Of a stretch of DNA of 64,000 bases, positions 1 to 64,000 are shown piece by piece. Made by a program: the position numbers and the translations under genes. Positions within the stretch are counted from its first letter, which is position 1. Each line of letters starts with the position of its first letter. This stretch comes from Diphasiastrum complanatum. Taxonomy: Eukaryota; Streptophyta; Lycopodiopsida; Lycopodiales; Lycopodiaceae. Under the pieces are notes generated by a model. It did not search any database and was not told where the DNA came from. It was given only the letters and a program-made list of their open reading frames with translations. The stretch is from NCBI GenBank assembly GCA_029204225.1, contig CM055108.1, forward strand, positions 21,996,326-22,060,325, written 5' to 3'.

Positions 1-1214
1 GAAAGCACTCACTCATTTGTTTGATTTCACACGTGTGTGTGTTGTTGTTGTTTTATCAAGATATCAGAGATGGAAGTGTGGAGGAATTATTATGATTCTA
101 TGTTCCTTTTCATTTTGTATTTAAATTGTTGTTGTGTAGTATTGATATAAGTGATAGTGAAGCATCCAAATTTGGACATTTCTCTCTCTCTCTCTCTCTC
201 TCTCTCTAAAAGAGAAATGGAAGAAGGTTAATGCATGATTATTGAAGACATGACACTAACATCAAGTTAATGTTGATGCATAATGATTGTTTGCTATTAT
301 AGCATGTGATAAGGTTTTGTGCATAAGTTTCAAGATTGAGGAATTGAGTTGTTGGACCTTGGCAAGGATATGTGTAAAGTCTTAATGTGATCAATAGTGA
401 TCAGTATTCAACTTTGTATCAACAAAAATTCCTTCATACCCCATCTTGGCCCCTCTTATGTTTGTAAGATGTATTGTATGCATATCATTGTCCTTTTGCA
501 TTCATGCCAATACATGCTTGATCATGACATGTTGACTGTCATTTGATTGAGAACTAAATGACGTGCATTCCCAAGGCATATGATGGAAATTATCAATGAG
601 TCCACTTGTCCACAACAAGACATAGTTTGCATAATATGCCACGACAAACAAAATCAAGCATAATATGAGTCATGCAAATCTTGCCGAAAAGGTTGAAATT
701 TTTCATCCAAGAGGGCTTCGTGCTATTTCTAAATTTTGCCCAAGAGAGCTCCATATTTTTAGCATAATATTACGATACATAATGGGGTTCCCATAATTAA
801 TTATTGTCCAATTTTGTAAGATTTGAGTGGTGAATGCATCATAATGGTATGTTTAAGCTACAAAGTGTGCTAAGTGTAAATCTTATGGGAAATTTGTCTT
901 AAAAATGGAGTCTTGTCATATTTTTTTTCTTTTACAAAAGCTTCAGCCTTGTGCCCTTCTAAGCAATGCCATGGGAGTGCATTATGCCATTTATCCATTT
1001 ATCAAGTTTTCAAAAATTTGTGAGCATATTCACTTAGGAGTACACATATTGTAGTTGGCAAACCGTAAAAACTTTGTTCAAAGTCAAAACTTAGTATTTT
1101 ATTGAGTATATTCAATTGATTTGTCAGGGACATGAATGAACGTCTTTTTTTGTTTTTTGGTATATATGAAAATGAGCATTTTTCAAAGATTGTGCATGCA
1201 CTCGAATGCCACCC
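1..1214 (+). repeat. Unit A upstream segment of a three-copy duplication
   Basis: This AT-rich non-coding stretch is the 5' flank of the cysteine-rich gene at 2037. Positions from about 283 on match 42865-43750, and the whole stretch matches 51454-52428, in the same orientation and with only scattered substitutions and small indels. Shared landmarks include the stretch gattgtttgctattatagc and the phrase around gagggcttcgtgctatttct. The match to unit C begins at base 1, so the duplicated unit probably continues left of the window. I see no gene in it. Confidence 0.85.
181..207. repeat. (TC)n microsatellite
   Basis: A run of about 13 TC dinucleotides. The same site in unit C (51628-51697) has grown to about 35 units, so the locus is length-variable between duplicates. 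Confidence 0.95.
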
Positions 1215-1258
1215 CCCCTCTTTCTCTCTCTCTCTATCTCTCTCTCGTACCTTCGAAG

Positions 1259-1713
1259 TCGCTTATTGGCACGGGAGGGGGAGTAATGCCCGCTCCCGTG
1301 CTTTTGCAACACGTGGTTGGGCTGCATGGTGCCCATCAAAAATCAAGGTGCTCAAATTTTTCGTGGGCGACAAGCGTGACATGGTCCCGGGCAGCGCAGG
1401 TGGTGCCGGGAAGCCCAGTCTCGGGCTGCGCGAGTGGCGCCAGGCAGCCACAACGGGTGGTCCTAGGCTGCACAGGTGGTGTTGGGCAGGCAGGCAGGTA
1501 GGCAGGAGGCGCCAGGCACTAGCACGCCCAGGAGCACACACACATGAGGTGTTGGGAGAGATTGGCTATATATTGCCTCCGGGAAATCTCAGAAAAATGC
1601 TTATGGGATAAATGAGGGTTATGGGCAGCACAGTGGGCAGGAGCGGATTATCTCTGGGACACGTGGCGATAAGGCACTGGGGCGTGCGTAATCGTACCCG
1701 TCCCAATAAGAGA
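1259..1713. mobile_element. GC-rich TIR-bounded insertion carrying a promoter-like repeat
   Basis: A 455-bp GC-rich block present in unit A but absent at the same place in unit B (around 43780-43840). Its ends are imperfect inverted repeats, tcgcttattggcacggg at 1259-1275 and cccgtcccaataagaga at 1697-1713 (15 of 17 pairs match), which suggests a MITE-like insertion. Inside, on the minus strand, a CACGTG G-box (1660-1665), a GATAATCC box, a TATATAT (1566-1572) and a long GC-rich leader follow in order. All of these align with the promoter and leader of the YLMG1-like gene at 27990-28260. No clean target duplication is visible. The open frames here are compositional and I do not call a gene. 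Confidence 0.6.
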
Positions 1714-2036
1714 CCAGGTCCTACCTTGAGTGAATTTTAGCCTCTCAAGGAGGAATTTAGCACATAGATGCTTCGCTACCCAGGGCATGTACCCGCACGG
1801 GTGTACATCAACAAGCCCTTGCCTAGGAATCATCGCAGAATCTTTGAATTTAGAGCCTTGTCTTACTTGGTAGACATTGGAAATTTGCCAAGTGGCATGG
1901 CTAATGTGAATGTCTCAGAGAAGAGAAGAGAAGCGGGTCTCAACATAAATTGAGCCATGAAGCACCATATGCAAGTGAGCTGTTGCATGTAGAGGAGGAA
2001 GAAGAAGCAGCAGTTGAAGAAGATCAACTACTGATC

Positions 2037-2585
2037 ATGGATTATTCAACCTCAATATTTGCTCTTGTTATGATTTTTGGTCAGTTAGTATGCTTGCTTT
2101 TCGGAAGCGGCGGTACTGTTGCTGCTGCTGCTGAATCTGTGCCTTCAATGTCGTCGTTGGAGCTGCGCCAATTAGGCTCTTCTGGTGATCAAAATGGTTT
2201 TGAGCAGCATGCTGCCCAACAACCAAACGTAGGTATATCCAGCTGTGGCACAGACCACTTTCAGTACTTTTGCCAAGGAGACCTGACGATCAATCCTAAA
2301 ACAATCCAGGACCATTTACATTCTCTGGCAAACTCTGTCCCCACTCACCCCAAATCGCACGCACCAATCACCAAGGACGGCCTGCTAACCGCTTTCTTAC
2401 CAGGTCACATAAACACGCCCAATCCATTCCCTTCGTCTCGTTCGCAACTGAACTGCTGCGTCAAAGTTGTTCAACAGCGGTGTCTACAAAACAAGAAGGC
2501 AACTGGATTATGCTCAGGTTACAATACCGCTTGGGCTTTCGGATATTCTCAAGACAAGGCGTATAGCCTACCCAATGGACAGTAG
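2037..2585 (+). CDS. Small secreted cysteine-rich protein, copy 1 (unknown family)
   Basis: An intact frame of 182 residues. I chose ATG 2037 because the next codons form a signal peptide: a hydrophobic stretch at residues 6-22 (ALVMIFGQLVCLLF), then a small-residue region (TVAAAAES) suited to cleavage near residue 33. The same start is conserved in the copy at 44244, whereas in-frame upstream codons are not. The mature part has six cysteines (70, 79, 140, 141, 149, 159) in the pattern C-x8-C-x60-CC-x7-C-x9-C, which would suit three disulphides, and ends GYSQDKAYSLPNGQ. Between the second and third cysteines lies a proline- and histidine-rich stretch. I do not recognise the family; extracellular defence or cell-wall roles are possible but unproven. 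It differs from copy 2 at three residues (S39L, S48T, V144I). Confidence 0.8.
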   Translation: MDYSTSIFALVMIFGQLVCLLFGSGGTVAAAAESVPSMSSLELRQLGSSGDQNGFEQHAAQQPNVGISSCGTDHFQYFCQGDLTINPKTIQDHLHSLANSVPTHPKSHAPITKDGLLTAFLPGHINTPNPFPSSRSQLNCCVKVVQQRCLQNKKATGLCSGYNTAWAFGYSQDKAYSLPNGQ

Positions 2586-2608
2586 TACACATTTGTAAGA
2601 GTCGGACT

Positions 2609-2630
2609 AACCATGATATATATCATGGTT
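2609..2630. other. 22-bp perfect palindrome in the 3' UTR
   Basis: The half-site AACCATGATAT is followed directly by its exact reverse complement, 23 bases after the stop codon of copy 1. The same perfect palindrome sits at the same distance in copy 2 (44816-44837). It could form a hairpin in the mRNA 3' end or be a dimeric protein site. Confidence 0.7.
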
Positions 2631-3221
2631 TGAAGTAAGCAGCCAGTCATGCAGTGATGTGACAAAGTACATGCATGATCTACATCGTTGAAGTAGAAAT
2701 CTAAACAAAAGTTCTGTGCTTTCTTTGGAGTTTCTGAATTAGTAGTCAGTCATCTAAGTTGCTAGCCGGCGTCCTTCAATTGTATGTCTTCCAATAAGTG
2801 GTGAGATTGTTTTGTTGGGACTTCCTTTTCTGTACCTGATATAGGTGGAAGGACTTACACTATAACCCGCTGCATGAATGAGCAAATGCTTGTATGAGTG
2901 TGTAAGATGTAAGCAAAGTTATGTGATGAATATTTAAGTTTTTCAGCTGATCTCATCCTAAGTTAACATTATTTCTCATTTCTGATGTTTGTTCATGTCA
3001 TTTATTATGTTGCAAGCATTCTGAATCTGTATGATTTGAAAGCTCCTTAGTGGGTGGGGCTTGCTAGAAACTTATGACTAGTTCCTAGATGGGAAAAACT
3101 TGGAGAATCCTCCACGCAATCTTTTAGATTGAAATACACATGACGAGGAGCCATGCAAGCTATGCAAACTAGGAACAAGGTGATTTATATACACATGTTA
3201 TCACAATAAGCTATGCTATAT
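2631..3221 (+). repeat. Unit A downstream segment
   Basis: The 3' flank of copy 1. It is collinear with 44838-45256 and 45646-45808 of unit B, which has a 389-bp insertion between the two parts. Homology stops at about 3221 (gctatat). No further gene is seen here. Confidence 0.8.
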
Positions 3222-3249
3222 GCATGGCATTCAAACTTTTAAAGAACAT

Positions 3250-4260
3250 AAGAATAAAAAAATTTCATTTTACAAGAATTGCGAAAAGAAAATTTAAAAA
3301 AGTTAATTTTAATGTGACACCTCAAATGATCACAACCGCATAGTACCGCTAGATCGTGACAAAGCTAAATATGAGACACTTGCTACATGAAATATTTTTG
3401 CGAAAGAGACCACTATTTCTTAGACAACAACATGATGGGAAAATCTCACCTAACAAACAAATTAACGATGAGTCCACTAGGCAATCAACGAATCAAGTCC
3501 AAGACTACCAAGGCCTTTATGAGTGAAGTTGGTAAAATTATTGATTGAAAATTGACACAAGGAGCATGTGATCATTCCGGTATTAGTAAAGATGTATATG
3601 CTACAATATTTAAAATTATCAAATAGGCATTTGGACAAGTGCACTTAAAAGAAAAAATTTGATTCCTGGACCATTTCAAATCAAATTAAAAGAGATGTGT
3701 TAAATAGGGGTATGCACAAAATCATTGGTATTCCTTACCATATCATGAATGAAACTTAAAATTCAAAAGTTGGCACCTTGTCATAAGATTCTACCAACAA
3801 CATATTTGTAGAAAAATTGGAAAGGGTTAGTGTTACACTCATAAATGGAGCATTATGCAATACGACAAACTTGGAGAGCCTAAATTGTAGTGTGCAATAT
3901 GAAAATGACATATGGTAGTTAGCAGCTTTTCAGGTTATATTGTTTATTTATTATCTGCTCAAGATGTAAATCTATTAATACTACAAAATTCTCTTGGTTT
4001 AATTAATAATTGTATGTTTTGGACAAGTATTAAAAGAAGATGATGATGTTCTTTTATGGGTTTTTAGCAAGAAAAATTATCCATAGATAATTAATGATCA
4101 TATGAACGACATACCAATCAATGTATCTAAAAGAGGGGATTTTAATGTGGAATGGCATTTGCTCGAAGACTTGAAGACATTCACGCATGTTCAATGTCTC
4201 TGATTGAGCAAATTCGAAAAATCCATGTCTATATTGCATGAAAATTTCAAAGTCAAGAAC
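3250..4260 (+). pseudogene. Relic of an unknown transposase-like gene (N/middle part)
   Basis: A decayed coding stretch with many stops. Pieces that can be read include SGISKDVYATIFKIIK near 3580, RVSVTLINGALCN near 3830, ENDIW-stop-LAAFQ near 3905, then an intron of about 95 bp (after the CAG at about 3932), then VLKEDDDVLLWVFSK at about 4030 and FNVEWHLLEDLKTF near 4145. The last four segments align with the minus-strand relic at 10650-11500 (NGALSN..., ENDIWWLAAF, VLKEDHNILSWIFSR, FNIEWHLAGDLKTL), including the intron position. I think this is a DNA-transposon protein of a poorly described family; the similarity to uncharacterised transposon-like proteins with a WHLAxDLK motif is from memory. 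It is broken beyond function. Confidence 0.55.
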
Positions 4261-4261
4261 A

Positions 4262-4666
4262 ATTATCAAATCTGCAATTGAAGAAAAAGATGTTTTGTAA
4301 GTATTGCAAGTGTACAAATCATGAGATCTAGGATTGGAGGGTTCTCAAAGCTAAAAATTCCAGTGAGCAACTAGATCAATAGGCGGATGTAGTCACAGGA
4401 ACAAAGGAGCATTTATGGTCAAGGACCAAAAAGCACTATTAGATAATTCTTGGTTTCAGGATTCTGGAGCTACGCAAAATATGACCAATAATCATGAGCA
4501 TTTTTACTCCTATATGCCTTACAATAAGATACATTCATCTTGGCAACAATAGTACTCACACTATCGAAGGTGAAGGTACAGTGAGATTGAAATTCCAACA
4601 TGATCAATTCAAACTACTATCAAATGTTTTGTATGTTCCTAAACTTTCGCCTATCAGAACGAACAA
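4262..4666 (+). pseudogene. Copia fragment: Gag knuckle, protease, GAG-pre-integrase start
   Basis: Translates in pieces to a zinc-knuckle start (MFCKYCKCTNHEI), a protease core W-F-Q-D-S-G-A-T-Q near 4453, and a following block (EGTVRLKFQHDQFKLLSNV) typical of copia. The same piece of the same family lies at 50780-51235. It is interrupted by stops and ends abruptly at the LTR that starts at 4669. Confidence 0.8.
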
Positions 4667-4668
4667 AA

Positions 4669-5505
4669 TGTTAGTGATGGAAATCACGGTCATTCTTGAT
4701 TATGCAACCAAACACTAATAAATGATGCGCCAGAAGAATAATTTGTCGCGAATAGCAAGACAGATTATATGTCGCGAATGATTCGCGAGGAGCTAGACTG
4801 TGCTTGACTGATAATTAGTCGCGAAAGATTCATGAAAGACAAGATTAAATGTTAGTCGCCTATTACTAAAATGAGCAACTAGAAAGATCAGACAAAATGA
4901 ATAATAAGCATAGCAATATTAACACAGATCTGAATGCAAAACAAAGAACTATTATTAGATTAAGTATATCAAGTATACATGTCAATAATGCAGTAGAGCA
5001 CAAGAAAATAGCGGATGAAACCGTGTGCTCTACAAAGCTTATTCAATCTGTAAAGGAATGAAACCTTATTGCTTACAATAAAGAATCAATCTATGAGGCA
5101 TCTACTTCGTCTTTCTCGTTGATAAGCTTCTGATGCTAATTTACATATACTCTCCTCTTCCCATCTTTTTCGTCAGGACTCAATCGTCCAGCATTCAACC
5201 TCATACACAAATGGTATTCAGTATCTATATACATAATGTTACAGGTGTGCAGATGAAGAAAGTACAGGGTGGATGTGCTATCTATAGGAGATCATGGGTG
5301 GCTGCAATCGTTGTCCAATCTATTAGCACAGCTGCATGGGATGAGCGTGAAAAGAGTGCGCCGTCAACCATTGCTTTTTTTCTTTTCATCGTCTGTGAGA
5401 ATTTGCATGTCAATATGTAGACTGCGCGACAACACGAGTAAATATGCAGCATGAATGGAGGCAGATTAAAATGGGATTAGCAGAGTAGAGGAAACAAATC
5501 CAACA
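4669..5505 (-). repeat. Copia LTR (3' LTR of a minus-strand element)
   Basis: An 837-bp block with TG...CA ends when read on the minus strand (TGTTGGATTTG to ATCACTAACA). A purine-rich run of G (5506-5512 on the complement) precedes it, as expected for a polypurine tract. Several TCGCGA-type motifs lie between 4748 and 4845. A partial copy lies at 17459-17986, and the LTR beginning at 36540 is a diverged member of the same family. Confidence 0.75.
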
Positions 5506-5785
5506 CCCCCCCTTAATCTGGATCCGTGAATGCCTTGATCTTCAAACTAAGCAATGCACAAAATTTGTTGTGTGCATTAACACTGAGTGCTTTTGTGAAT
5601 ATGTTTGCAACCATGTCCTGCATTCTGCAGTACGTTAAGCTCACTTCTTTGTTGAGAACCTTACCCCTGATGTAGCGATATCTGATTTCAATGTGCTTAC
5701 TCCTAGAGTGAAATCTAGGGTTGGCCGATAAGGCAATAGCACTTTGATTATCACAATATAAAATTGTAGGGTGTACTAATTCAGA
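5506..5785 (-). pseudogene. Copia RNase H C-terminal fragment
   Basis: On the minus strand this reads as the last part of a copia polyprotein: DNQSAIALSANPRF, then SRSKHIEIRYRYI, then DMVANIFTKALS and FCALLSLKIKAF. It matches the plus-strand fragment at 36230-36533. It runs into its own 3' LTR (4669-5505) and is cut at 5785, where another copia element begins. Confidence 0.8.
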
Positions 5786-5848
5786 TTAATATCTGACAAT
5801 AACAAGGAGTTAAGTGCAATAGGAGAGAAGATCCAAGATCAAGAACTA

Positions 5849-6994
5849 GTGCAAACCATCTTGAATGGTTTAGGTGATGAGTTCACCAACTTAGTCCAAT
5901 CGTTTGCCATTCAAGACTCTCTTCCATCCATTGAAAAGTTGCACAATGTTCTTGTGGCCGAGGAGAGTAGGCCTCTACACCTCAAGACAAGAATGGATAG
6001 CATGTCACTTAATGGAGGAGAGGAGAAAGCTAACTTTACATCTAAAGACAAGAAGAAGCAAAATCAAGGCAAGGAGGCCGAGATGAAGAGTGGAGGATCT
6101 ACCTCCAAAGGCAAAGTGAAGAACAAGGCAAAACTAAAGTGTTTCTTTTGTGGAAAGAAAGGACACTTTGCCTCAAAATGCTACTTGAAGAAGAATCAAC
6201 AAGCCAAAGGAGATCAAGGGAACATTGCTCAAGAGAAAGAAGAAGAGGATGTATTCAACACATCCTTAATGGTTGCATCTACACCAACTTCAAGTCAAGA
6301 CACATGGTGGATAGATAGTGGGGCTAGTTCCCACATGTCCTTTAACAAACATTATTTTTCTACTCTTCTCCATTGTAATGACTCTAAGAAGTCAATATAC
6401 ACTACTAGTGATCAAGCATGCAAGATAGATGGCATAGGATCTATACCTCTTTGCTTAGGCACATCTAAAAGGATAGATCTAGATAATGTTTTGTATGTTC
6501 CTACCATTTCAAGAAACTTGCTTAGTGTAGGACAATTAATGGACAATGGACTAGATGTACATTTCAAGAATGGAGTTTGTTCCATCTTGAAAAATGATAA
6601 GTGCATAGCTAGTGGCATTAAGCGAGGTAGACTTTTCAAGTTAGATGCTAATGTTGCAAGTGAAAGTGTGAACTTGGCTAGGGAGGAGCTAACTCAAGTG
6701 GAGCTTTGGCATAAGAGATTAGGCCATCCTAATCTTAAATCTATGGAGTCAATGGCAAGCAAGGAACTAGCTCTCGGCCTACCAAGAGCTTTCAAGAAGT
6801 GTGGAAAGATGTGTGAGGCATGTGGCTTTGCAAAGTCACACAAGTCTTCTTACAAGAGATCTTCATCAAGATCTCTCTCTCCCTTGGATCTCATACATTC
6901 TGATGTACATAGTTTTTCACATGCAAGTAATGGAGGTGCCTTGATGTATGTAGCTTTTATAGATGATTGTACTAGATTCACATGGATTGAGTAA
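5849..6994 (+). pseudogene. Copia Gag-protease-integrase N-terminal part
   Basis: A 381-residue open stretch. Visible in order: the end of the Gag capsid-like region (LNGLGDEFTNLVQSFAIQD), a CCHC knuckle CFFCGKKGHFASKC (residues about 99-112), an aspartic protease core WWIDSGASSHM (about 153-163), the GAG-pre-integrase motif LWHKRLGHPN (about 286-295) and the start of the integrase core with its first catalytic Asp in LIHSDVH. It begins inside Gag because the element is truncated, and it ends at a TAA inside integrase that should not be there. The element's protein should continue for about 800 more residues. Confidence 0.85.
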
Positions 6995-9368
6995 CTATCA
7001 AAGAAAAGTCTTGTTTATGAAGCTTTCATTAAGTTCAAGTCTCTAGTAGAGAAACAACTTAGTACTTCTATCAAAGCACTAAGATGTGATAATGGAGGAG
7101 AGTACACCTCCAGTAAAATGAAAGACTTTTGTGAGATCAATGGTATTAAGTTACAATACACTTGTTCCTACACCCCTCAACAAAATGGAGTGGTTAAGAG
7201 GAAAAATAGGAGTCTATGTGAGTGTGCAAAGTCTTTGAGACTTGATGCATCACTCCCCATCTCATTTTGGGGAGAAGCCATAACATGTGCTAATTACTTG
7301 TGTAATAGACTTCCTAGTAGTGCTATAGATGGGATCTCACCTTATCAAGCCTTGTTTGATAAGAAACCCAATGTAAAAGATTTGAAGATCTTTGGATGTA
7401 TTTGTTATGTACACATTCCTTTGGAGACTAGAAGGAAAGAAGATGCTACCTCCTTCAAAGGACTCTTTGTTGGCTATGGAGAAAATAGCAAGGGATATAG
7501 GATGTATGATCCTACATCCAAGAAAGTAAAGGTAAGCAAGGATTTACTTTTTGATCAGTCACAATTTGCTAAGAGCTTGTCAAATGGATCTAACCCATTG
7601 TGCATTGAAGATCTTGACAAATCCGAGGAGGATCTTGTCAAACCCGAGAAGGATCATGACAAACCCGCAGATGGAGATTTGGATCCGAGTCAAAAGGGGC
7701 CGAGAAGATCATCAAGGAGCAAGGCCGGGCCCTCAAGGCTCACCTATGTGGACAAGAGAAAGCAAAAGGAAGACTCTACACCTTCTACCTCTTACTTCTT
7801 TTTAGCTACATTGCTTGAAGAACCATCATCTTTTGAAGAAGCATATAAATCTAAGTTTGGAGAGATGCAATGCAAGTAGAGTATGATGCATTAGAAGAGA
7901 ATCATACTTGAAATCTTGTAAATCTTCCAAGAGGAAAGAAACCACTTGCATGTAAGTGGATTTATAGAATTAAGTACAATCAAGATGGATCTATTAGTAA
8001 GTACAAAGCTAGGCTTGTTGCTAAGGGATTTCTTCAAATAAAAGGATTGGATTATGAAGAAACATTTGCACCTGTAGCTAAGCTTGTAACTATTAGATTA
8101 ATCATTTGCATTGCTACTTTGTTCAAATGGGATCTCTACCAAATGGATGTGACAAATGCCTTCTTAATGGCTTCTTAGAGGAGGAAATCTACATGATGCA
8201 ACCCGAGGGTTTCATCAAGGTTGGTGAGGAGCAAAAGGTGTGCTACTTAAGGAAGAGCCTATATGGCTTGAAGCAAGCACCTAGAGCTTGGTAATCTAGG
8301 TTGCATGATTTTCTCTATTCCCTTGGCTTTGTACTAAGTGCTTATGAACCTTCTTTATATTTCAAATGTAATGAAGGAAAGATCATCATTTTGGTTCTTT
8401 ATGTTGATGACTTCATTATAACAGGAAATGATGATGATGGCATAGGCAAAGTAAAAGTTGACTTATCTAGTGAGTTCAAGATGGTAGATCTAGGCTTCCT
8501 AAAGTTTATACTTTGGATAGAAGTGTCTAGAAGTTGCAATTGTACTTTCATAAGTCAATTTGAGTATGCTACTTCCATTCTTGAAAGATTTGGTATGAAA
8601 GATTGTAAGGGGATTGACACCCCTATGGAGCATGTTGTGAAAGCAACTAATGAAGGTGATGAAGCATCCTTTGAGGACATCACCCTCTTTAGGAAGCTTA
8701 TAGGCTCTCTAATATATTTGACCATCACTAGACCTCACTTAAGTTTTTGTGTAAGCAAGTTGAGTCAAAGTATGCAAGTTCCTTTAGTTCATCATTGAAA
8801 AAGTGCCAAGAGAGTACTTAGATATGTTTCTAGTACTAGATTTTTTGGCATACTTTATGAAGGATCTAACTTGCACTTGAGAGCCTACTCGAATTCAGAT
8901 TTTGCAGGTGACAAGATGGATAGGAAGTCCATTAGTGCATTTTCAACATTTCTTTGTGGATAAGTGATATCTTGGCTTTCCAAAAAGCAAGATACAATCT
9001 CACTATCTTCTTGTGAAGCTGAGCACAAGGCATTGACTTCAACAACCGAAGAGCTCCTATGGCTAAGAAGACTCTTGATGGAACTACATGTGCTAGAGGT
9101 CGAGGAGATCCCTTACATATTTTTTGACAATCAAGCTTCTCAACATATTGCTTCAAATCCTATCTTCCATGCTAGAACAAAGCATATTGAGATAGCTCAC
9201 CACTTTGTGAGGGAGAAGGTACAATCCAAGGAAGTGCAACTACATCATGTACCATCATCCAAATGCATAGCTGATATCTTAACCAAACCATTTTCCAAAG
9301 ATCCATTTTTTAAGTTAAGATATGCTCTTGGAATTGTAGATAGATGTACACTAGATTTGCCAAGTTAG
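6995..9368 (+). pseudogene. Copia integrase C-terminal, reverse transcriptase and RNase H
   Basis: Continues the polyprotein after the stop at 6992. The second integrase Asp is present (RCDNGGEY near 7085), but the third catalytic residue is Lys instead of Glu (NGVVKRKNR near 7190). RT motifs follow: [30 protein letters not shown] and the active site LYVDDF near 8400. RNase H shows SSCEAEH and the C-terminus ADILTKPF. At least four further stops break it (near 7908, 8294, 8799 and 8961). It was a replication polyprotein and is now non-functional. Confidence 0.85.
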
Positions 9369-9690
9369 AAGTGAGGAGGAGTGTTGAAAATTGTCACTTC
9401 TCACTTGACATTGGTTCATGTTAATATTGATCAAACATTAGAATATGTTGATGATCTGATTTCACACATGTGGAGCATGTTCCCACGTGTGAAAGGATGT
9501 ACTTTTCATGTTTGTATATATCCAAATTAATTTTGTATCATTCTAGTTAGTGTAAACATGAAGTGACTAGTTTTTAGTCAAGTTGACTAGTCACCTACAA
9601 ATTAGCTTTTCCATGCATGTGCATGAGTAAATGCTCACACATGGCAAGTGGATGTTCACACGTGTGTATAGAGTACTAGAAGATAAGAGT

Positions 9691-10110
9691 TGACCATTTT
9701 CCTTAGGTCCTATTTTGTAGGGAATATTCCTATATTCAAGGAGACTAGCTTTTTGGATTTTAGTCATATTCTAGAAGGTCAACTATTGGATAAGGATCAA
9801 GGATGGATCAAATGGATAGATCTGAGTGATGTGGCACTCTTCACATTGTGTTGTCTGTTACTATACTATTGTACTGATGACAAAGCTTTATCATCTTCAT
9901 ATGGATCTGTCACCAGAATATGCTCTACTCAGGACGAGAAATTCAAAGCAACCCAAATTGTCAACTTCTGATACTAGGTCCGATACAGGGAGGAAAAGCT
10001 AAAACATGTAGATTTATGGTCATCAGGAACATTGTATCCTATTGATCCATGTTCATTGCAACATCCAGATTTTCATTCGGTGAGTCAGTTAATAATCTAT
10101 GTGTCATAGT
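9691..10110. other. Unassigned spacer
   Basis: AT-rich sequence between the copia LTR and the first coding-like fragment of the next block. One 93-codon open stretch (9690-9971) has no recognisable motif. I see nothing else. Confidence 0.4.
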
Positions 10111-10133
10111 AAAAATGGCCTTTTGGGTTACCG

Positions 10134-10415
10134 TGAGAATTTGATGCTCTATGGGAATGCACATTCAATGCAAAGAATACATTATTCGGAAGAGGAATCA
10201 AGGAGAATATTACAAAGATGAAAACTTGTTTAGATGAAAATGAGATGCTCAAGGAGGAGATCCAAAGGTTGAAATCTTTTTTGCATCATTATACAACTAG
10301 TAATGATGAGATAAAAATTGCATTTCAATCCATGCGTATCTCATATTTGTCTCTTGTTAAAGATATGGATGTGCTCAACAGAAAGGTCCAAAGAAACAAG
10401 AGGAAAGACTGGTAA
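10134..10415 (+). pseudogene. Short coding-like fragment with coiled coil
   Basis: An open frame of about 90 residues, EFDALWECTFNAKN then ITKMKTCLDENEMLKEEIQR, ending RNKRKDW. The middle has heptad-like spacing of Leu/Ile and many charged residues, as in a coiled coil. I do not recognise a family. It lies at the edge of the block with transposase-like fragments and could be an exon of that element. Low certainty that it was ever translated. Confidence 0.25.
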
Positions 10416-10649
10416 ACAAGGATATATGTGATCTATCATCCAGAGGAGGTCATAGAAAAAGACGAATCCGTGCTGTTGATTTGCTTATTATATACTGTTG
10501 TGAATACTATGAGTGTCCTAATTTATGCTGACATTTTCATGAACATTATGTTTGAAATGCAGATCAGCATTGGTCGTTGAAGACCATCTGATGAGATTTC
10601 AATTGGAAACTCACTAGGCTGTATCTTGACTTCTAAATCTACGAAATCA

Positions 10650-11500
10650 ATGTTAAATAATAACAAAATGAAAAAGATTAAGGCTTCAATTACTGATAGC
10701 ATTATGGACAACACATCCTCTAATTAGGAAATAGCTTCCTTTATAGAGGCCTCTAGCTCGGAAGTCCATGAAAACAAGATGTGAAGATATATTATTTTTT
10801 CTATAATATGCACCTCCGCATGCAATGTACAGATATGAACATTTCGTAGAGGAATCGGTAGTACAGGTTTCCAATTAGGATCTTCTTGATCTCTTTATAT
10901 TCATGTACTCCTTGTCATGTCTTTTGCTGTTTTCATGTAGTAGTACAAACAAGGGTGTTTAGAGTTAGCGCCAAGAGATACATTGAACATACATTTCAAT
11001 GTCTTCAGATCTCCTGCTAAATGCCATTCAATGTTAAAAGTGCCAAATCCAAGAATATTGAGTGGATCTCCCTCCATGTGATTTTTTATGGTGGTAGGAT
11101 ATGATGTTCTACTAAATATCCATGAGAGAATGTTATGGTCTTCTTTCAGCACCTATAAGAGAACACAAAAACGTGATTAGCCTCATATTAACACAAAGAA
11201 GATTTTAGATATGAAATCCATATTCAAATGATTATCCCTATTTATTATGCGAAGGAACTGCTATACCTAAAATGCTGCCAACCACCAGATATCATTTTCT
11301 GATTGAACACTAAAATTGAGGCCTTCTGAGTCTTCTGAATTTGAAAGTGCTCCATTCATGATTGTGAGACTGACTCTTTCCATTTTTTGTCCTTTTATAA
11401 TTTCAGACTCATCTAACTTGAGAACAACTATCAACTTGTTATTGACATTCTCATTTGTAATACCGTAAAAATTTATGATGAATGTTAATTAATGTCAATA
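10650..11500 (-). pseudogene. Unknown transposase-like gene, middle part
   Basis: Two exon-like pieces on the minus strand. The upstream piece (about 11275-11450) ends ENDIWWLAAF plus TAG, directly before a GTATAG donor. The downstream piece starts at 11151 after a CTTATAG acceptor: VLKEDHNILSWIFSR, then FNIEWHLAGDLKTLKCMF, then a Cys-containing NSKHPCLYYY. After two stops it goes on as NWKPVLPIPLRNVHICTLHA near 10840. The relic at 3250-4260 has the same exons and intron; there the residue before the intron is CAG (Gln), so the TAG here is likely a CAG-to-TAG change. I read it as a transposase-like protein of an unfamiliar family; function is inferred only from its repeat nature. Confidence 0.5.
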
Positions 11501-11502
11501 AA

Positions 11503-11854
11503 TAAATTGTTGGAATTGTTATATGCTGGACTCTCTCCTTTCGAGCAATACATTTCATTGATATGAGATGGATTACCAACTATTGTCTGCATACCATGGT
11601 TTAACATGTCTCTTTTTTTTTAAAGATGAAATGGTCGTGGGACTGGAAACTTGTTGATATACTATGCAAATGTTTCCTTTATCATCTTAAACATTGTTGC
11701 ATATGCTTCCCTACTGATGCTAGAAAAGTCACATGCTCCCTAAAGCAATGTAGTATCTAATATTTTTCCAACTTAAGCAGGCTTATATAAAGGCCATGTT
11801 AAAATAAAAAAAGATGACAAGCTATCAGGTAAAATATTCCATGCAAGTTGAGCA
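11503..11854. other. Unassigned spacer between oppositely oriented fragments
   Basis: AT-rich sequence without coding signal. It separates the minus-strand middle part from the plus-strand C-terminal part of what seems to be the same protein family, so an inversion breakpoint or nested insertion edge may lie here. Confidence 0.35.
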
Positions 11855-12464
11855 TTGGAGGATCTAAACCTCGAAGATTTTTATCAAACTATTAAACAAT
11901 CTAAGGTTCAATACACGGTTTGGAAAGAAATTATTGCAGCAACTCAAGATTTCGAAGAAAAAGGTTCTACTCGTATACACAAAGTAGAAGTTTGGAAAAA
12001 GTTAGACAACATGGTGAAATACTTGAGAAAAGATAAATTTTCAAATACTGATGTTCAAATGATACAGAAAACAACCAATGAATTTGTGGATGCAGTTCAA
12101 AGTGCATGGGGTGTTGATCATATAACACATTATATGGTAAGACTTTGATTTTACACTACGATAGACAAATATGTGCAATTAAATTAGATACTTTTGGTAC
12201 TGATTTAGATTATGTTTTTATGACATGCAGCACATATTACGACATCATTCGACATTCTTTGCAAGAAATAGTGGAAGTCTTAGCATATGGTCATCGCAAA
12301 GAATGGAAAAATCTCATTGGCAAGCAAGAGCGGCATTTCATAAAAGTACACAACATGGCAGGACTAGCACAAAAAACAGCTATGTACTGCAACTTTTCCA
12401 ATGGTTTTACAAAAGAATCCAAATTCGTCATAATACAAAATCGACAGATTATAAAATTTTTTAA
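11855..12464 (+). pseudogene. Transposase-like gene, C-terminal part with one intact intron
   Basis: Exon 1 (11855-12135) ends ...AWGVDHITHYM at a GTAAGA donor. The intron (12136-12230) ends in ATGCAG. Exon 2 (12231-12464) continues in frame: HILRHHSTFFARNSGSLS, then IWSSQRMEKSHWQARAAF and LFQWFYKR, and stops at TAA. Joined, this gives about 170 residues without a stop. The pattern of WG-x-D-x-x-T-x-Y-M, followed by an 'SxxxMEKSHxQAR' stretch, resembles the C-terminus of uncharacterised transposon proteins I remember, but I cannot name the family. It lies on the opposite strand from the middle part at 10650-11500, and the N-terminal part is missing. Confidence 0.5.
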
Positions 12465-12560
12465 AAAGCATGCAAATTTATACAAGCCAATAGGCTATAG
12501 ACACACAATAAAATTTTGTATATTAAATACAAATATTTACAAAGTACAATTCAACAGTAT

Positions 12561-13700
12561 CTAATCTGCTTCCGATATTTTTTCCAATGAAAGTTGCAAC
12601 TTAGAATCATGCAACAATTTTCTTCTTTCATATGGATCCAATAGCTCATAGTTTGCATGCTCACTCAGATCAACGTAAGCAGCATACACTGCAAAATGAG
12701 ATGATCTGAGCATGGAATTCACTGGTCCATATCCTAGAATTTTAACCGCAATAGTTTTCCTTACAAAAATTATTTTATGCACCTTATTGAAATTATGTCC
12801 TCCAAGAAAATGAGACAGTGCCTTGATTGCCATAATCATAGTTTCACCATGTTGATGAAACTTTGAATGGGCAACACTTATCTCATTACTCTTGAAGGAC
12901 TTCAGATAGTGCCCCAGTGCATGATCTCTTGAACATTCTCCAGCAGAAGATCTCTGCCCTCCTCGACAAATTGCGAAATCATCAAGGAAAATTGTTTCCT
13001 AAAATGATAAAAAACAAAGTCAGCTCCAGTATATAATCTGACATAACAAATCTACTAGTACTTGATAAGAGACAAAAACTTACGCATTCGGCTTTGTGTT
13101 CTCTGATTACTATCTCTCCGTCAATATTATGTCCACCTTTTGATGTCAATATTGTTGGTGAATAGACAGTTGGCTATGGAAAACCAAGTTGACTTTGAAT
13201 TCTAAGAAACTCCTCCTCAGAAGGTAGATCATCTTCTTTGTTGTGCATTTCCTCCACAGCCATTTTCAAGCAATCTTTCCTTGAATAAAACTTATCATTA
13301 TGTACATCGTCAACACTAGGGAGAAGATCATCAGCATATCAATTATATCCGAAAATTCATCAAGCTCTTTGTTCAAAATGCAAAGAGTCTCAGCTTCAGT
13401 GAAGTTAAAAAGATCCGATCAATCTGATATTGTCAAAAAGAAACTATTATCTATATTATAAGCAAGCAAAGTGATCAAAGATTTATCAGAAGGAGAAAGG
13501 GTAGTGGGTGTTCCAGGGCCTATAAAAGTAGTCCTATTTTGAGCAGGATCAAAATCAGAACAATCATCTAAATTAACACTCGTATCAATAAAAAAAATAT
13601 CTATATTTACAATCTTTGACTTTTCAGCTTTTGTACCACTAGAAGAAGCTGTTTCAGAAGTGGAGGGCACAGTTTTCGAATCGTCAAAAATATTTAACAA
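12561..13700 (-). pseudogene. Unknown minus-strand gene, divergent partner of the H3/Ulp1 region
   Basis: Reading down the minus strand: a Ser/Thr/Asp-rich N-terminal stretch (13700-13419), a TGA, then NFTEAETLCILNKELDEF, a one-base frameshift near 13340, then DDLLPSVDDVHNDKFYSR and EEEFLRIQSQLGFP with a TAG, then NIDGEIVIREHKAEC to a GTAAGT donor at about 13082. A TTTTAG acceptor joins in frame at about 12998 to ETIFLDDFAICRGGQR, HALGHYLKSFKSNE, and a C-terminus ending LSLEKISEAD at 12561. The last exon (about 145 residues) is uninterrupted. I recognise no domain. It converges tail-to-tail with the fragment at 11855-12464. It begins downstream of the bidirectional promoter, so it may be one of two genes of a mobile unit. 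Confidence 0.45.
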
Positions 13701-14343
13701 AAAAAAAAAAAAAAAAGCAAACTAAAAATCAACAAATCTACATTTTTTATTATGAATTGGGCACTCATCTACAGACTTGAAATCATTATGTAACTTGGTA
13801 AACATTCTATCAAACTTAGCTTTATAGATATGCTTGTCGAGTGTCACCAAGTCTTGATAATGAATCATGTCCTTATTTTGAGATTTGAATAGAGGAGTAC
13901 TGACACCAGGGCCCTCAGTTATAGAAGGTAGAATAAAAAGAAAAGGAAAAAAAGAGATTTGAATTAGTCCAACCTATCAGTAATACCAAATTCATTAAAA
14001 AAAGAAAACAAACTGGATTTAAAATTAGACATTTTAAACCAAAATAACAGAACTAAAGTTCCAAATATCGCTCTTAGACACAAACCGCAGGTCAGACAAG
14101 CACGTCAAGGCAACGTGCGCTCGAGAGAGATATTTGAAGTTGGAGTATTGGATCTGAGCACAAGAACACCGAGCAGAGAAGAAAAGGGATGTGAAGCGCG
14201 CTTGAATGCGATACCGGACGATGCAGTATCAGATCCAGGTGCATAATAGTCAACGAAAGGTAATGAGAGCAAGCGGTGCGCTTGAAATCGATATCCGAAA
14301 AAGCAATCATAAATTTGCATGAAAATCCGAGCCGAAAAAGACC
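13701..14343 (-). other. Leader region of the minus-strand gene
   Basis: Sequence between the presumed minus-strand TATA box and the first coding stretch. It holds a poly-A run (13701-13718 on the plus strand) and two short open frames (14092-14392) with no recognisable motif. An intron or untranslated leader would explain it. Confidence 0.35.
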
Positions 14344-14622
14344 TATTTATAAAAAACAAATTTGCACGTGTGGAGGAGCGTTGAAGGAACACGTCTCGAA
14401 TTGTGATTGGTTAAAATAAATGCGTCATACCGAGAATGATTGATCTGACATTTGTCACGTGCAAGAATGACACACATCAATATCAGATTTGCGCATGTAT
14501 CTCAGCCCACGTTGCCTCATAATTGGGTCATCATTGTCAATACGGACATTCCACGTGGATTAATAATCTAACAACACGTGTTTTTGTCATCTTTTCACAC
14601 GTGCAAAAATTTCGTATATATA
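14344..14622. promoter_or_regulatory. Compact bidirectional promoter with repeated ACGTG boxes
   Basis: Two TATA boxes face away from each other: TATAAATA on the minus strand (14344-14352) and TATATATA on the plus strand (14615-14622), about 260 bp apart. Between them lie at least five ACGTG-type cores (near 14365, 14456, 14552, 14572, 14598) plus ACGT half-sites at 14391 and 14509. These resemble plant bZIP/bHLH G-box or ABRE sites. Reading regions start on each side at sensible distances (H3-like ATG at 14933; minus-strand gene from 13700). Function is inferred from arrangement. Confidence 0.55.
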
Positions 14623-14932
14623 AGTTCTCGGAATTTTTTATTTTTTTGCAAAATTTTCGCCTTTAGCTCCCGATATTGCTCCCAAGTGTGCTCTTTTACT
14701 GTTCAAGCTTTCGCCCTCTCACAGTGCGCTTGAGTCCGATACCGCTGGTTGTTCAATATCACTTTCGAACTCGCATCTCTTTTCTTCAAATAATTTGTCT
14801 AGATCTTGTGCTCAAAACCGATATTCAGTTCTGGTATCGATCTCAAGCGCCCTTTCATCGCAAATTTTTTTGTTTTCATCCACTTTTGTTTTGTTCAAAC
14901 TTCTTCTTGTTAATTTTCTTCTTCTGAGAATG

Positions 14933-15568
14933 ATGGCCTGAACCAAATCCACTACCCGTGCTATCACCACTGTACAGCCATCCCATTCCCATGTTCCCTC
15001 TGGTATTAGCCATAGGTGTGGCACGAAGCAGGTCTGGCTGAGAGAGATCAGAAAACTCCAGAGATCAATTGAATTGTTGATCCCTAGAGTTCCTTTCGGC
15101 CGATCTGTTCAAAATGTCACTCTGTCACTTGGGCTAAATGTTCGTTTTGCCATAACAGCCACGTAGGCCTTACAGGGTGTTGCAGAAGATTTTTTGTCCC
15201 AGCTTTTTGAGGATACTTGTCTTTTGGCAATGCATGGTAAGCATGTCACCATCATGCCAAAGGATTTCGTCATTCTCAAGAGGCTTCGGGACAGATATTA
15301 TGGTCTGCATGTTGATAATGCCAGCACCTCCAAAGACCTGCCTCTGGATAGAACCCACGTGCCTACTACCTCTAGGAGGAAGAGAAAGCAGTCTGTCCCC
15401 AAGAAGGTTAGATCTCGGCGAAGGCCAGCTGCTTCCCTTCCTCCTAACCGTATCCCGGCCAAGAGACCCTTTGTCTTCCTGGGCTCTGAGTCAGATGCTG
15501 GAGAATCTGACTCAGATCGAGAATCTTCACCTCTTTCTCCTCCTGTTAATCGTGTAGCTCCTCAGTAG
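14933..15568 (+). pseudogene. Histone H3-like domain with long C-terminal extension
   Basis: From ATG 14933 the frame begins like histone H3 (M-A-stop-T-K-S-T), has a short divergent tail, then a complete H3 fold: WLREIRKLQRSIELLIP (residues 35-51), VPFGRSVQ (53-60), ALQGVAEDFL (79-88), LFEDTCLLAMHGKHV (91-105), TIMPKDF (106-112), RLRDRYYG. It aligns to canonical H3 over about 88 residues with no gap and roughly half identity by eye. Loop 1 has normal H3 length, unlike plant CENH3, although LLIP and PKDF are CENH3-like. Instead of ending there it continues about 90 residues through a Ser/Arg-rich stretch (TSRRKRKQ, SRRRPAASLPPN) and an acidic stretch (GSESDAGESDSDRESSP). Three in-frame stops (TGA 14939, TAG 15164, TAG 15566) break it. 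After the last stop the frame stays open (VSSPKVLITQEELDKIAEKS), so it may once have run into the protease downstream. No introns are seen in the histone part. Confidence 0.7.
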
Positions 15569-15619
15569 GTTTCATCACCAAAAGTGTTGATTACCCAAGA
15601 GGAGCTAGACAAAATAGCA

Positions 15620-17048
15620 GAGAAATCTCTATATATTGTTTCACTTCTGTTTTTGCTCCTGTACATAATCTTTTTGTGAGAATTCCATACGATCCAGTCC
15701 AGATTTTTTTTATTCTGACCATTATAATCAATATGAGGCCTCCCTAGTTAACAAAATTGATCTTTTCGGCAACTTTTTTGATTTTTTTCTTCCAGATACA
15801 TGTAGAAGCTTTAGATTAGGTCCCAAATTTTGTGCCATGCTAAAAGATAAGACCTCAAAAATTTCAAATGCAATAATAGAGGCCGGAGTTTTTTTTTTTG
15901 CAGAATAGTATTAGTTTCGATTCCCATGGTACAGTTTTTGTAGTTAGTCCATTTTTCATGGGAGTGGTAAAGGCGAAAGAAGCCAATTTTGAGAAGGTTG
16001 TCTATTTCATCGAGTGCAGTCCTATGGCAAAATTCTATTTGATTCCATATGAAAATAAGTAAGGATTGCTCTTTTGTTTTTGTTGTCTTAACCTGGATTG
16101 TTGCATGCTTCATTGCTTTAATAAGAACACAATTTTTTCATAAATATGAATTTATCCATATTTGTATTTTGGTTCTTGCAGTCGGCATTGGAGCTTGAAC
16201 ATTCTTTTTGTAAAGATAAATAAGGAGGGAGTATCAAATTTTCTATGTGTAAAATTAAACTCAACTGCAAATACACATAGAGAATTTGATTCTTTACTTC
16301 ATGATGTCGTTCGAAAAATACCAACAACGACAACTTCAATTGGAGAGATAACCATTAAATCTCTCAAGGTATATTCTCTGATATGCATGTATTCCTTTTT
16401 TAATTCAAATGTATCATCATAGTATAAATAAAATTTCTATCATTATATTACTAATTCTCATTCCATATATGTAGTGTGTACAACAACAAGATATTTTTAG
16501 TTGTGCATGGTTCATCTTGTACAATACGAAGCTATTTTTTGAATGGTATAATTTACAAACGGATGTAGATATTGAAAAGGTAATATTCTATTCATTTGTA
16601 GTTCATTTCATTCTGATTCATATTTTATATGCATTGTTTGTAATTTGCTGATTCTCGTGTTTTGTGATAACAGTTCACTCTTGAACTGTATACTCCTTAT
16701 GATGTATATAGATTTCGGCAAGAGTTGATCAAAACCTATGCCCAGTACGGTGTAAGCGTTGCACCTGCAATCGAGGGCCCTCAAAAGGAAGCTGCTCCTG
16801 TCTTAACAGCCTTTCAAGTTGTTCAGGATGCAGATCTTATTTTATATGATCAAAAAGAAATAAAAGTCCTTCATAATACAGAGGAAGGCAATTTTGCAAC
16901 AGATATTTCTCTTGTCTTAAAAGGCATCGAGCCCCTTCTCGAAACAGAGGAGGGTGAGATTATAGAAGGAGCTATTGCCTTATCACTTCCTAATACTGAT
17001 ATAGAAAATATAGAAAAATTGACTGAATATAAATCTATTTGTAAATAG
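15620..17048 (+). pseudogene. Ulp1/SENP-like (C48) cysteine protease, spliced, partly frameshifted
   Basis: Pieces in order: VHNLFVRIPYDPVQ and YEASLVNKIDLFGNFF (15650-15790); KTSKISNAIIEAG (to 15887); a poly-T run; then four exons that splice in frame: 15904-16058 (VVSPFFMGVVKAKE, FYLIPYEN; donor GTAAGG), 16182-16368 (RHWSLNILFVK; donor after CTCAAG), 16475-16579 (CVQQQDIFSCAWFILY), 16674-17048 (FTLELYTPYDVYRFRQ..., stop). This matches the C48 layout: 'IPxxxxxHW' with the catalytic His, then Gln and catalytic Cys in QQQDIFSCAW. The usual catalytic Asp after the His strand appears as Asn (VKLNST). Proteases of this family cleave SUMO-like conjugates and are often carried by plant DNA transposons. 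Two poly-T frame slips (near 15705 and 15890) and a shift near 15635 make it a probable pseudogene. Its frame lines up behind the H3-like domain, so a fusion is possible. Confidence 0.65.
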
Positions 17049-17458
17049 AGAGACATAAAAAAAAAAAAAAAGATACAATCATTTTACTTGTAAACAACCC
17101 GTTTATGGATTTTTTTTATTGATATCACAATAGATTCTTACAATCAGCTTGTGTCCATAGTCTAATACTGGAATGCAATTTTTCTATAATGATAAAAAAA
17201 AAACTGTAGCATCTGGTGCAATCCATTCATCACTTTCAAAACTAGATAATGGAATTGGTACTATTTGTCCAAAATTTCCTTTTGTATCAGGAATGTGTTG
17301 GAGAGAGAGGGGGAGAATAATTTATGACAAACACGAACGAGAAACAAACTCGAACAAGAAATGAACGAGAAACAAACTCGAATAGAAAATGTTTGTGCAC
17401 AGCGGAATGAACTATACGACTCTCTCCGTAAGCATAACTATGCCTATCAGAATGATAG
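17049..17458. other. Unassigned spacer
   Basis: AT-rich sequence with poly-A after the protease stop. A short direct repeat (acgagaaacaaactcgaa, twice, 17338-17382) precedes the copia LTR fragment. No gene seen. Confidence 0.4.
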
Positions 17459-18140
17459 GACTTTAGTGATAGAAATCATGGTCGTTCTAGATTACACATA
17501 GCCAAACATTAGTAGATGAAGCGCCAGAAGAATAATTTGTCGCAAATAGCAAGACAAATTATATGTCGCGAAGAGCTAGACTGTGCTCGACTGATAATTA
17601 GTCGCGAATGATTCACGATAAACAAGACTAAATATTAATCGTCTATTACCAGTAAGAACAACTAGAAAGATCAGATAGAATAAATGATAAGCATAACAAT
17701 ATTAACATAGATCTGAACGCAGAACCCTGAACTGTATCAGATTAAGTATATCATGTATACATGTCAATAATGTGGTAGAGCACAATACAGTACTGGACGA
17801 AACCGCATGTCCTACAAAGCTTATTTCAATTTGTAAAAAGCAATTAAACCTTAATTCTGACAAGAATGAAGAATCAATGCTCAAGGCATCTACTTCGTTT
17901 ATGTCGTCTTCTTCTGCTCTCTTCATCATCTTTTACACGAATGGTGTCCAGTATATATATATACTACATAATATTACAGGTGTGCTGTGCATTCTACTAT
18001 TCCTTGTGCTGAGCTGGTTTCTGGTTTGGCTTCGACTGCTTTGAGTCTTTCTTCTTCTTCTGCTTTGTCATGCCCTTATTGGTGTACAAGGCATAAAAAT
18101 TAGCTGAGGAACTCGAGGCTTCGTTCCTTCGCGTGTCTTC
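17459..18140 (-). mobile_element. Copia LTR fragment joined to a Gag relic
   Basis: 17459-17986 is a partial copy of the LTR at 4669-5505 (shared landmark ccagaagaataatttgtcgc near 17522). On its right, minus-strand translation reads NEASSSSANFYALYTNKG and a Lys-rich tail, the Gag region just before the zinc knuckle of copia. All the polyprotein between them is gone, so this is an internally deleted element. Confidence 0.65.
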
Positions 18141-19051
18141 TGTGAAAGTACTGTACTTTAGGACCATAAATGGATCTACAAAAGATCCACAAGAGTGATT
18201 GGATGCTTGCTTAACAATCTATCAAAAAACTAGACACAAAAAAGTTGATCTAGATTGGCAATTTGACAAACAACAAGCATTAAAAATCAAAAGCATTGAT
18301 AAAAATTGAAATCCGAGCCCACACGTGTGTACTACAGGCTGTAGTATGGCCTTCAACTTGAGAAACAAATAGAAATTGATTTGGTTTCATTTGGATCACA
18401 AAAACTCAATGTACATAGTGAACTAGCTTGAGATTGCCAATGAGCTCCAAAAATTTTCTATCTTCTCACTATGGAGAGAGGGAATACATAGCAAATTCGA
18501 CTTCCTTCTTGAAGTTAGGTGGATTTCCAACATGTAATAAGGAAGTTAACTCACTCTCCTTGACCTAAAATGAAACCCTAGTCTATTTCCTAGAGTTATG
18601 CTTGGTAGGTAGCTAGTTGTTCAAATTTTCACCTTAAACTTAGGTGTAGGTCCTATAAAGTAGGGATGACCACCAAATAGACATGACCAACTCTCTTGAC
18701 TTGACTTAACCTACATTAGGATGGGTTTCCCATGTAGCATCATGGCCTCACATGTGTGGGACCCAATTGTGTACACAATTTACACTATTCTACATGGTTT
18801 TTGATCAAGCTAGATTTGCCAATTTTTGACAATTCTTCACACTCCTCCTCAAATTTAGATTGATCTATTTACAACTCTCTTGATAGATCAATGAAAGCTT
18901 TTAGAAGTGTCTAAAAAATCCAGCTACAAAAAAGGAACTTTTGAGATTCTAATAGAGAATGATGTCCATGAAGGATCTTTCACCACCTCTTAGAGGATCC
19001 CTTACAAGATGTTCCATAAATGTGTCTATATACATGTAGCACACTTCAAAA

Positions 19052-20152
19052 CTAAACATCATGCCAAGCCATGGATTCCAAGGCATTTTGTGCACTTGAA
19101 GATACATCAATGAAAATATTAAGTGAATAAATAATGTTGCCAAAGACAACTTTTCTTGCTTGATCCATATGATTGAGCCTAGATGGCTCCATCTTGATAC
19201 TCAAGATTCTTCTTGGAGTCCTCGGGTCTTGAGCTTGATCCTCCACTTGACTTGACTCCAAAACATCAATGAATTGAATAATGTGTTGATCCAAAGGTGC
19301 TTCTTCAAGTTTACAAATCTTCCACTCTTGAAAGATCACATTTCCACCATTGACAAATGCTTTGGTTAAAAACAAGTAGATTCTACAATCTCTACTTGAA
19401 GAGCAAAACACTACCATTATTCCTATCATTGAAATAGGATAATCTTTGGTCCTTACATTGGAATGATCATGCACAAAGCATGTGGACACAAAGATTTCCA
19501 AAGCAAATGATGTTTCATCTTTTATGACTCTATTCAAACTATTACAAAAATAGTTATCCAATGAAATTGCTTTATCAACAACAAATGTAAATTTCAAAGC
19601 ATCCCATTTCATTGTCTTGTCATACAAAGTAATAAACACCATGGATCTTAAAGGTAAGAAACAAGTCACCTCATGTCTACTAATACTTTCCAAAAAGTAT
19701 TCAAAGATAGTAGACTCTCCAATGCTCACCACCCTTGCAAGATGCACACTTGAATGGACAATTTGCATGCAATTTGATGACTCGGCCATTGTCATTGAGG
19801 ACTCCCTTGGAACTCTCATGCTTTGAGGCTGATCCTCAATATCTTCCTCCTTTTGATGCTCCTCCTCAATGCAAGCAAGATCACACTTTTCCAAGATCTC
19901 CTTTTAAGTGATCTCCTCATTTGCCAAGCTCATTCTTTCAAAAGCAACACTAGCTTCCAACTTAAACAATCTTCCATGCTTAAATCCCTTTGCAATGCAA
20001 ACATTATTCTTCAAGATGAAACAAACACCATGCTTAAAGTGGACATCCAACCCACTTTCTAAGAGTAAACCAACACTAAACATATTCTTGGTGATTGATG
20101 GTACATAAAGGACATTTTCTAGATCCATGCATTTTGAGGATTCTAGACACAA
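19052..20152 (-). pseudogene. Copia GAG-pre-integrase and degenerate integrase remnant
   Basis: The first part (20152-19904) is a clear GAG-pre-integrase region (MDLENVLYVPSITKNMFSVG). The second (19894-19052, 280 residues open) is strongly diverged but still tracks copia integrase: WDALKFTFVVDKAISLDNYF corresponds to the 'PISFWGEAITCANYL' region, and GIMVVFCSSSRDCRIYL to the 'GLFVGYGENSKGYRMY' region of the element at 7118. The catalytic core is missing. The end, VFGNIIYSLNIFIDVSSS, has no RT motif. An open frame kept after loss of the catalytic parts is unusual and may be chance or selection on a shortened protein. Confidence 0.6.
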
Positions 20153-20172
20153 AGAGATGGTGCCAACACCAT

Positions 20173-21223
20173 CTATCCTACACTCTTCATCATTTGCAGT
20201 AAAGACAAGCTTTTAGCAGCATTGAAAGAGTGTAAGGTTGAGAAAAAGTCCTTTTCACAAGACATGTGAGAGCTAGCCCCACTGTCGATCCACCAATTGT
20301 CTCTTGAATTGCTATTGCTTGTTGGTGAGGATGTAGATGTCATCAAGGATACATCTACTTCATCCTCCTCCTCCTTTGCAAGGTTTCTGTGTTTGTCCTC
20401 CTCCACTTGTGCTCTTAGCCTCTTGTAGCATTCAGATGCATAATGCCCCTTCCTTCCACAAAAGAAGCATTTTTGCTTTAACTTGTCCTTTGAGCTTGAT
20501 GCATCATCCTCTTCTTTGGCCTCCTTTGGATGCTTCTTCTTTCCATTGGTCTTCTTTTTGCCCTTGAATGAGAAATTGGCTTTCTCATCACCATCTTGCA
20601 ATGACAAGGAACTCATCCTAGATTTTGCATGGAGCATCCTACACTCTTCAGCCACTAATACACTGTGAAGTTTTTCTGTAGTTGGCAAAGTGTCTTGGAT
20701 GGCAAAACTTTGGACCAAATTTGCAAAGTCATCTCCTAGACCATTAAGGACAATTTGTACAAGCTCTCCATCATGAATCTTCTCTCCAATGGAAGCCAAC
20801 TCCCTATTTAGAGACTTGATTCTGAGTACATAATCCTGTGCACTCTCCTCACTTCTCCTCATGCTTTGCAAAATTTGATTTCTAAGCATAAGAACTCTAG
20901 AAGTGCTGCTAGACTCATAGATTGATTTTAAAGACTCCCAAGCCTCTTTAGCATTAGTACAAGCTGATACTTCTCTCAACAAATCATTGCTCACATTCAT
21001 CTTCACACAATGAAGTGCAAGCCTAGATCTCTTCTTTAGCTAACTCCTGTGCACCTAGAGGTTCATCTTCATCTTCAATCAAGAACTCATAAAGGTCTTG
21101 GAGCACTAAGAGTGAATCCATTCTAACCTTCCAAATAGCATAATTTGTAGAATTCAACCTCTCACTAGCTTCTAGAAGGTATGCTCCAGCAGATCCCATC
21201 TTACTAGTGACTTCTACAAACAA
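20173..21223 (-). pseudogene. Copia Gag with zinc knuckle and protease core
   Basis: Begins at 21223 with an N-terminal Gag stretch (LNSTNYAIWKVRMDSLL), is broken near 21020, and resumes at 21006: LREVSACTNAKEAWESL, LNGLGDDFANLVQSFAIQD, then CCHC CFFCGRKGHYASEC and the protease WWIDSGASSHM. About 340 residues in total, normal for copia Gag plus protease start. It closely resembles the Gag at 5849. The frame break at the join and one before the GAG-pre-integrase part prevent a full product. Confidence 0.8.
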
Positions 21224-22643
21224 GAAATAGATTTGATTGACTTGAAACTCACAAAGGTCTCACACTTGCAGTGTTTCACTCAAATTTGATTTCTAATCCA
21301 ACAAATGGGCTTATAATCACAGTTCTATCACTCTCTCACAAAGCTGGAATGAAGATAAGATGAAATGAAAACTACTTTCAAACAAATCTTGCCAAGAAAT
21401 GGATTTGATTGTCTCTAGAAACTCACTAAGGTCTCTCTCTTGTAGTTTTTCACTCAAATTAGATTTCTAATCCAACAAATGGACTTATAATCTCAGTTCT
21501 AGCACTTCCTCACAAAGTTGGAATGAAGATAAGATGATGTGAAATCTACTTACAATCAAATCTTGCCAATTTTGGCTATTTTTGGACAAAAAAATGACTT
21601 AATCTCTTTCTTCCTTCTTGGTGTACTTTCAAGACCTGTTTTTAACCTTAATAGGACTTGAACTCAGCCTAGATTAATTAGATTCCATGAAATAAATTCA
21701 AATCTAATCAATGGCAAATGATCTTGGTAGATTATCCCAGGATCTCCACCAAAAATTACACCAACAGCTCACAAATTGAATTTTTTTGGATCAAATGAAT
21801 ACCATGCATTAAATGCAGGTTCAGAGGTGCCCACACATGTGGACAGTACGGATTTGGACCCCTACCAAGTTTGGGATCAAATCTCCTCACCAAAATCAAG
21901 ATTCTAGCTTGCCCTCTCAATACTAGTTTTTAGCACCGAAACTTGCTAAAAATGGATTTGCATTAGATCAATGGCTTATGCTCTTGTACTTGGCTCTGAT
22001 ACCATGTGAAAGTACTGTACTTTAGGACCATAAATGGATCTACAAAAGATCCACAAGAGTGATTGGATGCTTGCTTAACAATCTATCAAAAAACTAGACA
22101 CAAAAAAGTTGATCTAGATTGGCAATTTGACAAACAACAAGCATTAACAATCAAAAGCATTGATAAACATTGAAATCCGAGCCCACACGTGTGTACTACA
22201 GGCTGTAGTATGGCCTTCAACCTGAGAAACAAGTAGAAATTGATTTGGTTTCATTTGGATCACAAAAACTCAATGTACATAGTGAACTAGCTTGAGATTG
22301 CCAATGAGCTCCAAAAATTTTCTATCTTCTCTATGGAGAGAGGGAATACATAGCAAATTCGACTTCCTTCTTGAAGTTAGGTGGATTTCAGCATGTAATA
22401 AGGAAGTTAACTCACTCTCCTTGACCTAAAATGAAACCCTAGTCTATTTCCTAGAGTTATGCTTGGTAGGTAGCTAGTTGGTCAAATTTTCACCTTAAAC
22501 TTAGGTGTAGGTCCTATAAAGTAGGGATGACCACCAAATAGACATGACCAACTCTCTTGACTTGACCTAACCTACATTAGGATGGGTTTCCCATGTAGCA
22601 TCATTCCTTACAAATGGCCTTAGGATAAGATTTACAAGGTGCC

Positions 22644-23609
22644 TTAGCTTTTAGAACATTCACTCTCACAATTAGTCAGGTTAATTTCCAAAGTCTTACC
22701 ATTGCCTCCTGGGATTTCAATCATGTGAGCAGACCCTTTCTTCCTTTCTAGACAAAATTTCATCATATGTCCAGGCTTCTTACAGACAAAACATAACCAG
22801 GACATAGATTTCTTGAATCTCTTTCTCTTCGGCTTCTTGGGTTCCGATGCTGCTTGATCTAATTCGTCAAGATATTTTGCTTGCTCTGGACCGTGCTTCT
22901 TAACCTTATTGATTTTCAAAGTGGTGGGAATTTGCGCAAATTGCATCCTAGATGCCACCATTGTGGAATCATATGCCTTCGCAATCTAGAAGACATCCTC
23001 GAGGCTTTGAAGCACATTTCGCTTGCATTCGTTCTGATAGTCGGCTGGCAAACCTAGGACAAACTGCCATAATGCTAACTTCGTATCGAATGATGGAACC
23101 CTATTCCATAGGTCCATGAATTCTTGGATATAAGAGTCTAAACTTTTTGTACCCATCTTGCAATTCACGAACTTCAATTTGTAGTCCACGTCATCAGCAA
23201 CTACGAAAACTTTCTTGAAAACTTCCGCAAACGCATCCCAAGTAGTTGGCTTCATCGGTAAATCTTGCCACCACGATAACGCTTTGCCACGTAAGAACAA
23301 CACGACACTTTCAATTTTCTTCTCATCAGGAACACCGTGCAGATTGAAGTAACTACTCCACCACTTGGCCAGCCAGTCCTCGACGACTTCAGGTTTCTTT
23401 TCATTCTTCTTGCTCACATAAACCTCTGATTGAAAACCGAGATTGGGTGAAGACATCAATTTGACTTGATTCAAAAGAACCTCCATTTGCTGATCTCTCA
23501 TCTGATTACAGTTAGTCATATCATTGAGTGTCGTACTCAACTGCTGACAAATCACCATATAAGATGGCGCACCTGGATTTGCAGCTTGATTTGAAGTTTC
23601 TTCGGCCAT
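22644..23609 (-). pseudogene. Ty3/gypsy Gag
   Basis: From ATG at 23609: a leader, then the retrotransposon Gag core with FLRGKALSWWQDLPMKP and WDAFAEVFKKVFV, then SYIQEFMDLWNRVP, ending at a TAG at about 22988. The frame continues past the stop (DSTMVASRMQFAQIPTT) to a basic region and one CCHC knuckle, CFVCKKPGHMMKFC, near 22780. Length (about 320 residues) suits a gypsy Gag. The rest of the element, protease onward, is cut off at 22604 where the copia LTR lies. Confidence 0.8.
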
Positions 23610-25616
23610 CTCGATATATCTATCCTGGAAATTGAACTGATTTTTTACTTTTACAAAATTTTACGTAAAAATTCAGTTCTACGGAAATTGTCAACTATAA
23701 AATCCAGTTCTGTATCTAATCGTCAGAGTACATGCGTATGACCACTCAAAACAAATCTAAACTACTCATGCATGTCTTTAAGAAACCACATGCAGACATT
23801 CCATGCAAGCACAGTACCTCAAAATAGAAAATTGTCATGCATGCAATTAGAACAATTGGAAATTTTACCAATTTTGCTCACAAAATTGCGAAATTTCAGA
23901 TGCTCATATCTTTGGCTACAGAACACCAAATTGGGTGTTGTAAAGCTCAATATAGAGGGAGACCTAGTGAACAAGACACTTGCCACACTAGCCTGCCACC
24001 TAGGACTCACATGTGTGAGTTTAGAATAGCCAATTAAGCTATAGGAGGGCGTATTTTTTCAAGACCAATATGTCAAAAAACATGCAAACACTCAACCAAG
24101 CCTATAAATGATGATCCAAACAGTCTTAAATGGTCTCTAAGAGTTCCACGAAGCCTTTATACAGATCCTATGAAGCAGTATGGGCTGAGAACCATGAATT
24201 CTTGGTTTCTAAAAGTCAAAATTGCTACAAATTTGATGGAATTGAAACATAAGTCTCTACCCATCAATTCACAGGTCTGATGGCTTTCTGGGAAGGTAAA
24301 AAGGAACACAAATCTTGCTGGAAAAAAACCAGAATCATCCTCTTATGGATTTAGAGAAATCCATCCTCCAAAATTCACCGAAATTGGTCAATTTTTGACA
24401 CTTTTTGACTTCCTACAAACCCAATTGCTGGAATTCTTGTCTCTAACTTCTAGGACAGCTTCAAAAGACTAAGATTCATCTTTTTCCAGCTTCAATTGAT
24501 GTTTAACAACCTCCTACCATCCAAATCCATGAAAAAACAAGCAAAAATCATGAATTTTAGCCCTTTCTAGGTTTTTTCACCATGCACAATTGGAAATTAA
24601 TGGCAAGAACATTTTTGAAATCCACATGCAATCCAGAATACAGAGTTATAACCAATCAATTGATCTGATCTTGCTGGATTTTGAATTCTGCCCTCCATTT
24701 TGTGCCAAAAACGTGGAAAACAAGCCAAATTTGGCCACAAAAGAGCCGAGAATCCAAATACATGGAAAGATCCAACATGCAAACTGAGTTTCAACTACTT
24801 CAAAGTGAAATAACTTTCTGGAAATTTCAGACCCTTCACTAGTTTTGACCTACACATGCTAAAACTCCAAAAAAGACACCAAAATTGATTTCCTAGCACA
24901 ATTCTCCACAAACCCTAATGAATTTGAGAGAGATATGGAACATGCAAATTGAATTTGGGAAGATCCACCAACTTGCAACCTTGCTCCTCTCCTTGGATGA
25001 GAATACTTGTTGAATACCACCAAGCTCCAATGAAAAGCACCACCTCTCCAAGCTTGTAAGCCTTGTTCTTATACCACTATAAGGGAAGCTCCTTAGATCC
25101 TGCTTACTAATCCTAAACACAAAGGGTAACACACTATCGAGAAACCACTCAACCAAGTAGAGGCATCCAATCTCTAGAAGCCTCACCCCCAAGCCAAGGA
25201 ACAAGAAGCATGAAAGTAGAGTGAGAGCCTGGCAATGAATCAAGAACCATGATGAGGAGTAGGGCGAGTTTGGACCCATTATATAGAGCCAAAAGCATCT
25301 TGGGCACCCAGCCATGCATAGTCCTATGTTCCCTATACATAGATTCACCTATGCATGGACCAACTATTCATAGAATTGCTATTGATAACTCTACACATGC
25401 ATACACTGTCTCATACCTTGTCTAAACTCCATTTAGTGTGTTCTAGGCCTCACAAGGATATTTGTTACTTTCGGGTCACATCCAGTATGACGTGGCATAA
25501 CTAACGGCTTGTTTCACTGGAGTACCGTGTATCCAAGACTAGGAGTATACTATGGGCCCTTTTCCTCGTTGGGGCTTTCTAGCGTGACCAACCCCCCGTT
25601 GGAAAACTCCCTAACA
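23610..25616 (-). mobile_element. Gypsy leader and probable 5' LTR
   Basis: On the minus strand, TGTTAGGGAG at 25616 looks like an LTR start. The candidate primer site tggtataagaacaagg (25061-25075 on the complement) would mark the LTR end near 25076, giving an LTR of about 540 bp. The end does not read CA, so the boundary is uncertain. 25075-23610 would then be the long untranslated leader before Gag. No gene is seen in it. Confidence 0.4.
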
Positions 25617-27090
25617 TCATTGTTATCACAATAGCTAATATGCAGATTCTCTATTTTCTTTATGTGCATGAGTATTGTCCAAACACTCATAGTTAGTTTC
25701 TCTTTTTGTTAGTGATACTCGCTCCTACAACTGAAGAAAATATTTGATTGTCGACTATCAATGAACTGATCGAATTAACCAACCAAAGTTGACTTTAGTC
25801 GTTTTATATTGAACAGAGGCAGAAGCTTTCGTAACAGTTGGACGATAGTAAGAAGTCACAACAAAATCGGTAAGCGTGGATTACCAAAAGGAGTTACCCC
25901 CATTCCGAAAATGTGTCATAACCGAGAAAAAAAAGCGTGACATACATTTTTACAGTTCAGAATACCCAAAAAAGACAACATATGCGATGGGTGGGAGTGT
26001 CTTCAAAATCGAAAAAGTTGTTGGCTCGAAACACAGTCCTATAGAATCGGGGTTTTGCACGCACATTTTGATAACTATACGATGGAAATAAATTGGTTTA
26101 ATGCGCTTCACCTTCTAGACACGGGTTTGGGAACGCTAATTCAAAAAAAGAAATCAACCAAAATCTTCAAACCTTTTCGTTTTATTGGTTTTTCTGCCAA
26201 GTGCCAATTTACCCCCTGGGAGGGCCTAGGCTTACTTACATAGCTTTTATTTCATTAACTGTAGCCCAATTTGGATTTGTTATCTGTAGTAGCATTTCGA
26301 ATTCTCATATTTCGGCCGAACTTTTTTAAGACATTGGTCAAACTTTTTGAGTCGGGTTTTCGGCTTTCATTGAAGGAAGGAGTGTCAGTAATAAAATTTT
26401 GGTTTGACTTTGGGGTAAAGCTGGTAAAACTCCAACACAAAGAACTCCGAAGAAAAACGTGAAGCGAACCTGGGTGGGCTTTGCCCTGCTCTGGCCGATA
26501 TTTGCCAGGGATCGATGTGGTGAATGGCAAAACTTTTGCATAGCATAGGTTGACCAATCTTCAATTCGAGGTTTGGCAGTTCAAAGAGTGCATGGCCATT
26601 GCAGATGTCTAATTGTTTCGTTTGTCTAAGACACCTACATAGATATTCTACTAGTCAAAAGGTCGATCTAGGTAATACTCTGAATTCCATAGTTCGATTT
26701 GATACTTTATAATTCATTGTTTTTCTTTGTTTGGTAGGGTCTAAATCATCTCCTTATCGAAGTTAGGCATCAGTGACACCAATAGAAACAACAAGCTCAA
26801 TAATTGAGACGTTATGGACATAGATTAGTGGAACACTCTAGAGGAATGTCTCCCTAAAGTGAGAGATGCAAACATATGTCTAATCAATCTAGGGACACTA
26901 GATGAACACAAAACATAACAACAATTGCTTCACTAAGCAAGGGTAAGAGAGAAGCCTACGAATATCAACATGTGTTTGTTTGGGACTATGTCCATCTAGA
27001 AGGGATATCCCCTAAATTAGTGACTCACAGAATACCATTTAGAATTGACACTAGATTAACTTGATAAAACTAATGAAGAGTACCCTACCA
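25617..27090. other. Unassigned region
   Basis: About 1.5 kb, moderately AT-rich. Short open frames at 25876-26243 and 26255-26557 show no domain I recognise. I looked for plastid or mitochondrial gene motifs and found none. It may be decayed repeat. Confidence 0.35.
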
Positions 27091-27430
27091 TACAAAGGCA
27101 TGCGTTTATAAAGAGCTCAAGAGAATGAAAGGCTCATCTTTCTAGTAGAAGACACTTGAGTGGTATTTTTTGATATTGCCCAATCCCAAAAATAATTCCA
27201 CACAGATATATGGGTATGCATGGATTACCAAAAAGTGAACAAAGAAACAATAAACTATCGACTATCATTTATATATCTTGTATTAAAAGAATTAACATGG
27301 GGACATCATAATAATCCATTAATGGATTATTTTGTCGGATATAACCAAATATTTATTGTCAAATAAAATAAGCTAGAAACCACATTCATCACCATATTTG
27401 CCATATTCACATAGTACGTCATTGGGATTG
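27091..27430 (+). pseudogene. Ty3/gypsy reverse transcriptase relic
   Basis: Degenerate but readable: WVCMDYQKVNKETINYR near 27210 corresponds to the 'RVCVDYRxLN' motif, and NPLMDYFVGYNQIFIVK to the 'LDxxSGYxQI' motif, followed by KLETTFITIFAIF. Several stops and small gaps occur. No other part of this element is visible nearby. Confidence 0.65.
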
Positions 27431-27989
27431 AAAATGATTCATGAATGATTGATTAGAGGATTTCTTGGATGATAACCTCAAGATGTTTACAGATGAACTA
27501 TGTGGAGTGTCCACAATATGCAATCCTAAGAAAATGGTTTTTGATAGAGGCTTAGTGAAAATATTAACATTCATTACATTTGTTGCACAAAAATCAACTA
27601 ATTTTCTTAACAGTACCAAGATTTGTCAATGCCAAATTCACTTGACAATTGATTCTCGTCTTCTGGAGCAGGTCAAGATGATTGCTTAGTAAGAGAGCAT
27701 CAACAACACACATGGCAATGATAATACTACCACAATCAACTCAAGACCATGCTAAATCAAGTGAATGACTTAACACAGCATGCAGAATAACGTGGCCACA
27801 CTTCATCGGTGCTCTACTATTGCAACTAATGCTTGTAAAGTGAACAATTGCTTCGAGACAAAAGGCCAAAAGGTCAACAATACACCGAGGGCCAAACTTG
27901 AAGCAACGAAAGCAAAGAACTAGGAAATGAAAAGCGTTATAGAAAATCTAAAAAAATCTCGAAGGCCCCAGTGCACAGGTTTTTTTTTT
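27431..27989. other. Unassigned spacer upstream of the YLMG1-like gene
   Basis: AT-rich sequence without coding signal, ending in a poly-T run (27979-27993). No feature recognised. Confidence 0.4.
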
Positions 27990-28260
27990 TTTTAAATTAG
28001 CTGCCTAGGCGCCACGTGTCTGAGCAACCAAAGATTATCCCTAAGCGTTTTTAATGGAATATTGAGAGTGAATATATAACCAAGCTCCCAGATTTACCTA
28101 CATGTGTGTGCCTGGGCGTGGCAGTGCCGGTGCCTCCTGCACCCTCTCAATGGCTGACCGGCGCACCTGCCTGCATCTGCCCGGCACCACCGCCTCCCTG
28201 CCCAGCGCTGCCCGGTGCCGCCCACGAAAATAGGTGCTCTCCCATTTTTGACGGGCACCG
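27990..28260 (+). promoter_or_regulatory. Promoter and leader of the YLMG1-like gene
   Basis: A G-box CACGTG (28013-28018), a GATTATCC I-box-like site (28033-28040) and a TATATAA (28073-28079) stand in order upstream of ATG 28441. The G-box plus I-box pair is typical of light-responsive plant promoters. The same elements in the same order, with the following GC-rich leader, occur in inverted orientation at 1320-1680. Upstream ATGs at 28106 and 28303 lie in the leader. The first opens a 164-codon frame overlapping the main start out of frame, so transcription must start below it or it would depress translation. Confidence 0.6.
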
Positions 28261-28440
28261 CACGCATGGGCACGTGTCAGCCTGTCGCGCAACCGGGGCC
28301 AAATGGCAAAATATGGACGGCGACGATTCCACCTCCCAAACAGCTATGAATGCAACGTCCTGTCACATTTTTTCTCTTTTTCTTTTTCTCTTTCTCTCTC
28401 TCATTTTTGTGTGTGGCCAAGAGCTCACAGAGCTCTGGCG

Positions 28441-29202
28441 ATGGCTGCCATCTCTTTGCCTCGCATCTTCACGCCTGCATCCTTTTCCTGCCACGGACAT
28501 CTCCACCTTCCGAAGCGTGGCCATGCTGCATCGGCCTTTCCAGCCATGTCGCTCATCCCTCTGCCAAGGCTGTGTATTGCAGAATCTCCCCGTCTTTTAG
28601 GGTTCAATCATCAGCCCTTAGGGTTTGCATTTCAGGAAAGGCCAAGCCACAGATCTCGCATCAGTGCAGGACGAAGAGTTGCTGTAAATGCATTATGTGT
28701 TCAATCTTCTGCAGAGGGTTTTTCAGCCATTGTTGGTGCAGTTTCAAGGAGTTTCGTTGCAGCAGCCCTGTTTGCAAAAGCTATGTTCAGAACCCTAAAA
28801 GAAGATTTGTTTTCTGCTATAGCGCCTCTTCGTCAGGAAGAAGTGAAAACCCTGGCATCCTTGAAGGGAGGGTTACAGTATGCGGTTCTTCCTCTGTGCT
28901 TTGCAGCGATTAGTCAATCTCCTCCTGTGAGCACTCCACTTACGGTTGTGGCTGCTGGGATGGCGAAGTGGCTCGAGTTGTATAGTGGAGTACTGATGAT
29001 ACGCGTTCTTTTGACTTGGTTTCCAAACATTCCATGGGACCGACAACCGCTTCAGGCGATTCGGGACATGTGTGATCCTTATCTCAATCTCTTCCGAAAT
29101 CTTGTTCCTCCTATTTTCAATGCACTAGATGTAAGCCCTATGCTTGCCTTTTTCGTTCTCGGCCTGTTGGCTTCAATTCTAAATACGAGCGTGCAAGGAT
29201 AA
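28441..29202 (+). CDS. YLMG1: Plastid YGGT-family protein, YLMG1-like
   Basis: An intact intronless frame of 253 residues. I chose ATG 28441 because MAAISLPRIF begins a Ser/Arg/Ala-rich, acid-poor segment to about residue 85, as in a chloroplast transit peptide. An in-frame ATG at 28303 would add 46 residues but lies in a pyrimidine-rich leader. The mature part has a hydrophobic segment (about 145-172) and then the YGGT domain at 180-247: RVLLTWFPNIPW, CDPYLNLFRNLVPP and DVSPMLAFFVL. Its two hydrophobic helices would sit in the thylakoid or inner envelope. In Arabidopsis the YLMG1 proteins affect chloroplast nucleoid distribution, and cyanobacterial relatives affect division. The gene stands alone between transposons. 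AATAAA-type signals occur at 29240 and 29320. Confidence 0.88.
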   Translation: MAAISLPRIFTPASFSCHGHLHLPKRGHAASAFPAMSLIPLPRLCIAESPRLLGFNHQPLGFAFQERPSHRSRISAGRRVAVNALCVQSSAEGFSAIVGAVSRSFVAAALFAKAMFRTLKEDLFSAIAPLRQEEVKTLASLKGGLQYAVLPLCFAAISQSPPVSTPLTVVAAGMAKWLELYSGVLMIRVLLTWFPNIPWDRQPLQAIRDMCDPYLNLFRNLVPPIFNALDVSPMLAFFVLGLLASILNTSVQG

Positions 29203-30200
29203 GGCAGGTAGACAAATTTCTTGACCACCAAAAGCAAGCAATAAAAGCATGACAGCTGACAACTGAATGTAGCTCTATTGGAGGGAGGATGTAGCACCGT
29301 AGAGGTGCACCTCGCACTCAATAAAATTGGGGTTTGAGAGAAATGTTTTCAGTAGTTTCCAAGGGTATATAATTCAAAAACCCCTGCAATCACACAGTTT
29401 TTTGAAGTAAATAGTTCTAGCTGATTATGCCACTATAGCTAATAGAGGAACGTTAGGATTAGACAATGAGCATGATCCGAAGTTCTTGCCAAGCAATCTT
29501 TTGGTGGGACTTGATTTTTGTGTTTGAAAAGTTTTCTACCAATTTATTTTCTAAAAGAAGCTTTTTCTTTTGTATGGCAAGTTTGCTAGCTGTTTAAGGT
29601 TTTTGGGTTGAATGCAGCCTTTGTGAAGTTGACGAGTTCTGTTGTACAAGCAATTATTTTTGGAAGAATGCTATCATATAGAGGATATGATAGCAATGTT
29701 TCGATGAGCATGAACTCATCAATGAGCTATCCTTGACAATTACATTGCTTCATGTTGTTTTGTGTGCCATTATAACAGGATATTACTCATAAAATTTATC
29801 GTCTTTATATTGTTTGTGTGCCATTATGATTGCATGTTATTGATAAAATTCAGCGAAAGTATCCTACTCTTTGGTGCAGAACGTGTTAACGCTTGTTTTA
29901 GCTCCTTGTTTTAATGTTTTTTTTGTTCCGATTAAGCTGCTTTCATGTTATGATGTTTTTGGCAAATAATGCAAGCTGCAGTCAAGAGTTCCCTGCACTG
30001 GGCAAATAGAGTAATTTGTCCAATGCTTGCAAGATTGTTACGCACGTCTTTCAAAGGAACATTATGACATTCTACCAAGAATTTTTGCTTCAAGTCCATG
30101 GAAACACAAAGGTTGTGTTGGTAGTACTACACCAAATACTAACTTTACTCAAGTTTTGAAGACTATCAATAGAAGTGACATTACAAAGGATTACAACATC
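29203..30200. other. 3' flank of the YLMG1-like gene, unassigned
   Basis: Contains two AATAAA polyadenylation-type signals (29240, 29320), then AT-rich sequence. A 67-codon frame at 30027 has no recognisable motif. Confidence 0.4.
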
Positions 30201-32721
30201 AATAATGATTGTCTAAATCTTTCAAATTGACTAATTGTTCATGATATGCGTTTGAGATACAATTAGCACTTGGGGTTGTTAGCATATGTAATGAGATTGT
30301 CTTATCCTGCCAGCAGGCTGCATCGTCCATAAATCTGGATGGAGGTTGTCTTGGTCGATTTGATCTTCCTGGTTGAGTCTCGACCCCCTGATGTGATTCG
30401 TCCTGCTGAGGTTCTGTCTCATTTTCCGAGTTTGTATCGATTTCCTGATTTTCGATCTTGTTGTCTTTTTCTATACCTGTATCGGAAAATTTTTCGATAC
30501 CTAGATAAGAAACCTCTTGAGCTTTTCCCTTGTGGTTGATGAATCGATTTTTCACAAAGATGACATCTTTGCTCGTGAATGATTTTTTTGTTTCCAAATT
30601 GTAGAGCTTGTATGCCTTGTGATCTGGGGAGTAGCCAACAAAAATCGATTTTATGCTTTTGTCATCCAGCTTCTTCTTGAGATCTTCAGGAATCTAATCA
30701 TAAGCGATGCAACCAAACACTTTAATGTTTTTGAGTGATGGTTTTAATCCTATCCACACCTCATAAGATGTCTTGCCATTCAAGGCTTTGGTGATGGATC
30801 GATTTTGTAGGTAGGCAGCTGTAGTAACAGCTTCTACCTAAAATTTCTTTGGAAGAGAGGCATGGGCCAACATGCTCTTGGCACTTTCGATAAGTGTCCG
30901 ATTCTTCCGATCAGCTACACCATTGAACTGAGGTGAGTAGCTTGTAAACTCTTTGAATTCGGTGGAGATAAATTTTCCCCCTCCATCTATGCGTAGAGCT
31001 TTAATCTTCCTCTAGGTCTGATTTTCAACAAACGCATTGAACATGAAGAACTTGAATGCCTTTGATTTGTTCTTCATGAAGTAGGTTGCAGTTCTTCGAG
31101 AGAAGTCATCGATGAAATTTAGGAGGTATAGAGCTCCTCCGTTAGAAGTAGTTTGCATCGGGCCACAAATATCTCTATGTATAAGATCGAACAGGCCCTT
31201 GGAAGTATGAACAGAGTCTGAAAAGAACGGACTTCTTGCATGCTTGCTAATTATACAATTTTCACATGGAGAAGTTGGCTTGCCAATAGTAGGTAGATCT
31301 TGTACTAGTTTCTGAGTCGACATTTGTTGAATACTGTTGAAATTCAAATGGCCTAATCTGAAATGCCAAAGCATATTAGATGAATCAGAAGTAGAAATCG
31401 AAGAGCTTCACTGTTGGAAGAATAACAGTTGTTGAGTTTGTAGAGATTGCCACTTCTTCTCCCGAAAGCTAGAATTTTTTGAGCTTTGTTAAGGATGGTG
31501 CAGCCGTTTGCATCGAATTCAACCCTCCGACCTAAATCAGTGATTTTGCTAATTGAGAGCAGATTCTTGGTCAGATTTGGGACGTGGAGGACATTGGACA
31601 ACAACTTGACTTCACCCTTTTGAAATTCGATTCTGACTGTTCCTTCACCTTGAATCGAATGTGATGAGTTGTCTCCGAGTTGTACGACTTGAGAGTGGGC
31701 GAAAGATTTATAATCTTTGAACCAGTCTTGATGGTGAGTCATGTGTTGAGTTGCTTCAGAATCGAGATACCAAGAATCGATATCATGTTGTTCCCCGTCC
31801 TTGGTCATGAAGGCTGGTCATGAAGGCTGCCTCATCTTCCTCTTGTTGTTGTATCAAAAAACTAGTTGAGGCCAAATTTGTTTGTTGTTGGGACTGCTTC
31901 TTCTTTTCATTGTTGAATTTCAAAGTTCTGCAGTCTTTGATCTCATGTCCAGTTGTCTTACAGTATCTGCAGAATAATCTTTGCTTTGGTTGGAAAGATG
32001 AAGTGTTCGAATTTGACCTTGAGCCAAAATTCGACCCAAAGCCAAAATTTGACCCTGAGTCAAAATTCGATCCCGACTGCATGTTACTCTTCTTTTTGGA
32101 TTTGAACTTTGAATTTTTGGAATATAGAGCATGAGGATCCGTCTTTGATCTTCAGGAGGATGCAGATTTTTTTATTTCCTCTTGTAGAAGCATCAAAATT
32201 GCTCTTTGATAGAGTAATTTGCTCCTGGGTCGAAATTATCATGACTCAATTTTCATAGGCTTCAGGAAGACTCGAATGTAGAGTCATAACAGCATTAGAA
32301 TCTTCAATGACTAAGCCAATTGCAGCCATTTGCTCCATAAGATTTTTGAAAGTATTGATATGACTTGTAACACTTTCTACTTCAGACATCTTCAAGTCAA
32401 AAATTTCTTCCTCAAGCGTAACTTGGAAGTAACATCCCTGATATCATGTAGGGTTCCTAGGATGTCCCATGTATCCTTGGCTGTCTGAGCATTCCGTATG
32501 TGTATTATATGTGTATCCTTGATGTTGAGAATAATCATGGCAAATGCCTTGCCATCTCTCAGTTTCCATTTGGTGATAATGGTTGCATCACCTTCTGGCT
32601 TGACTTCTGTGCCATCAACAACATCCCACAGTTCTTTGGCTAATAGCATGACTTTCATTTTGAACTTCCAAAGATGATAGTTCCCTCCATCGAGTCTCTC
32701 GATTAGAGAAGACTGATCCAT
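30200..32721 (-). pseudogene. Copia Gag, protease and integrase (truncated)
   Basis: From ATG 32721: LDGGNYHLWKFKMKVML (Gag), AKDTWDILGTLHDIRD, then CCHC CRYCKTTGHEIKDC near 31970, then the protease with WYLDSEATQHM near 31770, where Gly of the usual DSG is Glu. Next come the GAG-pre-integrase LWHFRLGHLN (31374), the integrase LIHRDICGPM, LRIDGGGKF, and NGVADRKNR near 30920, where the third catalytic residue is Asp, not Glu. The C-terminal linker NRPRQPPSRFMDD is present. Several stops and frame breaks separate these parts. It is inactive by at least two active-site changes and by truncation. Confidence 0.8.
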
Positions 32722-33501
32722 TCTGGTTGAGCGAGATCGTTGGTAGAAGCAACGATTTCGAAATGTTGTTGGCTGCGCACTTGCTAGTGCAATATTTTGA
32801 TAGAAACAAGACTAATAATCTGCAATGGAAGCAGATTATTGGACTGTCTGCTCTGATACAATGTCGAAAATCAGTGAAAATGAGCGGAAGCTGGGAGCGA
32901 GCTTGGTGTGTGGATCAGAAACACCACAGTTAGCAACAGAACGTTCAAATTGAAATATTCACAGATGCACAAAGAATGATACAGTAGTAGGACAGAAAGA
33001 TTGCACTTTGATTAATATCAAAATAGTGAGTACAATTGCTTATGTGATAACTTCAGCTTACCGTTGTTGAGCGTGATGACCCTGGCTATTTTTTTGAATA
33101 GAATTTCAAAATCAGAAGAAGTTTTCTGATGAAGATTCTAGGATAATATCTTACAAAATATCTACAACTACCTTCTGTTGCAGTTATTACAACCGCCTCA
33201 TTACAGTTACTTCATGTACAAAGTGGGCGGAATGTCAACGTGAAGTCGTTGGTCCGACAATATCAAAATTTATAAGTATCGAAAAAATATATACCGACTC
33301 AAAAACTACTGACTCGAAAAATATAGAATTTTTCAAGTCGATCCAGTATTGAAAAATTCTGTAAACTTCGATCATGAATTTTTCGATCCCTTGAACAGAA
33401 ATTTGAGTCTTCTGTTCTTGTTTTTCAGGATGCTCATTATTGAATGGATTTGAGGTTGAGCATCGAATTTCAACAGATTGAAGGCAGTCGCTCAATCAAC
33501 A
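30200..33501 (-). mobile_element. Copia element, 3'-truncated, with 5' LTR
   Basis: The 5' LTR is 32862-33501 (640 bp; TGTTGATTGAG to TTTTCGACA on the minus strand). A primer site (tgtatcagagc, complement of 32850-32860) lies directly inside it. Gag, protease and integrase follow leftward, and the element stops at about 30200 before RT. It therefore lacks RT, RNase H and the 3' LTR. Confidence 0.85.
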
Positions 33502-33539
33502 CCTTTTGTTCATGCAGAGCATGCTCAGTTCCATGCCTC

Positions 33540-34671
33540 CGGGCCTCACTTTGATGGATTAGATGGTGGTGATGGGGCATGATTTAAACAGCCTCCAACA
33601 AACAATCAAGGCTTGTCGTTCCAAGGACCATCTCAAGTGCAAACGACTCAACCACCAACCAATCCTCAAAGCACTGGTGGTACTTTCTCCCAACACCATT
33701 TCACTTTTACCGCTTCTAACCCCATCGACACAACTAACTTTCCCTTTCCTAAAAAAATTTTCTCCAGAATTCCAACGCATTGCTGCATCTAACCCTTCAC
33801 CTCTTCTATCCCCTGAACTCGATCCCCAAATTGAACACGCCATAGTTGCTGAAGCACCAACAATAAGGCACAGGATCTCACCAAATCACCAAGCAAGGAA
33901 CACCTCATCTCCCAAGAGTTCGCAAAAAAATATCCACCCAAGGAGCGCGCGGTTACATATTGCCAAACCTTGACCACTGCAAGACTTACAAGGAAGCTGT
34001 AAAGCTCTTGGATCCACAACCTGCCTGGCGTCATCAGCACTTCTTACAAAGCAAAACATCCATGGAACGGTATCTCGACGCACCAGCATATATGCGCATC
34101 AATCCATACTATTACCCGGTGGCGCGCGCGTAGAGAACCATTTCCTACCAAGAAGCTGAAAAATAAGATTTACTGGCCCAAGCCCACAGGTGTAAACACC
34201 GACAATCCAGCAGATGATATGATTACCAATTGTCGTGTCTTTCACCATAAACACCACGGCAACCCAGATCGCGACGTGCGATATTTTGTGGATAACTGCG
34301 GCCTGGTAGCCTGCAGAACTAAACAGTTATTGAGATAGAGGCCACCAATTGCCATCAATATCAACAAGCCCTTGTAGACTGAAACAGATCACATCAATGT
34401 GGCACGTCTTTATTACCGTGCAACCCACACTTAGGCATTCCACGTCGATATGGTGGAGCTCTGGAAAATCTATGGATTCTTGCAAGACATGCTACATTAT
34501 TACAAACAACTGCCCTTCCTCAATAAATTACGTTGGCAGATGATGGAAGGTATCGGCAACAAAATCTACCAAATCCGCCAACAACAATCTTGTCTCCAAG
34601 AAGCTCAAAAGATCCAGGACGAAAAAGCTTCGATTGGTGTGGGACCACCAATCCAATAAGGAGGGGGATGA
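33540..34671 (+). pseudogene. Unrecognised protein in an LTR-bounded element
   Basis: Coding-like sequence upstream of a polypurine tract (aggagggggatga) and an LTR. Readable parts, with stops and frame breaks: LLDPQPAWRHQHFLQSK and YLDAPAYMRINPYYY near 34000-34120; KIYWPKPTGVNTDNPADD, RVFHHKHHGNPDRDVRYF and NCGLVACRTKQLL (34160-34340); HINVARLYYRATHT, then FHVDMVELWKIYGFLQD, YKQLPFLNKLRWQ and a Gln-rich C-terminus to 34659. No Gag, RT or integrase motif can be seen. I do not recognise it. It may be a captured gene or a plant-specific accessory frame of a non-autonomous element. Confidence 0.4.
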
Positions 34672-35471
34672 TGTTAGCAACTGTGCTAACACAGTAAAAA
34701 AAGAAAAAAAAAAGAGAAATAAAACTCCGTGGCATGTGTTTTGTAAGTCCACGTATGAGTATGTGTCAATAAACTTCCACCATGGCATGTGTTTTGTAAG
34801 TCCATGAGTAGAAGCTTAAAATAATAAAATAACTTAAAACTTAGGATTAGAATTTAGACTTAAGAAACTTAAGCTTAGAAATATTTTTGTCTTAAATTAT
34901 CTTAAGTTTCAAGTTAGAAACTTTTTAAATTTCTAAGTCCTAAGTTAGATGTTCTAGAATGGCTAGTAAACTAATCCCATAAGTTAGTGGATACTTATGG
35001 AAGACTCTCCTTGCTATAAAATGAGAGGTATTTGCCATGTACACAACACTTTTGAGATTAAGCTATCTTGCTCTCTATTTTTGAGGCTATCTTGTGTGCA
35101 TAGCTTGAGAGAAGGTGCTCGGGCCTCCTCTTGCCTCCTCATTGGTCTGTATTGTGGCATGTGTTTATTTGTTGATTATTGAATTAGTCGCAATCTATTA
35201 TCTCTATCTCCCTTTTGGGTGTTAAATTAAAATCTACCTTAGTGAATTTGCTAGTTGGGTAAGCCTCAGCACGGATTTTATTGCTTGTTATCTTAGTTAG
35301 TTTATTTCAGTTCTAGGCACTAGTTGAGAAAGCCCTAGTGCTTCCATTCTTGTTTGTTTATTTCCCTTTGAAAGCTTTGGTAGGTTTTTAAAAAGGTGGA
35401 CGATCCTCTCTACATTATACTACACCCGTGAGTAGATCTAGCCATCGCGTGAACTAGAAATATATCCAACA
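34672..35471 (+). repeat. 3' LTR of the element with the unrecognised protein
   Basis: 800 bp with TGTTAGCAAC...TATCCAACA ends, directly after a polypurine tract. It abuts copia Gag sequence at 35472, so the element probably inserted into that copia. The left LTR is not present; the left side is cut by the copia LTR ending at 33501. Confidence 0.6.
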
Positions 35472-37004
35472 CAGACCTAATGTGGATGACACAACCATCG
35501 CCAAATGGAAATTGAAGGATGGTAAAGCTTTCGCGCTGATCATTCTCAACATATCAGATATACTAAAATCGGCCATGTATCTGAAGCTCAAACTTTGAAA
35601 GAAGTATGGGATATTCTTTGCACATTATATGCAGTGAGGGACGTACCTTCTAAGTTATATTGTAGAAGAAAATTTTTTTTCCTCAAATGTGTAATGGCGA
35701 TTCATTACATAATCACATAAACCAATTTAAAAATCTATTGCAACAAATGGCAGTTTTTGAATTAATCATTGACAATCATATTGCTATCAAGCTTTCCACC
35801 TACATACAAAAATTGGGTGATGATCATATCAATCGAAGAAGTGGTGCTGTCAGTTCTTCGAATACAGACTCGCACACTCTATATGCAAACATAGGCTCAA
35901 AAAAGAAAAAGAAGAAAGGCCCAAAACAATTCAAATCGAATAAGAGGCCCACTCAAAATCAAGAGCATCATCAAATCCACAAACAAAGAAGAAAATGTTT
36001 TGTAAATACTGCAAACCCACCAATTATGACATTCAATGTTGTAGGATATTGAAAGCTAAAAACAACAAGAAGTTGGGCGAGAGATGTAGCAACTCGTAAA
36101 TTTCCTTTTGGATTTACAATCTTTCTCAACAATGGTCCTATCTCTTGGAACAATCGTAAGCAAATATCTACAGCTCGTTCTTCTACAAAATCAGGTATAT
36201 TGCTGCTTCTCAAGGTACTAAAGAAGCAGTATGGTTGAGAAATTTGTTATTGGACATTTATTTGAAACATCATGCTCCGACAATTGTCTTATGTGATAAT
36301 CAAAGTGCAATTGCTTTATCGGCCAACCCTAGATTTCAATCTAGGAGTAAGCACGTTAAAATTAAATATCACTATGTCATGAGCAAGATTCTCAACAAGA
36401 AGGTAAGCTTAGAGTACTGTCGAACACAATACATGATTACAGATATATTCACTAAGGCACTTAGCAGTGATGCACACTACAGATTTTGTGCATCGCTAAG
36501 TTTGAAAATCAATGCATTCATGAATACACATTAAGGGGGGTGTTGGATTTATATATATATATCTCTCTCTTCCTAAATCCCATAATTAATCTAGATTCAT
36601 TCATGTTGCTGTACATTTACTCGTACTGTCACACAATCTACAAAAATACATGGGAATTGCAAACATGTATCTACACAACCATCAAACTATCGAAGGAGTC
36701 TCGACAACCAAAATATTGACTATTAACTATCGACAGAAGCCCGAATATTCGACTCGAACATTCAAGCCTTTTTCAACTTCCAGCTATTTTGACTCTAGCT
36801 TGAATAAACGATTGTTGACTATCTAATTAGTGTAATGTCATTCTTAATAACACTAGTTACTTCCTTCAACTAGTTCCAGGAATGTGCAACTAATTTGACA
36901 ATTATAGCAGCCAAGATCGCCGCCTACCTTGATAATGACAACCACGATCACCACCAAGATCCATATCGGACAACATAAGCTCAATGTGTTTACATTGTGT
37001 GTGC

Positions 37005-37046
<42 letters not shown>

Positions 37047-37050
37047 CTGA
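35472..37050 (+). mobile_element. Internally deleted copia element
   Basis: Gag pieces (VDDTTIAKWKLKDGKAFAL at 35487; a knuckle start MFCKYCK near 35995) are followed directly at about 36090 by RNase H (GFTIFLNNGPISWNNRKQ; then 36235-36533 VWLRNLLLDI, DNQSAIALSANPRFQSRSK, DIFTKALS). Protease, integrase and RT have been deleted. A polypurine tract (aagggggg) and LTR start TGTTGGATTTATATAT follow at 36540. The LTR runs to roughly 37000, where a (TA)n tract (37008-37040) lies; the exact end is not clear. It is the same family as 4669-5785. Confidence 0.75.
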
Positions 37051-37330
37051 ATAAATGTACAATGAAGTTTGTAGAAGAATAGAACGAACATTGATTAATT
37101 CAAGACAAAGGGTAAGTGTAAGCTATCGAATGATCTTCGAATTCTAAATTTAAAAAAGGCATTATAAGAAATGTCACGTAGATTGACAAAGTTTATTAAT
37201 GTAAATTACCGAAAAAAATTCATTTTCTGCCCAAATGCTTTTTCATTTCTGCCTGCACTATTTTTGATGCTTAACCATTCTATATACATTAACATTTGTA
37301 TTTCATTAAAAATAGTATAAAGTTTTATTC

Positions 37331-37549
37331 GTAGCTCCGATTGAGACGAAAATTATATCGTTGGAAAGCGCTCGACGAGAGCTTTCCAACGGTACCCTAA
37401 ATGACCTATGATATTTGACTTTTTTTTTAGAAACTTTGACTGGCTATAACTTTTTAATGGTAGCTCAAAAGTAGTTTTGTGGAGTATTGTTGAAAATTTC
37501 TCATCGAGCGCTTTCTAACGGTATAATTTTCATCTCAATTAGAGCTACG
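37331..37549. repeat. Nested inverted repeat (foldback-like)
   Basis: Left arm 37331-37380 and right arm 37500-37549 are reverse complements with few mismatches (gtagctccgattgagacg against the complement of catctcaattagagctac). Inside the left side, gttggaaagc (37360-37369) and gctttccaac (37381-37390) form a second perfect 10-bp stem. No coding content. It could be a MITE or the source of a hairpin RNA. A related phrase (ataactttttaatcgtagctc) recurs at 61909. Confidence 0.7.
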
Positions 37550-37559
37550 GTTAAGAAGT

Positions 37560-38500
37560 GTTACTATTTTTAATGATAAATTCCATATTATAATATGAAT
37601 AACATGTCATGCTTGTGGGCTGCCCTCGTCGCCGAAGTATAAGCAAAATTTGAGAAAAAATATAAAAGGATTCTTCACAAAGGGTCTTTTTCTGATTTAG
37701 AACTCCTCTAATAACTTGCTACATTTTGAATAAAATCTAATTGTCTTATTGCATTTAGAATCATGTCAGTGTGAATGTATGCTCCTTTGATCAACTGTTC
37801 TATGTATTTTTGTTGCTCAAGTCCCGTATAGAATTATCTGTACTATCTAACGCTTCTATAGTCAACAGTCTAACGACTTTGTGTTTGTCTATGTAATCAA
37901 TCTTATCGATTCTAACGATTTCAAAGTTAGAATCAAGTAGAATCAATTGAGTCCTCTAACTCAATATTCTGGTTCGAATATGATAGCCATTTCATTAAAA
38001 AGGCTCATATTCAGAAGAGCTCAACAATCCTTAATCAAATCTTTCATTGCTTTCCGCATTTTTCTCCCCTGATAAATTTGTATGAAACATCAAACCAAAG
38101 GAAGTGAAAACATAGTGTAAAGTGAGTAAAACAAATCAATTCTTTCCATCTCAATCCCCAATTTCTAGCACAACTATGAGCGTAATGGTCAATCAATCGC
38201 CCCTCATTTTAGTATAGTGTAGATCCCTCCAATGAGATTAAGATGGAAGAAAATTCAAATAGGATGAAGTTTTACTCTCAAAACCTTCAAAAAGAAAAAA
38301 AAAATTATCAAATTTTCACAACAAACTACTATAGATACAGTAAATGATAGTTCAAATATTTTTTTAAACTAGAGATTAAAAAAATTGACATACAAGAAAT
38401 TAGAATCATTTTCATCAAAGAATATCATTGTTTGTGTTTCTTACACTCTCAATTAGGCAAATCACTTAAGAATTTATCAATACTAGCATTGTTCCATAGC
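37560..38500. other. Unassigned AT-rich region
   Basis: No coding signal or recognisable repeat boundary over about 0.9 kb. Confidence 0.35.
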
Positions 38501-38514
38501 AAACCCATTGATCC

Positions 38515-38590
38515 AAAGGGGTTGGCTTAGTTGATTATCTTGGCATTCAAAGTTTCTTTGGTACCAGTTTAAGCCTCCCTTGGAACCAAG
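38515..38590 (+). repeat. tRNA-derived SINE-like head
   Basis: A phrase resembling a pol III split promoter: an A-box-like TGGCTTAGTTGA (38523-38534) and a B-box-like AGTTTAAGCCTC about 32 bases after it. No clear tail or target duplication was found. Confidence 0.3.
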
Positions 38591-38794
38591 ACACATACCA
38601 GATCCATTGAACATGACAAACGAAGTACATCTTTGTGATTCCAGATGTAAAATTGATATAAACTATGATGATAATTGTGCTTTTTACCAATTTCATGAGA
38701 TCTAAGAATACCACAAAATGTACCAGGCCTAGGCTATACAAATTATATCAAACGTACAACAAGAATCACACAATCACACCTATATTTTTTCCTT

Positions 38795-38905
38795 TCTTTC
38801 TCGAACACTGCCCATGTGAGTGAAATTTAAACTTTGGTGGTCAATCCCATACCAAGAACCCTCTACCAACACACCACACATGGGTGGGTCACAACCTCTA
38901 CTTTT
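38795..38905 (-). repeat. tRNA-derived SINE-like head
   Basis: On the minus strand an A-box-like GTTGGTAGAGGG (38859-38870) precedes a B-box-like AGTTTAAATTTC (38822-38833) at tRNA-like spacing, then an A-rich stretch (to about 38785). It looks like a decayed SINE rather than a tRNA gene, since no cloverleaf closes. Confidence 0.35.
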
Positions 38906-38999
38906 ACAAGAGTAGAATGTCAATAAAACTTGGAGTCTCTTCTCCTTCACCCTCTCTGGAGGATAAAATGCTACATACATCCATAATAGGATCTTAACT

Positions 39000-40670
39000 T
39001 GTAAGTTACATATAGCATTTTATTTATGATGAGTTCTTATCATATTCTAAGTCCTCATCACATAACAATTCTTGTATGAGATTTCATCATTTATCACAAA
39101 CAACACATTTTTTTTTATTGAACTTCTTGTATTCTCTAGCTCATTATTATATTGCGAGTGACATTGTAGCTAGATTTCATAGTCGAACTACCAATATAAC
39201 AAGTGCATCTTTGATGACTGGGAATGAATCATGTTGAGAATTGTAGTGAGCTCAATCTAGGTAATGGGGTAGTAGCTTCCCATGTTCAATGAACTAAAAA
39301 GACGTTGAGTGGACCACCTCTCAAAGTACAAATGTTACTAGTTCATTAGAATGGAAATGTAGCTTATAAGCTCCCTCCTTTATCTACATCAAGTATGGAG
39401 GGTATGCATTGAACCCAAGATGACAACCAGATTTGTTACACTACATCCACCATTCAAGGTTCCCACTATAAATTTATTGAACACCACAAAAATTGAAACT
39501 TTTTATGTCATCTTACTTATAAAACAAAAGCATATGATTTATGGCAAGACTTTAACTATCCAGGATGCTCGTCCCTTCATCACATCATTTATCTTAATGT
39601 TTTTGTAGTGAAGCATTATGTAGATTTATCCAGAGACTTTTGTCAAGGTAAGCAGCAAATGCAACTTTGGGGCCTACAACAAGGATAGATTTCCAAGCAT
39701 TTATTGATTGATTTGTCAATGGAGAAATTTTCGTGGAAATTTGCCTTTGTTGTCAATGGTTATGATTGGCTTTACGCTACTGAGATTTGCTCTTGGACAA
39801 GGATTCAATTTTAGTGGTAAAGGAAGGACATGCTTCTGGTTACTAGTGTCCCTAATATATGTGTTGTTTTTATATGAAGCTTGAGTTATCTTCATTGTGG
39901 CCATCCCACTAGGTAACTATGTAGTTGTCAAGGCTTTTTCTGGCTTGTGGAGTCTCTTTGGATGAAAATTTTATTAAGTATGATTGTGATGGTAGTGAGT
40001 AGCATTGGGCTATTTTGGATGAATATCAAGGAGCTTTTCGATGGCACAAAAGCTTCAATATTATCACGTTGTGCATAATAGGCTTTGGCTTTGACTATCA
40101 TTGTGCTATCTTGCCAAGCGCTTGATCTGTTGACTGGGAAAAACATGATGCAAGTTATCACAATTACACCTTTATACATTGTGGGATGAATTATTAGTTT
40201 CAACTCCTTCACTTCACAATTTATAAGTCTAGAGAAAAGCTACACAAGACTACAAGTTGTTGCATGTGGGGTTAGATGACTGGCTTGCATGTTGCTCATG
40301 GAGTTCATGACTCATTTCTAATAGTTCAGCTCATGTGCATTTTGAAGGAAGCATCAAATCATTCACATAGCTAGTGCATGTCAAATTAAGGAGCAAAACT
40401 TACAGTCCATGCAATATCATGTTGTGTAAGGCTAAATAGCTCTAAGTGGGTGCCACTTTGAAACAAAACTGAGAGATTTTTTGGACATTTTCTTTGCCTA
40501 AGTCAGAGCTGAGTACCTCTCTATTCAAGATGATTTTATTGCAAATCAATCATAGTTTGTAGTTACCGTGTGAGCTAGTCCAATCAAGGTTTAAATTTCT
40601 TTCTAATAACAAGTATTTTGGACAAGTTTTGGCAAGTGCATGTAGTGCATGACCCGGATAAAGTTATGTA
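39000..40670. other. Unassigned AT-rich region
   Basis: About 1.7 kb. Short open frames only, none with a motif I can name. Probably decayed repeat sequence. Confidence 0.35.
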
Positions 40671-40673
40671 TGT

Positions 40674-41370
40674 CTAAAAACTGGTTAGGCTCGGATCTTT
40701 CTCTTTGTGATCTCCTTGGTGAAAAGATTTGAGGTGACTCCCTTTCAATTCTCGGTCCCATCTCTTCATGATAATTTTCAAGAGTGATGATAGGAGAATC
40801 CTTTGAGAATCTTTGATCTCGACCTTATCAAAGATGTATTTTTTATTCTCATGGAAAATAACATCTCTACTCTCAATTGTAAATGAGGTAGAGGGAACAT
40901 AAACTCTGTATGCCTTCTTGTTGGATGAGTATCCAATCATGATCCCTTTGACTGAATTTGGATCATCTATTTTCCTTGTTTCCAAGGGTACATGGACAAA
41001 GCAAGCACATCCAAAAACTCTAAGGTGATCAACCTTAGGTTTCTTCTTAAACAAGACTTCATATGGTGATCTTCCTACAAGTGCATTGTGAGGTAATCTA
41101 TTGCACAAATAATTTGCACAATTAATTGCTTCTCCCGAATATTCAATAGGCAAAGAAGCTTCAACTCAAATTGCTTTAGCACATTCACATAGAGATCAAT
41201 TTTTTCTTTCAACAACTCCATTTTGAGATGGAGAATAAGCACAAGAAGACTCTCTCGTAATCCCTTCAACCTCACAATAATCATAGACCTTGTTGGAGAT
41301 GTATTCACCTCCTCCATCACATCTCAAAGCTTTAACTTTAAAAGAAAATTGTTTCTCAACAGATAGCAAT
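40674..41370 (-). pseudogene. Copia integrase fragment
   Basis: Minus strand: LRCDGGGEYISNKVYDYC (41325 region), QNGVVERKN with the catalytic Glu intact (near 41210), a stop, then EYSGEAINCANYLCNRLP (41145), LRVFGCACFVHVPLETRK, GIMIGYSSNKKAYRVYVP and FTIESRDVIFHENK. Ends in the linker at 40674. It is closest to the integrase at 7118 and the remnant at 19500. No other part of this element is attached. Confidence 0.8.
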
Positions 41371-41538
41371 CATATATAAAAATCACAAGACAAATGACTA
41401 GAAACCTCACAAGAGTGTAGAGTGAAAAAGTCTTATCAATCTTCGTAGCAAAATGATTCTTTTCTTTTCTTTCGTAGTCTTTCATTTTGCGCCCCTTTGC
41501 GATTTGTGGTCCTAGAGGTGTGTTTATGAGAACATGGT

Positions 41539-42033
41539 TTGTGTTATTGTCGTGATGCTAGCTGGGCATCTCTCAAAGACGACTGTAAAAGTGTCTTAGG
41601 AGGATGCACCATCGCATCAGGTGCAGCAAATCTCTGGGTCAACAAGAAGCAGACCATTGTGGCTCAGTCATCCTGCGAAGCAGAGTACGTTGCAGCAACA
41701 AAGATGGCCAATGAGATAATTTGGCTCAGACAGTTCCTTGACGAATTGGGTGAAACGAGGAATCAACCTCTGGTCCTGCAGATGGACAACACATCTGCAA
41801 TACATCTAACGAAAGACCCTATGTTTCACTCCAGGATAAAACACATTGCGATCAAGGACCACTTAATCATGGATCTAATTGGCAAAAAGATGTTGCAGAC
41901 CATCTTCATTGGAATGAAAGACATGGTTGTTGACATTTTCACAAAGGCCTTAGACAAAGGTCTGTTCGAGAAACAAAGGAGCAGTCTTGGAGTCGTCAAG
42001 CTATCATGTTTTGAGAGAGAGTTGAAGAAATGA
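41539..42033 (+). pseudogene. Copia RNase H fragment
   Basis: A 164-residue open stretch: DASWASLKDDCKSVLGGCT, WVNKKQTIVAQSSCEAEY, ATKMANEIIWLRQFLDEL, QMDNTSAIHLTKDPMFHS, VVDIFTKALDKGLFEKQR, stop. It is the C-terminal end of a copia polyprotein of the same branch as the element at 52429-58695. RT and everything upstream are missing. It is uninterrupted, so truncation seems more recent than in most relics here. Confidence 0.8.
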
Positions 42034-42864
42034 AATGTTTCTAATGCTAAAGCTTTGCTAGATTTCAATTCTGAATTTTTGACAAAAGATGACAAGACAC
42101 GACACGACACGACAAAACACGAAATCAGTCGTGCTCCATGAATAGCCAAGAAGATCAGTACCAAGGGGTACAAACATTTGATCAGATGTTATGACATCAA
42201 CAGAAGCATTCAAGATTGTGGCTAATCTGTCACTCTTGTAATTCATGATTAGTTGGAGATGTTTAATCTTTTCTAATCTGTAAGTTACACGACGTGACAC
42301 AAAATTGTTCACGAACTATATACTTTCTGTTTTGATGCATAATGCATGTCGAATGCTAGTAAGCAAGACAAGAAGTCAGAAGACGAAAAATGTAGAATAC
42401 GAGTGCCTGCGTGCGAGACAATTCTGCATAGGATCTGTAGATCCACAAGTCCGCTAGTAAGCGAGATGTGATTCTTAGAGAAGTGTATTTCTCTCATGCC
42501 ACCGCACTACGTGGATCTGTCATGCAGTGCTTGAAAAATCAAGTTCGTCATATGAAAAGGCATGTTGCCAGAGCACTAGGTCATCTTCGGCTTACTATGG
42601 TATCGGCTCTGCTGCTAGCCAGGGCCACATTAATCATGTTCACTCTTAGTAACCAGGAACACATAGTAGATCCAAACAAGATTAATCGTGCACATATGAG
42701 ACTAATCTCACTATGACCCAGTACATAAACATATTAGTCATCATCTAGCAGATTCCTTCAAAATCCGCATATGTTACTCACATATCACACTGAGAATCTT
42801 GTAACTCAGCTACAAAAGATTCTATTTCTCTTGAGTAAATAACATATTAGGGAAATCTCTGAAG
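42034..42864 (+). repeat. Probable 3' LTR region of the RNase H fragment
   Basis: Follows the copia stop and ends where homology to unit A resumes (42865). It contains short cgacacgacac repeats (42101-42117). I cannot fix LTR termini. Confidence 0.35.
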
Positions 42865-43850
42865 TGATTGTTTGCTATTATAGCATGTGCATAGGTTTCA
42901 AGATTGAGGAATTGAGTCGTTGGGCCTTGGCAAGGATATGTGTAAAGTCTTAATGTGATTAATAGTGATCGGTATTCAACACTATATCAACAAAAATTCC
43001 TTCATACCCCATCTTGGCCGCTCTTATGTTTGTAAGATGTATTGTATGCATATCATTGTCCTTTGCATTCATGCCAATACATGCTTGCTCAATGACATGT
43101 TGATTGTCATTTGGATTGAGAACTAAATAACGTGCATTCCCAAGGCATATATGATGGAAATTATCTATGAGTCTACTTGTCCACAACAAGACATAGTTTG
43201 CATAACATGCCACGACAAACAAAATCAAGCATAATATGAGTCATGCAAATCTTGCCAAAAAGGTTGAAATTTTTCATCCAAGAGGGCTTCGTGCTATTTC
43301 TAAATTTTGCCCAAGAGAGCTCCATATGTTTAGAATAATATTAGAATGCATAATGGGGTTCCCATAATCAATCTCCATTGTCCAATCTTGTAAGATTTGA
43401 GTGGTGAATACATCATAATCGTATGTTTAAGTTACAGACAGTGTGCTAAGTGTGAATCTTATGGGAAATTTGTCATGTCATATTTTTTTCTTCTACAAAA
43501 GCTTTGGACTTGTGCCATTCTAAGCAATGCCATCCTAGTGCATTATGCCATTTATCCCTTTATCAAGTTTTCAAAAACTTGTGACATATTCACTTACGAG
43601 TACACATATTGTAGTAGGCAAAGTTCAAAGTCAAAACTTAGTATTTTATTAAGTATATTCAATTAATTTGTCGGGGACATGAATGAACATCTTTTTTTTT
43701 GGTTTTCTTGTGAAAAGAGCATTTTTCAAAGATTGTGCATGCACCCAAAAACGGTTTCCTCTCCCTCTCTCTCTCCACAAAATATCAGCTTTTGGCGGAG
43801 AAGTGGAGGTTGATTTTTCCAACATCGAACCTTGAGTGAGTGAATTTTAG
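42865..43850 (+). repeat. Unit B upstream segment of the duplication
   Basis: Collinear with 283-1214 and 1726-1800 of unit A, lacking the 455-bp GC-rich insertion. Left end truncated by the copia sequence. No gene. Confidence 0.85.
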
Positions 43851-44243
43851 CCTCTCAAGGAGGAATTTTAGCACATAGATGCTTTGATACCGAGGGCATG
43901 TACCCGCACGAGTGTACATCAACAAGCCCTTGCCTAGGAATCATCACGGAATCTTTGAATTTAGAGCCTTTTCTCATTGGGTTGCCCTTATAGAATCTGC
44001 CTTGTCTTACTTGATAGACATTGGAAATTTGCCAAGTGGCATGGCTAATGTGAATGTCTCAGAGAAGAGAAGAGAAGTGGACATAAATTGAGCCATGAAG
44101 CACCCTATATCTCTGTGTGTCAACCCGTTTCCTTTCCTTTCTCGTGGGTGTTTGCTTCATGCTCTCAGGCAAGTGAACTGTTGCATATACACACACGAGA
44201 GGAGGAAGAAGAAGCAGCAGTTGAAAAAGATCAACTCCTGATC

Positions 44244-44792
44244 ATGGATTATTCAACCTCAATATTTGCTCTTGTTATGATTTTTGGTCAGTTGGTATGC
44301 TTGCTTTTCGGAAGCGGCGGTACTGTTGCTGCTGCTGCTGAATCTGTGCCTTCAATGTTGTCGTTGGAGCTGCGACAATTAGGCACTTCTGGTGATCAAA
44401 ATGGTTTTGAGCAGCATGCTGCCCAACAACCAAACGTAGGTATATCCAGCTGTGGCACAGACCACTTTCAGTACTTTTGCCAAGGAGACCTGACGATCAA
44501 TCCTAAAACAATCCAGGACCATTTACATTCTCTGGCAAACTCTGTCCCCACTCACCCCAAATCGCACGCACCAATCACCAAGGACGGCCTGCTAACCGCT
44601 TTCTTACCAGGTCACATAAACACGCCCAATCCATTCCCTTCGTCTCGTTCGCAACTGAACTGCTGCGTCAAAATTGTTCAACAGCGGTGTCTACAAAACA
44701 AGAAGGCAACTGGATTATGCTCAGGTTACAATACCGCTTGGGCTTTCGGATATTCTCAAGACAAGGCGTATAGCCTACCCAATGGACAGTAG
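44244..44792 (+). CDS. Small secreted cysteine-rich protein, copy 2
   Basis: Intact, 182 residues, from ATG 44244, the conserved start of copy 1 with the same signal peptide. The six cysteines and the C-terminus SLPNGQ are unchanged. Only three residues differ from copy 1 (Leu39, Thr48, Ile144). The frame is open 52 codons upstream to 44088, but that stretch does not align with copy 1. The 5' leader has about 70 bases missing in copy 1 (around 44106-44172), and a short extra segment occurs near 43970-44000. So the promoter-proximal regions differ while the proteins do not, as expected if coding sequence is under constraint or the duplication is young. Family and function unknown. Confidence 0.8.
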   Translation: MDYSTSIFALVMIFGQLVCLLFGSGGTVAAAAESVPSMLSLELRQLGTSGDQNGFEQHAAQQPNVGISSCGTDHFQYFCQGDLTINPKTIQDHLHSLANSVPTHPKSHAPITKDGLLTAFLPGHINTPNPFPSSRSQLNCCVKIVQQRCLQNKKATGLCSGYNTAWAFGYSQDKAYSLPNGQ

Positions 44793-44815
44793 TACACATT
44801 TGTAAGAGTCGGACT

Positions 44816-44837
44816 AACCATGATATATATCATGGTT
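44816..44837. other. 22-bp perfect palindrome in the 3' UTR of copy 2
   Basis: Identical to 2609-2630 in sequence and in distance from the stop codon. Half-site AACCATGATAT. Confidence 0.7.
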
Positions 44838-45256
44838 TGAAGTAAGCAGCCAGTCATGCCAGTGATGTGACAAAGTACATGCATGATCTACATCGTTGAA
44901 GTAGAAATCTAAACAAAAGTTCTGTGCTTCCTTTGGAGTCAGTCATCTAAGTTGCTAGCCGGCGGACTCTAGACTAAATCCTTCAATTGTATGTCTTCCA
45001 ATAAGTGGTGAGATTGTTTTGTTGGGACTTCCTTTGCTGTACCTGATATAGGTGGAAGGACTTCCACTCCAACCCGCTGCATGAATGAGCCAATGCTTGT
45101 ATGAGTGTGTAAGATGTATGCAAAGTTATGTGATGAATATTTAAGTTTTTCAGCTGATCTCATCCTAAATTAACATTATTTCTCATTTCTGATGTTTGTT
45201 CATGTCATTTATTATGTTGCCAGCAATCTGAATCTGTATGGTTTGAAAGTTCCTTA

Positions 45257-45645
45257 GTTAGTGATTTACATCAGGCTGTTTGTTGGTTTTGAGTACTTAG
45301 CTCACTATTTTAAATTTTTACTTAGCTATCTTTGCCTTTCTTGGATTTCAGACCCTTCTCCATTGGTTGGACCAATTGTTATGTCTCTAGATGAGCCCAT
45401 CTAGACCTCTTCTCTCTTCCCTCATGCTTTCCCTCCTATCTTCTCTTCTCACTTGCGATTGTCTCTTGCTTTGGCTCTTAAAGGTATCACCACTCTTCGC
45501 CAACTTGTTCATGTTCCTTCCAATGGGTAGCTTAATTCATTTTTGGAGTTATTCACTATTAATTTTAAATACTTTAATCGTCTTGTTTAATTTGATCATG
45601 GGTTGAGTCCCATCATTTTAATAAAAGCAAGGATATTATTATTAG
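45257..45645 (+). mobile_element. 389-bp insertion in unit B with ATT-rich tail
   Basis: Absent from unit A, where ccttag joins tgggtgggg directly (about 3040). The insertion starts ttagtgattt and ends in aataaaagcaaggatattattatta, flanked by a short TTAG or TTAGTG duplication. The 3' (ATT)n tail suggests a 5'-truncated LINE or a SINE. No coding motif seen. Confidence 0.5.
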
Positions 45646-45808
45646 TGGGTGGGGCTTGCAAGAAACTTATGACTAGTTCCTAGATGGGAAAAACTTGGAG
45701 AATTCTCCATGCAATCTTTTAGATTGAAATACGCATGACGAGGAGCTATGCAAACTAGGAAGAAGGTGATTGATATACATATGTTATCACAATAAGCTAT
45801 GCTATATA

Positions 45809-46225
45809 CGACAAACTCAAATTGCATTGGCCAAGCTGAATTTCGACCTACAATCTCTGGTTTGGCAAACAAATGAGCACAAGCCATCCACGATCATCTA
45901 ATACCATCAAACTCAAATCCAAGCAAGATTCTAGCAATCTGTCCGACCACTTATTCCAATAAGGGTCTGTAGGTAATGCACCCTCGATTGTGTAACTTGT
46001 AGGTAGGTTAGCCGAAACAAGATTAGCACTATACGATGTAGGACAACCTTATTTCACTTTTCTAAGCATACTTTTTTTCTCCAAAAAATCTCTCATGGTT
46101 TGAAATTCACTTGGATTCTCACCAATTGTCAAAGACTCCTTAAGGCAAATGATATCTTCTATAATGGCCTCAATGCTATAACATTAGATAGATTTTTTAA
46201 TATTTTGACATCTTCGACCCTACAG
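45809..46225 (+). repeat. Probable LTR remnant of the gypsy element
   Basis: Lies between the end of unit B homology and a gypsy primer site and ends ...cgaccctaca, one base before the primer site. The left terminus is not identified. Confidence 0.4.
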
Positions 46226-47087
46226 TGGCGCCGTTGCCAGGGATACGTTGTCACTAACTAGTATAGCTGCATTTTAGCTATTTCTTGCTTTTTGGAGTAG
46301 TTTTAGGTAGATTTTTGGGTGTTGTATTAAGGTACTGTCCCAGACCTACATAGAAGCCTGCGAGAAGCATTGCAAAAATTAGAGAAAAAACCATAAAATT
46401 TCAAAAAACCCTTGTAAAAATCCAAAAAAATGCAAATCTTCACCAGAACTCTCGCAGAGCCCTCTGAAGTTCCATGTCAGTGAGACCAGAACATAGAGAG
46501 GCTAGCGAGAGTTACTTCACTATCTAAGTGCATGTGCGAGAGTTTTCAGTGAAAAAAGGATAGGAAAATACCAAAGCTCGCAGACACTAAAAATTTTAGT
46601 TCTAGTGGGCAAGAACTCTCGTAGAGAATTATGAAATTCCATTTCAGTGGGACCAGGACACAGAAGAGCCTGCGAGAGTTAGTTTGATTGCAGTGAGCAG
46701 AAAATTGGGTTTAAGTGCTAAAAAATCACTAAAAAGTGAAGATCCAGCAAATCCTTCCAGAGAGAACTCTCGCAGACCATCTCAATCGATCCATAATGTC
46801 AATCTCCATCAATGATGAAGCCTGCAAGAGTTAGTACTGAGAATTGGTGAAGATAAAGCCAAAATAGTGGTTTCGAATCCTCACATACAGTAAAATTTTT
46901 ACTTCTTGCGCGAGTTAACTCTCACAAAGAATTCTAGAGTCAGATTTGAGCCAGATTCAGCTCCTATGATCCTTTCGAGAGTTACTTCCCAAGGATCTAA
47001 AAGATATCAAGATTTTTATCTGCAAAATAGCTAGAGAACCCTGGCACAACCAACTCTCGCACAAGAGAACCCTCGCTAACTAGAACA

Positions 47088-48638
47088 ATGGAAAGATCTG
47101 CACCAAATCCAGCTACTGTCAAAATCTCAGGTCAATCAGTGCAAGGAGTAAAAAACTATCAAGGAAAAACCATCGTACAAGGCCTAAATTTCACTTCCAG
47201 CCAATGGACTCAACGGGCCAACTGGTACCTGTCACTCCCTTGCAAGCAGTCCGGAGGGCACCTCAGATGGAGATACCAAAATACGACGGATCATCAAATC
47301 CCATCCACTTCCGCCAGATCTACGAGCAAGCTTCTGAAATCTACGACGAATGGACACTTGTAAAAAAGCTGATGTTGTTTCCCATGTCCCTATTAGCGGT
47401 GGCTCAAGATTGGTTTTTCAACCTATCAGAGGAAGAGAAATCCACTTGGGAAGTTGTTAAAGCGGCTCTTATCACGCGCTTTAAGCGAAGAATATTCCTA
47501 TAAGATCCATTTCTCCTGCTCAGCAAGGTTAAGATGGGAAAAAGAGAAAGGGTTAGGGACTATATATGAAAGATTTCAGATCCTTAAGATCCAATCTAGT
47601 TGAATGATCTTTGCTTAGCAAGAGAAATACACTACCAATCTCACCAATGTAGAAAAATTAACATCTACAAACAAATTGAGATGCAAACACTAATAGAACT
47701 TGATCAAACTTGAATGAAATAAAAAAGTACTGTTGTTGTCCATACAAAACCAGCAAGCTACTATATTTCATATGTGTGGATCCAAAAATAACAAATATAG
47801 ATCATTCTACACATAGAATTGCAAGCAATCACCAAGATAGTGCACCAATGGATAGTAGAACCCAAGAGAACCATGTATAAGCATGAAATGAGATAGAGAA
47901 GAGAGAAGATTGCTCTCTCTATGAGCTACATTCTTTTATAGCAGGTCCAAACCCTTATCGGAACAAAACCAGCTACAATATCCCCGACACAAAAATGTAT
48001 GGTATTCAGTATGCACTCAAAACCATACAACAAACGAGTGCCCAGTCCTAAAGCAAAATCTGAGACTGACACATAGATTTTGCCATTTGTGCAATGCAAC
48101 ATCGCACGATATGGCATTTTGCCCATTTAACCCCCAGATTGTTCAACAGAAAAGGAGTCTTTATCAGACTTCTTATCCATATCATCAAGGGGCACCAAAT
48201 GCGACACCGAGGTACAGCGCACCAAATCATCAACAATGTATGGCCTTACCTGCACCATTGGGGCCAGTCAATCAACAAGTGGCCCACGTAAACTTGATAG
48301 CAGCAGAACCAGAATTGCCAATATCACCTCAACCTGAGCAACAATGGTATGGACCGGATGAACCATTTATGGATCCTGCCATAAATGAATATATTGCAGC
48401 CTATGCAGCTCAAACTCAACATCAAGGAGGAAGAAATTACTGCTGCTATGGATGTGACGAAGGACACAGAATTGCGGAATGTTCTTACAAGGGACAATAT
48501 ACATCCTTCTGTAGAGAATGCGGTTATGGACATTGCTACAGGAATTTTCCATTGAGACCCAGGACCAGTTCACCATTGATCTTGATTGTAATACAACAGG
48601 CAATAGTCCTAGAGGGGATGCCACTGGAAAGGCAATAA
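47088..48638 (+). pseudogene. Gypsy Gag, frameshifted and interrupted
   Basis: The first half has the Gag core MEIPKYDGSSNPIHFRQIY, then LMLFPMSLLAVAQDWFFNL and STWEVVKAALITRFKRR (47260-47500), with a frame change near 47200. After a foreign segment it resumes with three knuckles: CHLCNATSHDMAFC (48079-48120), a Pro/Gln-rich linker, CYGCDEGHRIAEC near 48445, and a degenerate one, CRECGYGHCYRNF, near 48515. Three knuckles are more than most gypsy Gags have. It is broken and not translatable as one protein. Confidence 0.7.
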
Positions 48639-49057
48639 CTCCATGCTCCTGTGTTAGCCGTTACGCAAGCATTGAAGAGGAAGGAAGTGGCTCCCTCACC
48701 ACCACCATCGGTCACTAATGACCAATTCTCAACTTTAGCGCCATATCCGAATGTGAGGGAAGAAAGGAGACAATAACAGAAGATACGGCACTGGGTATAG
48801 AGAGAGCACAAGCAGAGGAAAAAGAACAAGAAAGGGACAACCCCATGGAATCTCCCGCTGATGGCGAATGGGAACCACAAACGGGCTCACCATTGCGCAC
48901 TGATCAAAATGATCGGTTGCATCGTCATGAACCACCTTTTCACATGGTAGAGCCCAAGGAGCCACGCACTGAAAGGCTCACAAGCTTACCAATGAGCCAT
49001 GTTAGTTTACCCCTTGGAGAATTATTGCGGATTGTGCCACAAGCTAAAATCCTTTTG

Positions 49058-49620
49058 GCCAGGCTTTTAGACGGCTTTAGTGGTTACAACCAGGTGAAGA
49101 TAACACTCCAAGACTAGCATAAGACAACATTTGCCATGGAATGGGGAACCTATGCCTATAAGGTGATGTCATTTGGACTTTGCAATGCCCCAAGCACTTT
49201 CCAGCGAGTCATGCAGGTGGCATTCAAAGAGTATTTGCAGAAATTTTTGGAAATTTTCTTGGTGCATGCATGGACCAGACTCAGAAAACTTATCCAATTT
49301 GGAGAAAGTGCTACAAAAATGCCACGAATTCCAGATCTTCCTGAATCTAAAAAAATATCAATTTTGGGTTACACATGGCTTGATTCTCAGCCATATAGTA
49401 TCTACACATGGGATCGCCATGGAGCTATTGAAAATCAGGATCATTGTTGATCTACCACCACCAGGAACGATCCGTGAAGTCTACATTTTTATGGGTCATG
49501 CTAACTATTATAGGATCTTCATTCTAGATTTTGCGGAGCTAGCTTGACTAATTTACAAACTCACAACAGATCCACATTGGAACGAGGAAGCCCTAAAGGC
49601 TTTCCAAAAACTTAAAGATG
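49058..49620 (+). pseudogene. Gypsy reverse transcriptase fragment
   Basis: LLDGFSGYNQVKITLQD, a stop, then KTTFAMEWGTYAYKVMSF and GLCNAPSTFQRVM: RT motifs of gypsy type. The catalytic YxDD motif, expected after LQKFLEIFL near 49255, is absent because of a small deletion and frameshift. The sequence ends in the RNase H approach (TDPHWNEEALKAFQKLKDA). Confidence 0.75.
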
Positions 49621-50693
49621 CACCAGGTGAGTTATTATCTAGTACGGGCTTCGATCCAATGGGGAGGGGGCTAAACTACGGATCTAAGCCTACCAAGGGT
49701 GTCAATCCGGATATATGATCTGAGGGTGGAATGGCTTAGTGTAGAAGTAAGATGCTTGACACTTTCTTGGTTCTTCTTAAGGTTTAGATATGTAAAGATC
49801 CTCTTCTTGGATCTTGGCTTCTCTTGGAATGTTTAGGCTCTTTGAGCTCTAAACCTTCTTCTCTTGAGGCTCAGCTTCTCAAGGAAGGGGAACAATGGAA
49901 AAAAGACCTACCTATGGATCTTATTGATCACTCCAAATGTGGTTCTAACACCTATTATTATTGTGTGGTTTTGTGGATTATGTGATTGAAAGCTTGGGCT
50001 AATGGTCATTCTTCTTGTGATAGCATGATTAGGAAACAATAATCAAGCATTCAAGCTCCCACAATCAATCATACAAGTGTAAAAGAAGAGGGCTTCACAT
50101 AGAAAGAAAAGGTAGGAGGAGGAGGCTTTGCTTCTCTCTCTCATTCTCAATCTCTATTCTTGCAAAAGTGTTTTCAAAATGGTATCACATCCCACTTATA
50201 AACAAAGTTAGGGTTAGGGTTTTTGGTTCACCCAAAACCATGTGCCATAACAACTTGACTATCTTAAGAGTTAAAAAATCCAAATTGCATTTTAAACTAG
50301 TGGGCTCCTTTCTTATTTTGGCCCATCGGTATTTTAGATCTATCTCTATTTCTCATGCTTTTGGCTTGCGAGTACAATGCACCAATTGAGATTTTTTGGC
50401 ATTACATTATTGATAGATCTAACTCTTGAGCCGACTCGGCCATGTTTGTATTCCCATTGTCGTAAGATCTGTTGAGGAGATGATGGGCTTGGTCTTTGCT
50501 CGTTGGACAGTCTGCAATCTTGTTGACCTTCTGATATTGGCTTTCCTGATGGATCTGAATTTTGGAACTCCTTTTGGGTTGTTCGTCAATGTTCGTTGGC
50601 GTAGTTTGGTCGCATGATATCATTGTTAGAAGAATCTTTACTGGAATTATCTGTTAGAAGAATCTTTACCAAAATCTTCTAACATGCTAGATC
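49621..50693 (-). repeat. Possible solo LTR
   Basis: Bounded on the plus strand by tgcacc (49619) and tcttctaaca (50693), so that on the minus strand it reads TGTTAGAAGA...GGTGCA. The direct repeat ctgttagaagaatctttac occurs near 50626 and 50650 close to the end. It breaks the gypsy element from the copia piece beyond. The target duplication is not evident, so the call is tentative. Confidence 0.35.
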
Positions 50694-50779
50694 CAGGTTT
50701 GATCTAGGATTGGTTGGGTGGTTTGGCTCCATAGTCTCTTCTATTGTGTTCTCATATCCTCATCTTAGGGGCAATCCTT

Positions 50780-51235
50780 TGGGGTCTTTATAGTAAGAAT
50801 GCCGGTAAGCAACCAGATCAATAGGAGAATGCAGTCACGACACCTCCCAACTTTGACATGGATGAAGGAGCATTTATGGTCAAAGACCAAAAAGAGCTAT
50901 TGGATAATTCTTGGTTTTTAGATTCTGGAGCTACTCAACATATGACCAATCATCGTGAGCATTTTTACTCCTATGCATCTTACAATACAATAAGATACGC
51001 TCATCTTGGCGATGAAAGCACTCACACTATCAAAGCTGAAGGTACTGTGAGATTGAAATTTCAGCATGATCAATTCAAACTACTATCAAATGTTTTGTAT
51101 TTTCCTAAACTTTCTACAAATCTGTTATCAATACGTAGAAATACTGTTTTGGGCATAAGGTAGAGTTCAAGTTTGATCAATGCCAAATTATCGATAGGAC
51201 AAGTAAGATCCTAACTCTCATATTTGAGCAATCTC
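50780..51235 (+). pseudogene. Copia fragment: protease and following region
   Basis: MDEGAFMVKDQKELLDNSWF, then LDSGATQHMTNHREHFY (protease, DSG intact), HLGDESTHTIKAEGTVR and LLSNVLYFPKLSTNLLS. The same segment of the same family lies at 4380-4666. Ends after LGIR-stop. No other part attached. Confidence 0.8.
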
Positions 51236-51453
51236 ATGTCAATGTGTGAAAATTGTCAAGTTTTGATGAAACTAGCTTCATTGTTCTACATCCTTTGGAT
51301 CTTGAAAATGAAATAATGTTCATTCATATTTAAAATGATCAAGTTTTAGTGAGAAGATGAAACTTCATTTTGGCACTCATTGACTCCTAGGTTTCCAAGG
51401 GTTAAAGACGTTCAATGCAAAGGCAATGGAGACTCATATATGGTGAAACCAAG

Positions 51454-51624
51454 AAAGCACTCACTCATATGTTTGATTTCACATATGTGTGTTGTTGTTT
51501 TATGAAGATATCATAGATGAAAGTGTGGAGGAATCATTATGATTCTATGTTCCTTTTCATTTTGTATTTATATTTTTGTTGTGTAGTATTGATATAAGTA
51601 ATAGTGAAGCATCCAAATTTGGAC

Positions 51625-51699
<75 letters not shown>

Positions 51700-52428
51700 G
51701 GAAGAAGGTTAATGCATGATTATTGAGGATATGACACTAACATCAAGTTAATGTTGATGCATGTTGATTGTTTGCTATTATAGCATGTGTAAAGTTTTTG
51801 TGCATAAGTGTCAAGATTGAGAAATTGAGTTGTTGGGCCTTGGCAATGATATGTATGAAGTCTTAATGTAATCAATAGTGATTAGTATTCAACTTTGTAT
51901 CAACAAAAGTTCCTTCATAAGCCATCTTGGCCCCTCTTATGTTTGTAATATGTATTGTATGCACATCATTGTCCTTTGCATTCATGCCATTTTATGCTTG
52001 CTCATGTTGATTGTCATCTAGATTGAGAACTAAATAATGTGCATTCCCATGGCATATGATGAAATTTATCAATGAGTCATTTTTCCATAACAAGACAAGA
52101 GGATGAGTTTATAATTTGCATAATATGCCACGACAGACAAAATCAAGCATAATATGAGTCATGCAATTCTTGCCCAAAAATTACATTAAAGGTTGAAATT
52201 TTTCATCCAAGAGGGCTTTGTACTATTTCTAAAATTTGCCCAAGAAAGTTCCATATTTTCTAGCATAATATTAGAATGCATAATGGGGTTCCCATAATCA
52301 ATCTCCATTGTCCAATCTTGTAAGATTTGAGTGGAGAAGACATCATAATGGTACGTTTAAGTTACAAATAGTGTGCTAAGTGTAAATCTTATGGGAAATT
52401 TGTCTTAAAAATGATGGAGTCTCATGCT
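51454..52428 (+). repeat. Unit C upstream segment of the duplication
   Basis: Collinear with 1-915 of unit A, including an expanded (TC)n tract at 51628-51697. Homology ends at ggagtct just before the copia LTR remnant. Confidence 0.85.
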
Positions 52429-52682
52429 TAAAAAATTAAACTGATTATTTGATTGTTCTATTTTCGTGCATCTCCTTGTCTTTCGCTATCTTGATTGCTA
52501 GAATGGAATCTGGTCTGTGATGTGGGGTCACATGTCTAGGTTCCTGTGAGCTTCCACACAAAAGAAAATTCAAAGAAACAAAATCATTTGCGACAACGCA
52601 ACAAAACCGTTCGCGACATGGTATCAGAGCCTACAGGTTATCACTACTGATATTTAAGCAATGATATTCTAGACAACAGAAT

Positions 52683-54700
52683 ATGGGTACAACGATCCAG
52701 ACAAGAGTAGAAAGCAGTCTTGATGGTGCAAATTACAGAATATGGAAATTCAAAATCAAAACACTTCTGAAGGGTGAAGGGATTTGGTCGGTGACCGAAC
52801 TCTAAGAGGTGCAGCCTCTAGAGGGAGACCCAAGGAGAGCTGAATGGATCAAAAAGGATGAGCGCGCAATGGCGATCATCGTTTCATCCATAAATAAAGA
52901 TCTACTCATGCAGATTGAAGACTGCAAAGGCATACATGCAGCGTGGTAAAGATTGAAATAGAAGTATGAAGTGAGGACTGCAGCTTCAGTCATGCACCTT
53001 CATAATTAGGTGCAATCCATACGATGGGATGGCAATCAGTTGGTTCAGCACATTGAGAAGATCAGAATGATCTTTGCTCAGCTCGCTACATCAGGATAGG
53101 AGCATGAAGTCCCAGCACCACAACAATTGATGTACTTCATGAAATCTCTACCGACGTCCTATCAGCCGCTGAGAATGCTCATACTGAGTCTACCGGAAAT
53201 GACATTCGACAAAGCAGTCAGTCTTGTCACTGTTGAGAGACTGATGAGAGACGAAGGAGAGAGAAGCAGTGATCAAGAAAAGGCTCTCTTCACGAAAGGA
53301 AAGAAGTAAGAACAAAAATAAGCCAAGATTTGAGAAGACAAAGTCCTAAAATCAACAATCTTCTTCCTGGGATCACTGCCACAACCCAGGCCATACAGTC
53401 AATAAATACTGGTTCAATCCAGCACTGCAAGAAAAAGGGGCATTCTGCATACGATTGCAAATTTCACCCAAAAAAAAAAACAACTGCAAACATTGTCAGG
53501 CCAAGCAGAGCTGCCAGGAGCACTCTATGTGCCCTCAGTCAGAAAAGATATACTATCCGTTTCCAAGATGGAAGATCTTGGCATTCGAGTTTTGTTCGAC
53601 GACACCACATGCCGCATGATTGAGAAGATGACACACAAGTTGCTGACGGTCAGATGCACATAGGAGAATGTATCATTTGAACATGCAGAGCCTATACGAC
53701 ATGAGCAAAAAAGATATAGTCACAGGTCTCAAGATTTCAAGGCCCAAAACTGAGTCTACCAGATATGACATTCAACAAAGCAGTTAGTCTTGTCACTGAT
53801 GAGAGACTGATGAGGGACAAAGGAGAAGGAAGCAGTGATTAGGAGAATGCCCTCTTCATGAAAGAAAAGAAGAAAAACAAGAACAAACCCAGATTCGAGA
53901 AGATGAAGTACTCGAATCAACAATCTTCTTCTTGTGATCACTGTCACAAACTAGGCCATACAACCAACAAATGATGGTTCAAACCAGCAATACCTTGCAT
54001 GCACTGCAAGAAAAAGGGGCACTCTGCATACGATTGCAGATTCAACCCAAAAAGAAAGAATAGCTCTTAGAAAGCAAATGTTGCTGAATCATCCAAGGAT
54101 GCAGATAGAGGTGATGAAGCCTTCACAATACTTGATGAAACTTCGACCAGCTACGCTGAACACGACTACGATGTAGTCATTGATTCAGGAGGAACATCAC
54201 ACATCACCTGCAACAAGAAAATATTGATTGACTTCAGAGAACTCAAAAATAACAGAGCAATGATTCTAGGTTGTGGGAGCATACATGATGTCAAAGGCAT
54301 CGAGACTCTATAGCTACGAACATTGTCAGGTCAAGCAGAGCTGCCAGAAGCATTCTACGTGCCTTCACTATGAAAAGATCTGCTATCAGTCTCCAAGATG
54401 GTAGATCTTGGAATTCGAGTTTTGTTCGATGGCAACACATGTCGCATGATCGAGAAAATACAAACAAATTGCTGACGGTTGGATGTAGAGAAGAAAATCT
54501 CTACCAAGACAAGATAATCAACAACTCTGATAGCATATTAAATGCATCAGAGAATGCTCTGGCACAGAAGAATGTATCATCTGAACATGAGGAGCCTGTA
54601 TGACATGTGTAAGAAAGACATAGTCACAGGTCTAAAGATATCAAGACCCGATACTGAGTTCTGCGAAACTTGTCAGAAAGGCAAACTGACCTATTTCCAG
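52683..54700 (+). pseudogene. Copia Gag and protease region with internal tandem duplication
   Basis: Gag starts MGTTIQTRVESSLDGANYRI at 52683. The segment LPEMTFDKAVSLVTVERLMR (53190) with knuckle remnants and the downstream GAG-pre-integrase part (to about 53755) is repeated from 53755 as LPDMTFNKAVSLVTDERLMR, knuckles CDHCHKLGHTTNK and CMHCKKKGHSAYDC, protease VVIDSGGTSHIT (54178), and LWHRRMYHLNMRSLYDM (54553). The first repeat lacks most of the protease, so the two are unequal. Many stops. Inactive. Confidence 0.75.
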
Positions 54701-54714
54701 ATTTCACGCGTGTG

Positions 54715-55435
54715 GGGAATGTCCACAAGTATGACGGATCTAATTAAGCTTTGTGATTGGCATAGTAACCTGATTCTAGATTGATTAGCAAGATCTAGTT
54801 CAGAAGAAATGGCTTTATTACAATCTAGCATGCTAAGCAACTGAATATGATAGCAATGAATCAATAATGAGCAAAAAATACAAGATATCAGTGTATAAGC
54901 ATTAGCTTCAACACGAGTTAGAAAGAGAAAAGTAGAGAGATAACAAGCAAAATAGTTTAGATCCAAAATGGCATGAGATAGCTACAAAACTTTGGTTCTT
55001 CATCATTGATTGTGAGGAGAGTTACACATATTTATGAGGTAGCTCGAGGTAGAACCACATCCATCCATTACAAAATGACATCTTAAGTGACATCTAGAGT
55101 CTATGTGACATTTGTCACTTGCCATGCATGAAATTCTACCAACTTTTTACAAGTGTACTAGTTCTAACTAACAAAGTACAAATCATCATGCATGTGTCCA
55201 TTACACTTTGTGCATGCCTTGCATGTCACTATGGATCACTTACAATTAATGCATGTGAATTGCCACGAGTTTCTACAAGCATGACCTTGCTAATTCTATG
55301 TCTACAAACTATATGCAAGTAGTATTCATCAATCTAGATATTACATAACCATGTAGCTCGAGTTCTATGTAGGCCAAACTTGACATTTTGCATTAATGAG
55401 CTACATACTTGCATGGTACAACATTTGTAGCAAGC
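54715..55435. mobile_element. Foreign insertion in copia integrase
   Basis: Copia coding sequence breaks off near 54715 (after ...KLTYFQISR) and resumes near 55440 (YVCGPIKVDSIQ). The 0.7 kb between is AT-rich and non-coding and ends ...ggtacaaca, so on the minus strand it would start TGTTGTACC like an LTR. Termini and target duplication are unresolved. Confidence 0.45.
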
Positions 55436-55439
55436 CAAG

Positions 55440-55904
55440 AAATCGATATGTCTGTGGACCGATAAAAGTGGATTCGATCCAAGATCGAGGTATTTCCTGA
55501 CATTCATAGATGACTACAACTGGATGACTACGATCTACTACCTAAAGAAGAAATCTGAAGTATTTATTTCCTTCAAGAAGTTCATGGCATTTGCAGAGAG
55601 ACACATCTCAAAGAAGATACAGATCATCAGATCTGTCAATGGAGGTGAGTACAAGATCAAAGAATTTTCAAAATTATACCAAGAACAAGGGATCGAGAAT
55701 CAGTTCACTCCTGCATACACACCAGAATATAATGGTGTCGCTGACAGAAGAAACAGAATGCTAGTTGAAGGAGCCAAATGCATGATGACACAGGCTCAAT
55801 TGCCAAGTCAATTCTGGGCTGAGGCAATAGCTGTAGTTGTACACCTGCAGAACAGATCAACAATGACAACGCTGGAAAATGAGATACGAAATGTGGACAG
55901 GTAG
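55440..55904 (+). pseudogene. Copia integrase core with two lost catalytic residues
   Basis: FLTFIDDYNWMTTIYYLKKK, then IRSVNGGEYKIKEF, where the second catalytic Asp is Val, then NGVADRRNRMLVEGAK, where the third catalytic Glu is Asp, then LPSQFWAEAIAVVVHLQNR. Ends at a stop at 55902. It cannot catalyse integration. Confidence 0.8.
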
Positions 55905-57900
55905 AAAGCCTGATCTATCATACGTACGTGTGTTTGGATGTGCAGCTTACAAGAATATTCCAAAAGAAAAGAGAAGCAAGCTCTAATTTATGGTCGGATA
56001 CTCGAACGGAACACAAGTATACAAGCTCTACAACCCAACCACAAAAAAGGTCGTTTCGAGCAGAGATGTGAAGTTCGATGAGTCCACATTCCTTGGATTA
56101 AAAAATGAAAGAGGCCATGAGATCTTCACATTGCTGCCAATTCAAGAGGGAGATCGAGGACAGATGTCAAATCAGAATGTTGAGCCACAGACTCCATAAC
56201 AACAGGAAGCAGAAGATCAACCCCACGAACAAGAAACGTTCGAGCAACGACGAAACGAACCCAAAAGTTCAACAAGACAAAAAAGACCTCCAGACCGTTA
56301 CGTTGACAATCTTCAGTGGAGCGAAGACACGCAATTTGAGAACTACAGCTTCATTGAAGAGCCAACAACATACCAAGAAGTTGTCCAGAGTCCAGAGGGA
56401 GAATTCCGGAAGCAGGCAATGTCAGAGAAGACCGAGTCGATGAGGCGAAACGAGGCATGGACACTAGAGCCACTGCTAGAAAACAGAAAGATAGTCGACT
56501 GCAAGCGAGTGTACAAGAAGAAGATGACATTCGATGGCACCGTTGGCCGTTACAAGGCAAGGCCTATTGCAAAAGGCTACACACAGAGATATGGTGTTGA
56601 TTATTTCGACACATATTTGCCGATGGTCAAGATGACAAGCATACGACTACTCCTTGCATATGCCACACAACACAATCTAGAAATTCACCAGATTGACGTG
56701 AAGACAACCTTTCTTCATGGAGATCTAGAGGAGGAAATCTTCATGAAGCAACCTGAAGGATTTGAAGACCCCGACAATCGACAATATGTCTGTCGGTTGC
56801 AAAGATGCATCTATGGTCTAAAACAGGCATCACGAGCTTGGTATAAGAAGCTCGACAGTCTTCTAAACCCTCTAGACTTCAATCCTACACAATCGGACTA
56901 TAATGTCTACATAAAAAGAGTAGGAAAAGATTTTGTGATACTAACTATTTTTGTGGACGATTCCATGATGATAGGAAATTCCTTGATGTTGATCAAAGAC
57001 ACGAAGAGTCAGATTTTTGAAAGTTATGAAATCACAGATCTAGGAGAAGCAATGAAATGCCTCGGGCTAGAGATCAGAAGAGATCGAACAAAGTGCAAAA
57101 TGTACTTGAGTCAGTCTGAATATGCCAAAAACGTGCTCAAGCATTATCACATGATGGACTCCAAAGAAAAGGCCATACCAATGATAGCTGGTGCCAAGCT
57201 GACGAAGCAGGATTGCCCAAAAACGGAAGATGAAGAACAGAAGATGGCAGGTATACCCTACCAAAGCCTAATCAGTAGTCTGATGTACCTTACAATTTGT
57301 ACCAGACCCGATCTAGCTTTCTCTGTTTATGCCTTAAGCCAATTCTCTTCCAATCCTGGCATGGCACATTGGCAAATGACAAAGCGAATCCTACAGTATC
57401 TGAAGGGTACCCAGAATATGGGATTAGCCTACAGAGCTGAAAACGAAAGAAAAAGATTCGAGCTGCACCACTACAATGATGCAAGCTGGACGAGCTGCAA
57501 AGATGACAACAAGCCCATAACTGGAGGATGTACCGTAGCGTGCGGAGCTGCAATCAGCTAGATATGCAAAAAGCAAACCTTGGTAGCTCAGTCTTCTTGT
57601 GAAGCTGAATATGTCGCAGCTTCAAAGGTGGAGAACGAGGTAGTGTGGTTATAGATGATGCTGCAGACAATCGAGATACCACAAGAAGGACCATGCACGG
57701 TGATGATGGACTCTCAGAGTGCCATTTGTCTGTCCCAGGACCCTGTCACTCCATTCAAAGACAAAACACATACCTCTAAAGTACCATCACATTCGAGATT
57801 TAATCTCGAAAGGAGAGCTCCAGATCTAGTACATAAAATCTAAAAACATGATTGCAGATCTACTCACAAAGCCGCTCGACAAGCCACTCTTTGCCAAGCA
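55905..57900 (+). pseudogene. Copia reverse transcriptase and RNase H
   Basis: The integrase tail (SYVRVFGCAAYKNIPKE, KLYNPTTKKVVSSRDVKF) leads into a 380-residue open stretch (56419-57561): KARPIAKGYTQRYGVDYF, IHQIDVKTTFLHGDLEEE, IYGLKQASRAWYKKL, active site IFVDDSMM (near 56948), LGLEIRRDRTK, TRPDLAFSVYALSQF, DASWTSCKDDNKPITGG. After TAG 57559, RNase H continues KKQTLVAQSSCEAEYVA and degenerates. The RT is the best preserved one in the window, with both active-site aspartates. The element is still inactive because of Gag and integrase damage. Confidence 0.85.
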
Positions 57901-57951
57901 AAGAAAGACAATTGGATTAAACATGCAAAGCTGCAAGGTTCAAGAGGGAGT

Positions 57952-58695
57952 GTCAGAAATGGTGAACTCCTACAACTTTGTCGTGACACAAAAGTCAACG
58001 TGCCTTGACTCGAAGGTCGAACGATTCACGAAGATCAAACAATTCGTGAAAGTCAACGTGCCTCCAAGACGAACGGGTGATGAACGATTCGCGAACGATT
58101 CGCGAAAATCAAACATGGCTCCAAGACCACAAAACCGCAAAAACCGCAAAGCAACGAAAAATCAACGAAAGATAATCTTTCACGCTGCCAGCTGGCATCT
58201 CAACGGGCTTGGAGTCTTAAACTTCACGCCCAGCTGAAACGGGTAGCAACAACGGAGAGTAACTAATTAGTTGATTAGCGTTAATTACTCTTGTAATTCT
58301 CTGCTTAGCTATCTTGTAAACTCCACACAGTGGAGATAAAAACTACATTTCTGGATTATAGTAGACACAGTGAGATATAGAGAGTAGAGCAGAAAAAGAA
58401 ATAGACGAGAAACGAAAACAGTTGTGTATGAAAGTCTGCCAATGAGCAGAACAGAATGAAAGAGCAGAGCGTCAGGCCGCCAACGAGCGAGACACTGACC
58501 ATCTCGCTCTTAAAAAATTAAACTGATAATTTGATTGCTCTATTTTCATGCATCTCCTTGTCTTCCGATGTCTTGATTGCTAGAATGGAATCTGTTCTGT
58601 GATGTGTAGTCGCGTGTCCAGGTTCATGTGAGCTTCCGCACAAAAGAAAATTCAAAGAAACAAAATCGTTCGCGACAACAAAATCGTTCGCGCCA
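57952..58695 (+). repeat. Copia 3' LTR with repeated TTCGCGA motifs
   Basis: 744 bp. Contains several near-copies of cgattcgcgaa and related forms (58019-58105) and ends aaatcgttcgcgcca. Similar motifs occur in LTRs at 4748-4845 and 17540-17625. The last 190 bp match 52429-52618. Confidence 0.8.
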
Positions 58696-59842
58696 GTTTT
58701 GAACAGCAGCATCCTTTCCAACAACCAAACGTAGGTATATCCAGCTCAGTGCTTGCCAAAAACCTATAATCCATTGAAAAAAGCCTACCAAATTTTAAAA
58801 CCACCTACTAAGAAAAATTCTGTAGGTTCTCATAACCTACATGTTTGAGCACTTATAGGTTATGAGCCTATCAAATATTAAACTATAGGTTTTTATTTTC
58901 ATATAAATTGTTTTCGGTTCAAGGTTTTAGAAATAATTAGTTTAGCTCTAAGCTTTAATACATTATTTGAGTGGCCCACCAAATTTAACAATTTGATATT
59001 GATTATTGCATCACTCTAATTTCTTGTGTTTTTTAGAAGTTGTTGACTTTTCAAAAATCTTGTCTTTTGAATCTTGCATCTCAGTTTGCTTGCGGGAAAG
59101 ATATTACGAATTTACATTAATAACTAACTCTATTAATGTGAATTTGTAATATTTTGTCGACAATCAAATTGTCAATAAAGCTATGTAATATAAGCGTTAT
59201 ATGAACCTACTTACTTTACTACACATCAATTTCTTGCATTTGAAAACAATAAACAAAAATTTTCTTGCATCTCAAAAATGTTGTCAATTTTTTCAAAGTC
59301 AATTCCCTTTAAGTTTTTTACAAAGTTAATTTTTGGAAAAAGATGTCAATTCCATTCTTATACTTGCCGGCTTTTCCTAACAATGAGCCAAAGTTTTATC
59401 AGAGCCTTTTTAAAAGTTTTTTTTAAGCCTCCTCTGTATATAATCTTAGGCTTTGTGTTAGGTTGAAAAAAATGTTTTCCGCAAGCACTGATCCAGCTCT
59501 GGCACCAACCACTTTAGTACTTTTGCCAAGGACACCTGACGATCAGTCATAAAAAAATTCGGGACCATTTATAGTATCTGGCAAACTCTGTCCCCAAATC
59601 GCACGCAACAATCAACAAGGACGGCATGCTAACCGCTTTCTTACCAGGTCACATAAACACGCCCAATCCATTCCCTTCGTCTTGTTCGCAACTGAAGTGC
59701 TGCGTCACAGTTGTTCAACGACAGTGTCTACAAAACAATAAGGCAACTGGACTATGCTCAGGTTACAATACCGCTTGGGCTTTCGGATATTCTCAAGACA
59801 AGCTGGCGTATAGACTACCCAATGGACAGTAGTACACATTTC
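58696..59842 (+). pseudogene. Cysteine-rich secreted protein, broken third copy
   Basis: Homology to copies 1 and 2 resumes at about codon 53 (ttttgaacagcagc, 58697), so the signal peptide and N-terminus are gone. A hAT-like element splits it at 58747-59490. After that it continues, with an in-frame stop near 59550 (cagtcataa for aatcctaaa), loss of the 8 bases actcaccc near 59596, and an intact 3' end (LLTAFLPGHINTPNPF ... YRLPNGQ, to 59832). Cys70 is lost at the insertion and Cys140-141 becomes a single Cys (LKCC to KCC context retained near 59697). It is not functional. Unit homology ends at about 59842. Confidence 0.8.
58747..59490. mobile_element. Non-autonomous hAT-like DNA transposon
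   Basis: 744 bp with perfect 10-bp terminal inverted repeats CAGTGCTTGC / GCAAGCACTG (about 16 of 18 if extended). It is flanked by an exact 8-bp target duplication ATCCAGCT (58739-58746 and 59491-59498). The empty site is preserved in copies 1 and 2 (atatccagctgtggc). An 8-bp duplication and CA-starting TIRs are hallmarks of the hAT superfamily. No transposase frame is inside, so it depends on another element. Confidence 0.88.
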
Positions 59843-59879
59843 TATCAGGGTAGGTGTCAGTCATTTATTCAAGGTTGCC

Positions 59880-60410
59880 ATTTTTTTTAAATGGCAGCCA
59901 GAATTGCAACCCTGGCTCCATTGTTTTTTGCAGCCAAGCGGGCTGGCTACAATAAACAATGTAGCCAGGATTATGATCTTGGCTGCAAATTGTTTTGCAG
60001 CCAAGATCGCAACCCTGGATGCAAAAAACAATGCAACCAGAGTTGCAATTGTGGTTGCAAATTTTTTTTCAACCCGGATCGCAACCCTGGTTGCAAAAAC
60101 AGTTGCAGCCAGTACGCTTGGCACGTCGGCGTGCCTGTCTGCAAAACCCAATGCAGCCAGGCTTATGATCCTAGCTGCAATTTTTTTGCAGCCAGAATTG
60201 CAACTTTCGCTGCAAAAAAAATGTAGCCAGGCTTATGATCCTGGTTGTAAATTTTTTTTGCAGCCAGGATCACAACACTGGCTGTAAAAAGCAACTGTAT
60301 AAAGCAACGCAGCCACGATTGCCATCTTGGCTACAAATTTTTTTCTAGCTAGGATTGCAACCCTGGCTGTAAAAAACAATGTAGCCAGCCTTATTATCCT
60401 GGCTGCAACC
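59880..60410. repeat. Tandem array of imperfect dyads (GCAGCCAGG...CCTGGCTGC)
   Basis: About eight blocks, each built on a hyphenated palindrome such as gcagccaggatt-gcaaccctggctgc, separated by A- or T-rich spacers. Both strands carry the same core, so the region could form a row of hairpins. Open frames through it are low-complexity and not called. Confidence 0.75.
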
Positions 60411-60713
60411 GGTGAAAGAGAGGAACCGTAACCGTTGAGAGAGAGGTACCATGAAAATCGTTGAGAGAGTGGAACCGTGAACGGTTCCTCTCTTTCAACG
60501 GTTCTCACGGAGAGCAGCATCCGAGAGAGAGGGAGAGCATCCGAGAGAGAGAGAGAGAGAGCATCGTGAGAACCGTGAGCGAGAGAGAGGGAGAACCACG
60601 AGTGAGTGAGAGAGCAACCGTTAGAACCGTGAGTGAGAAAGAGAAACCGTGAGAACCGTTGAGAGAGAGGAACCATGAGAACCGTGAGTAAGAGAGGGAG
60701 AGCATATGAGAGA

Positions 60714-60746
<33 letters not shown>

Positions 60747-60886
60747 CACCATGAGAACCGTGAGTGAGAGAGAGAGGGAGAGCATGAGAGAGAGAGAGAG
60801 AGAGAGGAACCATGAGAAGGACCGTGAGAACCGTGAGAGAGAGAACACCGTGAAAACCATGAGTGAGAGAGAGAGAGGGAGAGCAT

Positions 60887-60936
<50 letters not shown>

Positions 60937-61050
60937 ATCATTGAAGCATTGATACAGATGTTATAGCATCCACCATTGAGAGAGAGGAACCGTGAGAACC
61001 GTGAGAGAGGAACCACGAGAACCGTTGAGAGAGAGGAACCGTGAGAACCC
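60411..61050. repeat. GA-rich array with GAACCGTGAGAACCGTT minisatellite
   Basis: Runs of (GA)n alternate with a degenerate unit gagaaccgttgagagagag. Matches the array at 63075-64000, which contains the same unit in both orientations. Confidence 0.85.
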
Positions 61051-61350
61051 TAGAATGCCAACCAGCATGTCTTGAATTCACGATTACATTAATATTTATA
61101 TTTCATTGATCTGTATTGTTTTTGTTTTTGTTTTGTAGTGTTTAGGGACAAAGTACACAAGTAAACTTCTTTCATCATGCTAAAACGTATCAGATGGACG
61201 AGCTGAATGCCACAAGTTATAAATTGCAAGTAACTAACATTGACAATAGCAGAATGACTAATATTCCAAACTAGGTCAAGAAATACATTTAAACTCAATG
61301 ACTCACAATAATAGTATTTCAATTTTTCATCACACAAGATTCAGAGCTTG

Positions 61351-61827
61351 TTAGAGATGTGGTACATTTCTCTCCCTAGATAATACTTGAAATAACTCAG
61401 AAATAGTGAGACGTGGTTGATGCATAACCATGTTGTTGTCAATGTCCAGCCCCAGAACAACAATATAGATAAAGTACATATGCTTGCAAGGTGTAAATTT
61501 TTCTCTCGTTGTGCCTCTCACGAAATCCTCACAAGTGCAGTTTGGAGATTCTTGGATCGTGTATGTGTTTCCATTTGGATTTGTTGCGAAACTCTGCACA
61601 TGAAAAGAAACTTCTCGATTTTTAACCTTCACATCCTCCTTAACAATGCATGCCCTCATTTCGATAGCTCTTGCAATTCTCTCCTTTGCAGCAATAGAAA
61701 TTGAGTGCCTTCTTCTGGTTTTTCCTTTTTGCGGAGGAGTTGCAAATTCTTTCATGTGTGGGCCTGTTTGTTGTCCATCAAATGGGCATGCTGTTCTAGT
61801 TTCATGTTCTTCCGTACACTCCAACAC
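61351..61827 (-). CDS. SWIM zinc-finger protein, open frame (probably partial transposon gene)
   Basis: 158 codons without a stop. A basic region (QKGKTRRRHSISIAAKERI, about residues 33-51) precedes FHVQSFATNPNGNTYTIQ and then a SWIM motif C-T-C-x14-C-K-H (residues about 100-118: CTCEDF...TPCKHMYF). SWIM motifs (CxCxnCxH) are common at the end of MULE and related transposases and in some host regulators. The C-terminus (PRLTISELFQVLSRERNVPHL) ends at a stop at 61351. ATG 61827 is the first available, but exons may lie upstream; no transposase catalytic core is visible nearby. It sits between two GA/CT arrays, which suggests it belongs to a mobile element. Its intactness is notable among so many relics. 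Confidence 0.5.
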   Translation of the reverse strand: MLECTEEHETRTACPFDGQQTGPHMKEFATPPQKGKTRRRHSISIAAKERIARAIEMRACIVKEDVKVKNREVSFHVQSFATNPNGNTYTIQESPNCTCEDFVRGTTREKFTPCKHMYFIYIVVLGLDIDNNMVMHQPRLTISELFQVLSRERNVPHL

Positions 61828-61849
61828 ATTAGAGGAGCCTTTAAGAATT

Positions 61850-63070
61850 CATGCAAGATGTAATTTACATTATTCAAAAATTATAGCACTAGTACTTTTG
61901 ACTTGCCATAACTTTTTAATCGTAGCTCAGAAGTATATCATCTAGCATATCATTGGAAAGTCCTTGTCAACCTTATGAAAACAACTTCTTGCTTGTAATG
62001 TAGTGTTTTTTTGGCTGATTTTTATTCATTGAGTATTTTTGCCTCAACTTCTAAGAGAGCATATCTACATTCAATAGACGGACTTTTGGGACAGCCGTCT
62101 ACGCTATGGCAGAAAAATCAGCAGCATTTATGACAAAGTCTTGTTAGAAGGGCCAGCAAAATATTGCTTAAAAGAGCAAAAATTTCTAAATTTTTTGCAA
62201 AATATAAAATTCTACATAACTTTCATTTTGAAGTGACCATTAAACATCTACTAAAAGCCCAATAGTATGAGAATACATCAAACAGTTTCTAGAAATGAAA
62301 TAACCATGTACAATAAAGCAGAGGTTTATTGAATTCATACGAGTTTCTATAACCTACTCTGAGAATACCAACCTAGCAAGCCTTTTAGTTACATCAGAAG
62401 TATTACAATAATTTGTCATATAGCCAACTACTCTATCTAATCATAAGAGGACAAATCAGCTAGATAATGCATTCAACAATGTCAACCCACTTAGTGAAAT
62501 CAAACTAGCAAGCATTTTGGTTACAGTAATAGTATAGCCCCAAATATAGCCGACAAATTTATTTAATCATTATAGTAGTAATCGAATATGTCATAGCTTA
62601 AAGATGTACACATCATGATCACCCTCAACCAACCGAGTAGCCAAACACAAAATGGGCATTAGGTGACAATTATAGAACTACAGCCCAAAATGCTTTTCCA
62701 AACAGCAAACTACTCTATCTATTCATTACAGAACTACAATAGAACACAAGATAATGCATTCAATACTAGCAGAAAACTACGACAACAAGGCATTTAGTTA
62801 CACTACAAATAAAACAGCCCATATTGCATTGCCATACAACCGCCAACTCATTCTAATCAAAAACAGTAAAAAAAAAACCTGTGGTAAAAACTTTACCATC
62901 GTAGTAAAGGATTTGGGCCATTAGGACTCACTCCATGTCAAACCACCCTTGAAAAACCTTAAACAATCTATACAATTTGTAAAGACAGTGGTAATAAGAT
63001 TTGGAACTAGTATTGATTTAGAGCTAGAACAATAAATAAACTGTCAAATAAACTTAATGCATGGATTAAA
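61850..63070. other. Unassigned AT-rich region
   Basis: No coding signal. Contains a phrase (ataactttttaatcgtagctcagaag, near 61909) related to the middle of the inverted repeat at 37331-37549. Confidence 0.35.
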
Positions 63071-63074
63071 TTGG

Positions 63075-64000
<926 letters not shown>

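Follow-up and report, generated by a model that had tools for sequence, protein, structure and literature searches.

The histone H3-bearing block in the 64,000-nucleotide stretch of DNA that was analysed (the window) is well supported, by comparison with related copies, as the decayed remains of a DNA transposon with several genes, which measures 8-9 kb when complete and has the inverted ends CATTAG...CTAATG. The genes predicted for the element encode a transposase-like protein, a protein designated 'm' and a histone H3-like protein, and this assignment is also well supported. In two branches of the element, B1 and B2, the H3-like part is joined to a predicted protease domain of the Ulp1 type (C48), and the resulting gene shares with 'm' a spacer carrying branch-specific repeated motifs, again a well-supported prediction. 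The explanation as a whole, in which a multi-gene transposon bearing an H3-C48 fusion in B1 and B2 acts against silencing, is in our judgement moderately likely. The window copy belongs to branch B1 and has lost both ends. Its features are as follows.

9844-12464, + strand: remnant of the transposase-like gene (B1), best exons at about 11852-12136 and 12231-12464
12561-13973, - strand: gene for protein 'm', several exons, divergent from the H3-C48 gene, read from open reading frames
14100-14860: spacer separating the two divergent genes; GCGCTTGARNNCGATAYC occurs at 14198, 14278 and 14726 (+) and at 14833 (-), and a degenerate copy at 14117
14615-14623, + strand: TATA-like TATATATAA, about 310 bases before the H3 start, read from the sequence
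14930-16058, + strand: first exon of the fused gene, covering the H3 tail, the H3 fold, the Ser/Arg-acidic linker and the N-terminal half of C48
15032-15295, + strand: histone H3 fold, from Pfam PF00125, PDB and alignment to host H3 and transposon branches
15296-15565, + strand: Ser/Arg and acidic linker, 90 codons open beyond the fold
16182-16368, + strand: C48 exon 2, with the histidine of HWSL at 16186-16188; splice borders aligned in 9 B1 sequences
16475-16579, + strand: C48 exon 3 (QQQD...SC), with the candidate oxyanion Gln and the candidate nucleophile Cys (16502-16504)
16674-17048, + strand: C48 exon 4 and stop, from the open reading frame list and the alignment of B1 splice borders
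17049-17296, + strand: 3' part of the element, which runs to 17198, resumes at 17201-17296 and is then cut off

The H3 part of the window copy

The first-pass annotation of this DNA, made from the letters alone, had described a full H3 fold without gaps over about 88 residues and, behind it, a long Ser/Arg and acidic extension, and both were recovered. The fold occupies 88 codons with one internal stop (15164). Translation of 14942-15565 with X in place of stops matched the Pfam Histone family with an E value of 1.4e-21, and the same translation matched H3 chains in PDB with an E value of 4.3e-21 over 96 residues without a gap. When the two halves of the H3 part were scored separately, they reached 30.2 and 35.9 bits, both above the Pfam cut-off of 26.4. 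The best 60 of the 176 PDB matches were all named H3 or H3 variants other than CENP-A. A Foldseek search was performed using a predicted model of the H3 part, which was weak overall (mean pLDDT 55.9) and reached 74-85 at residues 51-90; nucleosome, tetrasome or histone-octamer entries were obtained in all 50 matches listed. The first-pass annotation would have been refuted by profile searches that gave the H3 fold no support; these searches supported it. The window H3 also aligns to host H3 and to the other transposon branches. In the comparison with host H3, the alignment for which contained no CENH3, loop 1 had the host length in branches A, B1 and C and was one residue longer in B2. The loops of CENH3 are longer. 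Judged by its tail, in which K9 is missing, the H3 part is an H3-fold variant and not a canonical H3. The linker contains FVFLGSESDAGESDSD, which we take to resemble a SUMO-interacting motif.

The H3 frame of the window is interrupted by stops at its third codon (14939), within the fold (15164) and at 15566, and only the last of these had been named in the first-pass annotation. Because of the stops at 14939 and 15164, the window copy cannot make H3. More stops and a frame break are present in exon 1 past 15643.

The C48 protease part

Ulp1-like coding sequence was observed in the window from 15880 onward, and exons 2 to 4 are joined in frame with GT-AG borders. These borders are kept at introns 1 and 2 in all 9 aligned B1 sequences and at intron 3 in 8 of the 9, the donor having been lost in a copy at about 27.85 Mb of contig C8 (F33). 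The window C48 alone matched Pfam PF02902 with E values of 0.004-0.018 (15.3-17.4 bits), below the cut-off of 20.7. The C48 parts of all six aligned copies matched Pfam C48 at E up to 1, with a best E value of 1.7e-7, and a profile made from these six copies of two branches gave a single PDB match at E up to 1, which was yeast Ulp1 (E 0.03). A spliced C48 domain on the strand of H3, as first annotated, is thus borne out by the GT-AG exons and by the copies taken jointly.

In the six aligned rows the catalytic His and Gln were each present in six and the Cys in five, L024 having Tyr; beyond these rows, Arg replaces the catalytic His in L036 and Tyr replaces the Cys in L021. Tyr stands in place of the catalytic Cys in two of the three B2 copies in which exon 3 was found. 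The Asp of the Ulp1 triad was not clearly placed in the alignment, and that place was read as Asn. The sequence comparison identifies the domain behind the linker as a divergent C48 protease of the Ulp1 type, whose activity is putative.

Repeat family and joint occurrence of H3 and C48

The genome searched comprised 1.745 Gb in 5176 contigs. A histone search gave 6325 first-look candidates, the best 150 of which were scored; 153 matches resulted, and 150 of them were sorted by hand. The best 150 of the 153 consisted of 13 canonical H3, 3 partial matches and 134 divergent full cores, the last distributed over 23 large contigs (C1 to C23) and 13 small contigs, with 77 of the 134 having no stop inside the match. 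A DNA search with 14000-17300 yielded 4385 first-look candidates, and 40 loci including the window were scored. The main matches of the other 39 were 85-93% identical to the window. Because none of the 40 DNA loci lies within 5 kb of any of the 134 H3 cores, both lists are lower bounds.

The first-pass annotation had allowed that the H3-like and protease parts might prove never to occur together at other loci or in other species. In this genome, the H3 fold and both catalytic exons were found within a single match in 28 of the 39 scored relatives, and in 30 of the 39 when adjacent pieces were joined. It is therefore highly probable, as far as sequence comparison can tell, that H3 and C48 lie in one mobile unit. 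As a separate observation, an extra decayed pair of H3-like and C48-like sequences in the same order lies near the B1 copy L028, at 6551-6840 and 7538-7672 of that locus.

One fused gene or two

The frame had been described as open after the stop at 15566, which left a choice between one fused gene and two adjacent genes of a mobile unit. The frame is open past this stop, and in related copies the same frame is coding. F33 contains a single frame with one stop that runs from MMARTKSTAR through the fold and the linker into the N-terminal half of C48. L037 has one frame from H3 to C48, also with one stop; the H3-to-C48 frame of L028 is without a stop over 276 residues; and L024, a B2 copy with 32% identity to the query, has no stop over residues 22-376 of the query. 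Since a single frame covers H3, linker and protease in several relatives, one fused gene is the likeliest arrangement, and we consider it probable from these sequences that H3 and C48 form one gene; on the choice originally left, the relatives favour one fused gene, within a mobile unit. No whole intact H3-C48 gene was found in the 15 B copies examined (11 B1 and 4 B2). Stops or frame breaks are present in the fused frame of L030, L032, L034, L035, L036 and L038, and every fetched B1 copy is broken somewhere.

An alternative is that the H3-linker part and C48 are made separately, at least in part of B1, either from neighbouring genes or from one message interrupted by a stop. The place of the 15566 stop bears on this in both directions. 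A stop is found there in 5 of the 11 B1 sequences (the window, L030, L031, L036 and L037), one of which is a near-identical duplicate, L030 and L031 being the same over 6.2 kb and perhaps one locus assembled twice; a fall in G+C from 0.52 in the linker to 0.32 beyond it points the same way. On the other hand, a sense codon occupies the place in 6 of the 11 (F33, L028, L032, L034, L035 and L038), and a single frame leads from H3 to C48 in F33, L028 and L024. Separate production is on this evidence quite improbable. We read the site as part of one fused gene in which it decays often, and some of B1 may end after the linker or have a regulated stop at this place.

Ends, insertion sites and other genes of the element

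The branch A ends CATTAGGGCCCTTTTTGGACTCAAAAAGGGCC were found on both sides in L016, and with one or two mismatches in L011 and L012; the end-to-end lengths of these three copies are 7946, 8809 and 6404 bases. The window does not contain the end pattern of branch A. In B1, the left end is CATTAGASAAAATATGGGCCC (F33 and L028) and the right end is CATTAGAGAAACTTAGAG (F33, L030 and L037), so that the two ends agree over only about 11 bases. The element of F33 is about 9.0 kb long. Identity at the DNA level between the window and F33 is about 90-91% over 9844-10711 and 11795-17198; after 17198, about 750 bases are missing from the window in comparison with F33. The right end with the last 1.0 kb of the element, and the left 0.34 kb, gave no match in the whole window. 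Within 10705-11774, a portion of the transposase-like gene has the opposite orientation in the window to that in F33 and L032.

No duplicated base was seen at any of the four insertions that were set against uninterrupted relatives, one of these sites being strong. The clear site is that of L012, with 400 bases and a gapless junction, and its empty counterpart is the Copia in the window at about 9208. At the small element of L018 the join is clean, with a relative that differs by 75 bases, 13 bases away; the empty sites of L016 and L011 are weaker, resting on a 45-base match and a 75% match, respectively. The small element (L018 7323-8497, oriented) is 1.17 kb long, has branch A ends, lies inside Copia-like sequence and is likely to be a non-autonomous derivative. 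L012 and L026 (oriented) have an identical left flank and insertion point in Copia-like sequence and may have been copied together.

Exons homologous to those of the transposase-like gene are present in branch A, and C(2)C and H(4)H were recognised by eye in F33 and branch A. These exons, scanned singly, gave no convincing match to any Pfam family, and the structure model of one exon was poor (pLDDT 53.2). Protein 'm' was without a Pfam match. In the 10-kb stretches around 20 H3-like copies, 'm' was present in 17 and transposase-like exons in 14; no 'm' homologue was seen in L018, L024 or L027. A second C48 domain noticed by eye at about 10563 (+; DQHWSLKTI) was rejected; it lies inside the transposase-like gene of a related copy.

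Several known kinds of transposon were considered. The inverted ends led us to set Helitron aside. For hAT there was neither a Pfam match nor a duplication at the four sites, and for KDZ neither a Pfam match in the exons scanned singly nor a duplication. MULE (Vandal/KIU) gave no Pfam match in the element stretches scanned, and Polinton/Maverick no match to a type B DNA polymerase, integrase or ATPase. The element appears to be a DNA transposon of an as yet unclassified kind that makes no target-site duplication.

Motif arrays in the spacer

In the window spacer, five matches to GCGCTTGARNNCGATAYC were found at up to 3 mismatches, compared with 0.51 expected, and none of 100 shuffles reached five; the pattern was derived from the window itself. 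In the B1 spacers between 'm' and the H3-C48 gene, 4 to 9 sites were found at up to 2 mismatches in all 9 copies scanned, the near-duplicates L031 and L035 having been left out of the scan. GCGCTTGARNNCGATAYC was absent from all 7 A and B2 copies scanned. Another repeated motif, built on TATCGCACTTGTGCGCG and CGCACAGGTCCGATAYACC and partly spaced at 88-91 bases (a count without a shuffle control), was found in the B2 spacers of L021 and L022. Most of 14000-14613 is present twice, side by side, at 11 of the 40 loci.

H3 branches, constraint and tail

The H3-like genes fall into four diverged branches (A, B1, B2 and C), and the protease is found in B1 and B2 only. Twenty H3 loci, chosen from the histone matches without a stop, consisted of 14 of A, 4 of B2, 1 of B1 and 1 of C (L013); two pairs among those of A are near-identical (L014/L025 and L010/L017). 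No C48 match was obtained in any of the 14 branch A loci, three of which hold both ends. In a tree of 19 rows, B1 and B2 were grouped with support of 96/94 and A and C with 88/82, host H3 falling in between under a midpoint root; 3 of the 16 inner branches of this tree are well supported, and L013 has a long branch. The tree is compatible with a single origin of the H3 branches as well as with more than one.

Mean dN/dS within branches was 0.52 in A (28 pairs), 0.62 in B1 (21 pairs) and 0.20 in B2 (6 pairs). The values within B1 and within A are as would be expected of largely neutral copies. Between branches, dN/dS was 0.16-0.25 for pairs with finite dS, the dS values being near saturation; together with the B2 value, this speaks for constraint on H3.

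The first eight tail residues approximate ARTKQTAR in all branches, B2 having DRRKQTRR or DRRKQTKR. K4 is present in 29 of the 30 fetched copies, with Glu in L028. In contrast, K9 is present in none of the 30, compared with all four host genes examined. Of the 14 A copies, 12 have Asp and 2 have Gly at position 9, where the single C copy has Glu, all 11 B1 copies have Ala and all 4 B2 copies have Asp; in the C copy (L013), whose tail is 423 bases upstream of its fold, the two were assumed to be joined. As the tail diverges from residue 9 on, K9 may have gone simply because the tail was replaced. A branch A gene in L010 (2592-3845, oriented) encodes 417 amino acids, in which the start of an H3 tail and four kinds of stretch (Ser/Arg, Gln-rich, acidic and poly-Pro) precede the H3 fold; the Gln-rich and acidic stretches resemble an activation domain, by resemblance only.

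Proposed role and its alternatives

Plant transposon silencing rests largely on H3K9, and transposons carry enzymes that edit chromatin or DNA marks. An anti-silencing role is suggested by the H3 part, which has retained K4 but not K9, by its union with a Ulp1-type protease and by the motif arrays beside it. The fused protein would pair with host H4 and, deposited at copies of the element or recruited to them, would counter silencing. Nucleosomes containing the H3 part, with K4 and without K9, could not take H3K9 methylation, and the protease would remove SUMO or a related tag from chromatin or from the silencing factors of the host. Specificity would come from the motif array, in the manner of the VANC motifs of Vandal elements. 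We infer every step of this role, which we put forward tentatively as the likeliest and most economical one. Control of chromatin at or near the element had been suggested in the first-pass annotation, and the K9-less tail and the motif arrays now supply more specific hints for that idea.

A broader proposal, more speculative still, is that the element may represent an undescribed superfamily of DNA transposons with its own H3 variant as a standing gene. Its H3 would have kept the K4 end and discarded K9, and in one lineage would have been fused to a deSUMOylase-like protease; motif-directed nucleosomes could then not be marked by H3K9 silencing, and SUMO would be removed from silencing factors. 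If this is true, an element with its own K9-less histone would attack the substrate of silencing and not the enzyme. With such an element one could ask directly whether silencing requires H3K9 in the nucleosome itself, and one could study a natural fusion of H3 and protease.

Among the alternatives, passive capture survives best: the H3 and protease genes would have been picked up and would ride along without a role, as in RIP-inactivated fungal hAT elements. Capture of this kind is documented elsewhere, in the available excerpts of PMC3538342 and PMC6710886, and the breaks in all fetched B1 copies would be expected under it. However, four diverged branches have the H3, its dN/dS is below 1 both within B2 and between branches, all branches retain the tail start, and the splice borders are mostly kept. 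Passive capture is accordingly judged unlikely. It is far less plausible that the copies are pseudogenes of a host H3 variant or host H3-C48 gene scattered by other means. The fold is plainly H3 and the canonical H3 of the host is also multicopy (13 among the best 150 matches), but the inverted ends, the empty sites and the linked transposase-like exons do not fit a host gene, nor do at least 134 divergent full-core matches spread across 23 large contigs and 13 small ones. Hardest of all to credit is an endogenous virus or an element of the Polinton type: viral histones and Polinton proteases exist, and elements of either kind can carry histones or a protease of this clan, but a six-frame search of 9300-18200 at E up to 1 matched no polymerase, ATPase, integrase or capsid family, and none of those families was matched when the branch A exons were searched against Pfam.

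Comparison with known systems

In Dothideomycete fungi, hAT transposons with a captured H3 have been described (Pyrenophora H3L, in the excerpts of PMC3538342), and a hAT of Pseudocercospora fijiensis has 784 H3-like copies and 8-bp duplications (excerpts of PMC6710886). These elements are like the present one in that an H3-like gene lies between the inverted repeats of a DNA transposon and is multiplied with it. Unlike in the fungal elements, no hAT domain and no duplication were found in the present one, and its H3 forms four branches, two of which have C48 joined. Ulp1, SUMO and protease are not mentioned in the available part of PMC6710886, nor is Ulp1 in that of PMC3538342.

The KIU (Kaonashi) Vandal MULEs of plants have Ulp1-bearing VANC-type genes, the precise function of the domain being described as unknown in the excerpts of PMC13317346, and the same portion of this Vandal/KIU review does not mention 'histone'. 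VANC targets in Arabidopsis evolve through tandem repetition and are subfamily-specific, according to the available part of PMC5735166. KIU and the present element are alike in being plant DNA transposons with a Ulp1-type domain and in having family-specific non-coding motif arrays that grow by tandem repetition. They differ in that no MULE domain was found in the present element and in that its Ulp1 domain is joined to H3, whereas that of KIU is joined to VANC. Anti-silencing has been reported for the VANC of Vandal, whereas for the present element we only infer it.

Elements of the CMCT clade make 2-5 bp duplications and have C(2)C and H(3-4)H between the second D and the last E, as given in the excerpts of PMC12730594. 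The present element shares 5'-CA...TG-3' ends (CATTAG...CTAATG) and has C(2)C and H(4)H in its transposase-like protein; both motifs were seen by eye, the DDE core that would surround them is putative in its acidic residues, and the exon model had a pLDDT of 53.2. The element differs in having no Pfam match and no duplication at the four sites, one of them strong, and because no duplication was seen it does not fit the CMCT clade. KDZ elements (Kyakuja, Dileera and Zisupton) carry TET/JBP genes and so resemble the present element in bearing genes that act on chromatin or DNA marks; it differs from them in having no KDZ domain match and in that the Zisupton and Dileera examples make 8-bp duplications (excerpts of PMC12730594).

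Among the open-access papers listed by the literature search, which covered few subscription journals, and as far as their available parts go, there was no report of a plant transposon-borne histone or of an H3-Ulp1 fusion. This agrees with the earlier remark that no described plant element is known to carry H3 with a SUMO-type protease. Transposon-borne H3 (fungal hAT) and transposon-borne Ulp1 (plant Vandal) were each already known, and it is their joining that would be new.

Other sequences in the window

A young Copia-type element with LTRs of about 600 bases that are 98.3% identical lies at 18141-22604 (-). Stretches at 1-3221, 42865-45807 and 51453-52422 are duplicated with about 82-95% identity and contain an open reading frame of about 230-250 amino acids (1905-2585 and 44049-44792). 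An open reading frame at 61351-61848 (-) gave a weak match to the SWIM zinc finger (E 0.014, under the cut-off) and is perhaps the remnant of a MULE. Long CT/GA-rich tandem arrays that have 'GAACCGT'-type units in common occupy 60400-61050 and 63100-64000.
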